Source: a virus. From it: a DNA stretch of 41,461 bases. Positions 1 through 41,461 of the stretch are shown here, piece after piece (within the stretch, counting starts at the first letter, position 1; each line of letters opens with the position of its first letter). The stretch is taken from the IMG/VR virus record IMGVR_UViG_3300032157_000026, positions 1-41,461 of that record, one strand, 5' to 3'. The position numbers and the translations under genes are program-made. The notes beneath the pieces are model-generated. The model saw nothing but the letters and a program-made list of their open reading frames with translations, ran no database searches and had not been told where the DNA came from.

Positions 1-127
1 CGAGGTCTTGGTATACCGTATTCCGTCCCAGGGACCGAGGCACGCGTGTGGTGAGCTACATCTTGGCACGTCTTTTGCTACGCGGGCGCGCGCATCGCGC
101 ATAAATAGCGGCGATTTGTCTGGTTAT
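1..127. repeat. Left copy of exact 127-bp terminal direct repeat
   Basis: Bases 1-127 are identical to the last 127 bases of the window (41335-41461). Both copies lie in non-coding DNA. An exact overlap of 127 is what a de Bruijn assembler run at k=127 leaves at the ends of a circular contig, so the unit genome is probably 41334 bp. A real short terminal repeat cannot be excluded from sequence alone. Confidence 0.95.
40..60 (-). repeat. Inverted copy of junction repeat
   Basis: The minus strand reads TGTAGCTCACCACACGCGTGC, which matches 19 of 21 bases of the two direct copies at 41261-41283 and 41289-41311. The same site appears again at 41374-41394 because of the terminal overlap. On the closed circle the three copies sit within about 140 bp, two direct and one inverted, as protein-binding iterons or a packaging/origin signal would. 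Confidence 0.7.
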
Positions 128-239
128 AACAGAGGCGCTCGTTATAGCTAAATAGTTGTTTACAGAAATGCGCGGTAGTACCATAATGTACCTACACCAG
201 CAGCAACCGGCTCTGGTGACCACTACAAGGAAATACGCC

Positions 240-776
240 ATGTCCCGCTCTAACCGCCACAACACCCCAGCTATGACCGAAGACCAACTGGCCGAGGTTC
301 TGGCCCTGCAAGAAGCCCATACCGAGGCGCTGGCAATGAACGAGGTTTGGGTAGCTACCCCACCAGCCGAAATCGAGGTAGAAGTTACCGAGCCGGCCAT
401 TTGGACCCCCGCGCCAAACTACGCCAAGACCGTGGAAAACGTGGAAAAGCGTGTGGCAAGCGCAAGGGCGAAAGAAGGCACCCATACCGGCAAGATTTTG
501 ACCGGCATTGGCAAGCAAGACGCTCGGGCCAATACCGCACGAGCAGCGGCTCTGGCGGCGATGCAGGAAAACCTTGGTCAGCCGTACCACGTTGTCCTGG
601 AAGCCGTTACACTGGCCGAAAAGGCATGGCACAAATCCAACGGGCGCACCCCTGGGAACTTGGCACCAGCTGGATGGTTCAAGCACTTCAACGCGGCCTG
701 GACCGACGTGGTAGCCACCACCCAACCCGAGCCAGAAACCGCGCCTGAAACCACCGGCGAAGCCGCTGAAGCCTAA
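240..776 (+). CDS. Hypothetical protein, acidic C-terminus
   Basis: 178 residues. The ATG at 240 follows an AAGGAAA ribosome site; a TTG at 156 would add 28 residues but lacks a good site. The N-terminal half is Glu/Ala rich, the middle (about 85-155) is an Ala-rich helical stretch ending in an aromatic segment with AGWFKHFNAAW, and the tail is a low-complexity Glu/Pro/Thr run. I recognise no domain. It is the first gene after the contig junction and is followed by a hairpin and a small membrane protein gene. Placed between the primase-helicase and the terminase genes, it could be a late accessory or lysis-associated gene, but nothing in it looks like an endolysin. Confidence 0.75.
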   Translation: MSRSNRHNTPAMTEDQLAEVLALQEAHTEALAMNEVWVATPPAEIEVEVTEPAIWTPAPNYAKTVENVEKRVASARAKEGTHTGKILTGIGKQDARANTARAAALAAMQENLGQPYHVVLEAVTLAEKAWHKSNGRTPGNLAPAGWFKHFNAAWTDVVATTQPEPETAPETTGEAAEA

Positions 777-783
777 TCCCCCC

Positions 784-801
784 GGCCCCCTCCGGGGGGC
801 C
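784..801 (+). terminator. GC-rich hairpin, terminator-like
   Basis: GGCCCCC and GGGGGCC pair around a TCCG loop directly after the stop codon at 776. No T-run follows, so this may be a weak terminator or an mRNA-stabilising stem. Confidence 0.4.
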
Positions 802-820
802 AACCCCCTAGGAGCTACGT

Positions 821-1003
821 ATGAACATCACAGATTGGAAGGAATGGCTGGAAATCATTGCGTATGCCCTGATTGGCCTGATCGGGAAGGCCTTCCTGAG
901 CATCGTCAGCTGGGTCTTCAGCACCGAGGGGTTCATAGTCATCCTGCTGGTGCTGATCCTCAGCGAGCTTGGAGGCATCTCTAAGCAGCTGTCCCGCCGC
1001 TAG
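821..1003 (+). CDS. Small membrane protein, holin candidate
   Basis: 60 residues, with a TAGGAG ribosome site seven bases before the ATG. Two hydrophobic stretches, about residues 13-31 and 36-51, are separated by a short polar turn, and the tail ends in KQLSRR. Two membrane segments, small size and a basic C-terminus fit a class II holin, but they also fit many small phage membrane proteins. It is flanked by hairpins on both sides and lies ahead of the late operon. No endolysin gene is adjacent, so the lysis role is only inferred. Confidence 0.7.
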   Translation: MNITDWKEWLEIIAYALIGLIGKAFLSIVSWVFSTEGFIVILLVLILSELGGISKQLSRR

Positions 1004-1021
1004 CCTTCCCCCCCTGTCTCC

Positions 1022-1042
1022 AAGCCCCGCATGTCGGGGCTT
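1022..1042 (+). terminator. Rho-independent-like terminator
   Basis: AAGCCCCG and CGGGGCTT form a perfect 8-bp stem around CATGT, followed by TTGT. It closes the two-gene unit ending at 1003 and separates it from the terminase operon. Confidence 0.7.
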
Positions 1043-1045
1043 TGT

Positions 1046-1399
1046 CATGCCTGACCCAAACCCATCAGCACCATCCAACAGAGCTCACCCTCCATCCGTC
1101 TGTGGGACGGAGAGCCGAGCGCTAGGTCACTCAGCCTGACGGACGTGGAGCCTGGAGCTCAGCTCTCCTCACCGAGCTCTCAGGTCCCCCTCCGGAGATC
1201 GCTCTTCGCTTTAGGTCCCTCCCCTCTCCGTTAAACAGGGTGCCATCACATTTTTACACCTCCCCTCCCAGGTACAAAATGTGAAATTCTAAGACCCAGT
1301 ACCGAGTTCTGAGGGGAAGCGTTAACGACCCAGTACCAAGATATCCCTTTACAATCGGTCATAACTGTGCTAGGCTTCTTCTAACTCAGGAGGTGCCCT
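1046..1399. other. Non-coding region upstream of terminase genes with repeated motifs
   Basis: No convincing ORF in about 350 bases. It contains two direct copies of GACCCAGTACC (1293-1303 and 1327-1337, 34 bp apart), two copies of a CCGAGnnCTsAGG element (1172-1184 and 1302-1314), and an 8-bp inverted repeat CACATTTT/AAAATGTG (1247-1254 and 1276-1283). A third CCGAG element lies on the other side of the contig junction (41174-41186, inverted). Regions just upstream of the small terminase gene often carry packaging (pac/cos) or late-control sites; that role here is inference. Confidence 0.6.
1348..1376 (+). promoter_or_regulatory. Sigma70-like promoter for terminase/late operon
   Basis: TTTACA, 17-base spacer, TAGGCT, with TGC immediately before the -10 box (extended -10). 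It lies 24 bases upstream of the small terminase start. The GTGCTA context resembles the promoter before the capsid gene (6755-6783). Confidence 0.5.
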
Positions 1400-1735
1400 A
1401 TGTCTAACGACTTTAACGTCGCCTTGCAGAACCAACTAAGCGAGCGCCAGCGCCGGTCCGATCAGAAGGGGGGCGTCACCCGCATCTTTTCCCGCAAGCA
1501 GATCGAGCAAGCGTTTATAGAGACTTTTGAAATGGTGGGAGGGGTCCCCCGGCTGGCCATTTGGGCGAACGAGGAGGCCAACTACGCTCAATTCTTGAGC
1601 CTTCTGATGAAATTGGCCCCGAAAGACACTGGAGCGGCCATTGCTGGACAGATCCTGGAGTACCGGAGCAACGTTCCCCAAAGTCCGTTGAACAGAGCGC
1701 CGACCACAGTTGACGAGGATGTCATAGATGTCTGA
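1400..1735 (+). CDS. Putative terminase small subunit
   Basis: 111 residues, strong AGGAGG site. The segment ETFEMVGGVPRLAIWANE (about 41-58) followed by FLSLLMKLAPKD resembles the conserved GG-x-L-xx-WA...L-x-KL-x-P region of small phage proteins that precede large terminases. The gene overlaps the large subunit by 8 bases, the usual arrangement. The small subunit would bind the packaging site and regulate the large subunit ATPase. Assignment rests on position plus this segment; no classical helix-turn-helix is obvious. Confidence 0.7.
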   Translation: MSNDFNVALQNQLSERQRRSDQKGGVTRIFSRKQIEQAFIETFEMVGGVPRLAIWANEEANYAQFLSLLMKLAPKDTGAAIAGQILEYRSNVPQSPLNRAPTTVDEDVIDV

Positions 1736-3110
1736 CCAACGGAGGAGCGAAGGGCGGAGTGTAGAGGTCGTAGAATCCAAGTACATTCCACGACCGCACG
1801 CCCTTGCCTTCCACGCGAGGCACCAACGCTTCGCGATTCTCGTCTGGCATAGACGAGCTGGGAAGACGGTAGCGTGTATAAATGACTTGATCGACAAGGC
1901 GCTGCAATGCCACCTTCCCATGCCACGATACAGTTACGTAGCTCCCTTCTACAAACAGGCTAAGGACGTGGCGTGGAACTACTTGAAACTCTACGCTGCG
2001 CCCGTCATTGAAAAGATAATGGAGTCCGAACTGAGCGTGCTCCTTAAGAACGGGGCGACGGTTAGGCTCTATGGGGCCGACAACCCCGACAGCCTGAGGG
2101 GGGTGTACAACGACGGAGTGATTCTGGACGAGTATGGGGACATGAGTCCCAGACTTTTTGGTGAGGTTATTGCGCCGACACTGGCCGACCGCAAGGGGTG
2201 GTGCGTCTTCATCGGAACGCCCAAAGGACCCAACCACTTCCACACGCTGTGGAACAAAGCTGCCAACGACGACCGGTGGTTTAAGAACATGCTCCGCTCA
2301 TCGGAAAGCGGCATACTTGAACAAGAAGAGCTGGAGATGCTGGCGACGCTGCCCGGCAGCGATGAAGACACCTTCGCTCAGGAATTTGAATGCGACTTTA
2401 GCGCCGCGGTCCGAGGTGCCTACTATGGCAAGCTCCTTAAGAAACTGGAGAGTGAAGGAAACGTTGGCGATTTCCCCTGGGACCCCGATCGACTGGTCTA
2501 TACCGCCTGGGACATCGGCTTTACGGATGACACATCAATCTGGTTTTTCCAATATGACGGGAAGACAATACGAGTTATTGACTTCTTTACGGTCAGTGGT
2601 TATTCGGTTGACGACGTTATCCAGGTCCTCTGGGAAAAGCCTTATGCCTATGGTGAGTGCTACCTTCCGCACGATGCCAAGAACAAAAGCTTCCAAACGG
2701 GCAAATCAACAATGGAGCTCATGGTCGCTGCGCAAATGAAGTGTAGGCTGGTCCCCAACCTCAGTGTTCAGGACGGCATCCAGGCCGTGCGCAAGACCTT
2801 GCCGATGATCCAGTTCAACGCGGCCAACGCTGACGTCTACGAGGTTGGCCTCAATGCTCTGCGCCTCTACCAGCGGGAGTGGGACGACAAGCGCCGCATG
2901 TTCAAAGAGAAGCCCCTCCACGATTGGTCCTCTAACCCTGCCGACGCCATGCGGATGCTGGCGCTGGCTATGAACCCCGCTGCTGCTAAGCGAGCAGCTA
3001 GGACCGGGGGCCGGGTGCCACAACCTCAGGCCGATGCCCCCACCAACGTCTATACATTAGATAAACTCTATGCCGAGCGCGCCGCCCGGAACTCCACGAG
3101 GAGAATATAA
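1728..3110 (+). CDS. terL: Terminase large subunit
   Basis: 460 residues: ATP-driven DNA packaging motor and headful/site nuclease. The Walker A-like motif HRRAGKT is at 41-47, Walker B VILDEYGD at 131-138 and the coupling motif FIGTPKG at 161-167. The RNase H-like nuclease half follows, with WDIGFTDD near 261, a second acidic strand VIDFF near 283, LPHDA near 313 and the C-terminal SNPADAMRMLAL helix. Length is normal for the family. The start overlaps the small subunit gene; the stop TAA shares its last base with the portal start. Confidence 0.95.
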   Translation: MSDQRRSEGRSVEVVESKYIPRPHALAFHARHQRFAILVWHRRAGKTVACINDLIDKALQCHLPMPRYSYVAPFYKQAKDVAWNYLKLYAAPVIEKIMESELSVLLKNGATVRLYGADNPDSLRGVYNDGVILDEYGDMSPRLFGEVIAPTLADRKGWCVFIGTPKGPNHFHTLWNKAANDDRWFKNMLRSSESGILEQEELEMLATLPGSDEDTFAQEFECDFSAAVRGAYYGKLLKKLESEGNVGDFPWDPDRLVYTAWDIGFTDDTSIWFFQYDGKTIRVIDFFTVSGYSVDDVIQVLWEKPYAYGECYLPHDAKNKSFQTGKSTMELMVAAQMKCRLVPNLSVQDGIQAVRKTLPMIQFNAANADVYEVGLNALRLYQREWDDKRRMFKEKPLHDWSSNPADAMRMLALAMNPAAAKRAARTGGRVPQPQADAPTNVYTLDKLYAERAARNSTRRI

Positions 3111-5095
3111 TGAGCGTCTGGGATAAACGTATCGCCAAGGCCGAGAAGTTCTTCCAACGAGCTCGGGAACATGGGCGCAAGGTCTACACTCGGTACAAGG
3201 ACGAGCGTGAAGATGAGGTTATTGGCCTTCAGAGGGTCAACATCTTCTACGCCAACGTCAACACGATTAAGGAAAGCCTGTTTAACTCCCTGCCCAAGCC
3301 CGACGTGTCGAGGCTTCATAAAGGTGACTACGAAGATGACACAGCCCGCGTCGCAGCTCTTATTTTGCAGAGGGCTCTCACGTACGAAGTCCATTGTGCC
3401 AAGTCTTTTGCCGGTGCGGTCAAGTACGCGATTCTGGATCGCCTTGTCCCGGGCATGGGCCAGACATGGATACGGTTCGAGCAGCCTGAGGAGATTTTTG
3501 TTGATGTGCTTTATTGGGAGGATTTCCTCTACGGTCCAGCGCGATCTTGGGAGACAGTTCCCTGGGTCGCGCGGAGGCACGAGTTTACTGCAGAGGAGTT
3601 CATTGAGCGTTACGGCAAGGCAGCCCTCTCCGACGCCTCCAAAATTAAGGATGATAACAACATTACCCCTAAAGAGATTTCGGAGAATAAATACTGCGTC
3701 TACGAAATTTGGGAAAAGAAAACACGGAAGGTCTTCCACGTAGTACTCGGTGCGGCCAAGCCGCTGAAGACTCTGGACGACCCCTACAAGCTGCCGGACT
3801 TCTGGCCATGCCCTCGGCCCCTGATGGCCAACCTTACGACCTCGGCGTTTCTTCCGGTGACTGACTATCACCTCGCCCAGGACCAGTATAACGAGCTCGA
3901 CGTGCTTTACGCTAGGATGGCGCTGATTTCCAAGGCTGTGAAGGTGGCGGGGCTGTACGACGCTGCCAGCGCTGAGATCGGCCGCATGCTGGAGGGCCAG
4001 GAAAACAAGCTCGTTCCAGTTGATAACTGGGCCATGTTTGCTGAGAGAGGCGGGGCCAAAGGCATGATCGACTGGTATCCAGTTGAGCAGGTCGTCACTG
4101 TCTTCCAGGCGCTGGCTGGGCAGTACGACATGGTGAAACAGACTCTGTACGAAGTCACTGGCATGTCGGACATCATGCGCGGGGCGTCCAATCAGTACGA
4201 AACAGCGGCGGCGCAGGAAATTAAGTCACAATTTGCCTCCGTGCGCATGAACGGCTACCAGCGCGACGTGTCCGAGTTCGTTCGAGACATTATGCGCATC
4301 ATTGCGAGCATGATGAGCGGGCTCTACAGCGATGAAAAGTTCCAGGCCATCTGTGGCAGCTTCAACGAAGCCGATCAGAAGCTTCTTGGTCCGGCTATGC
4401 AGGTCCTCCGCAGCCCACAAATGTCTCAGTACAAGGTGGACGTAGAGCCCGACAGCCTTACTCAGTCCGATTGGGCGCTCGAAAAGGGCCAGCGGATGGA
4501 ATTGACCGGGTATATCAGCCAATTCCTGTCCAGTGCCGTCCCAGCGGTGGAAAACGCCCCAGAACTCGGCCCATTGCTCTTCGCAATGATCAAATTCAGC
4601 GTGGCGGGCTTCAAGGGGGCCGCAGAAATCGAGGGAATCATCGACCAGCAGCTCGCAGCGCTCGTCGCCAAGGCTGCGAACCCAGAACCACCGAAGCCAA
4701 CGCCAGAAGAGCAGAAAATGCAGCTGGAACAGCAGAAAATGCAGGCTTCTATGCAGCTGGAACAGCAAAAGGCTCAAACTCAGTCCCAGTTGGAGATGCA
4801 GAAGGCGCAAATGGAGGCGGGCCTCCGGTCCCAGGAGTCCGCACAGCGTATGGAGCTCGAAAACCAGCAAGCTCTGGCCGATATGGCCGTGAAGCGCGAA
4901 GAGCTGAACAACCAGCGTGAAATGTTCATGATGGAAATGGCTATGAAGCGCCAAGAGCTCGAGTTTAAGCAGCAAGAAATGGGCCTGAAGCTGGAGCACC
5001 AGTTCGTGTCGGGCCAAATGAAAACCCAACAGATGAAGGAGCAAGCAGATGCCAAACCCAAGGGACCAAATGGGTCCAAGCCCGGAGATAAGTGA
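3110..5095 (+). CDS. Portal (head-to-tail connector) protein
   Basis: 661 residues, larger than a minimal portal. The ATG at 3110 overlaps the terminase stop and has GGAGAA upstream. The core (about 1-500) carries YWEDFLYGPARSWETVPW near 138-155, typical of podoviral portals, and DYHLAQDQYNELD near 252, then a portal-type helical region. The last 130 or so residues are a Gln/Met/Glu/Lys coiled coil (about 535-650) with repeated LEQQKMQ-like heptads, ending in a Gly/Pro/Lys tail. Portals form a dodecameric ring through which DNA is pumped; the long coiled coil probably forms the barrel or contacts internal virion proteins. Confidence 0.9.
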   Translation: MSVWDKRIAKAEKFFQRAREHGRKVYTRYKDEREDEVIGLQRVNIFYANVNTIKESLFNSLPKPDVSRLHKGDYEDDTARVAALILQRALTYEVHCAKSFAGAVKYAILDRLVPGMGQTWIRFEQPEEIFVDVLYWEDFLYGPARSWETVPWVARRHEFTAEEFIERYGKAALSDASKIKDDNNITPKEISENKYCVYEIWEKKTRKVFHVVLGAAKPLKTLDDPYKLPDFWPCPRPLMANLTTSAFLPVTDYHLAQDQYNELDVLYARMALISKAVKVAGLYDAASAEIGRMLEGQENKLVPVDNWAMFAERGGAKGMIDWYPVEQVVTVFQALAGQYDMVKQTLYEVTGMSDIMRGASNQYETAAAQEIKSQFASVRMNGYQRDVSEFVRDIMRIIASMMSGLYSDEKFQAICGSFNEADQKLLGPAMQVLRSPQMSQYKVDVEPDSLTQSDWALEKGQRMELTGYISQFLSSAVPAVENAPELGPLLFAMIKFSVAGFKGAAEIEGIIDQQLAALVAKAANPEPPKPTPEEQKMQLEQQKMQASMQLEQQKAQTQSQLEMQKAQMEAGLRSQESAQRMELENQQALADMAVKREELNNQREMFMMEMAMKRQELEFKQQEMGLKLEHQFVSGQMKTQQMKEQADAKPKGPNGSKPGDK

Positions 5096-5099
5096 TAAG

Positions 5100-5228
5100 A
5101 TGAAGGAGTTTCTGGCCTCCATACCAGTTGTAACTCCTGCAGAAATCCTGCGTCGTCAAACTGAGAAGTTCTACGAGGATGTTCGAAATGGCAACCCAGA
5201 CCCCAGCAAAACCAGCGACCAAAAGTGA
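5100..5228 (+). CDS. Small hypothetical protein
   Basis: 42 residues. It begins MKEFLASIPVVTPAEILRR and is polar throughout the rest. It starts four bases after the portal stop and has protein-like composition, with GGAG about 12 bases upstream. Function unknown; small genes between portal and scaffold are common in podoviruses. Confidence 0.55.
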   Translation: MKEFLASIPVVTPAEILRRQTEKFYEDVRNGNPDPSKTSDQK

Positions 5229-5298
5229 AGAGCCTCCAGCAAAGCCCGTCCCACCGCCCGTCTACGAACCAGATTCGGCGTCAGGGCGCAAGGAGTAA
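5188..5298 (+). CDS. Small proline/lysine-rich protein
   Basis: 36 residues, overlapping the previous small ORF by 41 bases in another frame. It opens MATQTPAKPATKSEEPPAKP and is disordered. GAGG lies about 10 bases before the ATG, and the AAGGAG ribosome site of the next gene lies inside its last codons, suggesting coupled translation. Either this ORF or the preceding one might be spurious. Confidence 0.45.
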   Translation: MATQTPAKPATKSEEPPAKPVPPPVYEPDSASGRKE

Positions 5299-5301
5299 AT
5301 C

Positions 5302-5712
5302 ATGCCGATCTACGAGGCTTTGTGCGACGGATGCGATAGCATTGTCACGTATCATCGCACCGTAGCTGACCGCAATGAGACTCCTGTATGCCCCCGCTGC
5401 GGGGGTGAGACTCACAAGGCCATCTTCACTGCCCCCAAGAGCTATATTACGGGCAAGTTTGAGGCCTTCAAGTCCGTGGTGGATGGATCTATTATTGACT
5501 CGCAGCGGGCCATGCGTGAGCATAATAAAAGAAACGACGTAGTCTGCTTAGCTGATGGGTACGACGAGGAAACGATTCTAGCTGGCAACCTCGGCAAGCC
5601 CCTCCCTAAAAGCGTGGCAGAAATCAGGAAGGACATAGCTGATGATATTCAGCAGTCCATTCACGAGGTGCAGAACGGCTACAAGCCGATCATAGGTGAA
5701 TCAGATGAGTGA
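5302..5712 (+). CDS. FmdB-like zinc ribbon protein
   Basis: 136 residues, AAGGAG site. The N-terminus MPIYEALCDGCDS with C8-C11 and C30-C33 is the FmdB/CxxC_CxxC_SSSS-type zinc ribbon, found in bacterial putative regulators and in many phage head operons. The remaining 100 residues are mostly helical and unrecognised. Its stop overlaps the scaffold start, so it belongs to the head assembly operon. Its role is unknown; protein binding during head assembly is a guess from position. Confidence 0.8.
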   Translation: MPIYEALCDGCDSIVTYHRTVADRNETPVCPRCGGETHKAIFTAPKSYITGKFEAFKSVVDGSIIDSQRAMREHNKRNDVVCLADGYDEETILAGNLGKPLPKSVAEIRKDIADDIQQSIHEVQNGYKPIIGESDE

Positions 5713-6754
5713 CGAAAAAGAAACCAGCCTCGAAGACGACATCAGAGCAGCGATGGGCGAGGTTGAGACAGGTGCCGATAAAGAGGAAGAAGTCTCCACG
5801 GAGCGTGAACGCGATGACAAAGGTAAGTTCGTTGCTAAGGAGGGAGAAACTGAAGTCGAGGCGGCTGCCCGCCTTGAGCCGGGCGACAAGAAGGACGAGA
5901 CTCCTCCGAAAGGCGAGGAAACCCCGCCTGCCGAAGGCGAACAACACCTTCTGAACGAGGACAAAGCTCCTCGCGGCTGGGCACCAGCTATCAGGGAGAA
6001 GTGGGGCACCATCCCTGAGGATATCCGTAAGGAGATCATCCGCCGTGAAGAAGCGTCTGCCGTCGGTGTACGTCAGCTACAGGAGAACTACGCTCCTATG
6101 GAGCAGTTTGTCGGTAGCATCGCCCCGTTCATTCAAGAGGCTCGGCAGAATGGCGTGGCCCCTGACCAATACATCGGAAGCGTCCTTGCTTCTGAGCGTA
6201 TACTGCGCAAGGCTGACCTCCCAACAAAGTTTCAGGAAATACTGCGCATTGCAGATCAATACGGTGTACCACTTAGGGACATCATTAACGCGTCTGTAGG
6301 CTCAGAAGTGCTGACTAAGGCTCCACAGACGCAGGGTCAGCAGTACGTCCCTCCCCAAGTGGCGCAGGAGCTTGCTGAGGCTCGCCAATGGCGTGAGCAG
6401 TTCGAAGATCGGCAGGTTAAGAACGAGCTGGCGGCATTCTCGCAGGGCAAGGAGTTCTACGAGGACGTGCGTGCGCAGATGGCGGTGCTGGTGGAGTCAG
6501 GCTCCGTGAAGTCGCTTGATGAGGCCTACGACGCCGCCTGCTGGGCCACTCCCGCGGTCCGTACCGTGCTCCTCCAACGCCAAGGCAAGGAGCAAGAGAA
6601 GACTGATCTTCAGAAGCGGCAGGAGGCCGCTGCCGGTGCTAGCGTCAAGCCTAAAGGAGAGGTTGAGGTTAAGGTCGATGACGATGAGGATGATGATGAC
6701 CTCGGGGCAACGGTGCGCAGAGAGTTTAACCGTGCAAATTCTGGAAGAGTATAG
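5705..6754 (+). CDS. Scaffolding protein (putative)
   Basis: 349 residues from ATG 5705, which has AGGTGA eight bases upstream; a GTG at 5696 is possible. The first 90 residues are highly charged (Asp/Glu/Lys), the middle is helical with repeated ER/QA segments, and the C-terminus has a run of acidic residues near 330-340 followed by a basic tail. Charged, helical, low-complexity proteins immediately before the major capsid gene are usually internal scaffolds that are lost from the mature head. Identified by composition and position only. Confidence 0.75.
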   Translation: MSDEKETSLEDDIRAAMGEVETGADKEEEVSTERERDDKGKFVAKEGETEVEAAARLEPGDKKDETPPKGEETPPAEGEQHLLNEDKAPRGWAPAIREKWGTIPEDIRKEIIRREEASAVGVRQLQENYAPMEQFVGSIAPFIQEARQNGVAPDQYIGSVLASERILRKADLPTKFQEILRIADQYGVPLRDIINASVGSEVLTKAPQTQGQQYVPPQVAQELAEARQWREQFEDRQVKNELAAFSQGKEFYEDVRAQMAVLVESGSVKSLDEAYDAACWATPAVRTVLLQRQGKEQEKTDLQKRQEAAAGASVKPKGEVEVKVDDDEDDDDLGATVRREFNRANSGRV

Positions 6755-6783
6755 TTGCGCAGGGGCGGAAACGGTGCTATAGT
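6755..6783 (+). promoter_or_regulatory. Extended -10 promoter for major capsid gene
   Basis: TTGCGC, 17-base spacer, TATAGT, with GGTGC directly before the -10 box. It begins immediately after the scaffold stop codon and lies about 100 bases upstream of the capsid start, so the capsid gene would have its own strong host-type promoter. Confidence 0.65.
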
Positions 6784-6832
6784 ATTCAGTAGCCGCTCGA
6801 TGTTCCGAAGCTAACCCTTACGGCACGGAGCT

Positions 6833-6878
6833 TACCTCCAAAGTAGAGATGGCGAAAATCCCCTTTACTTTGGAGGTA
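6833..6878 (+). promoter_or_regulatory. 13-bp stem sequestering the capsid gene ribosome site
   Basis: TACCTCCAAAGTA (6833-6845) pairs perfectly with TACTTTGGAGGTA (6866-6878) across a 20-base loop. The right arm contains the GGAGGT ribosome site of the major capsid gene, whose ATG is at 6886. Possibilities are translational control, an RNase III-type processing site, or a 5' stabilising stem in the transcript from the 6755 promoter. Confidence 0.7.
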
Positions 6879-6885
6879 CAGCATC

Positions 6886-7851
6886 ATGGCATTTGCCAAC
6901 GCTAACGTCTCCGACATCATGGCTACCACGATCGAAAAGCGTAGCCGGAAAGTCGCCGATAACGTCACCAAGAACAACGCGATGCTGATGAAGTTCCAGC
7001 AACGCGGACGCTCACGCCCATTCAGCGGCGGTCGCTTGATTTACGAAGAACTGAGCTTCGCCGAAAACGGTAACGCCGGGTTCTACAGCGGGTATGACCT
7101 CCTGCCTGTAGCAGCCCAGGACGTCATCTCGGCTGCGCAGTACGACATCAAGCAAGCAGCGTGCCCCGTCACCATCAGCGGCCTGGAAATGCTCCAGAAC
7201 GCTGGCCCAGAGCAAATGATCGACCTGCTCACCTCGCGCATCGACGTAGCTGAATCCACCATGCAGAATTTGATCTGCGGTGGCCTCTACTCCAACGGTA
7301 CTGCCTTCGGCGGCAAGCAGATCGTCGGCCTGGACGCAGCAGTTCCACTCGACCCAACCACAGGCGTCTACGGCGGTATTGACCGTGGCACCTGGGCCTT
7401 CTGGCGCAGTAAGATTCGCAACGTAGCGACCACTACCACTCTGCTTGTCGACATGAACGCACTGTGGGCGTCTCTGCAACGCGGCGCTGACCGTCCAGAT
7501 ATCATCCTCGCTGACAACGTCGTGTGGCAAGCATACGTCGCTGCTCTGCAGGCGCAACAACGCTTCACCAACGCGGATGTCGGCAACCTCGGCTTCCCAA
7601 CCCTGAAGTACATGGACTGCGACTTCGTACTTGACGGTGGTATCGGCGGTTTCTGCCCAGCAGGTACAGCTTTCATGCTGAACACCAAGTATCTGCACTA
7701 TCGCCCCCACAGCGCACGGAACTTCGTGTCGCTTTCGCCAAACAAACGCTACGCGATCAACCAGGATGCTGAAGTCCAAATCCTGGCTTGGGCGGGCAAC
7801 CTCACTGTCAGCGGCAGCCAGTTCCAGGGCCGTCTTGACGTAAACCCATAA
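6886..7851 (+). CDS. Major capsid protein
   Basis: 321 residues. The N-terminal helix with IEKRSRKVADNVTKNNAML, then GGRLIYEELSFAEN (about 46-59) and the P-domain-like helices with LTSRIDVAESTM fit the HK97-like capsid proteins of podoviruses. It directly follows a scaffold-like gene, has its own promoter and a strong, hairpin-embedded ribosome site, all expected of the most abundant virion protein. The C-terminus (AWAGNLTVSGSQFQGRLDV) is the usual conserved end. Confident from order and sequence character, without a database match. Confidence 0.85.
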   Translation: MAFANANVSDIMATTIEKRSRKVADNVTKNNAMLMKFQQRGRSRPFSGGRLIYEELSFAENGNAGFYSGYDLLPVAAQDVISAAQYDIKQAACPVTISGLEMLQNAGPEQMIDLLTSRIDVAESTMQNLICGGLYSNGTAFGGKQIVGLDAAVPLDPTTGVYGGIDRGTWAFWRSKIRNVATTTTLLVDMNALWASLQRGADRPDIILADNVVWQAYVAALQAQQRFTNADVGNLGFPTLKYMDCDFVLDGGIGGFCPAGTAFMLNTKYLHYRPHSARNFVSLSPNKRYAINQDAEVQILAWAGNLTVSGSQFQGRLDVNP

Positions 7852-7859
7852 TCGGTTAA

Positions 7860-7878
7860 TGGGCCAAGGACTGGCCCA
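7860..7878 (+). terminator. Intercistronic hairpin after capsid gene
   Basis: TGGGCCA and TGGCCCA form a 7-bp stem around AGGAC. No T-run follows; it may protect the capsid mRNA 3' end or reduce read-through. Confidence 0.35.
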
Positions 7879-7893
7879 CCAAAGGAGGCCATC

Positions 7894-8493
7894 ATGCCTG
7901 CATCAAATATGGGTTCCCCGGTTGCTCTGGCCGCGAACCCCGCGACTGGGCTGTGGGTCATCATGGATCCTCTTAGTGGTCCTAAGGGGTCTCCGTTTGA
8001 CGCTAAGTCCCCGCATCCGACTACTGGCGTTCTTACGCCTGACCCCAACAACTTCTCAACGGGAGCTCTGTCGACCGGTATCGGTTACGGCACGCCGCCC
8101 ATTATCGGCCCCACTGCTCCAGCGAGTATCACTGCGAGTGGGTTCACCGATGACTACACTCCTGGGGTGACATTCCCAGACGGTGTGACGCCAGCCACTG
8201 ACACTCGTCACCTGTATATCGGTGGTGGACGCTCTGGGGCGAACGTCAACGGTATCGCGCCGACGAACATGTACAACGCTCAGCCAATCGCCGGCTTCGG
8301 CAACGGCGGCAGTCGCGACGCAGGTGCTGGTCCCGCCTTCACCAGCTTCGGTATGAAGATGGTGACCGCTGCTGCTCCAGTAGCAACAGGCGCGGTAATC
8401 GAAACTGGCTTTGTCAACCGTTCAGGCTTGGCATTGACCACTGGTCAGTCTACTTTCGGTAGTTCTACTACCGCGACGGCTGCTCCGGTATAA
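7894..8493 (+). CDS. Virion-associated protein, Gly/Thr/Pro rich
   Basis: 199 residues, AAAGGAGG site. The sequence is rich in Gly, Thr, Ala and Pro with few charges, e.g. TGIGYGTPPIIGPTAPAS near 62-79, and ends in a Thr/Ala run. Composition and position straight after the capsid gene, ahead of a strong terminator, suggest a head decoration or minor capsid protein. No fold is recognisable. Confidence 0.7.
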   Translation: MPASNMGSPVALAANPATGLWVIMDPLSGPKGSPFDAKSPHPTTGVLTPDPNNFSTGALSTGIGYGTPPIIGPTAPASITASGFTDDYTPGVTFPDGVTPATDTRHLYIGGGRSGANVNGIAPTNMYNAQPIAGFGNGGSRDAGAGPAFTSFGMKMVTAAAPVATGAVIETGFVNRSGLALTTGQSTFGSSTTATAAPV

Positions 8494-8498
8494 TAATC

Positions 8499-8520
8499 GC
8501 CCCCTTCGGGGGGCATTTTC
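8499..8520 (+). terminator. Rho-independent terminator
   Basis: GCCCCC and GGGGGC close a TTCG tetraloop and are followed by ATTTTC. It ends the capsid/decoration transcript six bases after the stop codon. This is the clearest plus-strand terminator in the window. Confidence 0.85.
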
Positions 8521-8534
8521 TATAGGTGCCCAAA

Positions 8535-9101
8535 ATGCGTGACTCATTTGAATTTGACGTAAAGGACTTTGAAGATCCTAATAACAACAACGGTGTCTAC
8601 GCCCGGTTTTATTGGACTTCGAAGCAAGACATTCACGCCAGCGAGCAGGCTGGTAGGCCGATCTTCAAAGATATTGAGTATGTGGAGATCCTGGCCGCTG
8701 GCAATGCGAACAACATCATTCGCAAGCCAGCAAGCGATATGGAGCGTTATCGCTTCCACAGAGAATACGCAAAGTTCAAGGAAGGAGATACCGAGCAGCT
8801 AATTGGCACCCCGCTCAGCGAAGTGCCATGGATTACTCGGTCTCAGGTAGAAGAATTGAATTATCGCAAGGTGCGTACACTGGAGCAATTGGCAGAGCTT
8901 AACGACCAAGCCTGCAACGTCCCAGGCATGTACGAACTCAAGCGCAAGGCTGGGGCATGGCTGGAGAAGTCCAAGGAGGCAGCTCCCTTCACCGCCATGC
9001 AGGCTGAAATGGATGCTCTACGTGCTGAACTGGATGCTATGAAGGCGCAGAGGGCTAGCGATGCGCAAGCAAAGACTCCGGTGCCAGCCGCCAAGCAATG
9101 A
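8535..9101 (+). CDS. Conserved phage structural-region protein
   Basis: 188 residues from ATG 8535 (AGGTG six bases upstream; GTG 8526 is possible). The middle reads FKEGDTEQLIGTPLSEVPWI then a helix with VRTLEQLAELND, a pattern seen in proteins between capsid and tail genes of many podoviruses. The end of the protein (about 140-180) is a coiled coil with Ala/Glu/Met heptads and a short polar tail. It could be a head completion or neck-associated factor; function is not established from sequence. Confidence 0.7.
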   Translation: MRDSFEFDVKDFEDPNNNNGVYARFYWTSKQDIHASEQAGRPIFKDIEYVEILAAGNANNIIRKPASDMERYRFHREYAKFKEGDTEQLIGTPLSEVPWITRSQVEELNYRKVRTLEQLAELNDQACNVPGMYELKRKAGAWLEKSKEAAPFTAMQAEMDALRAELDAMKAQRASDAQAKTPVPAAKQ

Positions 9102-9169
9102 TTAGGGGATCTACCCCACGGCCCAGCGAAGCAGGCACCCGGTAGCTGGGTTGATTTCTGGAGGGCATC

Positions 9170-9880
9170 ATGGCAACAGCAATTGAAATCATCAACGCAG
9201 CGTGCCATGAGCTTGGTCTGCCAACTGTGGCGCTCAACAGCGCCACAGGCGATACCCTCGGTACACAGTCCCTCGCACTGCTCAACGCCCTTGGCGATGA
9301 GCTTGTGCGGGTGCATGACTGGCAATTCCTTGAGAAAACCATGACCTTTGTCGGCGATGGCGTAGTCGACAAGTTTCCCATGCCCGACGACTTTGGACGC
9401 CAAGTCAACCAGACCCAGTGGGCTACGAAGGATAAGCGCCCACTGATGGGGCCAGACAGCCCTCAGGTTTGGAGCTGGAGCCAATATGGCATTGTCAGTG
9501 TGGGTCTCTATTACAGGTATCGTATACTGGGAAACCAGTATACCGTCTTTCCCATCCCAGCGAATCTCGCTGAATTCGCTTTGTACTACATCAGCAAGAA
9601 CTGGGTCTTGGACCAGGACCCACCCGAGACTTTCAAGTCCGCTATCACCAAGTCCGGGGACATACCTCTTTTCGATAGCCGCCTACTCATTACGGGGCTG
9701 AAGGTCAAACTTTGGGCGCAGAAAGGCTTCGACACCACGGTACTACAGGCAGAGTTCGACTACATGCTAGCGGCGGTGAAGGCTCAAAACCAAGGAGCTA
9801 GAGTCATCAACCTGTCTGGCGACTGCCGCCACTTGTACATCAATTGGGCCAACATCCCCGATTCTGGGTACGGGAGCTAA
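9170..9880 (+). CDS. Head-tail adaptor / tail tubular protein A-like
   Basis: 236 residues. It opens MATAIEIINAACHELGLP, the typical N-terminal helix of tail tubular A/adaptor proteins, followed by ALGDELVRVHDWQFLEK, which resembles the LLR..DWxFA-type segment of T7 gp11-like adaptors, and alternating aromatic beta strands. The order after the capsid module and before a large beta-rich tail protein supports a role joining the portal ring to the tail. The ribosome site CTGGAGG is strong. Confidence 0.75.
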   Translation: MATAIEIINAACHELGLPTVALNSATGDTLGTQSLALLNALGDELVRVHDWQFLEKTMTFVGDGVVDKFPMPDDFGRQVNQTQWATKDKRPLMGPDSPQVWSWSQYGIVSVGLYYRYRILGNQYTVFPIPANLAEFALYYISKNWVLDQDPPETFKSAITKSGDIPLFDSRLLITGLKVKLWAQKGFDTTVLQAEFDYMLAAVKAQNQGARVINLSGDCRHLYINWANIPDSGYGS

Positions 9881-9881
9881 C

Positions 9882-11480
9882 ATGCCTTTCGGTCGTAGCA
9901 CAGCTCAGCGCCGGGTGTCACAAATCAGGTCCCTTATGGCCCCTCTTGGTGGCATAAACGACATTGATCCTCTGGCCAATATGGGGGAGGAGTTCTGCAT
10001 CCAGTTGCTCAACTGGGTCCCAGGCAACGCTGCTCTGCAAGCGCGACAGGGCTATCGCGAGTGGGTGACGGGCTTGACCCTGCCAGTTAAGACTCTCATG
10101 CAGTATAACAAGATGGATGGGGAGTTTAGCCTCTTCGCCGCTACTGACGTGGGTATATACGATGTCACCGTCTCAGGGAGTGTCCCTATTCTTTCTAAAG
10201 CAGTCACTCAGGGTTACTTCAAATACATCAACTTTGGCAATGTCGCTAATCAGTATCTGGTGGCTGTCAACGGCACTACTGATCCATCACTTCTGTACGA
10301 CGGCACAAGCTGGATTGAGATGACACAGAGCCCGACCCCCACCGCCCCCGGTGAGATCAAGGGCGTGGACCCTAACAGTTTTTCGCATGTGATGTCATTC
10401 CAGCGGCGCCTGTGGTTCGTCCAGGATAGTTCTATGACGGCATGGTATCTTCCTATAGATGCCACGGCTGGAGAGGCCAAACCTTTCTATTTGACCAGCG
10501 TGTTCAAGCGCGGCGGCAAGCTTCTGTACATCGTCGACTGGACAGTGGACGCTGGTGATGGCTTGGATAACAAGCTCATCTTTGTTTCTAGCACGGGCGA
10601 GATCGCCATCTACGCTGGCACGGACCCCGACAATGCTTCTACCTGGAGCTTGCAGGCCGTCTTCTTCATGGGCCGTCCCATGGGGGAACGCTCGTTCACG
10701 GAGTTCGGTGGCGACGTGTTTATAAACACGTCTTACGGTATTGTCCCCCTGTCTAAGGCTCTTGTCGGTGAGATAGCTGAGTCCCCAAACCAGCAGGCCA
10801 TCTCTAAGCGCATCAACAGGACTCTTAACAGGATTATTCTGTCTAAGAAGTATCAGCTGAACTGGGAGCTCTACAACTTCCCAATGCTTCAGGCCATTAT
10901 CCTCATTATACCGCCTAACGGGCAGGAGCCGGCGCTCCAGTACGTCATGAACTCCCTGACCGGGGCGTGGACACTGCTGGATATTCCTCTGACCACTGGG
11001 ATAGTGGCACGCGATACCTTCTACTTCGGTACTGTAGATGGTCGTGTCTGCCAGTACGGTAACGGGAACTATCTGGATAACGTGAAGCTTGACGGCACTG
11101 GCGGTGACGCCGTTATATGCTCGCTGTTCAGCGCCTACAGCTACATGGGCGACCCCAGCAGCCTCAAGCACTGGAAGCTCATCCGCCCAATTTTCCAATC
11201 AGATCAGCCCCCAAGCTATCTGGTACACCTGAACACTGATTTTGATATCGCTGCTCTGGCAGGCAACCCAGCGCCTCCGTCAGATGAGCAAACCAATCCC
11301 CTGTGGGATATTGCAATCTGGGATCAGTCATTTTGGTCTTCCTCCTACACCGTCTTTCGGCCGTGGGTGGGGGTGTCTGCTCTCGGTTTCTGTTGTGCCC
11401 TACTAATGAAGGCTGCTACGAACGACGAGACCACACTGGTAGCCATAGAATATGTCTACGAGACGGGTGGTGCCATATGA
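9882..11480 (+). CDS. Large tail hub / packaged-DNA stabilisation protein (putative)
   Basis: 532 residues, starting two bases after the adaptor stop. Beta-rich with many evenly spaced Gly/Trp/Tyr segments such as FQRRLWFVQDSSMTAWYLP (about 170-188), like the propeller-type tail proteins of P22 gp10 and podoviral tail tubular B groups. SLMAPLGGINDIDPLANM near the start is typical of proteins that assemble directly on the adaptor. It likely plugs and extends the neck. Its stop overlaps the next start (ATGA). Confidence 0.7.
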   Translation: MPFGRSTAQRRVSQIRSLMAPLGGINDIDPLANMGEEFCIQLLNWVPGNAALQARQGYREWVTGLTLPVKTLMQYNKMDGEFSLFAATDVGIYDVTVSGSVPILSKAVTQGYFKYINFGNVANQYLVAVNGTTDPSLLYDGTSWIEMTQSPTPTAPGEIKGVDPNSFSHVMSFQRRLWFVQDSSMTAWYLPIDATAGEAKPFYLTSVFKRGGKLLYIVDWTVDAGDGLDNKLIFVSSTGEIAIYAGTDPDNASTWSLQAVFFMGRPMGERSFTEFGGDVFINTSYGIVPLSKALVGEIAESPNQQAISKRINRTLNRIILSKKYQLNWELYNFPMLQAIILIIPPNGQEPALQYVMNSLTGAWTLLDIPLTTGIVARDTFYFGTVDGRVCQYGNGNYLDNVKLDGTGGDAVICSLFSAYSYMGDPSSLKHWKLIRPIFQSDQPPSYLVHLNTDFDIAALAGNPAPPSDEQTNPLWDIAIWDQSFWSSSYTVFRPWVGVSALGFCCALLMKAATNDETTLVAIEYVYETGGAI

Positions 11481-11923
11481 AGACGATAGATTGCTCAACC
11501 TTGTTTTTGCCTCTGATCTGTGGTATACTTGGGTTTACACCGACCAACCTCGCGCAGTGTATCGTGTGCCTGGAGGACGGCAAGGCCATAGCCGGGGTCA
11601 TCTACGACGGCTACAATGAAGTGAGCATCAGCGCCCATATTTGGGTTGATGACCAGAAGCTTCCATCCAAAGAGTGGTATGTCGCCATCTTTGACTATCC
11701 GTTCAACCGGCTGGGCATTAAGAAGCTCATTGGCCAAGTGAATTCACACAACGAAGAGGCGTCCCGTCTGGACCAACACTTCGGGTTTATTGAAGAAGCA
11801 AGGGTAAAGGACTACTCAGAGAAGGGAGATCTCATTATCTACACCATGACGAAAGAGCAGTGTCGTATACTGAACTCTCCGGCGTGGTCAAGGGTCGTTA
11901 ACTTAGTGGCGAGGGTCGCGTAA
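11477..11923 (+). CDS. GNAT-like acetyltransferase domain protein
   Basis: 148 residues from the ATG that overlaps the preceding stop. The chain has a GNAT order: an early strand with VCLEDGKAIAGVIYDGYN, a central strand YVAIFDYPFNRLGIKKLIGQV and LDQHFGFIEEARVKDY near the end, which is the usual GNAT final strand/helix. The acetyl-CoA loop (Q/RxxGxG/A) is not clearly preserved. GNAT-like proteins sit in tail/internal-protein regions of several podoviruses; whether they acetylate anything there is unknown. Confidence 0.65.
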   Translation: MKTIDCSTLFLPLICGILGFTPTNLAQCIVCLEDGKAIAGVIYDGYNEVSISAHIWVDDQKLPSKEWYVAIFDYPFNRLGIKKLIGQVNSHNEEASRLDQHFGFIEEARVKDYSEKGDLIIYTMTKEQCRILNSPAWSRVVNLVARVA

Positions 11924-13080
11924 TGGGCGGTGGGAAGAAACAAAAGGCTCCGGCCGCGCCAGACTATGCGGCCCTGCAACAGTCGGATGCTCTAGCCAAT
12001 CGGCAGACCGCTAGCGAAATTACCCGCTGGAACCGGCCTACGCAGATTGATGCCTACGGTAACTCCATAAACTGGTCACAGGACGCAGCTGGAAACTGGA
12101 CTCAGAGTCAGACGCTTAACCCGTACTTCTCTGATGCTCAGAACACTGCTCTGTGGAACTCCATGCAGGCCAACCGAGCCGTGTCCGAGCAGGGGGCGTT
12201 CAGCGGAGGTCCAGGCTATGAGATGGCGAACAACCGCTACTGGAACGCCATCACCAATGGCCTCCAGGGCAACCAAGGCGGCGAGTTAGCTGACTTTGCA
12301 CCTGACGCTGGCGGCATTGGTGACTTCACCAATACGGCCGGTACGATCGGTAACTTCGACCGCACACAGGGTGACCAAGTCGCCAAGGACATGTTCGAGT
12401 CGGCCATGTCACGTCTTCGCCCCCAACAGGAGCAGGACACTGCCGCCATCGATGTTAAGTTGCGCCAGCAGGGTCTGCAACCGGGCACGGAGGCCTACGA
12501 CCGCGCCATGAAGAACATGACGACCTCTCAGGGGGACGTCAACGCCAAGCTGGGCTTGGACTCTACGGCGGCTGGCTATCAGGCTGCGCAGAACATCTAC
12601 AACACCAACCTCGGCGGGCAGGGTCAGCGTTATCAGCAATTGCAGGGCGACTACGCTGCCAACCTCGCAGGTCAGGGTCAGCGCTTCGGCCAGCAACAGG
12701 CCGCGTATGAGACTAATCAGGGTGCTCAGCAACAGCGCTATCAACAAGGTAAAGAGTTGTTCGACGCCAACCAAGAGGAACGGTGGAAGGAATACGACCG
12801 TTCTATGACGTCACAGCAACAGCAGTACAATCAGGCTCTGCAGAACTATACCCTCCCAATGGAGAGGGCTCAGGCGGCGGCTCAGCTATATGCTCAGTCC
12901 CCTCAGCCCAATTTCCCAGGGTTCAGCGGTGCGACTGGGTACAACCCCGCCGACATGACTGGTGCGGCTAACGCGAGCTATCAGGCCAAGATGGGTAACG
13001 CGAACGCTGGCGCCAACAAGAAGAACTCCATGCTCGGTGCAGGGACGTCTCTCGGTTCCGCCTACTTGGGGAGTAAGTAA
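11923..13080 (+). CDS. Internal virion-like protein, Gln-rich
   Basis: 385 residues. It opens with a basic, disordered MGGGKKQKAPAAPDYAALQQ and continues with WSQDAAGNWTQSQTLNP and long Gln/Ala/Tyr helices containing tandem GQGQRYQQLQ/GQGQRFGQQQ/GAQQQRYQQGK units (about 228-290). Internal ejection proteins of short-tailed phages have this position and composition. The start overlaps the previous stop by one base. No enzymatic motif seen. Confidence 0.65.
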   Translation: MGGGKKQKAPAAPDYAALQQSDALANRQTASEITRWNRPTQIDAYGNSINWSQDAAGNWTQSQTLNPYFSDAQNTALWNSMQANRAVSEQGAFSGGPGYEMANNRYWNAITNGLQGNQGGELADFAPDAGGIGDFTNTAGTIGNFDRTQGDQVAKDMFESAMSRLRPQQEQDTAAIDVKLRQQGLQPGTEAYDRAMKNMTTSQGDVNAKLGLDSTAAGYQAAQNIYNTNLGGQGQRYQQLQGDYAANLAGQGQRFGQQQAAYETNQGAQQQRYQQGKELFDANQEERWKEYDRSMTSQQQQYNQALQNYTLPMERAQAAAQLYAQSPQPNFPGFSGATGYNPADMTGAANASYQAKMGNANAGANKKNSMLGAGTSLGSAYLGSK

Positions 13081-13082
13081 TC

Positions 13083-13814
13083 ATGGCAGCGTTCGGCAAC
13101 AACAGCAACCCCTATGCGTCTATGATGATGGCGAACGCTCTGCGCAACCGGCAGCCTGCTCAGTATCCACAAGGCGGCGGCACAGTCGGCAACGGCATGG
13201 GAGGTCTTGGGCAGTACGGTGCCAGCGCCGGTCTGCAACAGCCACAGAATCAGCAACAGCAGTCGTCTAACCCCATCAGTCCCCAGACGGCCAACAACAT
13301 GATGAAGTATGCAATGAGTCTTAAGGGAGGTGGTGCCACCGGAGCAGCAGGTCAGGCAGCCATGCCTGCCATGATGCAAGGTGGCGGCAGCTCTCTCGGC
13401 GCTATGGGCCTTCAGCAAGGCTCTGTAAGCTTCCCGGGCGCGGCTGCGGCCAGCGGTGGGGGCGGAGCAGGCGCTGGCGGAGGTGGCTTTATGAGCGGTC
13501 TCAGCTCCATGTTTGGCGGGGGTGGCGGCGCGGCTGGCGGAGCAGGCGGAGGCGCGGCTAGCTCTGCTGGTGGCCTCGGCGCTCTGGCTGCCTTGGCTTA
13601 CTTGGGCGACAAGGAGATGAACGAAAGCAAGGGCAGTATCATAAACGCTGATAAGCTAAACAACATGGGCACAGTCGGCGGCAGTGGTATCGGTCTGCGC
13701 TTCGGTGATTTCGCAAACGGCTTCAACCCAGCAACGTGGCTCAGTGATCCTAAGAAGGCGGCGAAGGGTCTCGGCAATGCCTTTACATTCGGCCTCCTCG
13801 ACAAGGTGATTTAA
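13083..13814 (+). CDS. Gly/Ala/Met-rich internal virion-like protein
   Basis: 243 residues. The first third is Asn/Gln/Gly rich with Met clusters; the centre (about 118-168) is almost entirely Gly, Ala and Ser; the end is ordinary sequence with FGDFANGFNPATWLSDPKKA. The glycine-rich linker and terminal amphipathic segments suggest a flexible ejected protein. It belongs to the block of four tightly spaced genes between the tail hub and the fibre. Confidence 0.65.
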   Translation: MAAFGNNSNPYASMMMANALRNRQPAQYPQGGGTVGNGMGGLGQYGASAGLQQPQNQQQQSSNPISPQTANNMMKYAMSLKGGGATGAAGQAAMPAMMQGGGSSLGAMGLQQGSVSFPGAAAASGGGGAGAGGGGFMSGLSSMFGGGGGAAGGAGGGAASSAGGLGALAALAYLGDKEMNESKGSIINADKLNNMGTVGGSGIGLRFGDFANGFNPATWLSDPKKAAKGLGNAFTFGLLDKVI

Positions 13815-13815
13815 C

Positions 13816-15036
13816 ATGGACTTCGTCGGTGACTACAGAGCTAAGCAGCGTCTTGCTGAGCAGCTACGCGCTCGCCAGAAAGCTATGCTTGGCGCCGAGA
13901 TCGATACTGGCCCTCTGGTCACTCAGGCCAGCGGCGCGTTCCCAGGGCAAGTCCAAGCCAACCCGTGGGGCAACCTCGCTAAGCTGGGTACGGCGTACTT
14001 TGCGAACCAAGCAGGCCGGAAAGCGGAGACCGCTGAGGAAGAAGCGCAGGCTGCGCGGCTGGAAGCCCTCCAAGGGATCATGGGAGGCGGTGCTGGTGCG
14101 CAAGGCGCGGGCGGTAGCCCCGGCCAACCCGGTGGAATGGGCGGTGGCGCGCAAGTTTTGACCCCAGAACGCGCCATGCAGCTCCAAGAGCTCGGTGTGG
14201 ACTCCGGCATCATCAAATCCCTCATGCCAAAGCAAGATGCCATCGGTGCTCTGGCCCAAGCGGCAGGTACTCGCCAAGGGCGAGCGTTCCTTGTCACCGC
14301 TGGCAAGATGACACAAGAGCAGAAGGAAGGCATAGACGCCGACGAGGCTGCCGGTAAGCTGGAAGAGATGAAGGCCAAGCAGGACAATTACCTGTTTGAG
14401 CAGCGTAACAAGACCTTCGCCCCAACGCAGGGTCGCGGAGAGACTGAGATCGAGTTTGCCCAGCGTGACCCAGAGGGGTATGCGAAGTACGTCGCTCAGA
14501 AGGCCAAGGCCAAGGGCGGCGAGGGAGGCGGCATGTACGAGAAGGAGTTCGCACGCAATCAGGCCAAGCAAGACGTCGCCCTTATCGGGGGCGCCCCCAA
14601 ACTCGAGCTTGGCGTCAAGCGTGTGGATGAACTTATCAACGCGGATGAAAAGAACCCGTACGAGAAGGGGGCCAAGTATCGCGCTATGGACATGGTCTCC
14701 AACGCCGCCACAGGCCAGAAGGCCTCTGACTTCGACCCAGATATTCAGGTCCAAGAGCAGGCCATCCAACAGTTCCACCTCGACGCCATGGAGCAAATGC
14801 GCGGCTTCGGCCAAGTAACTGAAAACGAACAGAAGATTATCGCCGCTACCCAATTTGACCGATACGACAGCCCTGCGGCGCGCACCAAGAAGCTGAAGGT
14901 CATCAAGGGCGCCTTACAGTCTGGCATGGATAAGGTCAAAGCGGCCAAGGAACGGGCTCGCACTGGCAAGGCTGTACTGGACGAGGGAAGCGGTACAATG
15001 ACGTCTCCCGGCGGTGTTTCCTACACTGTGGAGTAA
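13816..15036 (+). CDS. Internal virion-like protein, helical
   Basis: 406 residues. Helical throughout, starting MDFVGDYRAKQRLAEQLRAR; a Gly-rich hinge at about 91-112; charged Lys/Glu/Ala helices to the end, including MEQMRGFGQVTENEQKIIAA. No catalytic motif is visible. By position and composition it is probably one of the proteins ejected with the DNA. It starts one base after the preceding stop. Confidence 0.65.
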   Translation: MDFVGDYRAKQRLAEQLRARQKAMLGAEIDTGPLVTQASGAFPGQVQANPWGNLAKLGTAYFANQAGRKAETAEEEAQAARLEALQGIMGGGAGAQGAGGSPGQPGGMGGGAQVLTPERAMQLQELGVDSGIIKSLMPKQDAIGALAQAAGTRQGRAFLVTAGKMTQEQKEGIDADEAAGKLEEMKAKQDNYLFEQRNKTFAPTQGRGETEIEFAQRDPEGYAKYVAQKAKAKGGEGGGMYEKEFARNQAKQDVALIGGAPKLELGVKRVDELINADEKNPYEKGAKYRAMDMVSNAATGQKASDFDPDIQVQEQAIQQFHLDAMEQMRGFGQVTENEQKIIAATQFDRYDSPAARTKKLKVIKGALQSGMDKVKAAKERARTGKAVLDEGSGTMTSPGGVSYTVE

Positions 15037-15042
15037 TGACAA

Positions 15043-16665
15043 ATGCCAAAAGTAACGGCGAACGGGAAGAAGTTTAACTTCCCAGAGGGGACCACCCCTG
15101 AGCAGATGGGCGAAGCTATTGACAGCTACTTCGGCTCACAGGCTCCTGCGCCCGAACAACCGGCTGCTCCTACTAGAAACCCATGGGAAGGCCCAGTACC
15201 AGAGCAAACTGACCCAACGAAGATGGACCACGGTGTACAGCAAGCGGCGCAGGAGAAAGCCTATGCCGACAAAGTGGCGAACATGGGGCAGGGAGAACGA
15301 GCTCTTTTGGGCGCGGGCGGGGCGATCCACGGCCTCGGCATTGGCGCGCAACAGATGCTGACCCAGGACCCACAGCGCAGCTGGGAGCTTGAGCAACAGG
15401 CTATCCAACAACAGCGCGCCATGAAGCCCTTGGAGGCCACTACAGCGGGCCAGATAGGCGCGATCGGTGGTAACGTGGGCGCTGCTATCCCCTTGGGCAT
15501 GGCACTCGGTGCGATGGCTCCTGCGGGCGTGGCCGGGGCCATCGGCGCTGGCGTGCTGGAAGGTGGTCTTATGGGCGCTATGGCGCCGACCACCAAGCCC
15601 GGCGAGCGCGCTGAGAACATCGGTTACGGCGCTGGCTTCGGCGGGGCTGTTCCGGCCGCTGGCAAGGCTGTACGCTCGCTCGTTGGTGAAGGCGACGTTG
15701 CTATGCAGAAGGCCGCAGATGTCCTCAAGCGGTACGGCGTCGGTGTCTCCAAGTCTAAGCAGGCTGGCGGCGGGCTGAACGCTGCCTCCGACTACATGAT
15801 TGAAAACACCCCCATTATGAGCAATATCGCCAAGGGCGCTGCTGATAAGAAGGTGGACAAGGTACGGGACGCGCTGTTCAACATGCTCGGCACCAACGCG
15901 CCCAAGACCAACGACGAAATGGCCAAAATCACTGCTGACCTTGGCGCTGATATTGGCGCAATGTCCAAGGGCAAGGCTGCTCCTGTAGCTGGCATCAAGG
16001 CTGGCGTTGATGATGTGATGAAGGAGTATCGTCAGCTGCTCCCCGCCCAGCGCAACCCACAGATTATGAAGTACGCTGCGCAGCTCAACAACATATCCAA
16101 AACGCCCGGTGTGCGGTTGAAGGGCGAGACCTACCAAGCCATCCGCAGTGACATGGCTGCCGACGCTGCCAAGGCTCCGCCTGAGCACGCCAAGGCGCTG
16201 AGGGGGATGGTCAAGGTACTGGATGATGAGTTCGCCAAGGTGCTCTCCCCCGAGGAAGCGACCGCGTTAGCCGCCAAGAAGCAGCAGTATCGGTTAGCTC
16301 GCATCCTTGGCAAGCAGGACATCAAGGAAGAAGCCTTTGACATCACCAAGGCTCGCACTGCCGTAGAGCGCGAGGCCAAGAAAGGCGCTGTGATGCCAGA
16401 GGCCAGAGAATTGCTACAGGCTGCCGACGTAGGCATCCCAAAAGTCAAGCCACGGGCTCTTACCAGCGGCCCGGTTCTGGCTACAGCTGGGACGGCATTA
16501 GTCAACCCAACCCTCGTAGCCAAGGCTCTTGGCGGCGCAGGCTTGTCCAAACTGCTGCTGAACACGGGGGCGCCCCAGCGTCTGGCTAACAGCCCTCTAC
16601 TGAGGAAGGCAACGGCCCGCGCCTTGAAGGGCGAAATGCAACGCGAATTGAGTGATGAGGATTAA
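15043..16665 (+). CDS. Internal virion / DNA ejection protein (putative)
   Basis: 540 residues. It begins KVTANGKKFNFPEGTTPEQM, a short beta motif found at the start of many phage ejection proteins. Residues about 140-185 form a long Gly/Ala hydrophobic stretch (GAIGGNVGAAIPLGMALGAM onward) that could insert in a membrane. The rest is helical and ends in a basic/acidic tail. No lysozyme or transglycosylase motif is apparent. It may form part of the channel through the cell envelope. Confidence 0.65.
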   Translation: MPKVTANGKKFNFPEGTTPEQMGEAIDSYFGSQAPAPEQPAAPTRNPWEGPVPEQTDPTKMDHGVQQAAQEKAYADKVANMGQGERALLGAGGAIHGLGIGAQQMLTQDPQRSWELEQQAIQQQRAMKPLEATTAGQIGAIGGNVGAAIPLGMALGAMAPAGVAGAIGAGVLEGGLMGAMAPTTKPGERAENIGYGAGFGGAVPAAGKAVRSLVGEGDVAMQKAADVLKRYGVGVSKSKQAGGGLNAASDYMIENTPIMSNIAKGAADKKVDKVRDALFNMLGTNAPKTNDEMAKITADLGADIGAMSKGKAAPVAGIKAGVDDVMKEYRQLLPAQRNPQIMKYAAQLNNISKTPGVRLKGETYQAIRSDMAADAAKAPPEHAKALRGMVKVLDDEFAKVLSPEEATALAAKKQQYRLARILGKQDIKEEAFDITKARTAVEREAKKGAVMPEARELLQAADVGIPKVKPRALTSGPVLATAGTALVNPTLVAKALGGAGLSKLLLNTGAPQRLANSPLLRKATARALKGEMQRELSDED

Positions 16666-16668
16666 ATA

Positions 16669-19584
16669 ATGGCTCGCAACGGTAGCGGCACCTACGTCCT
16701 TCCTCCCAGCAACCCTGTCTCTTCTGGCACGGTTATCGAATCGGACTGGGCGAATGATACAATGGCCGACCTAGCAGCGGCCTTGACACAGAGCATCGCC
16801 TATGACGGACAGACCGTTCCAATTGCCAACCTGCCGATGGGGGGCTTCCACCACACCAATTGCAGCGACGCTACAGCTCGCAACCAGTACGCCACTCTGG
16901 GCATGGTGCAGGATGGTAAGCACACTCGCGTGCAGATTGTCAGTGGTGTTGATAACCTCGTCGGTACACTCGTTGGTGGCGCCACGGGCTACGTCGCTGG
17001 ATCGTTGATCACGTTCTTCGCCCCAGCGAACAACACTGGCCCTATGACGATGAACTACAACGGCATCGGTGCTCGGTCTATTGTGTCCTCTAATGGCCTG
17101 CCGCTCGTGGCTGGTAACGTGAAGACTAACGACTTCTTGATGGCTATCTACGACGGCACCCAGTTTAAATTGATTTCTTCCGTCACCTCCACTGTGGCGG
17201 TCAACCTGCTGCAACTCGCAACCACTGGTGAAGAGCGTCCAGGGGGCGTGTCCTTCCCGGCCATGACTATCGCTACTGGGACTAGCATCAATATTCCAGC
17301 TGGAACGGCGTGGGTCGTGCCCCCTAACAGTAACGATCCAGGTGACGCCATTAAGGTGACGTGGAATGCTCAGGCGTTGACTCTGACACTGATGGCTACC
17401 AGCTTCACAACTACCATCGCGGTTAACGAGTTTGGCCAGATCGTGCAGTTCGCTGGCAAGGCTGCTGGGGCTACCCTCCGCGGCAACGCCGTCTTGGGGG
17501 TTGTAGAGCATCTCACTGGCGTCGCCAACAAGGTTATCACTAAGCCGCTCATCTTTGCTGATGATGGCTACCGCATGACTGATATCGGCACTCTTTTGTC
17601 TAACACTATCATCACTGGTGGGCTCGTTATCCCCAACAGTATTTCGCCAATGCAGATGGACATCGCGGCTGGTACGATCTTCATGCCCGGTGGTGATGCC
17701 AACACCATCAATAGCCCGAACGTCTACGCTATCCCCCAGCAGGCTAACATCCCGTTTCGCACACTGGCCGGGCAGAGCCTTGTCAGCGGCGGTACTACTG
17801 CGAACGCTCAGGTTCAGCAATACGACCCTAACGGCTCTGGTGTGGTGACCACTCTGCCGAACAACGGCGATACTGTTATTCACCGCCTGTACTACCTCTA
17901 TGGGACGTACATTTGGGCCTACGGTCAGAAGATCTATACAAGCGTTGAGAACGCCCTGTCCATGATTAACTGGGACCGTTCGCAGTACGTCAAGTCTCTG
18001 TACCTTTCTGACGCTACGTTGGTGGCCGAGATCGTAGCTATCAAGAACACTACGTCGCTTGCCAACATCGCACAGGCAGCCATTGTCTGCCCCGGCGCTA
18101 TCAACTTCAGCATTGGCGGTCCTGGTGGCATCACCGACGCACCAATTGATGGCACCCCTTATGGTCGGCAGGACGCAGCATGGACCAAGGTCCTGCGTCA
18201 GACCAGCCCTACTGTTCTGACGAACATGAACATCAACGGGCCTACTCCTAGCTTTTCGCAGGTGCAGAACCCCGCTGGTGCCGGTACTGTCGGTCTGTTC
18301 CACAACAGCGGAACCTTCGGGTGGTTCAGTATTGAGACCGTCAACCCTGACGATAAGACCTACTTCCGTAGTCGCAACCCTGCGAACTCGGCTCTGCGCT
18401 TCACTACTACCTACGACCTCGCGGCTGGTTCGTGGGGCTTCCCAGCGGCCATCACGGTGGCTACCGCCATCACCGCTGGTGGTGCCATCAACGCTGCTAC
18501 TGTCGCCTCTACTGGCAACATGTCGGTAGGCGGCAACCTTGGCGTCGCCGGTCAGGTTGACGTTACCAGCCCCATCATCAACGCTGGTGGTCAGGCTGTT
18601 ATCCGTGGCCCAACCGTATCGGTAGTTGACGAAATTCCACGGTGGGCCGATGTCGGCGGTAGGCTTATGAAGGTTGGCCTGAAGTACCAGACCAGCCAGC
18701 TTGATACCACTGCTGGCAGACTCTTGGTGAACGGGGCATACGGTCTTGGCGCTAGCATCGGTCTCACTGCTGGCACTAACCTGAACACCATCGTCAACTC
18801 TGGGTTCTACCGAATCCTTGGTGCTCCGGTCAATGGACCGGGCACCCCCGCCAGCGTCACTGATGGTCTGCTGCTTGTGACTCGTGGTCTGGACACCATC
18901 TCCCAGCAAGCCACAGACTATGTATCGGGCCAGACTTGGGTTCGGGCTGGTTCTCCACCAGACGTAGGTGGCGTCGGCACTTGGGGGGCGTGGGGCGTCT
19001 GCCTTCGCGCGCAACTCGGTTATCAGACCGGGGTTTCTGACCTCAACAATCTGATAGTCCCAGGCTTCTACCAAGTCCAGCCCGGCATCCTCAATGCTCC
19101 AGAGAGCACATTTGCGGCGGTAATAGTAGAGCTGCTTGACCCCAACACGGTCATGCAGACCTACAAGTCAACCGGCCTTGTCCCTAAAGACTTCCGGCGC
19201 AACAAGTCCGGCGGCGGTTGGGGGGCGTGGTTCCAGGTTTACAGCGACTCTACTATCGCCCCTACAATGAACAGCGACTACTTTGATGCTGAGTCCCTGA
19301 GGTTCCGTAGGATCGGTAAGCAAGTATCGTTTACTGGCAAGATAGGGCGAAACACGCCGATGCTTCCTAGTGACGTGTGCTGTTTCATCCCCAATACCTA
19401 CGCGCCCAACACCAACGTATTCTGGACTGGGTTGGTGTCCTACAACAACCTAGGATCGCAGGTATGCGGCGTGCAGACAATCATAGCGAACGCGTGGATC
19501 CAGTTGGGGTTCGTCATCACTATAGGGGGAGCCCCGGCTGGCGTCTGCAACCTTGGGATTGGGCAATCGTGGTTCGTGCCATAA
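16669..19584 (+). CDS. Tail fibre with two pyocin-knob repeats
   Basis: 971 residues. The N-terminus NGSGTYVLPPSNPVSSGT and IESDWANDTMADLAAALT is the conserved virion-anchoring start of many podoviral fibres. The middle is beta-rich with Ala/Gly/Thr shaft-like repeats (about 590-640). Two pyocin-knob-like units follow at about 697-775 and 784-858, each with a LN.I..SGFY or LNNLIVPGFYQV opening and a GxWGAW close. The C-terminal 100 residues, with Cys and aromatic residues, probably bind the receptor. It is the last gene of the virion operon. Confidence 0.85.
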   Translation: MARNGSGTYVLPPSNPVSSGTVIESDWANDTMADLAAALTQSIAYDGQTVPIANLPMGGFHHTNCSDATARNQYATLGMVQDGKHTRVQIVSGVDNLVGTLVGGATGYVAGSLITFFAPANNTGPMTMNYNGIGARSIVSSNGLPLVAGNVKTNDFLMAIYDGTQFKLISSVTSTVAVNLLQLATTGEERPGGVSFPAMTIATGTSINIPAGTAWVVPPNSNDPGDAIKVTWNAQALTLTLMATSFTTTIAVNEFGQIVQFAGKAAGATLRGNAVLGVVEHLTGVANKVITKPLIFADDGYRMTDIGTLLSNTIITGGLVIPNSISPMQMDIAAGTIFMPGGDANTINSPNVYAIPQQANIPFRTLAGQSLVSGGTTANAQVQQYDPNGSGVVTTLPNNGDTVIHRLYYLYGTYIWAYGQKIYTSVENALSMINWDRSQYVKSLYLSDATLVAEIVAIKNTTSLANIAQAAIVCPGAINFSIGGPGGITDAPIDGTPYGRQDAAWTKVLRQTSPTVLTNMNINGPTPSFSQVQNPAGAGTVGLFHNSGTFGWFSIETVNPDDKTYFRSRNPANSALRFTTTYDLAAGSWGFPAAITVATAITAGGAINAATVASTGNMSVGGNLGVAGQVDVTSPIINAGGQAVIRGPTVSVVDEIPRWADVGGRLMKVGLKYQTSQLDTTAGRLLVNGAYGLGASIGLTAGTNLNTIVNSGFYRILGAPVNGPGTPASVTDGLLLVTRGLDTISQQATDYVSGQTWVRAGSPPDVGGVGTWGAWGVCLRAQLGYQTGVSDLNNLIVPGFYQVQPGILNAPESTFAAVIVELLDPNTVMQTYKSTGLVPKDFRRNKSGGGWGAWFQVYSDSTIAPTMNSDYFDAESLRFRRIGKQVSFTGKIGRNTPMLPSDVCCFIPNTYAPNTNVFWTGLVSYNNLGSQVCGVQTIIANAWIQLGFVITIGGAPAGVCNLGIGQSWFVP

Positions 19585-19733
19585 TCATAGCGGTGGTGCT
19601 GCTCTCGGGTTGCGTTCAGAGCTTCACGAAGAACGGCACCACCGTCATGTCTTACTGCCTCATAGGCGCGGTCTACATGGACCAAACCGAGGTTACTTTA
19701 GAGGAGAAGCCGGCGGAACATAAACCTCACTGA
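19569..19733 (+). CDS. Small lipoprotein, spanin candidate
   Basis: 54 residues from GTG 19569, overlapping the fibre end by 16 bases. A hydrophobic run VVRAIIIAVVLLSGC ends in a lipobox (LSGC), so the mature chain of about 40 residues would be lipidated on Cys15. Small outer-membrane lipoproteins near the end of late operons are often o-spanins (Rz1-like), but the mature part is not proline-rich and no Rz partner is adjacent. The ribosome site is weak; coupling to the fibre gene is likely. Confidence 0.55.
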   Translation: MVRAIIIAVVLLSGCVQSFTKNGTTVMSYCLIGAVYMDQTEVTLEEKPAEHKPH

Positions 19734-19830
19734 GCGGCCTTCCGCAGTTCGGGCACTTGTGAATGCAGATGCAATAATGATATCGCCAGCTACAGAACTT
19801 GCACTGCTTGATGCGTGGTGGCGGGTTCAT
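19693..19830 (-). CDS. Small six-cysteine zinc-finger-like protein
   Basis: 45 residues, with C10-C13, C20, C22 and C26-C29: opening MNPPPRIKQCKFC and a CPNCGRPL knuckle. The ATG is one base past the end of the upstream membrane protein, with GGTGG as ribosome site. It overlaps the plus-strand lipoprotein gene by 41 bases at the convergent end of the two transcription units. Metal binding is likely; function unknown. Last gene of the leftward operon. Confidence 0.6.
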   Translation of the reverse strand: MNPPPRIKQCKFCSWRYHYCICIHKCPNCGRPLSEVYVPPASPLK

Positions 19831-19831
19831 T

Positions 19832-19993
19832 CTAGCCACCAACGATCAACGCTAGCACAAATCCCAGCCATCCAACCATAGCCAGAACCCTGTAAATCTG
19901 TATGCAGGTGTTCTGGCTTTTCACCTTCGACCTCAGAATGACAATCTCATCGTGCTGCTTAACAATCTTCTCTTTGCAGTATTCAGCGTCCAT
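19832..19993 (-). CDS. Small coiled-coil protein with C-terminal membrane anchor
   Basis: 53 residues. The first 30 are charged and heptad-like (MDAEYCKEKIVKQHDEIVIL); the last 20 are hydrophobic (YRVLAMVGWLGFVLALIVGG), a tail anchor. ATAGG lies upstream of the ATG. A terminator-like hairpin separates it from the next upstream gene, so it may have its own promoter. A holin, pinholin or spanin role is possible but only from topology. Confidence 0.6.
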   Translation of the reverse strand: MDAEYCKEKIVKQHDEIVILRSKVKSQNTCIQIYRVLAMVGWLGFVLALIVGG

Positions 19994-20020
19994 TTTAGTA
20001 TGCCTATAGCCTGTGGTGGT

Positions 20021-20060
20021 GGTTAAAACAGGCCCATGGACGCATCCATTGGGCCTGTGG
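20021..20060 (-). terminator. Rho-independent terminator of the leftward operon
   Basis: On the minus strand ACAGGCCCA pairs with TGGGCCTGT (arms 20050-20058 and 20028-20036), extended by TGGA/TCCA in the loop, followed by TTTAACC. It follows the 20104-20358 gene. A second, less regular stem lies at about 20065-20098. Confidence 0.75.
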
Positions 20061-20103
20061 CTGGCGCTGCGCGCATACCCTGTATGGGTGTGCAGGCTAG
20101 CGC

Positions 20104-20358
20104 CTAGTGCAGCGTGCGCGCTGCTACAGCGTGTTTCTGGTAGCCCTTAATACTCGCGTTCCAGTCGTCGTTGGCCATTTCGCACAACTGGCAGAGTTCA
20201 GCATAGTTTTCCTTAATGAACTCCTTCAATTCTTCCCTCGGCATTGGGTACTGGTTGCCGCCCAGGAACGCCTCTTCTACAGCAATATCGGGGTCGCGCA
20301 CCTTAGCGTTCACACAAAACATGATATCTTCTACTATTTCACCCTTAATCCGCATCAT
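20104..20358 (-). CDS. Hypothetical protein, small and acidic
   Basis: 84 residues with a strong AAGGAG seven bases before the first of two adjacent ATGs. Mixed polar helices, e.g. REELKEFIKENYAELCQL, three Cys, no recognised motif. It lies after the modification cluster and after a palindromic element (20380-20413), so it may be separately regulated. Confidence 0.7.
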   Translation of the reverse strand: MMRIKGEIVEDIMFCVNAKVRDPDIAVEEAFLGGNQYPMPREELKEFIKENYAELCQLCEMANDDWNASIKGYQKHAVAARTLH

Positions 20359-20379
20359 AACACAACTCCTTACAGGTGG

Positions 20380-20413
20380 CTGGTGGTACTACCTATAGTA
20401 CCACCAGTAACAC
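20380..20413 (-). promoter_or_regulatory. Perfect 12-bp-arm palindrome with promoter-like centre
   Basis: CTGGTGGTACTA (20380-20391) and TAGTACCACCAG (20396-20407) flank CCTA. On the minus strand the centre reads TACTATAGG, similar to TACTATATAGG at the leftward early promoter, and the flank GTGTTACTGGTG (20402-20413) is identical to plus-strand 32710-32721 there. It can be an operator, a promoter without a good -35, or a terminator stem for the 20421 gene; no T-run is present. Confidence 0.6.
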
Positions 20414-20420
20414 GGTTGAG

Positions 20421-20714
20421 CTACTCTTTAGTATTGGCGATTATGTGCTCTTCTACAAGAAGTAGATAACACCTAAGATCACTAATATCGTCAAGGATCC
20501 CAGTAGGATCCACAGCCGCTTGGAAGATATCATAGCCTTTAGCCTCACATTGAGTTTCGATTCGGTCCCACTTGCGCGCCAACATCATGAAGGCACCGAT
20601 GCCTCCACGCTTGCGCCAGCTAGACCCGTAGTCCTTGTCCTTAACAATGAGCGTGGCTACATCATCCTTGCATAGCTCACGTATGCGCTCAAAGCTCGTT
20701 AGTACATAGCTCAT
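20421..20714 (-). CDS. Nmad1/DUF1599-like nucleotide-modification-associated protein
   Basis: 97 residues. DYGSSWRKRGGIGAFMM (28-44) and ARKWDRIE (46-53) match my knowledge of the DUF1599 family, also called nucleotide modification associated domain 1. The family is small, helical and often next to phage genes for modified pyrimidines; its biochemical role is not established. The start overlaps the HD gene stop by ATGA, so it is co-translated with the modification cluster. Confidence 0.7.
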   Translation of the reverse strand: MSYVLTSFERIRELCKDDVATLIVKDKDYGSSWRKRGGIGAFMMLARKWDRIETQCEAKGYDIFQAAVDPTGILDDISDLRCYLLLVEEHIIANTKE

Positions 20715-21235
20715 TTCAAGTACCTCGAACGGAAGTCAGAGATCACACACTCGCACTCCAGGCGGTACGCCGGGTCGTGCTCTATGCTATCCTGGATGTA
20801 GCCGACATAGCGTTCCCCAATGGGGATGATATGCTGGTTGCCCATCTTCAGTTCTTCAGTACATTTTAGCAGGCCGTCCAACTTGTCGCACAGGTCCACC
20901 AGATGCTTCTCGTCATCAGTGAGAATGTCGTAGGCCGTGGTAGGGTGGATTTTGGCGATGGCCTCCTCTTCCTTCAGTTGGATCTGGTTCCGTATTTCAT
21001 GGGGCAGCGCTCGCTTAATGTTGCTGGGGATGTCCCCCACGGCGTACTCGCCCATGTCGTGGAGGAGGCCTGCCATCAGGCAGGCTTTGCTGGCCCGACC
21101 CTCTGTCAGCACCAGCATCAGGTTAACCACGTTGAAGCTGTGCTCGGCCACAGTCTCCTCAGTGATCATACGACACATATGGTAGCGCTTGATGATGCCA
21201 GCCTCGCGCGCCAGCTTAATTTGATGTAATAGCAT
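20711..21235 (-). CDS. HD-domain 5'-deoxynucleotidase, YfbR-like
   Basis: 174 residues from ATG 21235, which has AAGGAGAGG upstream; longer starts would run far into the upstream gene. Metal ligands are visible: AEHS (H32), LLHD (H59, D60), E63 and GDIPSNIK (67-74), then CDKLDGL (116-122) supplying the last Asp. This series is characteristic of YfbR-type nucleotidases that dephosphorylate dNMPs. In a phage making a modified thymidine it would plausibly remove dTMP or another competing dNMP. It overlaps the end of the hydroxymethylase gene by 20 bases. Confidence 0.8.
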   Translation of the reverse strand: MLLHQIKLAREAGIIKRYHMCRMITEETVAEHSFNVVNLMLVLTEGRASKACLMAGLLHDMGEYAVGDIPSNIKRALPHEIRNQIQLKEEEAIAKIHPTTAYDILTDDEKHLVDLCDKLDGLLKCTEELKMGNQHIIPIGERYVGYIQDSIEHDPAYRLECECVISDFRSRYLK

Positions 21236-22190
21236 GTTTCCTCTCCTTAGCTCTTTCAAGCCATTCAATTGCCGCCTTCGACCAATCTTCCGCCTCAACA
21301 CACGAAGCAAGGTAGAGCGCTTCATTTGCTTCACCATTCTTCCAGGCGTGCCAGCTCTGCACCATCGGGGCCACTGTCCCGTCAAAGAATGGCTCATGGA
21401 AGTAGTCAATCTTTCCGTTGCAGAGGTCAATGCAGTCTTGGTCAAACTCCGCCCAACTGTGGACCAGAGGTTGGGGTTTGGGGTACTGACACCACTCCCA
21501 GAGGCCGTTGAAGTTATCCTCCAACAGGTGGAAGTGCCGCTCGTAGATGTGCAGGTTGGCCGACATGTGATACCAGCGGCCCACCGGCACGCCGATCCGT
21601 GCTGCCATATACTCTTGGAGCATGGTCATATGCACAGCGTTCGCCCCGCACAGACCGAACACCAAGTCGTTACTGCGGTTGGTGATGATGAAGTCCAGCT
21701 CCCCCTCCGCCACCCGGCAGATGATACTCATATTGCAGGGGTAGTCCTTGCTGGTGCCCTCCAAGTCGCTGTAGCCATCCCACATTGCTAGGACGCATCG
21801 GCGGTCATCGGGGTTCTTTTGGAGCTGGCTACAGACTCGTTCAACTTGGTCGTAGCCGAAGTGACGTCGCCAGCGGTGTCCATAAGCGGCGTTGAATGTG
21901 AGCCCATCGTCGCTGTAGGTCATCATGTTCTGGTTAAACTGCCGGACAAACTCAGTGTCGTTACGGCCAGCAATCATCCAGAGGCCTTCTACCAAATGAA
22001 AGAAGGGGTTGGCGTTACGCTCAGCGTGGAACAGGACTCTTTCGTGCGGGCAACGTACCTCCATAAACAGCGGCTTCATGAGGGAAAGCGCTGGCCCGTT
22101 TCGGGTGCTGACAGGCTTTCCGTAAGCCTTAATCAGCGGCATAAGCCGCTGATAGGCCGAGTTCACATTACGTGTACTCACTTCAAACAT
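21216..22190 (-). CDS. Thymidylate-synthase-superfamily pyrimidine hydroxymethylase (dUMP type)
   Basis: 324 residues, GGAGGA ribosome site. Catalytic Cys152 lies in DYPCNMS; FHLVEGLWMIAGRND (64-78) supplies the usual N-terminal Glu; NRSND (171-175) and GLCGAN (179-184) replace the RSxD and GLPFN motifs of canonical ThyA; SANLHIYERH (210-219) is the dUMP/ribose binding segment. The NRSND...GANAVHMTMLQEY form is shared with MilA-like and phage pyrimidine hydroxymethylases. Asn184 in the base-recognition position favours uracil over cytosine. Predicted to convert dUMP to 5-hydroxymethyl-dUMP using methylene-tetrahydrofolate; ordinary dTMP synthesis remains an alternative. Confidence 0.8.
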   Translation of the reverse strand: MFEVSTRNVNSAYQRLMPLIKAYGKPVSTRNGPALSLMKPLFMEVRCPHERVLFHAERNANPFFHLVEGLWMIAGRNDTEFVRQFNQNMMTYSDDGLTFNAAYGHRWRRHFGYDQVERVCSQLQKNPDDRRCVLAMWDGYSDLEGTSKDYPCNMSIICRVAEGELDFIITNRSNDLVFGLCGANAVHMTMLQEYMAARIGVPVGRWYHMSANLHIYERHFHLLEDNFNGLWEWCQYPKPQPLVHSWAEFDQDCIDLCNGKIDYFHEPFFDGTVAPMVQSWHAWKNGEANEALYLASCVEAEDWSKAAIEWLERAKERKHAITSN

Positions 22191-22965
22191 AAATCCTCCG
22201 GCGTCCTGGGCTATTAGTCACATAGCGCATAAACTTCTGAAACTCGCAGAGAGTGTTCTGCAAGTCTTGCATGTGAAACTCTGGTATTTTCCCCCGTACC
22301 TCCCACTTCAGGTCCGTTAGCCGGTCCATGAAGTTGCGCTCCGTAGTGCTGGGGCCGTAGAGGATATCCAATCCCTTCTTGCTCCCCGGCCCCATGACGG
22401 CAAAGTCGTACCAGTCTGGGGCGTAGTGGAGGTGCTGGTCGTTCTTCAGGTCTGCGACAATCTGTCCAGCCAGAAAGCTCCCAAGCCCATCAATTTTCCG
22501 TAGACAATCAAAACATTCACGGCACGATAGGTTTGAGATGTACGCGTCACGTACTTCTTTGATGAGACGGTCCACGTAATCGATTTTATTGATGCGCTCG
22601 CCGCAGGTGCTGACAACATAGGCGGTATGGAACACCTTTTCCCCGGCGAACATCTTCGCCTTCAGATGGTCAATTCCCTTGTCCTTGTCGTAGTAGTCAC
22701 GCACGCTGGGGGCGTAGTTGAACAGGCGCGCTGCCGTGTAGAACTCTGGACGCTTGTGCATCGCTAGGTCAAGCTCAATACGCAGCGCTCGGAGCTCTTT
22801 AGTACCCCGGTCGTCTTCCCGCCTGTTTTCGCAGAAGTGGTAGTGCTGTAGGATCGGGTCCTTGGTCCACGGCCCTGGGACTCCTGATCGCTTTCTTGTG
22901 CCGATAGCCTGCCGCTCGTTAACGTAATAGATGTACCTTTCAAGCTTGCCTTGATGTATGCTCAC
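22183..22965 (-). CDS. HhH protein of the 5-hmdU DNA kinase helical / aGPT-PPlase2 family
   Basis: 260 residues from GTG 22965, overlapping both neighbours. NERQAIGTRKRSG (16-28), PWTKDPIL (32-39), F44 and NRREDDRGTKEL (47-58) form the N-terminal signature of this family; a helix-hairpin-helix KIDGLGSFLAGQIVADL spans 157-173; DWYDFAVMGPGSKKGLD (184-200) matches the Gly-rich C-terminal motif. These proteins act on 5-hmdU in phage DNA (phosphorylation or later transfer steps). No P-loop GxxxxGK[ST] is present, so kinase activity cannot come from this chain alone. Confidence 0.7.
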   Translation of the reverse strand: MSIHQGKLERYIYYVNERQAIGTRKRSGVPGPWTKDPILQHYHFCENRREDDRGTKELRALRIELDLAMHKRPEFYTAARLFNYAPSVRDYYDKDKGIDHLKAKMFAGEKVFHTAYVVSTCGERINKIDYVDRLIKEVRDAYISNLSCRECFDCLRKIDGLGSFLAGQIVADLKNDQHLHYAPDWYDFAVMGPGSKKGLDILYGPSTTERNFMDRLTDLKWEVRGKIPEFHMQDLQNTLCEFQKFMRYVTNSPGRRRIYV

Positions 22966-23743
22966 GATATAAGCACCCGAGTTGATACGCCCTCTTCCAC
23001 TGGACGCGGAAGTCTACGCGTTTACCACCGAACCAGCCCTTCTTAACCTCCTTTTCAACGACCGTAACTACGTCTGGGAACAGCTCAGCCAGCGCCCTGA
23101 CCGCGGTCGCTTGCTGCTCTGGTGTACGATGTAAGGAGCAGCCACCGGGGGCATTGGACGTCCCAATTTGGTCCCAGAACAAGTTGCACCAGATGGCTGT
23201 CTTCTCTCCCCGCATCAAGAGGGTCAAATTCAACACCATGTCGGCCAAGATGGGCCAGTAGTCCGTCTTTATCGGGCCAATCTTGTCCAAGTTTACCGCC
23301 TGGAGCGCGTTTATGCGGGTACACTCCTTTACCCCGATAGGGGCATTGTTCCCCATGGCCCGAGGGTGGAGCCCTACCAGCGGATAGTCATCCAGCATAA
23401 GCTCCAGCACTTCCAGGCTATTGTTGATCTGGGTGGCGTTCGCTGTTATCAATGACTTTGAGTTGCCGGGACTGCGCACGGAGAATCGAAGGTCGTCATC
23501 GATAATAAGGATACGGCGCCCAAGCTCAGGGTAATGACCGTTAACGATAAGATTAAACTTCTCGCTGTACGTGAGAGTTTCCTCTCCCTCGCTGAGGATG
23601 TTGACTTCGGGGTGATTCTTTGCATGGCGTGATACCTCGTCTTTGGGGCAGACAATGTAGGTGTCTGGCCACCAGTCCCAGGGGATGCTCGCTAGGGTGC
23701 GAACATTGCCCACCCTGCCGCGAGTAATTATCGCTATCTTCAT
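22940..23743 (-). CDS. GT-A-type DNA-base glycosyltransferase, TAGT-like
   Basis: 267 residues from ATG 23743 (AGGAGAGG six bases upstream). MKIAIITRGRVGNVRTLASI opens a GT-A Rossmann strand, TYIVCPKDEVSRH follows, and the metal-binding DDD sits in RRILIIDDDLRFSVR (76-90). The RGR..RTL.S.P start plus this DDDL.F motif fits the TET/JBP-associated glycosyltransferase (TAGT) group, which is predicted to glycosylate hydroxymethyl bases. Here the acceptor would be 5-hydroxymethyluracil made by the adjacent gene. No donor specificity can be read. First gene of the tightly overlapping modification cluster. Confidence 0.7.
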   Translation of the reverse strand: MKIAIITRGRVGNVRTLASIPWDWWPDTYIVCPKDEVSRHAKNHPEVNILSEGEETLTYSEKFNLIVNGHYPELGRRILIIDDDLRFSVRSPGNSKSLITANATQINNSLEVLELMLDDYPLVGLHPRAMGNNAPIGVKECTRINALQAVNLDKIGPIKTDYWPILADMVLNLTLLMRGEKTAIWCNLFWDQIGTSNAPGGCSLHRTPEQQATAVRALAELFPDVVTVVEKEVKKGWFGGKRVDFRVQWKRAYQLGCLYREHTSRQA

Positions 23744-23766
23744 CAAAGTCCTCTCCTAAATGTCAA

Positions 23767-23787
23767 TCGGCCCCATAACGGGGCCGA
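23767..23787 (-). terminator. Intercistronic hairpin
   Basis: TCGGCCCC and GGGGCCGA pair around a 5-base loop between the 23805 gene and the glycosyltransferase. The minus strand continues TTGACATTTAGG, so only a short T-run; attenuator or processing stem. Confidence 0.5.
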
Positions 23788-23804
23788 CTGGTGGGGTCCA
23801 GCGA

Positions 23805-24338
23805 TCAAGCTGGAGGGGTGTATGCAGTCACGCTGCAAGCACCATCGCGCAGGTAGAAGCTCAGGAATCCTTTGTCACCACCGGCTTCGAGGTACTCTGC
23901 GATGGTTTGACCATCGGCCATGATAACAGCATACTGGCTTCGTGCTCCTTTATACGCGGCGATCTTGGCCTTCTGTTCTTCGCTGATGTTGATGGTGGAA
24001 GCTTCGTGGGTCGGCAGTCGCCGCACCGCAGGAGCGCGAACAGGCTTAACGGGGATGGGATTACCGGCCTCGTCCAGAAGCTGATTTCCCTGCTCATCGA
24101 GCTGATACTCGATCACCTTGGCTGGCTTCGCTTTCCGTGGTTTGGCCATTTTCACAGGACCCTGGACTTGTGTCCCCTCTTCGTTAAGCAGAGGCGAACC
24201 ATCTTCATTCCACTGGGGGTAGAGCTTCGGTTCTTTTGGGGTCTTTTCGCGAGCTTTGCGCTCTTTGGTTGGCTGTACTTCGGCGGGGGTGTCTACGGCT
24301 TGGGCTTCGTCAGCGAGGCCATTTTCATAGTCAGTCAT
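23805..24338 (-). CDS. Hypothetical protein with repeated acidic/turn motifs
   Basis: 177 residues from ATG 24338, with AGGTG eight bases upstream. The N-terminal half is disordered and Lys/Pro/Glu rich; NEDGSPLLNEEGTQV and DEQGNQLLDEAGNPI are two related 15-residue units about 45 apart, separated by a basic linker. The C-terminal third looks folded (SQYAVIMADGQTIAEYLEAG). I do not recognise it. It lies between the helicase and the modification genes and appears to have its own promoter. Confidence 0.7.
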   Translation of the reverse strand: MTDYENGLADEAQAVDTPAEVQPTKERKAREKTPKEPKLYPQWNEDGSPLLNEEGTQVQGPVKMAKPRKAKPAKVIEYQLDEQGNQLLDEAGNPIPVKPVRAPAVRRLPTHEASTINISEEQKAKIAAYKGARSQYAVIMADGQTIAEYLEAGGDKGFLSFYLRDGACSVTAYTPPA

Positions 24339-24372
24339 TTCAAAGGCACCTATCAAGGGTTAGTGGAAAAGA

Positions 24373-24393
24373 GCCCCCTAAAACTTAGGGGGC
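24373..24393 (-). terminator. Rho-independent terminator after helicase gene
   Basis: GCCCCCTAA and TTAGGGGGC make a perfect 9-bp stem with a 3-base loop. On the minus strand TCTTTTCC follows. It lies downstream of the helicase gene and at the inferred +1 of the next transcript. Confidence 0.75.
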
Positions 24394-24399
24394 AGTATT

Positions 24400-24427
24400 A
24401 CTATACCACAATGGCCGTCCAGAACAA
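24400..24427 (-). promoter_or_regulatory. Sigma70-like promoter, leftward
   Basis: Minus strand TTGTTC (24427-24422), 16-base spacer, TATAGT (24405-24400). It would drive the 23805-24338 gene and the modification cluster. The predicted start falls on the edge of the terminator stem at 24373-24393. Confidence 0.55.
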
Positions 24428-24434
24428 GCACTAT

Positions 24435-25898
24435 TTACTCCGTGCTTAGGTTATTACGCAATAAGGAAATGAATTCTGATTCCGCCATCTGCTTACTGCG
24501 ACTGGACTGTAGGATGCTGCGCTCCACCCCGCAATCCAGCATGATGCGGTAGATCGTTACGCATTCGGCCTTGCTCCCAGGCCGGGCAATGCGCAGATGC
24601 GACTGGTAGGTACGCTCCCAACTGGGGTCTCCCCCAAACCAAATGACGTTGGAGCAGTTGTTCTGCAACCCATCAATCCCAAGTGCTACGGACTGAGGGT
24701 GACCCAGCATGAGGGGGATGTGACCAGCACTGAACAGATTACAGGTCGCTACCCCAGATCCGACAGAAACTCCCCCACCGACTCTAGGAACGTCGTAACC
24801 AAGTCTTCGGTTAATTCTGTCGAAGTCATGCCGGTAGGCGTATAGGCAGAAGGCGGGCTCGCCATCAAGCTCTGCGAGGATGTTTTCGAGGGCGTCGAGC
24901 TTGCCCTCGTGGATGGGGATGTAGGTGTTCGGATCGCCCTCCGTATCAATGATGGCTCCTTGGGCAAACTGGCGGAGCTTTCCCCATAGAACACCCGAGT
25001 TTGGTGCCATAACCACTGCGTCACCAAGTACGAGTAGGAACTCCTTCTTAAGCTCATTGTATTTCTCCCGTATGGATGGGGGCATGGGAACCCACACGAT
25101 GACCTCCATAGTTGGCATGTCATCATCGCCTTCAGAGACGATGGTGGTGGGGGCGATTTTTGCTGCAACCCGCTGAGCTGCTCCCGGTAATTCAACATAG
25201 CCGAAGCCGCTCTCATCCGGGCGCATGTACTGGTTGCGGAAGTGAGTGATGAAACGCCCAAGGTCTTTCCCCAGATCAGTGATGTAGCATTGGAAGAAGA
25301 GGTTCTCAAGCTTACCGGGGCGCGGAGTCCCAGTCATGACAACCCGACGGTTGGTGTACTGGAGGTAACATTCCAGGGACTTGGCCCTCAGAGTGTTTGG
25401 GTCTTTGAAGGCAGTAGACTCATCGCACACCAGCATGACCCTCTTGCCTTCAAACCAAGCGATGGCGTATGGGTTCCCCCTGTAGACCTTGCGCTTGGCA
25501 CCTGGATTTGTGCATATCGGCCCAAACTCCGTGCCGATGAGTCCTTCGAAGTTCATCAGGTAGACGTCAACGTCGGACTCCAGCGCTGCCTTGCGCGCCT
25601 TTTCCCCGCCATGCACGATAGCGAAGGTGAGGTGGGCAAAGTCTGCCCAGTAGTTCATCTGGTGCGGCCAGGAGGTGGTGATAACCCGCAGGGGAGCTAT
25701 CACCAACATGCAGTCCACCATATCCAGCTTCTTAAGTATGTCGTAGACCTTAAGAGCCACCGCTGTCTTCCCTCGCCCGGGCTTCAAGAAAAGCCTGAAG
25801 CCTGCTTCCCGTACTCCCAAGGACATACTTTTCATCTGCAGGGGTCGTGGCTCGAACTTTGGCTTGCACTGTTCGTAGGGCAACATCTGCGTCGTCAT
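24435..25898 (-). CDS. SNF2-like DEAD/DEAH-box helicase
   Basis: 487 residues from ATG 25898 (GAGGT upstream; a TTG 21 bases earlier is possible). Walker A KPGRGKT (39-45), motif Ia APLRVITTSW (68-77), motif II LVCDESTAF (157-164), motif III VVMTGTPRP (186-194) and the C-terminal domain with QSVALGIDGLQNNCSNVIWF and a final SHLRIARPGSK motif VI, the SF2/SNF2 order. Such phage helicases accompany family A polymerases and probably remodel replication or recombination intermediates. It overlaps the VRR-NUC gene by 149 bases in another frame, so one of the two starts or ends may be misjudged. Confidence 0.85.
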   Translation of the reverse strand: MTTQMLPYEQCKPKFEPRPLQMKSMSLGVREAGFRLFLKPGRGKTAVALKVYDILKKLDMVDCMLVIAPLRVITTSWPHQMNYWADFAHLTFAIVHGGEKARKAALESDVDVYLMNFEGLIGTEFGPICTNPGAKRKVYRGNPYAIAWFEGKRVMLVCDESTAFKDPNTLRAKSLECYLQYTNRRVVMTGTPRPGKLENLFFQCYITDLGKDLGRFITHFRNQYMRPDESGFGYVELPGAAQRVAAKIAPTTIVSEGDDDMPTMEVIVWVPMPPSIREKYNELKKEFLLVLGDAVVMAPNSGVLWGKLRQFAQGAIIDTEGDPNTYIPIHEGKLDALENILAELDGEPAFCLYAYRHDFDRINRRLGYDVPRVGGGVSVGSGVATCNLFSAGHIPLMLGHPQSVALGIDGLQNNCSNVIWFGGDPSWERTYQSHLRIARPGSKAECVTIYRIMLDCGVERSILQSSRSKQMAESEFISLLRNNLSTE

Positions 25899-26160
25899 GG
25901 ACTTGTACCTCAAAGCCAATATCGCGTAGCAGTTGGTGGATATAGAGCTGAAGCTTCCTGGGTTCTTCCCCGGGCCGCTTGAACTCTATGAAGAGGAAGT
26001 TGCCTCCCTCCCACATGATTAGTCGGTCTGGCCAGCCCCGACGCCCTTGAAGGTTGAGTTTAAGGGGCACAACAACGATGTTGTGCTCCCTAGCCCATTT
26101 GTTCAGGTTTAAGCAGAATCGGTTTTCGATCTGCATCTCCATATCGTTGTTACGGGGCAC
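25750..26160 (-). CDS. VRR-NUC domain nuclease
   Basis: 136 residues from GTG 26160, which has GGAGGAG nine bases upstream; ATG 26142 is an alternative. E12, then RGWPDRLIMW (41-50) with Asp45, FIEFKRPG (57-64) with Glu59 and Lys61, and Q71 in KLQLYIHQL form the PD-(D/E)XK core of the VRR-NUC family. Phage members are small stand-alone nucleases encoded beside helicases and likely cut branched DNA. The last 45 residues run over the start of the helicase gene in a different frame. Confidence 0.85.
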   Translation of the reverse strand: MPRNNDMEMQIENRFCLNLNKWAREHNIVVVPLKLNLQGRRGWPDRLIMWEGGNFLFIEFKRPGEEPRKLQLYIHQLLRDIGFEVQVHDDADVALRTVQAKVRATTPADEKYVLGSTGSRLQAFLEARAREDSGGS

Positions 26161-26800
26161 TTCGGCACTCTCCTCCTGCCCTCCATGATATCGGGCAGTA
26201 GCGGCAGGCCTCATGGCTGGGGGTAGCGGTGTAGACCGTGTCCGCGTTTACAATGTCAATTTGCTCCATCAATTTGACGATTTGGATTTGTCTATCCCCG
26301 TTGTTGTATGTACGGGGGACCGTGTGTAGAGGTATGTCAAGATACACAAACTCCGTTTGGCATAGAGGGGTGTCGTACTCGTCCATCGCCATGTACATCA
26401 GCCCCTGCCCCTCGTGGTCGGGGTACACCCTCCCTGACTTCCAGTCTAGGATGCGGTGGGTATTCCCCACTGTCAGCTTCAGGTCCGCCTTGCCCCGAGC
26501 GTAGGCGTTGGGATCGTCGAAGCCACAGGGCTTCCAATCCTTGTCTACTGCTAGCGCGGCCTCGGGGCTGGGGTTGAAGATGGTCAGGTTCTCCATGAAG
26601 CGCTGCCACGGCTTGAGCGTGGCGTTGCGCGTTGGATACCGGCCCCCCTTAAAGAACTCCTCCAGCATGGCATGGAGCTCAGTGCCGCGCTTGGCCGACG
26701 GGCTATCAGGGGTCCTGTTCCCCAGGACGTAGCACCAATGCCACAGTTTCGGGCACTTCTTGTAGGTGCTCAGGCTGCTGTAACTCTGTGGGCGCCTCAT
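26150..26800 (-). CDS. Cas4/RecB-like PD-(D/E)XK nuclease with Fe-S cysteines
   Basis: 216 residues. SLSTYKKCPKLW (9-20), KRGTELHAMLE (37-47, His43), ARGKADLKL (101-109, Asp106), RILDWKSG (116-123, Asp119 and Lys121) and QGLMYMA (132-138) are the RecB/Cas4 nuclease motifs. Cys16 with C199, C202 and C212 could hold a 4Fe-4S cluster as in Cas4 and AddB. It would act as an exonuclease on single-stranded ends in replication or recombination. The ATG overlaps the polymerase stop (ATGA). No CRISPR array is present. Confidence 0.85.
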   Translation of the reverse strand: MRRPQSYSSLSTYKKCPKLWHWCYVLGNRTPDSPSAKRGTELHAMLEEFFKGGRYPTRNATLKPWQRFMENLTIFNPSPEAALAVDKDWKPCGFDDPNAYARGKADLKLTVGNTHRILDWKSGRVYPDHEGQGLMYMAMDEYDTPLCQTEFVYLDIPLHTVPRTYNNGDRQIQIVKLMEQIDIVNADTVYTATPSHEACRYCPISWRAGGECRSAP

Positions 26801-28566
26801 TTCTTAGCGGCCTCCGCCCATGTATTGCCGATACCCATCGTCAACCTCATAGGTACATCACATGGCAGAGCGTTCGCAGCCTCGAGCATAACTTCGTAAA
26901 TGATTGCCTTATGCTCAAGTGGCGCGCACAGGTTAATTTCGTCATGGACCGTACCCAGTAGACGGTAGTAGAAATGTCTAAGGGCGAGCTCTTCGTCTGC
27001 ATAGATGATGGCCTCTTTGGTTTGGTCGGCGGCGCTGCCTTGGATGAGCAGGTTGAGGCTCTTGTACGCCCACACTCTGCCATTACTTGGGGGTTCACAG
27101 TAGCAATACCGTCCCCCCAGCGTCTTAATGGGCAGGCCCAACTCGAAACGCCGCTTGCAGTCGCGGTCGAGACGCACCACGTCAGGGAGGTAAGCCTTGA
27201 TGGCATTCCGTAAACTGCTGGCCCGGTCGTAGCTACACTCAAGCTTGTCTGCAAGAACTTGTGCTCCCATTGCATAGATTAGTCCCAGTAGAATAACTTT
27301 GCTCTGCTTGCGGGTAACGTCTCCTCCAACAAGCTCCATGACAAAGATGTAGGGGTCCATCTCCGGGTCGTCGTTAAATGCTTGCAGGAGCAGCCCATCC
27401 TCAAAATGTGCCGTGAGGCGAGGTTCCTGCGCCTTGAAGTCAAATGAATACCAAACACAACCATCGTCAGGCAGACAGTATGACCGCATATTGGGGAAGT
27501 GATCGCCGAAATAGTCCAAGCCTTGTTCATCGGGAATGTTCTGCCCATTTGGCGCGGTGCTGCTTAGCCGACCAGTACGAGTACCGTAGCCTTCAGGGTT
27601 CCGCACTTGGTTATAGGTCGGGTTGATGGTTCCCCCGTTGGCGTCAGCATAGGCGATCCATGGCCCCATGAAAGTACCGGTGAGGGTGGCATACGTCGCG
27701 CGGCTGCGCAGCATGCTCTGCAACTCCTTGTCGCTTTCCAGGACCTTCTCCAAGCTCGCCTTGTTGGCGGACAGCTTGCCGGTGGGCGTGGAAAGGAACC
27801 CCTTGTACCCAGCATCGCAGAGAGCGTTAACCAGCTCTCGGTCGCTCCCAGGGTTCATTCCCGGGCAGTGCAGGCGCTCCCGCACCAAGTCATCCAAAGT
27901 GTGGAGTTTGTGCATCGCCGTATGGTAGTCGTGCCGCAGGCGCTCCAGATCTATCTTAATGCCCTTGGCCCGGATTCCGTTGAGTATGGGAGCCAGTACG
28001 CGCTCCCTGTCGTAGGGGGGATGCATCATGTCCAACTTGGGATAGCAGTACTCGTGCAACTGGTACGCCATTTCGGTGTCAGACTCAGCATACTTCCCAA
28101 CTAAGTCCCCCGGAGCTCGACAGATGTAGGCGCCGCATTGTTTCCGACTGCGGCACTCAGGCACATGGGCCATAATCCAGTCGTAGAGCTCTTGCTGGTC
28201 GTCTGGAGGCATCCCCAGCCAGTTGTCGGCTAGGTCCTTCAGGCGAAGGCTGGGAGTGTTTGGGTCTATCAAATAGGCCTCAAACATGGTGTCATGGGTA
28301 AGCAGGGGATCGCGCTGAGGCATGTCAAACCAGTACTCGGCCACCCACAGGTCAAAGGCAAAGATGTTATGCCCGACCAGCTCCTGGTCCCACACACGGA
28401 TAAGCTCCTTCTTAAAGTCCTCCTTCGTGCAGTTGTTGTTCGTTGGATGGCCCCATGCCCAGTAGTGATTGGTTCCATCGTGGTCGCGTATGGAGCAGCC
28501 CACAGGTTTCGGGGGAGTAGAGGCACCGTCAACAATTGCGTCTGTTTCAAAGTCTAGGGAAATCAT
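26797..28566 (-). CDS. polA: Family A DNA polymerase with 3'-5' exonuclease domain
   Basis: 589 residues from ATG 28566 (GGAG six bases upstream). Exonuclease motifs: ISLDFETD (2-9, Asp5 and Glu7), LVGHNIFAFDL (63-73), YAESDTEM (159-166). Polymerase motif A YSFDFKAQEPRL (373-384), motif B RKQSKVILLGLIY (419-431), motif C VHDE (540-543). No 5'-3' exonuclease domain. The residue matching E. coli Phe762 is Leu427. This is the phage replicative polymerase; it sits upstream of two nuclease genes in one overlapping operon and must accept the predicted modified thymidine triphosphate. Confidence 0.95.
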   Translation of the reverse strand: MISLDFETDAIVDGASTPPKPVGCSIRDHDGTNHYWAWGHPTNNNCTKEDFKKELIRVWDQELVGHNIFAFDLWVAEYWFDMPQRDPLLTHDTMFEAYLIDPNTPSLRLKDLADNWLGMPPDDQQELYDWIMAHVPECRSRKQCGAYICRAPGDLVGKYAESDTEMAYQLHEYCYPKLDMMHPPYDRERVLAPILNGIRAKGIKIDLERLRHDYHTAMHKLHTLDDLVRERLHCPGMNPGSDRELVNALCDAGYKGFLSTPTGKLSANKASLEKVLESDKELQSMLRSRATYATLTGTFMGPWIAYADANGGTINPTYNQVRNPEGYGTRTGRLSSTAPNGQNIPDEQGLDYFGDHFPNMRSYCLPDDGCVWYSFDFKAQEPRLTAHFEDGLLLQAFNDDPEMDPYIFVMELVGGDVTRKQSKVILLGLIYAMGAQVLADKLECSYDRASSLRNAIKAYLPDVVRLDRDCKRRFELGLPIKTLGGRYCYCEPPSNGRVWAYKSLNLLIQGSAADQTKEAIIYADEELALRHFYYRLLGTVHDEINLCAPLEHKAIIYEVMLEAANALPCDVPMRLTMGIGNTWAEAAKK

Positions 28567-28579
28567 CAGAAACTCCAAA

Positions 28580-28595
28580 GGGGGCTTTCGCCCCC
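28580..28595 (-). terminator. GNRA-capped hairpin ahead of polymerase gene
   Basis: On the minus strand GGGGGC, GAAA loop, GCCCCC, TTT. The polymerase ribosome site GGAG starts immediately after. It could attenuate polymerase expression or protect the upstream mRNA. Confidence 0.7.
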
Positions 28596-28602
28596 TCGCT
28601 AG

Positions 28603-29349
28603 TTAGAACTTCGCTGGTTTGGATGCTGTTTCTGCTGCTCTTTCAGTTGGAGGATCATAGACCTTCTGTGCGATCTCCAGAGCCGCAGGAATTCGGGCTA
28701 TGAGTCCGCCCAGCATGCTCCGATCAACTACGCCAATATCGGTAAAGGTCAGCTTGTACTGGCTCTTCTGGTCAGGCACGCTGCCTACCCGAGTGATCAA
28801 AGCCAGTGGTGGGGATTTGTACAGAGCGCCGCACTTCTGAACATACATCTGCCAGTTGTTCACTGAAGTGACAGGAGGTTTAAGGATCGCAATTTCAGCC
28901 GTGGCAATGTCTTCTGGCCGAGTGGAGGCGGGGATCACCGCCAAGCTGCGAGTGTTCTTGCAAGCCTTGCCCCGGCCACCGTCGGGGTCACTTTTCCACT
29001 GGTTGGCCCAGCACTCGGCACAGGTGGAGCACTGGGGCTTGCTGCTCGCAGGGTGCGGGGCCATATCCGGGCCTCCATCCTCAGAGTACGCAAAGCAGAC
29101 CGGGCTGGTCAGGTTATTGGGGTCAAACTTGCCCTCGTACAGCGTATTCGCGTGGACACTTGCGACTACAATAACATCCAGTTTGTTGTCTGGGCATGGA
29201 TTCCCATTGTAGGTCAGTACCCCCGCACGGGTGCCGATTGTTAGCCCGCTGGGTCGCTCTATCTCGCCGGCCCTCTTGGCCAACCGAGCGAGCTCCTCAT
29301 CGTAGTTTACTATCTCGGATCTCTTAGTGTCTTTGCTCTCAGTAGTCAT
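28603..29349 (-). CDS. Cys4 protein next to polymerase, possible ssDNA-binding protein
   Basis: 248 residues. The middle has PQCSTCAECWANQW (C107, C110, C113) and C130 in GKACKNTR, a likely zinc site; the surroundings alternate beta strands (KLDVIVVASVHANTLYEG) and are compatible with an OB-like fold. It ends in a Lys/Pro-rich tail rather than an SSB acidic tip. The position directly upstream of polA in the operon suggests a DNA-binding replication accessory. I recognise no named family with certainty. Confidence 0.6.
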   Translation of the reverse strand: MTTESKDTKRSEIVNYDEELARLAKRAGEIERPSGLTIGTRAGVLTYNGNPCPDNKLDVIVVASVHANTLYEGKFDPNNLTSPVCFAYSEDGGPDMAPHPASSKPQCSTCAECWANQWKSDPDGGRGKACKNTRSLAVIPASTRPEDIATAEIAILKPPVTSVNNWQMYVQKCGALYKSPPLALITRVGSVPDQKSQYKLTFTDIGVVDRSMLGGLIARIPAALEIAQKVYDPPTERAAETASKPAKF

Positions 29350-29359
29350 TTCTCAGTAC

Positions 29360-29494
29360 TCAGAATTGATGCAACAGGTTAATGATCCACAATTTGATCC
29401 CAGTCCACATGGCACGCAGGGAAGTGAATTTGTTCCCTGCCCGGAACCCAACGTAGAAGCCGACACCCATCAGTACAGCGATCAACAAGGTCAT
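29360..29494 (-). CDS. Small membrane protein
   Basis: 44 residues, GGAG seven bases before the ATG. MTLLIAVLMGVGFYVGFRAG is a hydrophobic N-terminal segment with glycines, followed by a basic/aromatic amphipathic tail WTGIKLWIINLLHQF. It sits between the vWA and Cys4 genes. Function unknown; could be a membrane-targeting or superinfection-related peptide. Confidence 0.6.
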   Translation of the reverse strand: MTLLIAVLMGVGFYVGFRAGNKFTSLRAMWTGIKLWIINLLHQF

Positions 29495-29508
29495 TATAGT
29501 CTCCAGAA

Positions 29509-29531
29509 GGGGCGCAGTTGGCCTACGCCCC
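29509..29531 (-). terminator. Weak hairpin after vWA gene
   Basis: GGGGCG and CGCCCC pair across 11 bases, with TTCT after the stem on the minus strand. It directly follows the vWA stop. Confidence 0.4.
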
Positions 29532-29541
29532 CCGATTGCGG

Positions 29542-30141
29542 TTAGCCTTCGATTGCGGCCAGGATCAGATCCGCAGTGCTGGCGTAGGCGTCGGCCTCGT
29601 CAACGGTTTTCACATCCACGATGTCGAACTTGGCACCGGACAGGTCATCGTCCAGTTTGCGCAGGTACTCCGTAGCATCACGGTCGTGGCCCACCTGAAT
29701 AAACAGGAAGGTAAGGTCTTCGTCTTTGTCCAGCTTCTGGCTGGCTTCCACAATGACGCGAGCCGCAGCGGCTTTGTCATCAGGGACGCCATCGGTAAGC
29801 ACCAGGATAAAGTCCTTTTTATCGGACTTGCCTGCTTGCTCCAGCGCCGCACTGAGCGCCTCGGCAAGTGGGGTAGAACCCCGTGGGGAACGGGTGGCAA
29901 AGATTTCCTTTACCTTGTCGGCTGTTACGCCAGTGTAACCCTGGACGCTGGCACCACTGAAAAACAGCACATCAACACCGTCGCTGTCCAGTGCCTGCAA
30001 ATCGCGGGCAAGAGCAGTGACACTTTCCTGGGCGTAGTCCCAACGGGACAGGCCGCGCTTGCAATCTTGCTCGCCCATGCTGCCGGACGCGTCAATTGCA
30101 ATGATGAAATCATACTCGGAAAGTGAAGATTTATCAGCCAT
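29542..30141 (-). CDS. von Willebrand factor A domain protein
   Basis: 199 residues from ATG 30141 (GAGGT upstream; a longer GTG start adds 12 residues). A complete MIDAS: DASGS (17-21), Thr90 in RGSTPL, and Asp117 in LVLTDG. A single vWA domain with no signal peptide or membrane anchor, so a cytoplasmic metal-dependent protein-binding module. In phages such proteins are rare; the neighbour upstream is a 2OG-Fe(II) oxygenase and both are preceded by small genes. Partner unknown. Confidence 0.85.
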   Translation of the reverse strand: MADKSSLSEYDFIIAIDASGSMGEQDCKRGLSRWDYAQESVTALARDLQALDSDGVDVLFFSGASVQGYTGVTADKVKEIFATRSPRGSTPLAEALSAALEQAGKSDKKDFILVLTDGVPDDKAAAARVIVEASQKLDKDEDLTFLFIQVGHDRDATEYLRKLDDDLSGAKFDIVDVKTVDEADAYASTADLILAAIEG

Positions 30142-30165
30142 TTCAGTTACCTCATTGGTTATGGA

Positions 30166-30190
30166 CTGTAGCGCCACCTTGGCGCTACAG
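30166..30190 (-). terminator. Perfect 10-bp hairpin between oxygenase and vWA genes
   Basis: CTGTAGCGCC and GGCGCTACAG with a 5-base loop. No T-run on the minus strand (TCCATAACC follows), so a processing or stabilising stem is as likely as a terminator. Confidence 0.55.
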
Positions 30191-30216
30191 GGGTAATAGT
30201 AACACCGGTAGCCCTC

Positions 30217-30897
30217 TTAAACAACGGGGTAGCCACCTTTATTTGCATCGCCCATCAGCCAGAACACCAGCAGCATACGCTCGCCAGCCCTGACCTCAGC
30301 ACCACGGTGATGCACGAAACGCCCGTTGAAGAACAGAGCGTGTCCTTTGGGGAGCGCTGGCACAAAGATGGTCTGCCCTGCTGGCCCATAGGGTCGCAGA
30401 TAGGTTCCACCCCCGCTGTGGCGATCGGGCGCTAAGCTGACCACGCAGCTCAGTTCACTCTGCTCGTCCACATGCCAGTCACTCTGGGCCGTGGCGTCTG
30501 TGGTGTAGCGCGCCAGCTGGATAGAGCTGGCCTTCCCAGGCGTGTGGCCCGTCATAATCTGGAACAGGGGGGTAATCCTCTGGTCCAGCATGTTAATGAA
30601 CTTTGGAAACAGGGCCGGAGCCTTGTATCGCAGCACCAACTCTTCTACCTGATACGGAGTCTCCTCCTCTGGGTTAACCTCAAAGGCGCCCCGGTTGGTA
30701 TCGGCGTAGGCCAGGAGGTCATCACACTCGTAGTGATCCATTACGGGGGCGCTGAAGATCATCGGCCCCCACAGGTGGATCGGTATATCATCCAGACGGT
30801 TCTCGTTCCAGATAATGCTAGCGCGGTCGTAGCCCTCAGCATTGCACTGAGCGATCGCGGCTTGCATCCGCGGCATGAAGTCTGCTAAGGGGTTCAT
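30217..30897 (-). CDS. 2OG-Fe(II) dioxygenase
   Basis: 226 residues. Iron ligands HVD (His142, Asp144) and a distal His in FVHHRG (196-197), with Arg203 or Arg207 for 2-oxoglutarate (ERMLLVFWL). The surrounding LPKGHALFFNGRFVHH is typical of prolyl-hydroxylase-like double-stranded beta helix enzymes. The substrate could be a protein, a nucleotide or a DNA base; TET/JBP-type base oxidation cannot be claimed from sequence. The ATG overlaps the stop of the upstream small gene. Confidence 0.8.
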   Translation of the reverse strand: MNPLADFMPRMQAAIAQCNAEGYDRASIIWNENRLDDIPIHLWGPMIFSAPVMDHYECDDLLAYADTNRGAFEVNPEEETPYQVEELVLRYKAPALFPKFINMLDQRITPLFQIMTGHTPGKASSIQLARYTTDATAQSDWHVDEQSELSCVVSLAPDRHSGGGTYLRPYGPAGQTIFVPALPKGHALFFNGRFVHHRGAEVRAGERMLLVFWLMGDANKGGYPVV

Positions 30898-31127
30898 CGC
30901 TCACCCCGCAGCAGCTTCTGGGTGAAGTCCTCTACCTCAATCCTGCACTCCTCCAGCAGTGCAATAGCTTCGGATTCGTTTTCACCACCGGCCTCAAACA
31001 GCAGGCGGAGCATTGTGGCTGCTCCCCCCATAAAGGCCCGGATCGTCTCTGTGCGCTGTACTTCGTGCGCGTCCTTAGGGATGCACATCTCAGCAAACAG
31101 CTCACGTTCTTCGGCCAATCTGCCCAT
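30894..31127 (-). CDS. Small helical hypothetical protein
   Basis: 77 residues from ATG 31127, two bases after the upstream stop, with AGGA upstream. Helical, Glu-rich (RLAEERELFAEMC; FEAGGENESEAIALLEECR). A longer ORF reading is possible but would overlap the upstream gene. Function unknown. Confidence 0.65.
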   Translation of the reverse strand: MGRLAEERELFAEMCIPKDAHEVQRTETIRAFMGGAATMLRLLFEAGGENESEAIALLEECRIEVEDFTQKLLRGER

Positions 31128-31128
31128 A

Positions 31129-31545
31129 TCAGGCTTTCCTGTCAAATAGGTCGTACACGGTACGCACCTTGACACCGGGCACGGGCTCCCCAGCATCTTC
31201 GCGAGCAAAGATGGCCGGGTCGCTAATGCGAAACTGTAGCATGTCAAGGGCGCGGTTCTGTATCAAGTAATCAACGAAGGCCTCGCGGTCTTCAACCTCA
31301 TGGACTTCCCTGTCACTTAGACCAGTGATACGCTGGTCAATTACCATCCCCTCAAAGAGCTGTTCCCGGAAGACATCAATCAACCAGGACTTCATGCCAA
31401 TTTCTTGCTCTTTGAGATCAGCCGCTATCTTGTCCGCCTTTAGGCGTTCAGCCCGCTTGTCGCGCCATGCCTGGATGACTTTCTCAGCCATGTAACGGTC
31501 GGCGTCTATGGGGGCAACATTAGCGATGGTTTTATCAAAATCCAT
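31129..31545 (-). CDS. Hypothetical helical protein
   Basis: 138 residues from ATG 31545 (AGAGGTGG six bases upstream). Lys/Glu/Arg-rich coiled helix at about 15-60 (WRDKRAERLKADKIAADLK), then a compact segment ending VKVRTVYDLFDRKA. I do not recognise it. Overlaps the upstream gene by 11 bases. Confidence 0.7.
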   Translation of the reverse strand: MDFDKTIANVAPIDADRYMAEKVIQAWRDKRAERLKADKIAADLKEQEIGMKSWLIDVFREQLFEGMVIDQRITGLSDREVHEVEDREAFVDYLIQNRALDMLQFRISDPAIFAREDAGEPVPGVKVRTVYDLFDRKA

Positions 31546-31843
31546 CACTGTCCACCTCTTCAATAGTTTTGGTGAACACCAAATTACCGCCGATATAGCT
31601 CCGTTCCCATAACAGAGCCTGGAGTGTCCTACCCAGTATTGTCAGTTCGTGCAATGTAGAAGGTTTGCCTGGAAACAGCAGCCCCCATGCATCACTAAGG
31701 CTAAGAACTACGCACATCTGCCCTTTGTACTTGCGCAGGAATGGGCGAAGGTTCGCTGCCTTCATTAGCGGCATGACTCGCTCAGTAAAGGACTTGTCCT
31801 CCAGGGGGGAAATTTTGAATCGGAGACGTTCTACGGTAAACAT
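31535..31843 (-). CDS. Hypothetical protein
   Basis: 102 residues from ATG 31843 (CAGGAGT upstream). Basic N-terminus TVERLRFKISPLEDKSF, then a hydrophobic stretch QMCVVLSLSDAWGLLFPG. No domain recognised. Mid-early leftward gene. Confidence 0.7.
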   Translation of the reverse strand: MFTVERLRFKISPLEDKSFTERVMPLMKAANLRPFLRKYKGQMCVVLSLSDAWGLLFPGKPSTLHELTILGRTLQALLWERSYIGGNLVFTKTIEEVDSDGF

Positions 31844-31858
31844 GGTGAACTCCTGTAA

Positions 31859-31882
31859 GTGGTGCCCTCTACCGGGCACCAC
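31859..31882 (-). terminator. 9-bp hairpin between small early genes
   Basis: GTGGTGCCC and GGGCACCAC around a 6-base loop; TTACAGGAG, carrying the next ribosome site, follows on the minus strand. Terminator-like without a T-run. Confidence 0.45.
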
Positions 31883-31891
31883 CAACTCTAT

Positions 31892-32260
31892 TTAGGGCAT
31901 GAAAATACCCATCGGGTTAACTTCCTCCCCACCAAACTTCTGCACCGCTGCCATCATAAGGCCAGCGACGCGCATGGGGCTTTCGTGATCCAACTCTGTA
32001 ATCAGTGTAGCAGCCAGCAACTCGGGGGTTGCCCTCCCCACGCCACCCAGGAAATCGATGGTATGTGAAGAGTTCCCACCCTCGGTCTGGGAAGTAAAGA
32101 ACCGCATGATGAACGGCATGTTCACTTCGCGGCAAATCTTTTCAATTTCCTTGATAAGCGGAGTAAGCCGCTCGTCGTACGTGGTACTGACATCGAAGAC
32201 TTCTGGTTTGGCGTTAACCCACTCTTCAGTTGTAAACGCGCCTTCGTCTTGTAGGTCCAT
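31892..32260 (-). CDS. Hypothetical acidic protein
   Basis: 122 residues from ATG 32260 (GAGGTGA upstream). Acidic N-terminal third, then a helical core with LIKEIEKICREVNMPFIMRF and ATPELLAATLITELD, and MGIFMP at the end. No motif recognised. Second gene of the leftward early operon. Confidence 0.7.
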   Translation of the reverse strand: MDLQDEGAFTTEEWVNAKPEVFDVSTTYDERLTPLIKEIEKICREVNMPFIMRFFTSQTEGGNSSHTIDFLGGVGRATPELLAATLITELDHESPMRVAGLMMAAVQKFGGEEVNPMGIFMP

Positions 32261-32276
32261 TGCAAGGTCACCTCTT

Positions 32277-32657
32277 TCAAAATGGAATGTCATTATCGAT
32301 TTTTGGCACCACGGGGGCTGGGATGTACTCCCCCTCAACCGGCGCCGCTTTCGGTGCATCCAGCAACAGCAATGATTTGCGAACTTCGGCTATACGCATC
32401 ATAGCCTCGCTGTAAACCCGCATGGCCTCGTTTTCCTGAACCGTCAGGGTTTCCAAGGCCCGACTGTAAAGATCAACGCCCTCAGGTATAACGGCGCAGA
32501 GCTCTACTTCCGTCACCAATATGGCACGATTGTCGTAATGGCAGGTGCCATCACGGAGCTCGTACCTAAAGGGGAACTCGCCCAGCTTCGGCGCGTACTT
32601 GGGCAGAGCCCAGATACTTCCCTCAGCCTTAACTACTTCCTGCTTGGTTTTAATCAC
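32277..32657 (-). CDS. Early protein with SSB-type C-terminal tip
   Basis: 126 residues from GTG 32657 with a perfect GGAGGT seven bases upstream. The last eight residues, KIDNDIPF, closely match the acidic tip of bacterial SSB (DFDDDIPF in E. coli) that recruits RecQ, ExoI, PriA, RecO and other partners. A Pro/Ala linker (APKAAPVEGEYIPAPVVP) precedes it, as in SSB. The N-terminal 95 residues include a helical stretch and do not look like a standard OB fold. First gene after the leftward early promoter. It may be a divergent phage SSB or a decoy for SSB partners. Confidence 0.75.
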   Translation of the reverse strand: MIKTKQEVVKAEGSIWALPKYAPKLGEFPFRYELRDGTCHYDNRAILVTEVELCAVIPEGVDLYSRALETLTVQENEAMRVYSEAMMRIAEVRKSLLLLDAPKAAPVEGEYIPAPVVPKIDNDIPF

Positions 32658-32695
32658 AACTATTACCTCCTTGGCGGCTGCTATACCGCACCTAT

Positions 32696-32724
32696 ATAGT
32701 AGCCCAGCGGTGTTACTGGTGCAA
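32696..32724 (-). promoter_or_regulatory. Leftward early promoter
   Basis: Minus strand TTGCAC (32724-32719), 17-base spacer, TACTAT (32701-32696). Followed by ATAGG and, 25-30 bases on, the strong ribosome site of the 32277-32657 gene. The -35/spacer region contains GTGTTACTGGTG on the plus strand, repeated at 20402-20413. Confidence 0.65.
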
Positions 32725-32744
32725 CCATTAAAGGCCTCCAGCGC

Positions 32745-32773
32745 TTGCCCAGTTTGGTTATAAGGCTTATACT
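32745..32773 (+). promoter_or_regulatory. Rightward early promoter
   Basis: TTGCCC, 17-base spacer, TATACT. The spacer has GGTTATAA and the -10 is followed by CTGGTACTACCAG. The promoter at 36798-36826 has the same three elements at the same spacing, so the two are probably co-regulated. Confidence 0.7.
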
Positions 32774-32784
32774 GGTACTACCAG
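32772..32784. promoter_or_regulatory. 13-bp dyad operator candidate
   Basis: CTGGTA-C-TACCAG, a perfect dyad overlapping the -10/+1 of the rightward early promoter. Related elements: 20380-20407, 32710-32721, 36823-36834, 37697-37704. Confidence 0.55.
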
Positions 32785-32819
32785 CGCCACCCCGGCGCTG
32801 CTTATATAGGTGCAAGGTT

Positions 32820-33164
32820 ATGGAAGCTCAACTAAAGCTAGACCCGACCGGCTATTATGAGGCCAATCTTGGAGATGATTGGCGTGAAAAGTGCGTTGAG
32901 GTCATGGGTGTTTTGCCAGAGTTCATGTTTGGCCCCCATGCAACTATTGCCGAGAACATGGAAAAGAACTACCAGTTCTTCTTCGCCTGGGCCACGGGCA
33001 TGGGAGCCAAGGTGAGCAACGAATGCTTTTGCTTCCCAGGGGATCCGCCCCAGTACCCCATTATGAGCGCCACGCATGGCAACGAAACAGTATATATCTA
33101 CCAGCACGCGCTCGTTGCGCAGACTGTGGATGGCGAGCTTACTAAATGGACGAGAATGGACTGA
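32820..33164 (+). CDS. Hypothetical protein, first rightward early gene
   Basis: 114 residues from ATG 32820 (AGGTG upstream). Aromatic-rich, with NMEKNYQFFFAWATGMGAK and several Cys (NECFCFPG). The N-terminal EAQLKLDPTGYYEANLGDDW suggests a compact alpha/beta fold. Being the first gene after an early promoter, a host-takeover role is plausible but unproven. Confidence 0.75.
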   Translation: MEAQLKLDPTGYYEANLGDDWREKCVEVMGVLPEFMFGPHATIAENMEKNYQFFFAWATGMGAKVSNECFCFPGDPPQYPIMSATHGNETVYIYQHALVAQTVDGELTKWTRMD

Positions 33165-33168
33165 ACCC

Positions 33169-33414
33169 ATGCATCTACATGCCCGGCAGGAAACGCTACT
33201 GGAAGAGCTAGATGCATTGTACTATCAACTGCCGGAGTGTACCACACTTCGCCAGTATGATCTGCTGAAATTGCAGATAGAGTTTTACAAGGATCTGCTG
33301 AAAAAGTACAATCCGGCACCACGCTACAAGGAGAACCGCGTTAATGAGCCGCAAAGAGACACCCCAACAATTCGACGCCCGTATGCAAGCCGAGGAAGAG
33401 TTACTTCTTATTAG
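33169..33414 (+). CDS. Small coiled-coil protein
   Basis: 81 residues from ATG 33169, five bases after the previous stop. Helical core LLEELDALYYQLPECTTLRQ, then a basic tail that overlaps the next gene by 71 bases. The weak ribosome site suggests translational coupling. Function unknown. Confidence 0.5.
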   Translation: MHLHARQETLLEELDALYYQLPECTTLRQYDLLKLQIEFYKDLLKKYNPAPRYKENRVNEPQRDTPTIRRPYASRGRVTSY

Positions 33415-33547
33415 GCAAGAGCGGCAGGCCCGGTGCGCGCACTGGAACTGCCACCCCACCGAATGGTGGTGGTCTAACGGCCAAATCCGCACGCTGCGGT
33501 GCGACGAATGTGAAGCTGAACAGTATTTCGAGGAGTTCCAACCATGA
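33344..33547 (+). CDS. Small zinc-finger-like protein
   Basis: 67 residues, AAGGAG upstream. Glu/Arg-rich helix (ARMQAEEELLLIRQERQ) then C31, C36 and C53-C56 around WWWSNGQ: a probable zinc knuckle. Function unknown; one of several Cys-rich genes in this region. Confidence 0.65.
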   Translation: MSRKETPQQFDARMQAEEELLLIRQERQARCAHWNCHPTEWWWSNGQIRTLRCDECEAEQYFEEFQP

Positions 33548-33732
33548 ATGCAACTGACATGAAAGAGCTGATGGAGCGCATGTTCATGCTCATCAACACC
33601 CGCGTTGAAATTGCCAAGTTGGAGGTCAAGAACCAGAACGCCCCCATGTACCTCCACCGCCAAGCCCAAGGGATTGAGGAGGGCATGATGTTTAAGCTGC
33701 GCCTCCTGGCCGAAGCCGAGGAGGGGAAGTGA
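33544..33732 (+). CDS. Small helical protein
   Basis: 62 residues; ATG overlaps the previous stop (ATGA). Met/Glu-rich helices such as MKELMERMFMLINTRVEIAK. No recognised family. Confidence 0.65.
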   Translation: MNATDMKELMERMFMLINTRVEIAKLEVKNQNAPMYLHRQAQGIEEGMMFKLRLLAEAEEGK

Positions 33733-33935
33733 GAAAGATGAAGGGACTAGTAGTCCCAGCCGACCTGTTCCTGGAGCTGGTGCGCATCTACAAGGGGATG
33801 CCACAGGAAGCGGTGACTCGCAAGCACTGGCTTGAGGCCCACCGCCTGGAGTGCGTGGCCCAGCGCAAGCTCTTTGAGCACCAGCACCCCCAGCGCGTCA
33901 AGCGCCATGTTAACCAGGAGAAATTTGAAAAATGA
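33729..33935 (+). CDS. Small basic protein
   Basis: 68 residues from GTG 33729 (GAGGGG upstream, GTGA overlap with the previous stop); ATG 33738 is an alternative. His/Arg/Lys rich, with EAHRLECVAQRKLFEHQHPQ, so possibly nucleic-acid binding. Unknown. Confidence 0.6.
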   Translation: MRKMKGLVVPADLFLELVRIYKGMPQEAVTRKHWLEAHRLECVAQRKLFEHQHPQRVKRHVNQEKFEK

Positions 33936-34336
33936 AATACCGCATCCAGTATTTCCTGCACGTCCAGGGTATGGAGTTCCCAGACCAGCGTGACTTTGGG
34001 GAGCTAGATGCAAGTTCCCCAGAAGATGCGGTGGAAAGCGCCATCAAGATCCACTTCCCCAACTACACGGGCAAGGATCTTGAGTACCTGCGGGGCTGCC
34101 TGTCGGCAACCTACGTTGAAGCCTTCCCACACCACTTTCACCCACGGACGGATGATGTAATACTTGTTAAGAAGGATGATATACCTGTCATGGCGCGGCG
34201 TCTGTGCAACCGCGTCTCATATGAGTGCAACGTAAACCCAGACGATATGTGGAAGGAATACGGCGCTCTGTTCGTAAATGATATCAACGTTATTCTTGGA
34301 TTACCAATGGAGAACGAAGATGAAGACGTCATATGA
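33932..34336 (+). CDS. Hypothetical protein
   Basis: 134 residues, ATGA overlap with the previous gene. Begins MKYRIQYFLHVQGMEFPDQR with alternating strands and has an acidic tail. The N-terminal strand-loop and DASSPEDAVESAIKIHFPN recall small phage proteins with a compact alpha-beta fold of unknown function. Confidence 0.75.
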   Translation: MKYRIQYFLHVQGMEFPDQRDFGELDASSPEDAVESAIKIHFPNYTGKDLEYLRGCLSATYVEAFPHHFHPRTDDVILVKKDDIPVMARRLCNRVSYECNVNPDDMWKEYGALFVNDINVILGLPMENEDEDVI

Positions 34337-34505
34337 TGAGCTTATAGAACTCCTATATATTTGGCGATTCGCGCCAAGCGAAGACCCGAGGATACAGGGG
34401 GATAGCGGCAACGCGATCGGCGCTAGGTTGGCCGAGTTGAGAAGGGAGTTGGGCGATGAGGAATGGACCAAAGCCAGCAAACAGGTAGGATGGGACAACC
34501 AATGA
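34320..34505 (+). CDS. Small hypothetical protein
   Basis: 61 residues from ATG 34320 (GGAG eight bases upstream), overlapping the previous gene by 17 bases. Polar helical (YDELIELLYIWRFAPSED). Unknown. Confidence 0.6.
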   Translation: MKTSYDELIELLYIWRFAPSEDPRIQGDSGNAIGARLAELRRELGDEEWTKASKQVGWDNQ

Positions 34506-35209
34506 AGAAGTCATTTGAAGAGTGGATGAACGGCACGCCGGACCCCGAGCCCGAAGAGCCTAAGAAGGCCGACAACCCCGAGAAGTTCTACGACTACGAT
34601 GATGAGTTGCCTACGGGCGTTGACTTTGGGGACGCCCCCGGCACCTACATCTACCAGTGCCGGAGCTGCGGGGACTGGAACCCCATGGACTGGGAGTTGG
34701 AAGAGGACCATCCGGACAGCCACTACTGCGGCAAGAACCCGCACTGCTGCCCTCTGGCCCCACGGCAGGAATGGTTAAAGCACAAGACCATCAAGACGGC
34801 CAAGCTGCCGACCATGTCTAAGCCGAAGGCCAATCCAACTCCTCCCCCAGCACCTGTTCCGCAGAATGAGTTCAGGTGTTCCGGCTGTGGGTGTTGGTAT
34901 CACGTGTCTCGCGCCTGTATGGGGGCAGATGGCAGGCTGTTCTGTGGGTCCTATGGCTGTGTTCCACATGAGCAGCCCACTAAGCCACCACAGGAACGCG
35001 ATGACCGTCCGTTCAAGAAGCAGCGGGATGACTCCTATGCCTACTTGATGGAGTACACTCAGTGCCCGTGCTGTCACGTGGAGTATCCACGCACCAGTCA
35101 GCGCTACAGCTCTGAGAATCTTGGCTACTGCGGGAACAAAGCGTGCCTCATGCAAATTGAGGCTGCCCACGCAGAAGCTCGCCAATACTACAGTCGAAAG
35201 AACTACTGA
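34502..35209 (+). CDS. Protein with three zinc-ribbon-like modules
   Basis: 235 residues from ATG 34502 (ATGA overlap). Cys pairs occur in three repeats with nearly identical spacing: C53-C56/C76-C82, C126-C129/C148-C153 and C188-C191/C210-C215, i.e. CX2C, 18-19 residues, CX4-5C. Acidic N-terminus, Pro-rich linker at 108-122, charged linker at 155-180. Repeated zinc modules point to nucleic acid or protein binding; no named family recognised. It could be a phage transcription or translation factor. Confidence 0.75.
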   Translation: MKKSFEEWMNGTPDPEPEEPKKADNPEKFYDYDDELPTGVDFGDAPGTYIYQCRSCGDWNPMDWELEEDHPDSHYCGKNPHCCPLAPRQEWLKHKTIKTAKLPTMSKPKANPTPPPAPVPQNEFRCSGCGCWYHVSRACMGADGRLFCGSYGCVPHEQPTKPPQERDDRPFKKQRDDSYAYLMEYTQCPCCHVEYPRTSQRYSSENLGYCGNKACLMQIEAAHAEARQYYSRKNY

Positions 35210-35238
35210 CCGTGCCTAGAGAGCGCGAAGGACCCCCA

Positions 35239-35583
35239 ATGGCCATTCTTAACATCAGCAAAGCGTTGAACCAGTACTGTGACGTCTGTAATCAGCGCAG
35301 GGGTGGTCCAAATCACCCAGACCATACGGAGTGTTCCAAGATTCGCAAGGCAAGAGGGTTTCCCAACTTGCACGCGAAGCCCCCCGGTGGTACAATGGTA
35401 GTACCAAAGCCAACCGTGGTGGACAATATGCATCTCTATAAAGTCACGTTTACGACCGGTGGGACAATCCACACTACGGTCTTCGAGGAAGCCTGCATAG
35501 CAGATGCTATCCAAGCCTACAATACGTGGGCCGACGGGCTGGAAATTGACCTTGAGTACGTTAGCTGCGAGGAGTTGAAATGA
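35239..35583 (+). CDS. Small protein, zinc site plus alpha/beta domain
   Basis: 114 residues from ATG 35239 (GAAGGA six bases upstream). C14-C17, H26, H29 and C32 form a likely zinc site near the N-terminus; a Pro/Gly linker follows; the second half from HLYKVTFTTGGTIHTTVFEE looks like a small separate domain with a possible internal start at Met64. A promoter-like sequence sits inside the linker codons (35368-35396). Confidence 0.7.
   Translation: MAILNISKALNQYCDVCNQRRGGPNHPDHTECSKIRKARGFPNLHAKPPGGTMVVPKPTVVDNMHLYKVTFTTGGTIHTTVFEEACIADAIQAYNTWADGLEIDLEYVSCEELK
35368..35396 (+). promoter_or_regulatory. Internal promoter candidate
   Basis: TTGCAC, 17-base spacer, TACAAT inside the 35239-35583 gene. 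A transcript could start just before Met64 of that gene (35428), giving a short isoform, or feed the following genes. The flank GGTAC...GTACC is dyad-like. Confidence 0.45.
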
Positions 35584-35687
35584 CTATTGGGTGGTGGGTG
35601 CTGATTGCCGGTGCCGGAATGATGATTATTGCCATTGTGATTGTGCTGGCGATTGCAACCATAGACGAAAATAAGGACGAAATGTAA
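35580..35687 (+). CDS. Tiny single-pass membrane protein
   Basis: 35 residues, ATGA overlap, GAGG upstream. Hydrophobic segment WWVLIAGAGMMIIAIVIVLA then an acidic tail IDENKDEM. Typical phage membrane peptide of unknown role; a holin or inner-membrane disruptor is conceivable. Confidence 0.6.
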   Translation: MTIGWWVLIAGAGMMIIAIVIVLAIATIDENKDEM

Positions 35688-35688
35688 G

Positions 35689-35907
35689 ATGTACAACTAC
35701 CTCATACAAGACGAAAACCCCTTTCCAATTGAGCACGAAGTGGAACCAATTAAGATTGTTCCAGTTAACGTGCATCCGGGGGCCGCTCAGGTCAACGTGG
35801 CTGGTGTGTGGCACATGGACTTCCTCAACAGTCACGGTGACCTGCTTATCTGCTGTCAAAACATTGAAAACGGCGCTAGTTATATCTCAATTACAAGAGG
35901 TAAATAG
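35689..35907 (+). CDS. Small hypothetical protein
   Basis: 72 residues, one base after the previous stop. Begins MYNYLIQDENPFPIEHEVEP; strand-rich with a CC pair near 56 (LLICCQNIE). Function unknown. Confidence 0.6.
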   Translation: MYNYLIQDENPFPIEHEVEPIKIVPVNVHPGAAQVNVAGVWHMDFLNSHGDLLICCQNIENGASYISITRGK

Positions 35908-35909
35908 CT

Positions 35910-36119
35910 ATGACCTGCACACATGAAGAAACAGTTGAACAGGACGACAGCTACTATGACGATGAGGGAAATCTGTGCCCGGATACGAAATGGGTCACTA
36001 TTGGTACTTGGCGCGATGTTGATCTGCATCGCTATACTTGTACTCAGTGTGGCATCATTCGATATTACTCTGAACGGGCTCGACGCTTTTACGAGGACGG
36101 TGAGGGTTCTTTGCCATGA
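35910..36119 (+). CDS. Small zinc-finger-like protein
   Basis: 69 residues, GAGGT nine bases upstream. C3 and H5 with C44-C47 in RYTCTQCG, flanked by acidic N-terminal and basic C-terminal stretches. Probable zinc site. Overlaps the next gene by ATGA. Unknown function. Confidence 0.6.
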   Translation: MTCTHEETVEQDDSYYDDEGNLCPDTKWVTIGTWRDVDLHRYTCTQCGIIRYYSERARRFYEDGEGSLP

Positions 36120-36472
36120 GTACACCAAAGTTTGCAGTGGGTGAGGTGGTCATTGTGGCTGGGAACACAAGACCATGTGAGCAGGGGGAGCACACTGTTC
36201 ACCTCATACTCACCCCCGGTGCTCGGTACTTCGACCGCATCACACGGTCTATGGTGCGGACTATTCCCCTGAACCAACACCACAGCGGCTTCGGCTACAT
36301 TATGGAGGACTTGCTGCTGGACCACGATGGACATGAGGTAATCTTCGACCAGTCGTGTCTTCGTAAGAAACACGTTCCGGGCGAGGACAGCTTCAACGAG
36401 ATCATGCAGGACTTGAAAAATAAGGAGCCCACGTCATGCGTACCCCCCTGTTCGCCGTTGGAGAAAGCGTGA
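36116..36472 (+). CDS. First of two tandem paralogues
   Basis: 118 residues. FAVGE near the start, RYFDRI near 39, SCLRKKHVPGEDSF near 81-94 and a final helix are matched in order by the next gene. Beta-rich, likely a small barrel (KOW/SH3-like) domain. Its last 12 codons overlap the start of its paralogue in another frame. Function unknown. Confidence 0.7.
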   Translation: MSTPKFAVGEVVIVAGNTRPCEQGEHTVHLILTPGARYFDRITRSMVRTIPLNQHHSGFGYIMEDLLLDHDGHEVIFDQSCLRKKHVPGEDSFNEIMQDLKNKEPTSCVPPCSPLEKA

Positions 36473-36729
36473 TCCTGGTTAGCTCCAGTAGCCCGCACCA
36501 CAACGGCGTACACGTCATCCGTTCTATCCACAAGGATGGTGAGCGATACATAGACCGAGTGGGAAAGAAACCTGTAGTCGTTAAGCTGCGGCACGATCCG
36601 TTCGCTTATCGTCTGGTTGCCATCCTTGAAAACGAAAACCAGATGGAATGCCTCTGGCAAGAGAGCTGTCTGCGTAAGAAGTACACTCCAGGGACGGTAT
36701 CGTTTAAACGCCTAATGGAGCTGCTCTAA
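36436..36729 (+). CDS. Second of two tandem paralogues
   Basis: 97 residues. FAVGE near the start, RYIDRV at about 37, SCLRKKYTPGTVSF at about 76-89 and a final helical LMELL match the preceding gene. The N-terminal FAVGESVILVSS is the likely first beta strand. The pair looks like a duplication with partial overlap. Confidence 0.7.
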   Translation: MRTPLFAVGESVILVSSSSPHHNGVHVIRSIHKDGERYIDRVGKKPVVVKLRHDPFAYRLVAILENENQMECLWQESCLRKKYTPGTVSFKRLMELL

Positions 36730-36739
36730 AAGTGGAACG

Positions 36740-36790
36740 CTGGCGTGCGGCTGCGCAGGTAGCCCCACGCCAGAACGCCACATTTGGCGT
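36740..36790 (+). terminator. Two consecutive hairpins
   Basis: CTGGCGTG/CACGCCAG (36740-36773) and ACGCCA/TGGCGT (36775-36790), after the paralogue pair and before a promoter. No T-run; likely end or insulation of the upstream unit. Confidence 0.5.
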
Positions 36791-36797
36791 ATAACGC

Positions 36798-36826
36798 TTG
36801 TTCCAGAGGGTTATAACGGTTATACT
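36798..36826 (+). promoter_or_regulatory. Sigma70-like promoter with operator dyad
   Basis: TTGTTC, 17-base spacer containing GGTTATAA, TATACT, followed by GGTGCTACCACC. Near copy of the 32745-32773 promoter. Would drive 36860 onward toward the primase-helicase. Confidence 0.65.
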
Positions 36827-36859
36827 GGTGCTACCACCAACAACTAGGGTCACAGTGCT

Positions 36860-37108
36860 ATGGAAATCACAGGTCTTGGCAACATCAAAGTACGAAATAA
36901 CACCGGAAAGCGGATCAGCTCTGGTTGTGATTTTAAGGGAAGGTTCGTTGGTATCACCATTTGCAAGAGTGGAATGGTGAGCATTACAGGTCAGATCAGC
37001 ACCAAACTTTGGGTGATGCATCCGGCCCAGCGCAAGGAACTGCGCAGTCACCTAGCGCACCTGCTGCGCTTAGAACGGATCCAACAACGTAAGAGAGAAT
37101 TCGCATGA
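36860..37108 (+). CDS. Small basic protein
   Basis: 82 residues from ATG 36860; weak ribosome site, AGGGT about 11 bases upstream. N-terminal strands GNIKVRNNTGKRISSG, C-terminal basic helix RSHLAHLLRLERIQQRKREF. Possible nucleic acid binding; unrecognised. First gene after the promoter. Confidence 0.6.
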   Translation: MEITGLGNIKVRNNTGKRISSGCDFKGRFVGITICKSGMVSITGQISTKLWVMHPAQRKELRSHLAHLLRLERIQQRKREFA

Positions 37109-37368
37109 AACGCATAGTAATCGCCATCGCCGTAGCTGTTATCGCCCCAATGGCTTCCGCCGGGTGCTACAGCCAGAATCAATATCAGCAGCAGCAGTGT
37201 CTGCAACAGGAGCAAATGCTCCAGATTCAGCGCCAGCAGCTCCAGATTCAGCGCCAGCAGCAACAACAGGCCCAGTGGGACCGTACCAACCAGCAGATTC
37301 AGCAGGAAAACCAGCGCCTTCAGCAGCAACAGCAGCAGCGTAAGGCGAACTATGGCTGGAGCTACTAG
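37105..37368 (+). CDS. Exported Gln-rich coiled-coil protein
   Basis: 87 residues. MKRIVIAIAVAVIAPMASA is a signal peptide with an ASA cleavage site; a Cys at 21 makes a lipoprotein also possible. The mature part is a Gln-rich coiled coil with two LQIQRQQ repeats and a short aromatic end (NYGWSY). Exported, so it probably acts in the periplasm or outer membrane: superinfection exclusion or a lysis accessory are possible. Confidence 0.7.
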   Translation: MKRIVIAIAVAVIAPMASAGCYSQNQYQQQQCLQQEQMLQIQRQQLQIQRQQQQQAQWDRTNQQIQQENQRLQQQQQQRKANYGWSY

Positions 37369-37370
37369 TA

Positions 37371-37670
37371 ATGAAGACCAGACACCCACTGGCGAGTGAT
37401 AATATCACCCGCTATCGGCTGACTAAGGAGGCGTTGGACAAGGCGCTCATCCCAGGCAGCCATCGGCGCCAAGCGCTACGCATTATTCGCGACCGTCTCC
37501 CACTGGAGTTCACGGCCCCAATGGCCATTGACGTTCTCGGGAAGATGAGGCTTGGTACGGACTCTTCGTACAGCTTTGTAAAGTTCTTTGTGTTGGGGGG
37601 CCAAGGACTCCCACCATTCTTCTACAAAGTTACCCACGAATTTAAGACGAGGGCTGAGCAAACTTCCTAG
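37371..37670 (+). CDS. Hypothetical basic protein
   Basis: 99 residues. Helical, e.g. RYRLTKEALDKALIPGSHRR, then a hydrophobic segment SYSFVKFFVLGGQGLPPFFY. No recognised domain. Followed by strong hairpins. Confidence 0.65.
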   Translation: MKTRHPLASDNITRYRLTKEALDKALIPGSHRRQALRIIRDRLPLEFTAPMAIDVLGKMRLGTDSSYSFVKFFVLGGQGLPPFFYKVTHEFKTRAEQTS

Positions 37671-37677
37671 TGGCTCC

Positions 37678-37710
37678 GCAGGCTGCCAGTGGTGTACACT
37701 GGTAGCCTGC
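37678..37710 (+). terminator. 14-bp hairpin, probable terminator
   Basis: GCAGGCTGCCAGTG and CACTGGTAGCCTGC pair with one G-T wobble around a 5-base loop, followed by CCATAAAAA. Just after the 37371-37670 stop. The right arm contains ACTGGTAG, matching the operator family. Confidence 0.7.
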
Positions 37711-37720
37711 CCATAAAAAT

Positions 37721-37741
37721 GCCCCTCTTGCAAGGAGGGGC
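37721..37741 (+). terminator. Second hairpin
   Basis: GCCCCTC and GAGGGGC flank TTGCAAG; GAAAACC follows. Together with the 37678 hairpin it separates two gene groups. Confidence 0.55.
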
Positions 37742-37763
37742 GAAAACCGCTAAGGGACCTGCT

Positions 37764-37829
37764 ATGGCTGAATTCATTATAGCGCGTTCCCTAGCATCCT
37801 GCAAGCACTATGTAAGGAACGCATCATGA
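37764..37829 (+). CDS. 21-residue leader peptide ORF
   Basis: MAEFIIARSLASCKHYVRNAS, with AGGGA seven bases upstream. Its stop overlaps the start of the next gene (ATGA), and it follows two hairpins. Looks like a leader that couples or regulates translation of the 37826 gene; conservation is needed to be sure. Confidence 0.5.
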   Translation: MAEFIIARSLASCKHYVRNAS

Positions 37830-38041
37830 AAGTGAAAGAAGTGTCATCTCTAGTCGGTAAAATGATACGCTTTGATGATGGAATGGATGTTCTCATGACG
37901 AGTGGTGGCATCGGCAACGATACCACCTTTGTGTTCAAGCGCCTGCTCGGTGGCGAGTGGGAGCGCATGTCCGTTCAGGAGGCCATGCCCATCATGCTGG
38001 AACTGGCCAAAGCCAAGTATTCGCAGGAGTCTCAGTCATGA
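37826..38041 (+). CDS. Small hypothetical protein
   Basis: 71 residues; AAGGA upstream. VKEVSSLVGKMIRFDDGMDV begins with a strand-rich segment; C-terminal helix EAMPIMLELAKAKYSQ. Unknown. Overlaps the next gene by ATGA. Confidence 0.65.
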   Translation: MKVKEVSSLVGKMIRFDDGMDVLMTSGGIGNDTTFVFKRLLGGEWERMSVQEAMPIMLELAKAKYSQESQS

Positions 38042-38517
38042 CTCTTGCCCTTATTTCCCAGCTTGGGGACTTCCAACCCCGTGTTACGCACCACCAGGAC
38101 CAATACTCCGCTCGTATGGAGATTGGGACCTTCCTCGCCACGGGCGGCTACGCTGATGATCCGTCTATCATCCTGGTAAACTTGAACGAGGTGCCAGATT
38201 TGCAGATCGGTACCTTTGTCGCCAACCCCGGTGCGTTCTTTGGCCTCATTGATCTTACCCCCAAGGAGCAGTGGTGCGCAATCCTGCACTATTGGAGCGA
38301 GAGCCATAAAGTTCACAAGATAAACACCAAGAGTTGTGATGATAGGGAGGAGGCCATTAAGGACATTTGCTTCTACCTAACTGAGGACAAATGGAAGGGC
38401 ATAGCCAGCGAGCAGGGATACTACTGTTACGAGGCTAACAGCGAAGAGTTTGGTAAGATGTTTATCGAGCTCTATGCTGTCAACCTTCGTGAGCCGTTCC
38501 CAAGCCAGTTCTCCTAA
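38038..38517 (+). CDS. Hypothetical protein
   Basis: 159 residues from ATG 38038 (ATGA overlap). Alpha/beta composition with ADDPSIILVNLNEVPDLQIG and NTKSCDDREEAIKDICFYL; several Cys and acidic residues. No motif recognised. Confidence 0.7.
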   Translation: MTLALISQLGDFQPRVTHHQDQYSARMEIGTFLATGGYADDPSIILVNLNEVPDLQIGTFVANPGAFFGLIDLTPKEQWCAILHYWSESHKVHKINTKSCDDREEAIKDICFYLTEDKWKGIASEQGYYCYEANSEEFGKMFIELYAVNLREPFPSQFS

Positions 38518-38569
38518 CTAACATCGCCCCGGCGGGGGGCATATCCCGCCACCATTGAGGTATGCCGCT

Positions 38570-38758
38570 ATGACTGATGAAGAACGCAAACAGTTTAGAC
38601 GTGATGCTGCTCTTGCCGCCCTACCCGCCGTAATCGCTCGCTCGCAGCTACAGTATTCATTGATAAGCATCATGACTGATGTCATTGAAGACACTATGGA
38701 AGTTGCCGAGCGCCTGCTCCTTAGCATTGAGATGACAGAGGAAGGGGAGGAAATGTGA
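38570..38758 (+). CDS. Small helical protein before primase-helicase
   Basis: 62 residues from ATG 38570 (GAGGT upstream). Helical with ALAALPAVIARSQLQYSL and an acidic EEGEEM end. Overlaps the primase-helicase start (TGATG). Function unknown. Confidence 0.65.
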   Translation: MTDEERKQFRRDAALAALPAVIARSQLQYSLISIMTDVIEDTMEVAERLLLSIEMTEEGEEM

Positions 38759-40914
38759 TGGACAACGACCGGCCCATGTCTATATACCTTACTGATAAGG
38801 GTGATAAGCCGTTTCTTGAAGAGATTGCCCACTATCTGGAGGACCGAGGGCTTACAACTCAGGACATTGGGGGAGTAATCCCCTTCAAGCGCCACAATCA
38901 TCACGTCCACGATGCAAATGGACGGGAGTACATCCTCAAAGGCTGGGCATTCCAGGTACGCGAGCTAGATGGTTCCTTTGCGGACAATCAGCTCATATTC
39001 CGCCCATGCAATTATCCGCCTGGAAAGCTCTACCAGATACAGGGTGGCAAGGACGTAGAGTTTAGCAAGCCCAAGTTCATACAGATCGGCAAGGGCAACG
39101 TGCTCCACCACTGCGGCTCGTTTGACGACTTCTGCACCGCCAGCGTCGTCGGCCTTCATGAAAAGATTGTTAGTGCTGAACTCTGCCGCAAGGTGCTCGG
39201 CATTCCGTGCCTTGGCATTAGCGGATGCAGCGGGTGGGGCAAGGACGGCCGCATCATGCCTAAACTTGCTGAAATAATCGACAGGATGGCCCACAGTGCC
39301 ACGCTCGTGGTCATGTTTGACGGCGACATCCTAACCAATAATCACATCATGCAAGCCGCCAGCAAGTTTCAAGGAGCAGTCCAGCTGCTGCGTCCAGACA
39401 TTATTGTCGCCTTCCCTAAGGTCCCCAGTAATGCGAACGGAGTGGGGTGGGACGATTGGGCCGTCGGCCAAGGGGACATGCTACAAGAGCGCTGGCTCCA
39501 AATACTAAACTCTGACGGCATTGAAGTAGAAGACGTCATTCCTCTTGGTTGGCTCGTTGAGAATTACGGTGTCAGCCGCAAGCTCACCCAACGTTCCGAG
39601 CAGTTGGAGCAAACGCAGGATAATTACCGTCGCTTACTCCGCTTTCCGCGCTGGGACAGCTACACTGTTGACATTAACGGTGATATTTACGACAGTGACG
39701 GCTATTACGGCTCTGAAGAGTCACTATTCAATTCATTTCTAGTGTGGCTGGAACGCACGGTCTGCCAAGGTTATGGGGATAAGGTCAACACATCCCGCGC
39801 CCGCGCAGCCTTTTCGGCTTGGCTGATGGATAAGCGCTGTTCCGTGCCGATAAAACTCCTTCTTGATCAAGCACCAATCACCACTGCCGAAGCTAAGGTC
39901 GTAGCGCTCCGCCTCATCACCGAAGGCTTCCAGGTGACTGGCCCCATGACCCAAGCCGAGACTGTGGACACCGTACTCCGCATGTTCCGTGATACCGTCC
40001 TGCGCTGGGGCTGCGATCGTGATGTGGACATTCAATGGTGCTGGTGTACCATCGGCCCAACGGGATGCGGTAAGTCGTCCTTTAGCAAGTTCCTCTTTGA
40101 TGGCCTAATGGACCTAGGTTATCATCGCCAGCCTAAAGGATATCTTAACAAAAAGGACCCCAAACTGGAGGAAGAGAACCGCAAGGCTCGCGATAGTCTG
40201 GTCATCGGTATTGACGACTACAATCCAGGCGAACTCTATGCTCGCATTGTTGAGAATATGTTCTACACAATGAGTTCCACGCGCACAGTCATTCAACGTG
40301 AGCCCTATGGCCATAAGCCTGAAGAAGTCATGCTCCATGCCATCTACTTCCTAAGCACTACCGATAAGACCAAGCAATTCATCCGCAGTGCCAAGGGCAC
40401 GGGGGAAAGGAGATTTATTGTCACCGAAGGTCTTGGCACCGAGATGGTCAGCGGTATGCTCCGCGTCAACAAGAAAGTGTTAAAAGAGACAGGGTTGCAA
40501 TTGCTGGTCTGGGCCGCGCACCGGGGAGGGGAAATAGCTGGTGACGCCACGGAGTTCAGCTCCAAGTACACCGAGCAATATATTCAGGAAAGCACTGGTG
40601 TTCTTAATATCGTCAAGGAAATTAATTGGGATGCACTACGTCAAAGACTGGCCCGCTACTATCGGGAGGGCACTAATGATTACCGCTTCGTGCTAAGGAC
40701 CGGGTTCGTGCCGTTGCTTGGGCAGGGGGGAGATATGAGCGCTGCTACTATAAACGACCTGTATAATATCTGCGAAGAGTGTGGGGCCAAGGATGTTGGC
40801 AAGGCTTGGGTGAACCAGGATGGCGCGGCCAGCAAGCGTGGAGTAGTTAAAGACCGAGTACACAGCGTAGTCGATATGGAGGACTACATACTTAGGCTCC
40901 AGCAGAGGCTGTAA
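38758..40914 (+). CDS. Primase-helicase: TOPRIM-like (DUF3854) plus SF3/VapE ATPase
   Basis: 718 residues from ATG 38758 (GGAGG seven bases upstream). The N-terminal half holds a TOPRIM-like domain with Glu in LHEK near 139 and the DGD pair in VVMFDGDIL (188-190), then GVGWDDWAVG. The C-terminal half is a VapE-like superfamily 3 ATPase: Walker A GPTGCGKS (433-440), Walker B GIDDYN (484-489), a sensor-like LHAIYFLSTTD near 520 and an RSAKGTGERR arginine-finger region. It would prime and unwind DNA at the origin. It is on the opposite strand from the polymerase gene and next to a repeat-rich non-coding region. Confidence 0.85.
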   Translation: MDNDRPMSIYLTDKGDKPFLEEIAHYLEDRGLTTQDIGGVIPFKRHNHHVHDANGREYILKGWAFQVRELDGSFADNQLIFRPCNYPPGKLYQIQGGKDVEFSKPKFIQIGKGNVLHHCGSFDDFCTASVVGLHEKIVSAELCRKVLGIPCLGISGCSGWGKDGRIMPKLAEIIDRMAHSATLVVMFDGDILTNNHIMQAASKFQGAVQLLRPDIIVAFPKVPSNANGVGWDDWAVGQGDMLQERWLQILNSDGIEVEDVIPLGWLVENYGVSRKLTQRSEQLEQTQDNYRRLLRFPRWDSYTVDINGDIYDSDGYYGSEESLFNSFLVWLERTVCQGYGDKVNTSRARAAFSAWLMDKRCSVPIKLLLDQAPITTAEAKVVALRLITEGFQVTGPMTQAETVDTVLRMFRDTVLRWGCDRDVDIQWCWCTIGPTGCGKSSFSKFLFDGLMDLGYHRQPKGYLNKKDPKLEEENRKARDSLVIGIDDYNPGELYARIVENMFYTMSSTRTVIQREPYGHKPEEVMLHAIYFLSTTDKTKQFIRSAKGTGERRFIVTEGLGTEMVSGMLRVNKKVLKETGLQLLVWAAHRGGEIAGDATEFSSKYTEQYIQESTGVLNIVKEINWDALRQRLARYYREGTNDYRFVLRTGFVPLLGQGGDMSAATINDLYNICEECGAKDVGKAWVNQDGAASKRGVVKDRVHSVVDMEDYILRLQQRL

Positions 40915-41067
40915 GTGTGGGGTGTGGTGGCGACTGTGGGGGGTGCCCCCTACGGGCTCCGCCCCCGGTTTTACTGGGGATCGGGCCCTTTGTGGGGGTG
41001 TGGGGGTATAAAGAATGAAAAGCTAAATACCAAGCCAGTAGAGGTAAACTCGTAAATACTATATATA

Positions 41068-41091
41068 GGGGGATTGCCAAACCAATCCCCC
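41068..41091. terminator. 9-bp stem-loop in non-coding region
   Basis: GGGGGATTG and CAATCCCCC flank CCAAAC. It directly follows the A/T-rich run. Terminator for the primase-helicase transcript or part of an origin structure. Confidence 0.55.
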
Positions 41092-41260
41092 CCACCACGC
41101 CACACCCCCTACACACCCCCCGGCGCCTAGTCCCTGGAACTCGGGAAAAGTGAACCGTTCTTGATCCCCTCCCCCTGAGTACTCGGCTCTAAGTGAACGA
41201 AAATGGACTTTCGCACACATATATGAGCGCTCTTATCGCTCCCCTGGACCGAGCCCCGAG

Positions 41261-41283
41261 TCTGTAGCTCACCAGACACGTGC
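41261..41283 (+). repeat. Direct repeat copy 1
   Basis: TCTGTAGCTCACCAGACACG plus TGC, exact match to 41289-41311 at a 28-base period. An inverted near-copy lies at 41374-41394 (same as 40-60). Confidence 0.9.
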
Positions 41284-41288
41284 TAGAC

Positions 41289-41311
41289 TCTGTAGCTCAC
41301 CAGACACGTGC
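41289..41311 (+). repeat. Direct repeat copy 2
   Basis: Identical to 41261-41283. Followed by two GGTATACC palindromes, each inside CTTGGTATACC (41318-41328 and 41341-41351), 23 bases apart. Confidence 0.9.
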
Positions 41312-41334
41312 CACGATCTTGGTATACCAGATAC

Positions 41335-41461
41335 CGAGGTCTTGGTATACCGTATTCCGTCCCAGGGACCGAGGCACGCGTGTGGTGAGCTACATCTTGG
41401 CACGTCTTTTGCTACGCGGGCGCGCGCATCGCGCATAAATAGCGGCGATTTGTCTGGTTAT
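41335..41461. repeat. Right copy of exact 127-bp terminal direct repeat
   Basis: Identical to bases 1-127. Removing one copy closes the circle at 41334 bp. Confidence 0.95.

Follow-up and report, generated by a model that had tools for sequence, protein, structure and literature searches.

A predicted thymine-glycosylation cassette with an exchangeable partner gene in a 41-kb phage genome

Among the closest described counterparts of the cassette analysed here are the thymidine hypermodification loci of the Mesyanzhinovviridae phages M6, YuA and PaMx11, in which the genes for a protein of the 5-hmdU DNA kinase helical group (HMUDK_hel, hereafter HhH), a thymidylate synthase (TS) homologue resembling dUMP hydroxymethylases and an HD nucleotidase follow one another as they do here, close to the DNA polymerase gene. 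In these loci HhH is preceded by a 5-hmdU kinase, with an amino acid:DNA transferase (ADDT) and tailoring enzymes, whereas in the present genome a TAGT-like glycosyltransferase (GT) takes that place and neither kinase nor ADDT is found. The HMUDK_hel family (PF18723), which some records call 'aGPT-PPlase clade 1', is also present in ViI, and ADDT (PF18724), to which the name aGPT-PPlase2 corresponds, occurs in M6 (gp51), PaMx11 (gp46), ViI and the related locus L132.

A second point of comparison is the TAGT of phage T6 (beta-glucosyl-HMC-alpha-glucosyltransferase), which combines PF20691 with a reported GT-A fold (PMC13216743); the window GT falls in this family too and is predicted to have this fold. 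T6 TAGT puts a second glucose onto glucosylated hmC, alongside alpha-GT, whereas the window GT is accompanied by a TS of the deoxyuridylate type. In a 2026 study, 288 of 753 phage genomes featured TAGT homologues without an alpha- or beta-GT, and the function of these homologues was left open (PMC13216743).

The sections consulted of a report on HTVC023P-type pelagiphage podoviruses describe TS and aGPT-PPlase1 as partners; in Clade II genomes, this region also holds genes for a 5'-deoxynucleotidase and for a beta-glucosyl-HMC-alpha-glucosyltransferase (PMC9599517). The initial annotation of the window could not say whether its combination of genes had been described; judging by those sections it had been in part, although they propose no glycosylated-thymidine pathway and analyse neither kinase/GT exclusivity nor partner switching (PMC9599517). 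The Brevibacterium phage LuckyBarnes (NC_047851), a siphovirus, has consecutive genes for TS, two GTs of the TAGT-like kind and HMUDK_hel, with no kinase and no ADDT. It differs from the window in its gene order, its two GTs, an HD gene that was not found, and its unrelated host and morphotype. The 40-kb genome of phage isolate ctUhy936 (MW202897) has adjacent GT, TS homologue and HD genes as in the window but, unlike the window, no HMUDK_hel match.

The window is the whole 41,461-nucleotide stretch that was analysed. As initially annotated, five overlapping or abutting genes run along its minus strand from 23743 to 20421:

GT, 22940..23743, minus strand: TAGT-family glycosyltransferase with a predicted GT-A fold, 267 aa, in the variable partner slot
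HhH, 22183..22965, minus strand: stand-alone HMUDK_hel protein, 260 aa, overlapping the end of the GT gene
TS, 21216..22190, minus strand: TS homologue, predicted to be a probable deoxyuridylate (dUMP) hydroxymethylase, 324 aa
HD, 20711..21235, minus strand: YfbR-like HD nucleotidase, 174 aa, predicted as a likely 5'-deoxynucleotidase
N1, 20421..20714, minus strand: small conserved protein, 97 aa

A terminal repeat, in which the first 127 bases recur at the end, suggests that the genome is complete. Its major capsid protein shares 78% identity with that of BUCT555, which is called a podovirus, and 60% with that of Mx8; the description of the phage as short-tailed thereby gains indirect support. 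A megablast search of positions 19600-31300 against phage records gave no match. Each cassette protein has relatives in hundreds of IMG/VR loci, with GT and HhH adjacent in many of them, and since the synteny of the whole cassette recurs across independent contigs, the arrangement is more than chance.

The TS homologue matches PF00303 (1.1e-24) and phrog_5131 (2.8e-98), and its best phage matches are the deoxyuridylate hydroxymethylases of PaMx11 (43.5% identity) and M6 (40.8%). It retains C152 and N184, the latter aligned with the TS Asn. Its best match of solved structure is the CMP hydroxymethylase MilA (9.6e-20), which has Asp at the N184 position. The Asp that replaces TS Asn177 in dCMP-specific hydroxymethylases, a mark of T-even glycosylated 5-hydroxymethylcytosine, is absent here, and the window contains no sign of a cytosine pathway. 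The protein scores far below every ThyA equivalog cut-off in NCBIfam, so that the suggested dUMP-hydroxymethylase-like identity is upheld and an assignment to ThyA is not; it is a probable deoxyuridylate hydroxymethylase by homology. The HD protein was recognized correctly as YfbR-like (PF12917, 1.7e-17; YfbR structure 2paq, 2.1e-6). Its gene probably starts at the ATG at 21235, which lies behind an aggag motif, rather than at the TTG at 21445 of the long open reading frame, and the product is likely a 5'-deoxynucleotidase that removes competing dNMPs.

The GT gene starts at the ATG at 23743 with aggag upstream. Its product scores 39.9 bits against PF20691 TAGT (5.8e-10; cut-off 27.5), in agreement with the earlier TAGT-like label, and matches phrog_842 at 1.4e-33. 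The AF2 model (pLDDT 95.7) predicts a GT-A fold, with GnT-I (1fo8) as the best Foldseek match (E 8.9e-6), and a DDD motif (D82, D83 and D84) is invariant across 66 GT homologues. A profile search against PDB sequences gave no useful match. Because T6 TAGT works on glucosyl-hmC, the acceptor class of the window GT can only be inferred.

On the surface, an ordinary thymidylate synthase might simply lie, by coincidence, beside a GT whose substrates are sugars of the cell wall or surface. Both folds are common to such enzymes, and the GT-A models also match RmlA-type nucleotidyltransferases in Foldseek. However, this explanation is very improbable: the TS groups with hydroxymethylases, and in many divergent phages the GT, whose family is the DNA-modifying TAGT, lies next to HMUDK_hel and TS.

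HhH matches PF18723 at 2e-34, which bears out its earlier assignment to the 5-hmdU DNA kinase helical group. The accompanying label aGPT-PPlase2 does not hold, and HhH was rejected as an amino acid transferase of that type, ADDT being a separate family. The AF2 model (pLDDT 95.5) has a DNA-glycosylase-like helical fold; its top Foldseek match is the glycinyltransferase PaMx11 gp46 (8z2n; probability 0.97, E 0.16, which is not significant by E-value), followed by MutY. A profile search against PDB sequences was again uninformative, NCBIfam assigns no name to HhH, GT or N1, and the two key window proteins had no defence match in PADLOC.

In the whole window, no 5-hmdU DNA kinase (PF18748) was detected with the Pfam model or with our own profile, and matches to ADDT and to TET/JBP dioxygenases (PF12851) are likewise absent. 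The window shares TS and HMUDK_hel with M6/ViI-type systems but not kinase and ADDT, and shares TAGT with TET/JBP-associated TAGT systems but not the dioxygenase. A pathway without TET/JBP oxidation had been predicted; the missing PF12851 match agrees with this, but an absence of oxidation is unproven, as a gene for a 2OG-Fe(II) oxygenase of a family other than TET/JBP lies 6.5 kb upstream of the cassette on the same strand (30217-30897).

These absences bear on the idea of an amino-acid-type hypermodification as in M6 and ViI, in which a kinase of the host, or one that went unrecognised, would activate 5-hmdU, HhH would attach an amine to it, and the GT would decorate the product. The HhH family occurs in every M6/PaMx11-type system examined, and its best structural match is the 5-PmdU glycinyltransferase mentioned above. 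Nevertheless, such a scheme is quite unlikely, given that the true ADDT belongs to a different family missing from the window and from all GT contigs tested, that these contigs also lack the kinase, and that kinase and GT never co-occur. Since the genome has no kinase, ADDT or TET/JBP, glycosylated 5-hydroxymethyluracil, as initially proposed, remains the best prediction for a thymidine-type TS with a TAGT-family GT, and we consider it probable that the cassette makes this base in phage DNA.

In the predicted pathway, the TS homologue would convert dUMP to 5-hydroxymethyl-dUMP, as its homology and active-site residues suggest, while the HD nucleotidase would lower competing dTMP and N1 may aid nucleotide supply. 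Once host and phage enzymes had formed the triphosphate, the family A polymerase of the phage would incorporate it. The step that follows replication would fall to the TAGT-like GT-A enzyme, which would use a nucleotide-sugar to glycosylate the 5-hydroxymethyl group in cooperation with HhH; the most likely role of HhH is to bind DNA and present the 5-hmdU base.

The gene beside HhH varies among relatives. The comparison covered about 190 related loci; the 61 dereplicated HhH-anchored loci comprise 43 with a TAGT-like GT, seven with the kinase, six with a GT4-like protein, four with an unassigned family and one with none, proportions that should not be read as population frequencies, as loci were ranked by similarity to the window protein. 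Exactly one partner class is present in 60 of the 61, and none has two. The zero overlap of kinase with the other classes has a chance of 1.8e-8 under independence, in a test that ignores relatedness among the 61 loci, and in 32 bacterial or archaeal loci kinase and GT classes are again never found together. The HhH tree requires at least 16 partner changes. At the level of sequence, the slot is filled by one class per locus, with HhH and TS constant. GT-HhH and kinase-HhH fusions were sought across the loci and none was found; a long M6 frame considered as a fusion proved to be no more than an open frame that overlaps the gene for the kinase.

A replacement is seen in the near relative L095, a syntenic locus, where an unrelated GT4-like gene occupies the position of the window GT and no TAGT occurs anywhere. 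Around the slot, identity to the window is 59-84% (N1 62%, HD 67%, TS 72%, HhH 71%, SNF2 84%, DNA polymerase 81%), and the neighbour u183 is 50% identical to its counterpart. In a single-sequence search of the PDB, the GT4-like protein matched only PimA (E 0.006), and profiles of the GT4-like and unassigned families gave no useful PDB match.

The HhH residues D172, D184, C240, E241 and K244 are conserved whichever partner class adjoins. This equal conservation suggests that HhH is a common protein for handling 5-hmdU, with transferases that can be exchanged for one another. More broadly, HMUDK_hel could be a general 5-hmdU-presenting protein beside which non-homologous transferases are swapped one for one, the exposed thymine group changing fast while the platform stays, a generalization that we hold tentatively. 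The 5-hmdU kinase is reportedly active without HhH, which weakens a strict adaptor role, and HhH apparently cannot be strictly needed in every such system, because MW202897 has GT-TS-HD without it.

HhH, which keeps many invariant polar residues, may itself be catalytic, acting on 5-hmdU DNA by base removal, exchange or other chemistry before phosphorylation and glycosylation rather than as a presenting subunit. Its glycosylase-like fold, the residues conserved with all partners, and D184, which lies roughly at the catalytic Asp of HhH glycosylases (a register argument only), fit such a role. Chromosomal relatives adjoin HTH/ImmA-IrrE-like genes and MazG_C, and aGPT-Pplase is listed as a predicted defence domain (PMC13092281). 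However, no activity of HhH is known and MW202897 has no HhH gene despite its GT, TS and HD, so that a catalytic HhH seems rather unlikely.

HMUDK_hel may be reread as the constant element around an exchanged modifying enzyme, no longer tied to the kinase. Its linkage to TAGT makes 5-hmU DNA a substrate that can be tested for the TAGT homologues of at least some of the 288 TAGT-only genomes (PMC13216743), and it points to gene pairs with which new modified DNAs could be made and the restriction of modified thymine studied. The genome size and partner set had been thought unusual; this did not survive comparison, as 17 of the 26 long HhH contigs tallied are 38-44 kb and the same gene set recurs in many contigs without the kinase. 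The cassette is not rare; what this analysis adds is the one-class-per-locus slot, its at least 16 changes and the GT/GT4-like replacement in L095.

The fifth protein, N1, had been labelled Nmad1/DUF1599, a name that is not supported: its PF07659 match (E 0.061, 14.1 bits) falls under the 25-bit cut-off, and three homologues have no Pfam match. N1 is 54-62% identical in L095, L096 and L004. The comparison indicates that the gene is real, because it is kept in the same place in relatives and a similar domain forms the C-terminus of the LuckyBarnes TS.

Five overlapping genes lie on the minus strand of the window, from 23743 to 20421:

22940..23743 (-), TAGT-family glycosyltransferase (GT)
22183..22965 (-), stand-alone HMUDK_hel protein (HhH)
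21216..22190 (-), thymidylate synthase homologue (TS)
20711..21235 (-), YfbR-like nucleotidase (HD)
20421..20714 (-), small protein (N1)

The GT gene starts at ATG 23743; the likeliest start of HD is ATG 21235, inside the end of the TS gene. Both have aggag upstream. In line with the initial annotation, GT, HhH, TS and HD score above the Pfam cut-offs of PF20691 (TAGT), PF18723 (HMUDK_hel), PF00303 and PF12917 (YfbR-like), respectively. Its DUF1599/Nmad1 label for the fifth protein was dropped for the neutral name N1, because the Pfam match to PF07659 reaches only E = 0.061 and none of three homologues has any match. The first 127 bases recur as a direct terminal repeat at the end of the record (1-127 and 41335-41461), so the genome is probably complete, at about 41.3 kb.

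Scans of IMG/VR recovered 339 relatives of GT and at least 541 of HhH. Custom HMMs were applied to 156 loci. GT, HhH and TS commonly stand together, in the order GT-HhH-TS or HhH-GT-TS, and HD and N1 often accompany them. Several HhH-TS loci lacking TAGT carry another protein immediately before HhH, either GT4-like (Glyco_transf_4 below threshold in 4 of 5; PimA at E 0.006 for one) or from a second family that matches nothing in Pfam or the PDB, a candidate new transferase:

Unassigned slot family before HhH
L102 4561-5499
L120 6872-7993
L136 6811-7962
L162 7006-7986
L173 5449-6558

In 61 dereplicated HhH-anchored loci the partner is TAGT-like in 43, a 5-hmdU kinase in seven, GT4-like in six, unassigned in four and absent in one, and no locus holds two partner classes. 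The lack of overlap between kinase and other classes has a chance of 1.8e-8 if partners are independent, a figure that ignores relatedness. Whole-record searches of 30 GT-type or otherwise kinase-less records, namely LuckyBarnes, MW202897, the window and 27 contigs of 35-51 kb, found neither the kinase nor the amino acid:DNA transferase (ADDT). Among 32 further loci from bacterial and archaeal genomes, mostly metagenome-assembled, kinase and GT classes never occur together, and ADDT-type genes are confined to kinase loci.

A tree of 92 HhH proteins, made with a quick method, implies no fewer than 16 changes of partner. If only the TAGT label is scored, 10 changes are required by well-supported branches. 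One supported group unites the window and L004, both with a TAGT-like GT, with L095, which has a GT4-like protein. The gene order of L095 is collinear with the window, and identities are 62% for N1, 67% for HD, 72% for TS and 71% for HhH, and in the flank 50% (u183), 84% (SNF2), 59% (VRR), 59% (exonuclease) and 81% (DNA polymerase). No TAGT gene occurs anywhere on the L095 contig. Thus, by gene content, the predicted modifying enzyme is exchanged one for one. HhH residues kept with both kinase and GT partners include R49, D52, A115, K127, F164, D172, D184, GPG 192-194, C240, E241 and K244, and no alignment column separates the two groups. The gene for u183 (23805-24356, minus strand; 183 aa, without family match) is conserved less than its neighbours, and in close relatives always lies between the variable slot and the SNF2 helicase. 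A VWA-domain protein (29542-30177, minus strand) has an 80% identical counterpart in L095.

The constant part of the cassette (HhH, TS and usually HD and N1) would make and handle 5-hmdU, with HhH either presenting the base or acting as a catalyst itself, and the variable slot would decide what is attached, most likely a sugar in the window. MW202897 has GT, TS and HD with no HMUDK_hel match, and so shows, as far as such matches go, that HhH need not be universal in these systems.

The best solved match of TS is the CMP hydroxymethylase MilA, ranking above every ThyA structure. TS has asparagine (N184) where MilA has aspartate; this asparagine recognises uracil in thymidylate synthase. Among phage proteins of annotated function, TS is closest to the PaMx11 (43.5% identity) and M6 (40.8%) enzymes, and M6-type phages contain 5-hmdU-derived bases (PMC6449724). 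Because of these affinities, the retained asparagine and scores that fall short of every ThyA equivalog cut-off, TS is likely a deoxyuridylate hydroxymethylase, in line with the dUMP-hydroxymethylase-like role first assigned to it.

HMUDK_hel takes in HhH, M6 gp55 and PaMx11 gp50, and ADDT (PF18724) takes in M6 gp51 and PaMx11 gp46; since Pfam places these in separate families, HhH was rejected as an amino acid transferase. The kinase family HMUDK_HMUD1 matches M6 gp54, ViI Vi01_061c and, weakly, PaMx11 gp49. These genes are annotated as terminase small subunits in their records:

5-hmdU kinase genes recorded as 'terminase small subunit'
L008 (M6) 5686-6249
L009 (PaMx11) 5218-5787
L171 (ViI) 18204-18866

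The window search found no kinase, ADDT or TET/JBP match, the last as originally claimed. A 2OG-Fe(II) oxygenase other than TET/JBP (phrog_61, 2OG-FeII_Oxy_3; 30217-30897, minus strand) lies in the same strand block as the cassette, and is partly visible at the L095 edge.

AlphaFold2 models from alignments of 66 (GT) and 78 (HhH) natural homologues reached pLDDT 95.7 and 95.5. The Foldseek hits of GT are GT-A enzymes, led by N-acetylglucosaminyltransferase I (E 8.9e-6), together with RmlA-type nucleotidyltransferases; a 2026 paper likewise classes T6 TAGT as GT-A (PMC13216743). HhH has no significant match; its top hits are gp46 of PaMx11, the 5-PmdU glycinyltransferase (prob 0.97, E 0.16), followed by MutY glycosylases, which fits a DNA-glycosylase-like fold. 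In L190, L197, L198, L199 and L201 (contigs labelled Bacteroidota or Phenylobacterium), HMUDK_hel-like proteins are present but TS and transferase are not. In the two inspected, L190 and L198, these proteins adjoin HTH and ImmA/IrrE-like genes, with MazG_C also in L198. A list of predicted defence domains includes aGPT-Pplase (PMC13092281).

Sugars on thymine derivatives are already known from YerA41, whose modification is large and probably an oligosaccharide (PMC9023294), and from SP-15, whose glucosylated dihydroxypentyluracil is made by a different gene set (PMC5977210). Pelagiphage podoviruses reportedly combine TS, aGPT-PPlase1, a 5'-deoxynucleotidase and a glucosyltransferase of the same kind as GT in one region (PMC9599517). 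The 2026 paper left solitary TAGT in 288 phage genomes unexplained (PMC13216743). The GT-HhH pairing may have been described before.

The window major capsid protein is 60% identical to that of Mx8 and 78% to that of Stenotrophomonas phage BUCT555 (MW291508), its nearest annotated relative by this protein and a podovirus by its description. BUCT555 encodes PurZ (13954-15033; 321.8 bits against an NCBIfam cut-off of 300) alongside a MazG-like gene and an HD protein, which suggests 2-aminoadenine in its DNA. Despite closely related capsid proteins, the two phages thus seem to differ in genome-modification strategy.

Follow-up and report, generated by a model that had tools for sequence, protein, structure and literature searches.

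We analyzed a 41,461-nucleotide stretch of viral DNA (IMG/VR record IMGVR_UViG_3300032157_000026, positions 1 to 41,461), referred to here as the window. Our interest lies in one small leftward gene, whose product we call the window protein; the features discussed are collected in Table 1. Bacteria use the C-terminal tip of SSB as a hub through which more than a dozen enzymes of repair and replication reach single-stranded DNA. Translation of the minus-strand ORF gives a protein that starts with GTG and whose C terminus reads PAPVVPKIDNDIPF / ...DAPKAAPVEGEYIPAPVVPKIDNDIPF up to the stop codon (KIDNDIPF). The earlier note had described an SSB-type tip, KIDNDIPF, following a Pro/Ala linker, and both are present in the translation. 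It had also called this the first leftward gene, which was borne out: beyond it lie the intergenic bases 32658–32819 and, from about 32820, a divergent rightward gene. From this position the protein is probably expressed early.

The GTG start, the AAGGAGG site, and a 67%-identical relative in the phage L002, which has the identical GTG start and ribosome-binding sequence, together mark the ORF as a real gene on sequence evidence. Promoter and terminator scans gave results at the level of shuffles. The inverted CTATATAGGTGC-like motifs of the divergent region lie at 32688–32699 and 32801–32815, the latter being an exact CTTATATAGGTGCAA, and L002 and L015 also have motifs similar to CTATATAGGTGC on either side of the gap. 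The acidic tip of the third leftward gene has counterparts in L002 (EVDDDGF) and L003 (EIDEDGF) and is absent from the homologues in L009 and L011–L014.

Table 1. Features of the window considered in this work
Feature	Position	Strand	Basis or remark
SSB-tip protein CDS	32277..32657	-	126 aa; translation, homologues L002/L003/L010, AAGGAGG before GTG
Ribosome-binding sequence AAGGAGG	32666..32672	-	8 bases before GTG; same element in L002
Folded domain, residues 1-98	32364..32657	-	AlphaFold2
Flexible Pro/Ala linker, residues 101-120	32298..32357	-	Sequence; low pLDDT
SSB-Ct-like tip DNDIPF, residues 121-126	32280..32297	-	Translation; recurrence in relatives
Divergent intergenic region, 162 bases	32658..32819	.	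Weak promoter-like sites; inverted CTATATAGGTGC-like motifs at both ends
Neighboring gene, third of leftward arm, acidic tip EVDSDGF	31535..31843	-	Tip kept in L002, L003
Putative phage SSB, gp32-like fold, C terminus KPAKF, adjoins PolA	28603..29349	-	AlphaFold2, structure comparison
Shared block: PHROG 13900 gene, SSB-like gene, PolA, SNF2 helicase, thymidylate synthase			

Relatives of the window protein and distribution of the tip

Searching the window protein against annotated phages gave no match, a first viral scan with it gave no confirmed relative, and genome scans for prophage copies of the gene found none. Related contigs were reached via the nearby SSB-like gene. Homologues of the window protein were found in L002 (67% identity), L003 (39%–41%), and L010 (37%), the profile of PHROG 2479 led to relatives in L009, L011, L013, and L014, and a profile built from the relatives found in this way led to L012 and L015. 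Matches to PHROG 2479 were obtained for L009 (3e-6), L010 (3e-4), and ORF7 of Erwinia phage Gungnir39 (6.8e-6), and the window protein itself has no match to this profile. A model of L011, L013, and L014 from which the tails had been removed still recovers L012 (E = 2.6e-14) and L015 (E = 1.6e-7); the tip therefore did not select these two members.

PHROG 2479 comprises phage proteins of uncharacterized function that are similar in size to the window protein, which adds the linker and the SSB tip, whereas L009, L014, and Gungnir39 ORF7 are short and tail-less. The Gungnir39 protein, a tip-less member that matches the family profile at 2e-9, sits between RecE/ParB-like genes and RecT. We join the window subgroup and the L011–L015 subgroup through PHROG 2479, gene order, and Gungnir39 as a bridging member, a join that is weak by direct profile comparison (not significant; hhalign E = 0.23).

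The family sample consisted of ten phages (the window, L002, L003, and L009–L015), with L110 as a near-copy of L015. These ten form a single PolA clade (support 100/99) and all carry the family gene, which in nine of them is found upstream of a shared SSB-PolA-SNF2 block; L015 and L110 have it on the opposite arm. Gene order is shared between the window and the clade members that match PHROG 2479 (L015/L110 excepted). The PolA and the SSB-like protein are 34%–37% identical to their counterparts in Stenotrophomonas phage AXL_3, Pseudoxanthomonas phage PW916, and an uncultured siphovirus. This is no more than a hint that the host is a proteobacterium.

The tip is not uniform across the family. 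Three of the ten members have an I-P-F tip (DNDIPF in the window, FDDDIPF in L012 and L015), and L110 also ends in FDDDIPF. Further tips are GDDTPF in L013, DDDVGF in L011, and DADGIPY in L002, the last with a terminal Tyr and not Phe; the longer C-terminal peptides read PVVPKIDNDIPF in the window, DKFDDDIPF in L012, and NTDADGIPY in L002. L003, L009, L010, and L014 have no tip, with L003 ending in TTNEED. Conservation in relatives, proposed by the earlier note as a check, thus gave a mixed answer: a tip is present in six of ten members (three of them I-P-F) and absent from four. Since these four do without it, the tip is accessory and cannot be essential to the family. We rejected the possibility that the tip had moved to another gene in tip-less members: no further tip of this kind occurs in the scanned stretches of L009, L010, and L014, and the sole comparable tip in those of L003 is the EIDEDGF of the neighboring gene. 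Across the scanned stretches of nine phages, no other I-P-F-type tip was found. On the PolA tree, at least three gains or losses of the tip are needed.

Judged by composition, a protein would end in [DE]x[DE][ILV]PF by chance with a probability of about 4e-6. We also formulated, once the tip was known, a strict rule (a PF end preceded by I, L, V, M, T, A, or F, and two acidic residues among the last eight). Four of ten family members obey it, as do four of 17,892 distinct ORF ends outside the family (Fisher p = 3.4e-12). This background was drawn from ORFs in the examined loci that were 40 residues or longer; raising the minimum to 100 residues gives p = 5e-10. The test is not circular, because members were recovered by tail-removed models. 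L015 and L110 differ at 15 synonymous and 5 nonsynonymous codons, none of them in the tip. By these sequence comparisons, the tip is not a product of chance.

Predicted folds of the window protein and of the phage SSB candidate

AlphaFold2 (10-sequence alignment; mean pLDDT 77, pTM 0.42) predicts strands at residues 7–19, 30–35, and 46–57, a helix at 63–98, and a disordered tail, with pLDDT averaging about 50 over residues 101–126. This beta-beta-beta-alpha prediction agrees with the impression, given in the earlier note, that the N-terminal part is no obvious OB fold. PDB structure searches with the model gave nothing significant and no OB match, results that on their own exclude nothing, and its best viral structure matches are uncharacterized phage proteins of 93–100 residues (best E = 4e-3, probability 1.0). 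No SSB family in PHROGs, Pfam, or NCBIfam matches the window protein. A Pfam RPT match over residues 76–99 (E = 0.0025) was set aside as a helix match that fails the Pfam cut-off, ubiquitin-fusion matches from a PDB sequence search were discarded, as no stretch passes alone, and primosomal protein I of Xanthomonas phages matches only at E of about 1. From the strand and helix count of the model, the protein is predicted to be beta-beta-beta-alpha and not OB, and on this prediction it is not a divergent SSB.

The phage has a separate SSB candidate beside PolA (Table 1). Its AlphaFold2 model (pLDDT 86, pTM 0.79; 56-sequence alignment) aligns with the gp32 of RB69 (Z = 6.2 over 151 residues) and of T4 (Z = 6.1 over 154 residues), both values being under the safe level of the tool. 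A phiC31 integrase-RDF fusion heads the structural matches (Z = 7.4 over 142 residues), other OB proteins rank below the gp32s, and Foldseek alone found nothing significant with this model. Among the 56 sequences of its family, C110 and C130 are invariant and C113 and H99 are at least 90% conserved, a His/Cys set that is by its residues of the zinc type. The model is suggestive of a resemblance to gp32-type OB-fold SSBs. Likenesses to T4 and RB69 gp32 are the zinc-type His/Cys set and the placement beside PolA, along with a suggestive one in the predicted fold (Z about 6 over 151–154 residues); there is no sequence match, and the C terminus is basic-aromatic where that of gp32 is acidic. The candidate ends in SKPAKF, with no acidic C-terminal tail, and most of the 77 family members end in a basic residue plus Phe or Tyr. 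Tails of this gp32-like family such as ARKF, GKRF, and SRKY are opposite in charge to SSB and gp32 tails. In another locus (L069), a 98-residue protein encoded directly downstream of a gp32-like SSB gene (10772–11065, plus strand) ends in GEDDIPF.

The earlier note had considered that the window protein might itself be a divergent SSB, and had named fold prediction as a check. Both the predicted fold, which has no OB match, and the separate gp32-like protein at 28603–29349 count against that suggestion; the outcome of the fold prediction speaks against its being just the phage SSB.

Possible roles of the tip

The closest known layout is that of bacterial SSB (PF00436), in which DDDIPF, compared with DNDIPF in the window protein, likewise stands at the free C terminus behind a disordered Pro-rich linker. 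The window protein differs in its predicted beta-beta-beta-alpha fold, which is not OB, and in having no SSB profile match. It is established that SSB-Ct docks on partner proteins and that its function requires the terminal IPF (PMC10143822; PMC10164576).

The phage probably uses the tip to attract or distract host enzymes that are SSB partners. Our leading interpretation, held tentatively and with a probability of roughly 0.4, is that an early beta-beta-beta-alpha protein docks on host partners through its SSB-Ct tip and serves as an adaptor to phage DNA. A small, probably early protein would carry, on a disordered linker, a replica of the C-terminal tip of host SSB, and the tip would enter the SSB-Ct pocket of host proteins (by inference ExoI, RecQ, RecO, PriA, RecG, DinG, DnaG, Pol III chi, and others), so that the window protein would bring at least one host SSB partner to phage DNA. 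We place this role first because the phage's own gp32-like SSB has no such tip. The folded domain would have a function independent of the tip, as it is retained in members that have none, and the tip would be an extra element acquired or lost repeatedly. In most phages with this gp32-like SSB no family member was detected, so such an adaptor would not be generally required.

The main rival uses the same docking to a different end. Here the protein would act as a decoy, titrating host SSB partners (for instance ExoI, RecQ, or RecO) off host SSB as infection begins and so blocking repair or a defense nuclease. The earlier note had raised the idea of a decoy or redirector for host SSB partners, and it fits the sequence and the predicted fold. 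A small protein with a free tip, encoded by the first gene to the left of the divergent intergenic region, would suit this role, and the repeated tip changes on the tree fit an accessory anti-host function. However, host SSB is abundant and would be in competition with a monovalent, micromolar tip, and the position of the tip-less Gungnir39 member among recombination genes points to a core role in DNA metabolism. Given the replication and recombination neighborhood and a phage SSB without a tip, we favor the adaptor and regard the decoy as possible but doubtful.

The tip might otherwise be read by a phage partner (its own helicase, nuclease, or polymerase) and not by the host. The tail of T7 gp2.5 docks on T7 proteins. 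The SSB of phage HK620, which is of the DUF669 type, also has a phage-encoded SSB-like tip, and this tail, NDYPPF as against DNDIPF in the window, recruits the phage recombinase Sak4 to ssDNA (PMC5928155), although the HK620 protein is a true ssDNA-binding protein and the window protein is not predicted to be one. The conserved neighbors of the family gene (gp32-like SSB, PolA, and SNF2-type helicase) would offer candidate partners. We nevertheless consider this quite unlikely, as the FDDDIPF letters are those of a host-type tip and the SSB, PolA, and helicase are conserved also where the family member has no tip.

A fast-evolving acidic tail that merely happens to end in DNDIPF would account for the great variation in tail length and letters, for the four tip-less members, and for the TTNEED of L003, but recurrence of the tip in six of ten members, the strict-rule enrichment, and the constancy of FDDDIPF in L110 while its linker varied make this very improbable. 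To a divergent phage SSB we give scarcely any weight: the tip and linker are in SSB layout, and an NCBIfam SSB model aligns at its end with the last 21 residues of L012 (E = 0.022, in the tail only), but the predicted three strands and long helix, the lack of a PDB OB match and of an SSB family match for the window protein, and the gp32-like candidate encoded elsewhere all speak against it.

SSB-type tips on other phage proteins

Scanning viral contigs for proteins ending in FDDDIPF returned at least 80 loci. Among the matches listed, 36 of 78 proteins match Pfam SSB and four match SSB_1 (counts that may overlap), and more match PHROGs named ssDNA-binding or gp2.5-like. The remaining FDDDIPF proteins among the matches listed include a DUF669 protein, from a family in which a phage SSB has been demonstrated (PMC5928155), as well as two helicases, a Cap12-like TIR-domain protein, and small proteins of no assigned kind. 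No clear member of the window protein's family was found among the matches listed, and we found no phage SSB-tip mimics or decoys in the open-access literature. By sequence, SSB-Ct tips sit on several phage proteins that are not canonical SSBs, to which the window protein adds one more predicted fold.

A broader scheme, which we consider speculative and unlikely, is that SSB function is split in these phages: a gp32-like OB protein without an acidic tip would be complemented in trans by the SSB-Ct tip of the beta-beta-beta-alpha protein, and phages would graft SSB-Ct tags onto many unrelated folds. Were this so, the phage would choose when host SSB partners come to its DNA. A phage protein with the SSB tip but no ssDNA-binding fold would serve naturally to probe or inhibit the SSB hub, and would be comparable in this with the synthetic SSB-Ct mimics being pursued as antibacterials (PMC10143822). 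Helicases, a TIR-domain protein, and small proteins emerge from the survey as candidates whose tips sit on other folds, and this set bears on the question of whether phages redirect the SSB interactome by tip mimics. The two helicases with FDDDIPF ends are encoded at 11283–13016 (minus strand) of L161 and 64–1344 (plus strand) of L187. The Cap12-like TIR-domain protein, a possible defense protein, lies at 4873–5748 (plus strand) of L120 and ends in DFDSFDDDIPF.
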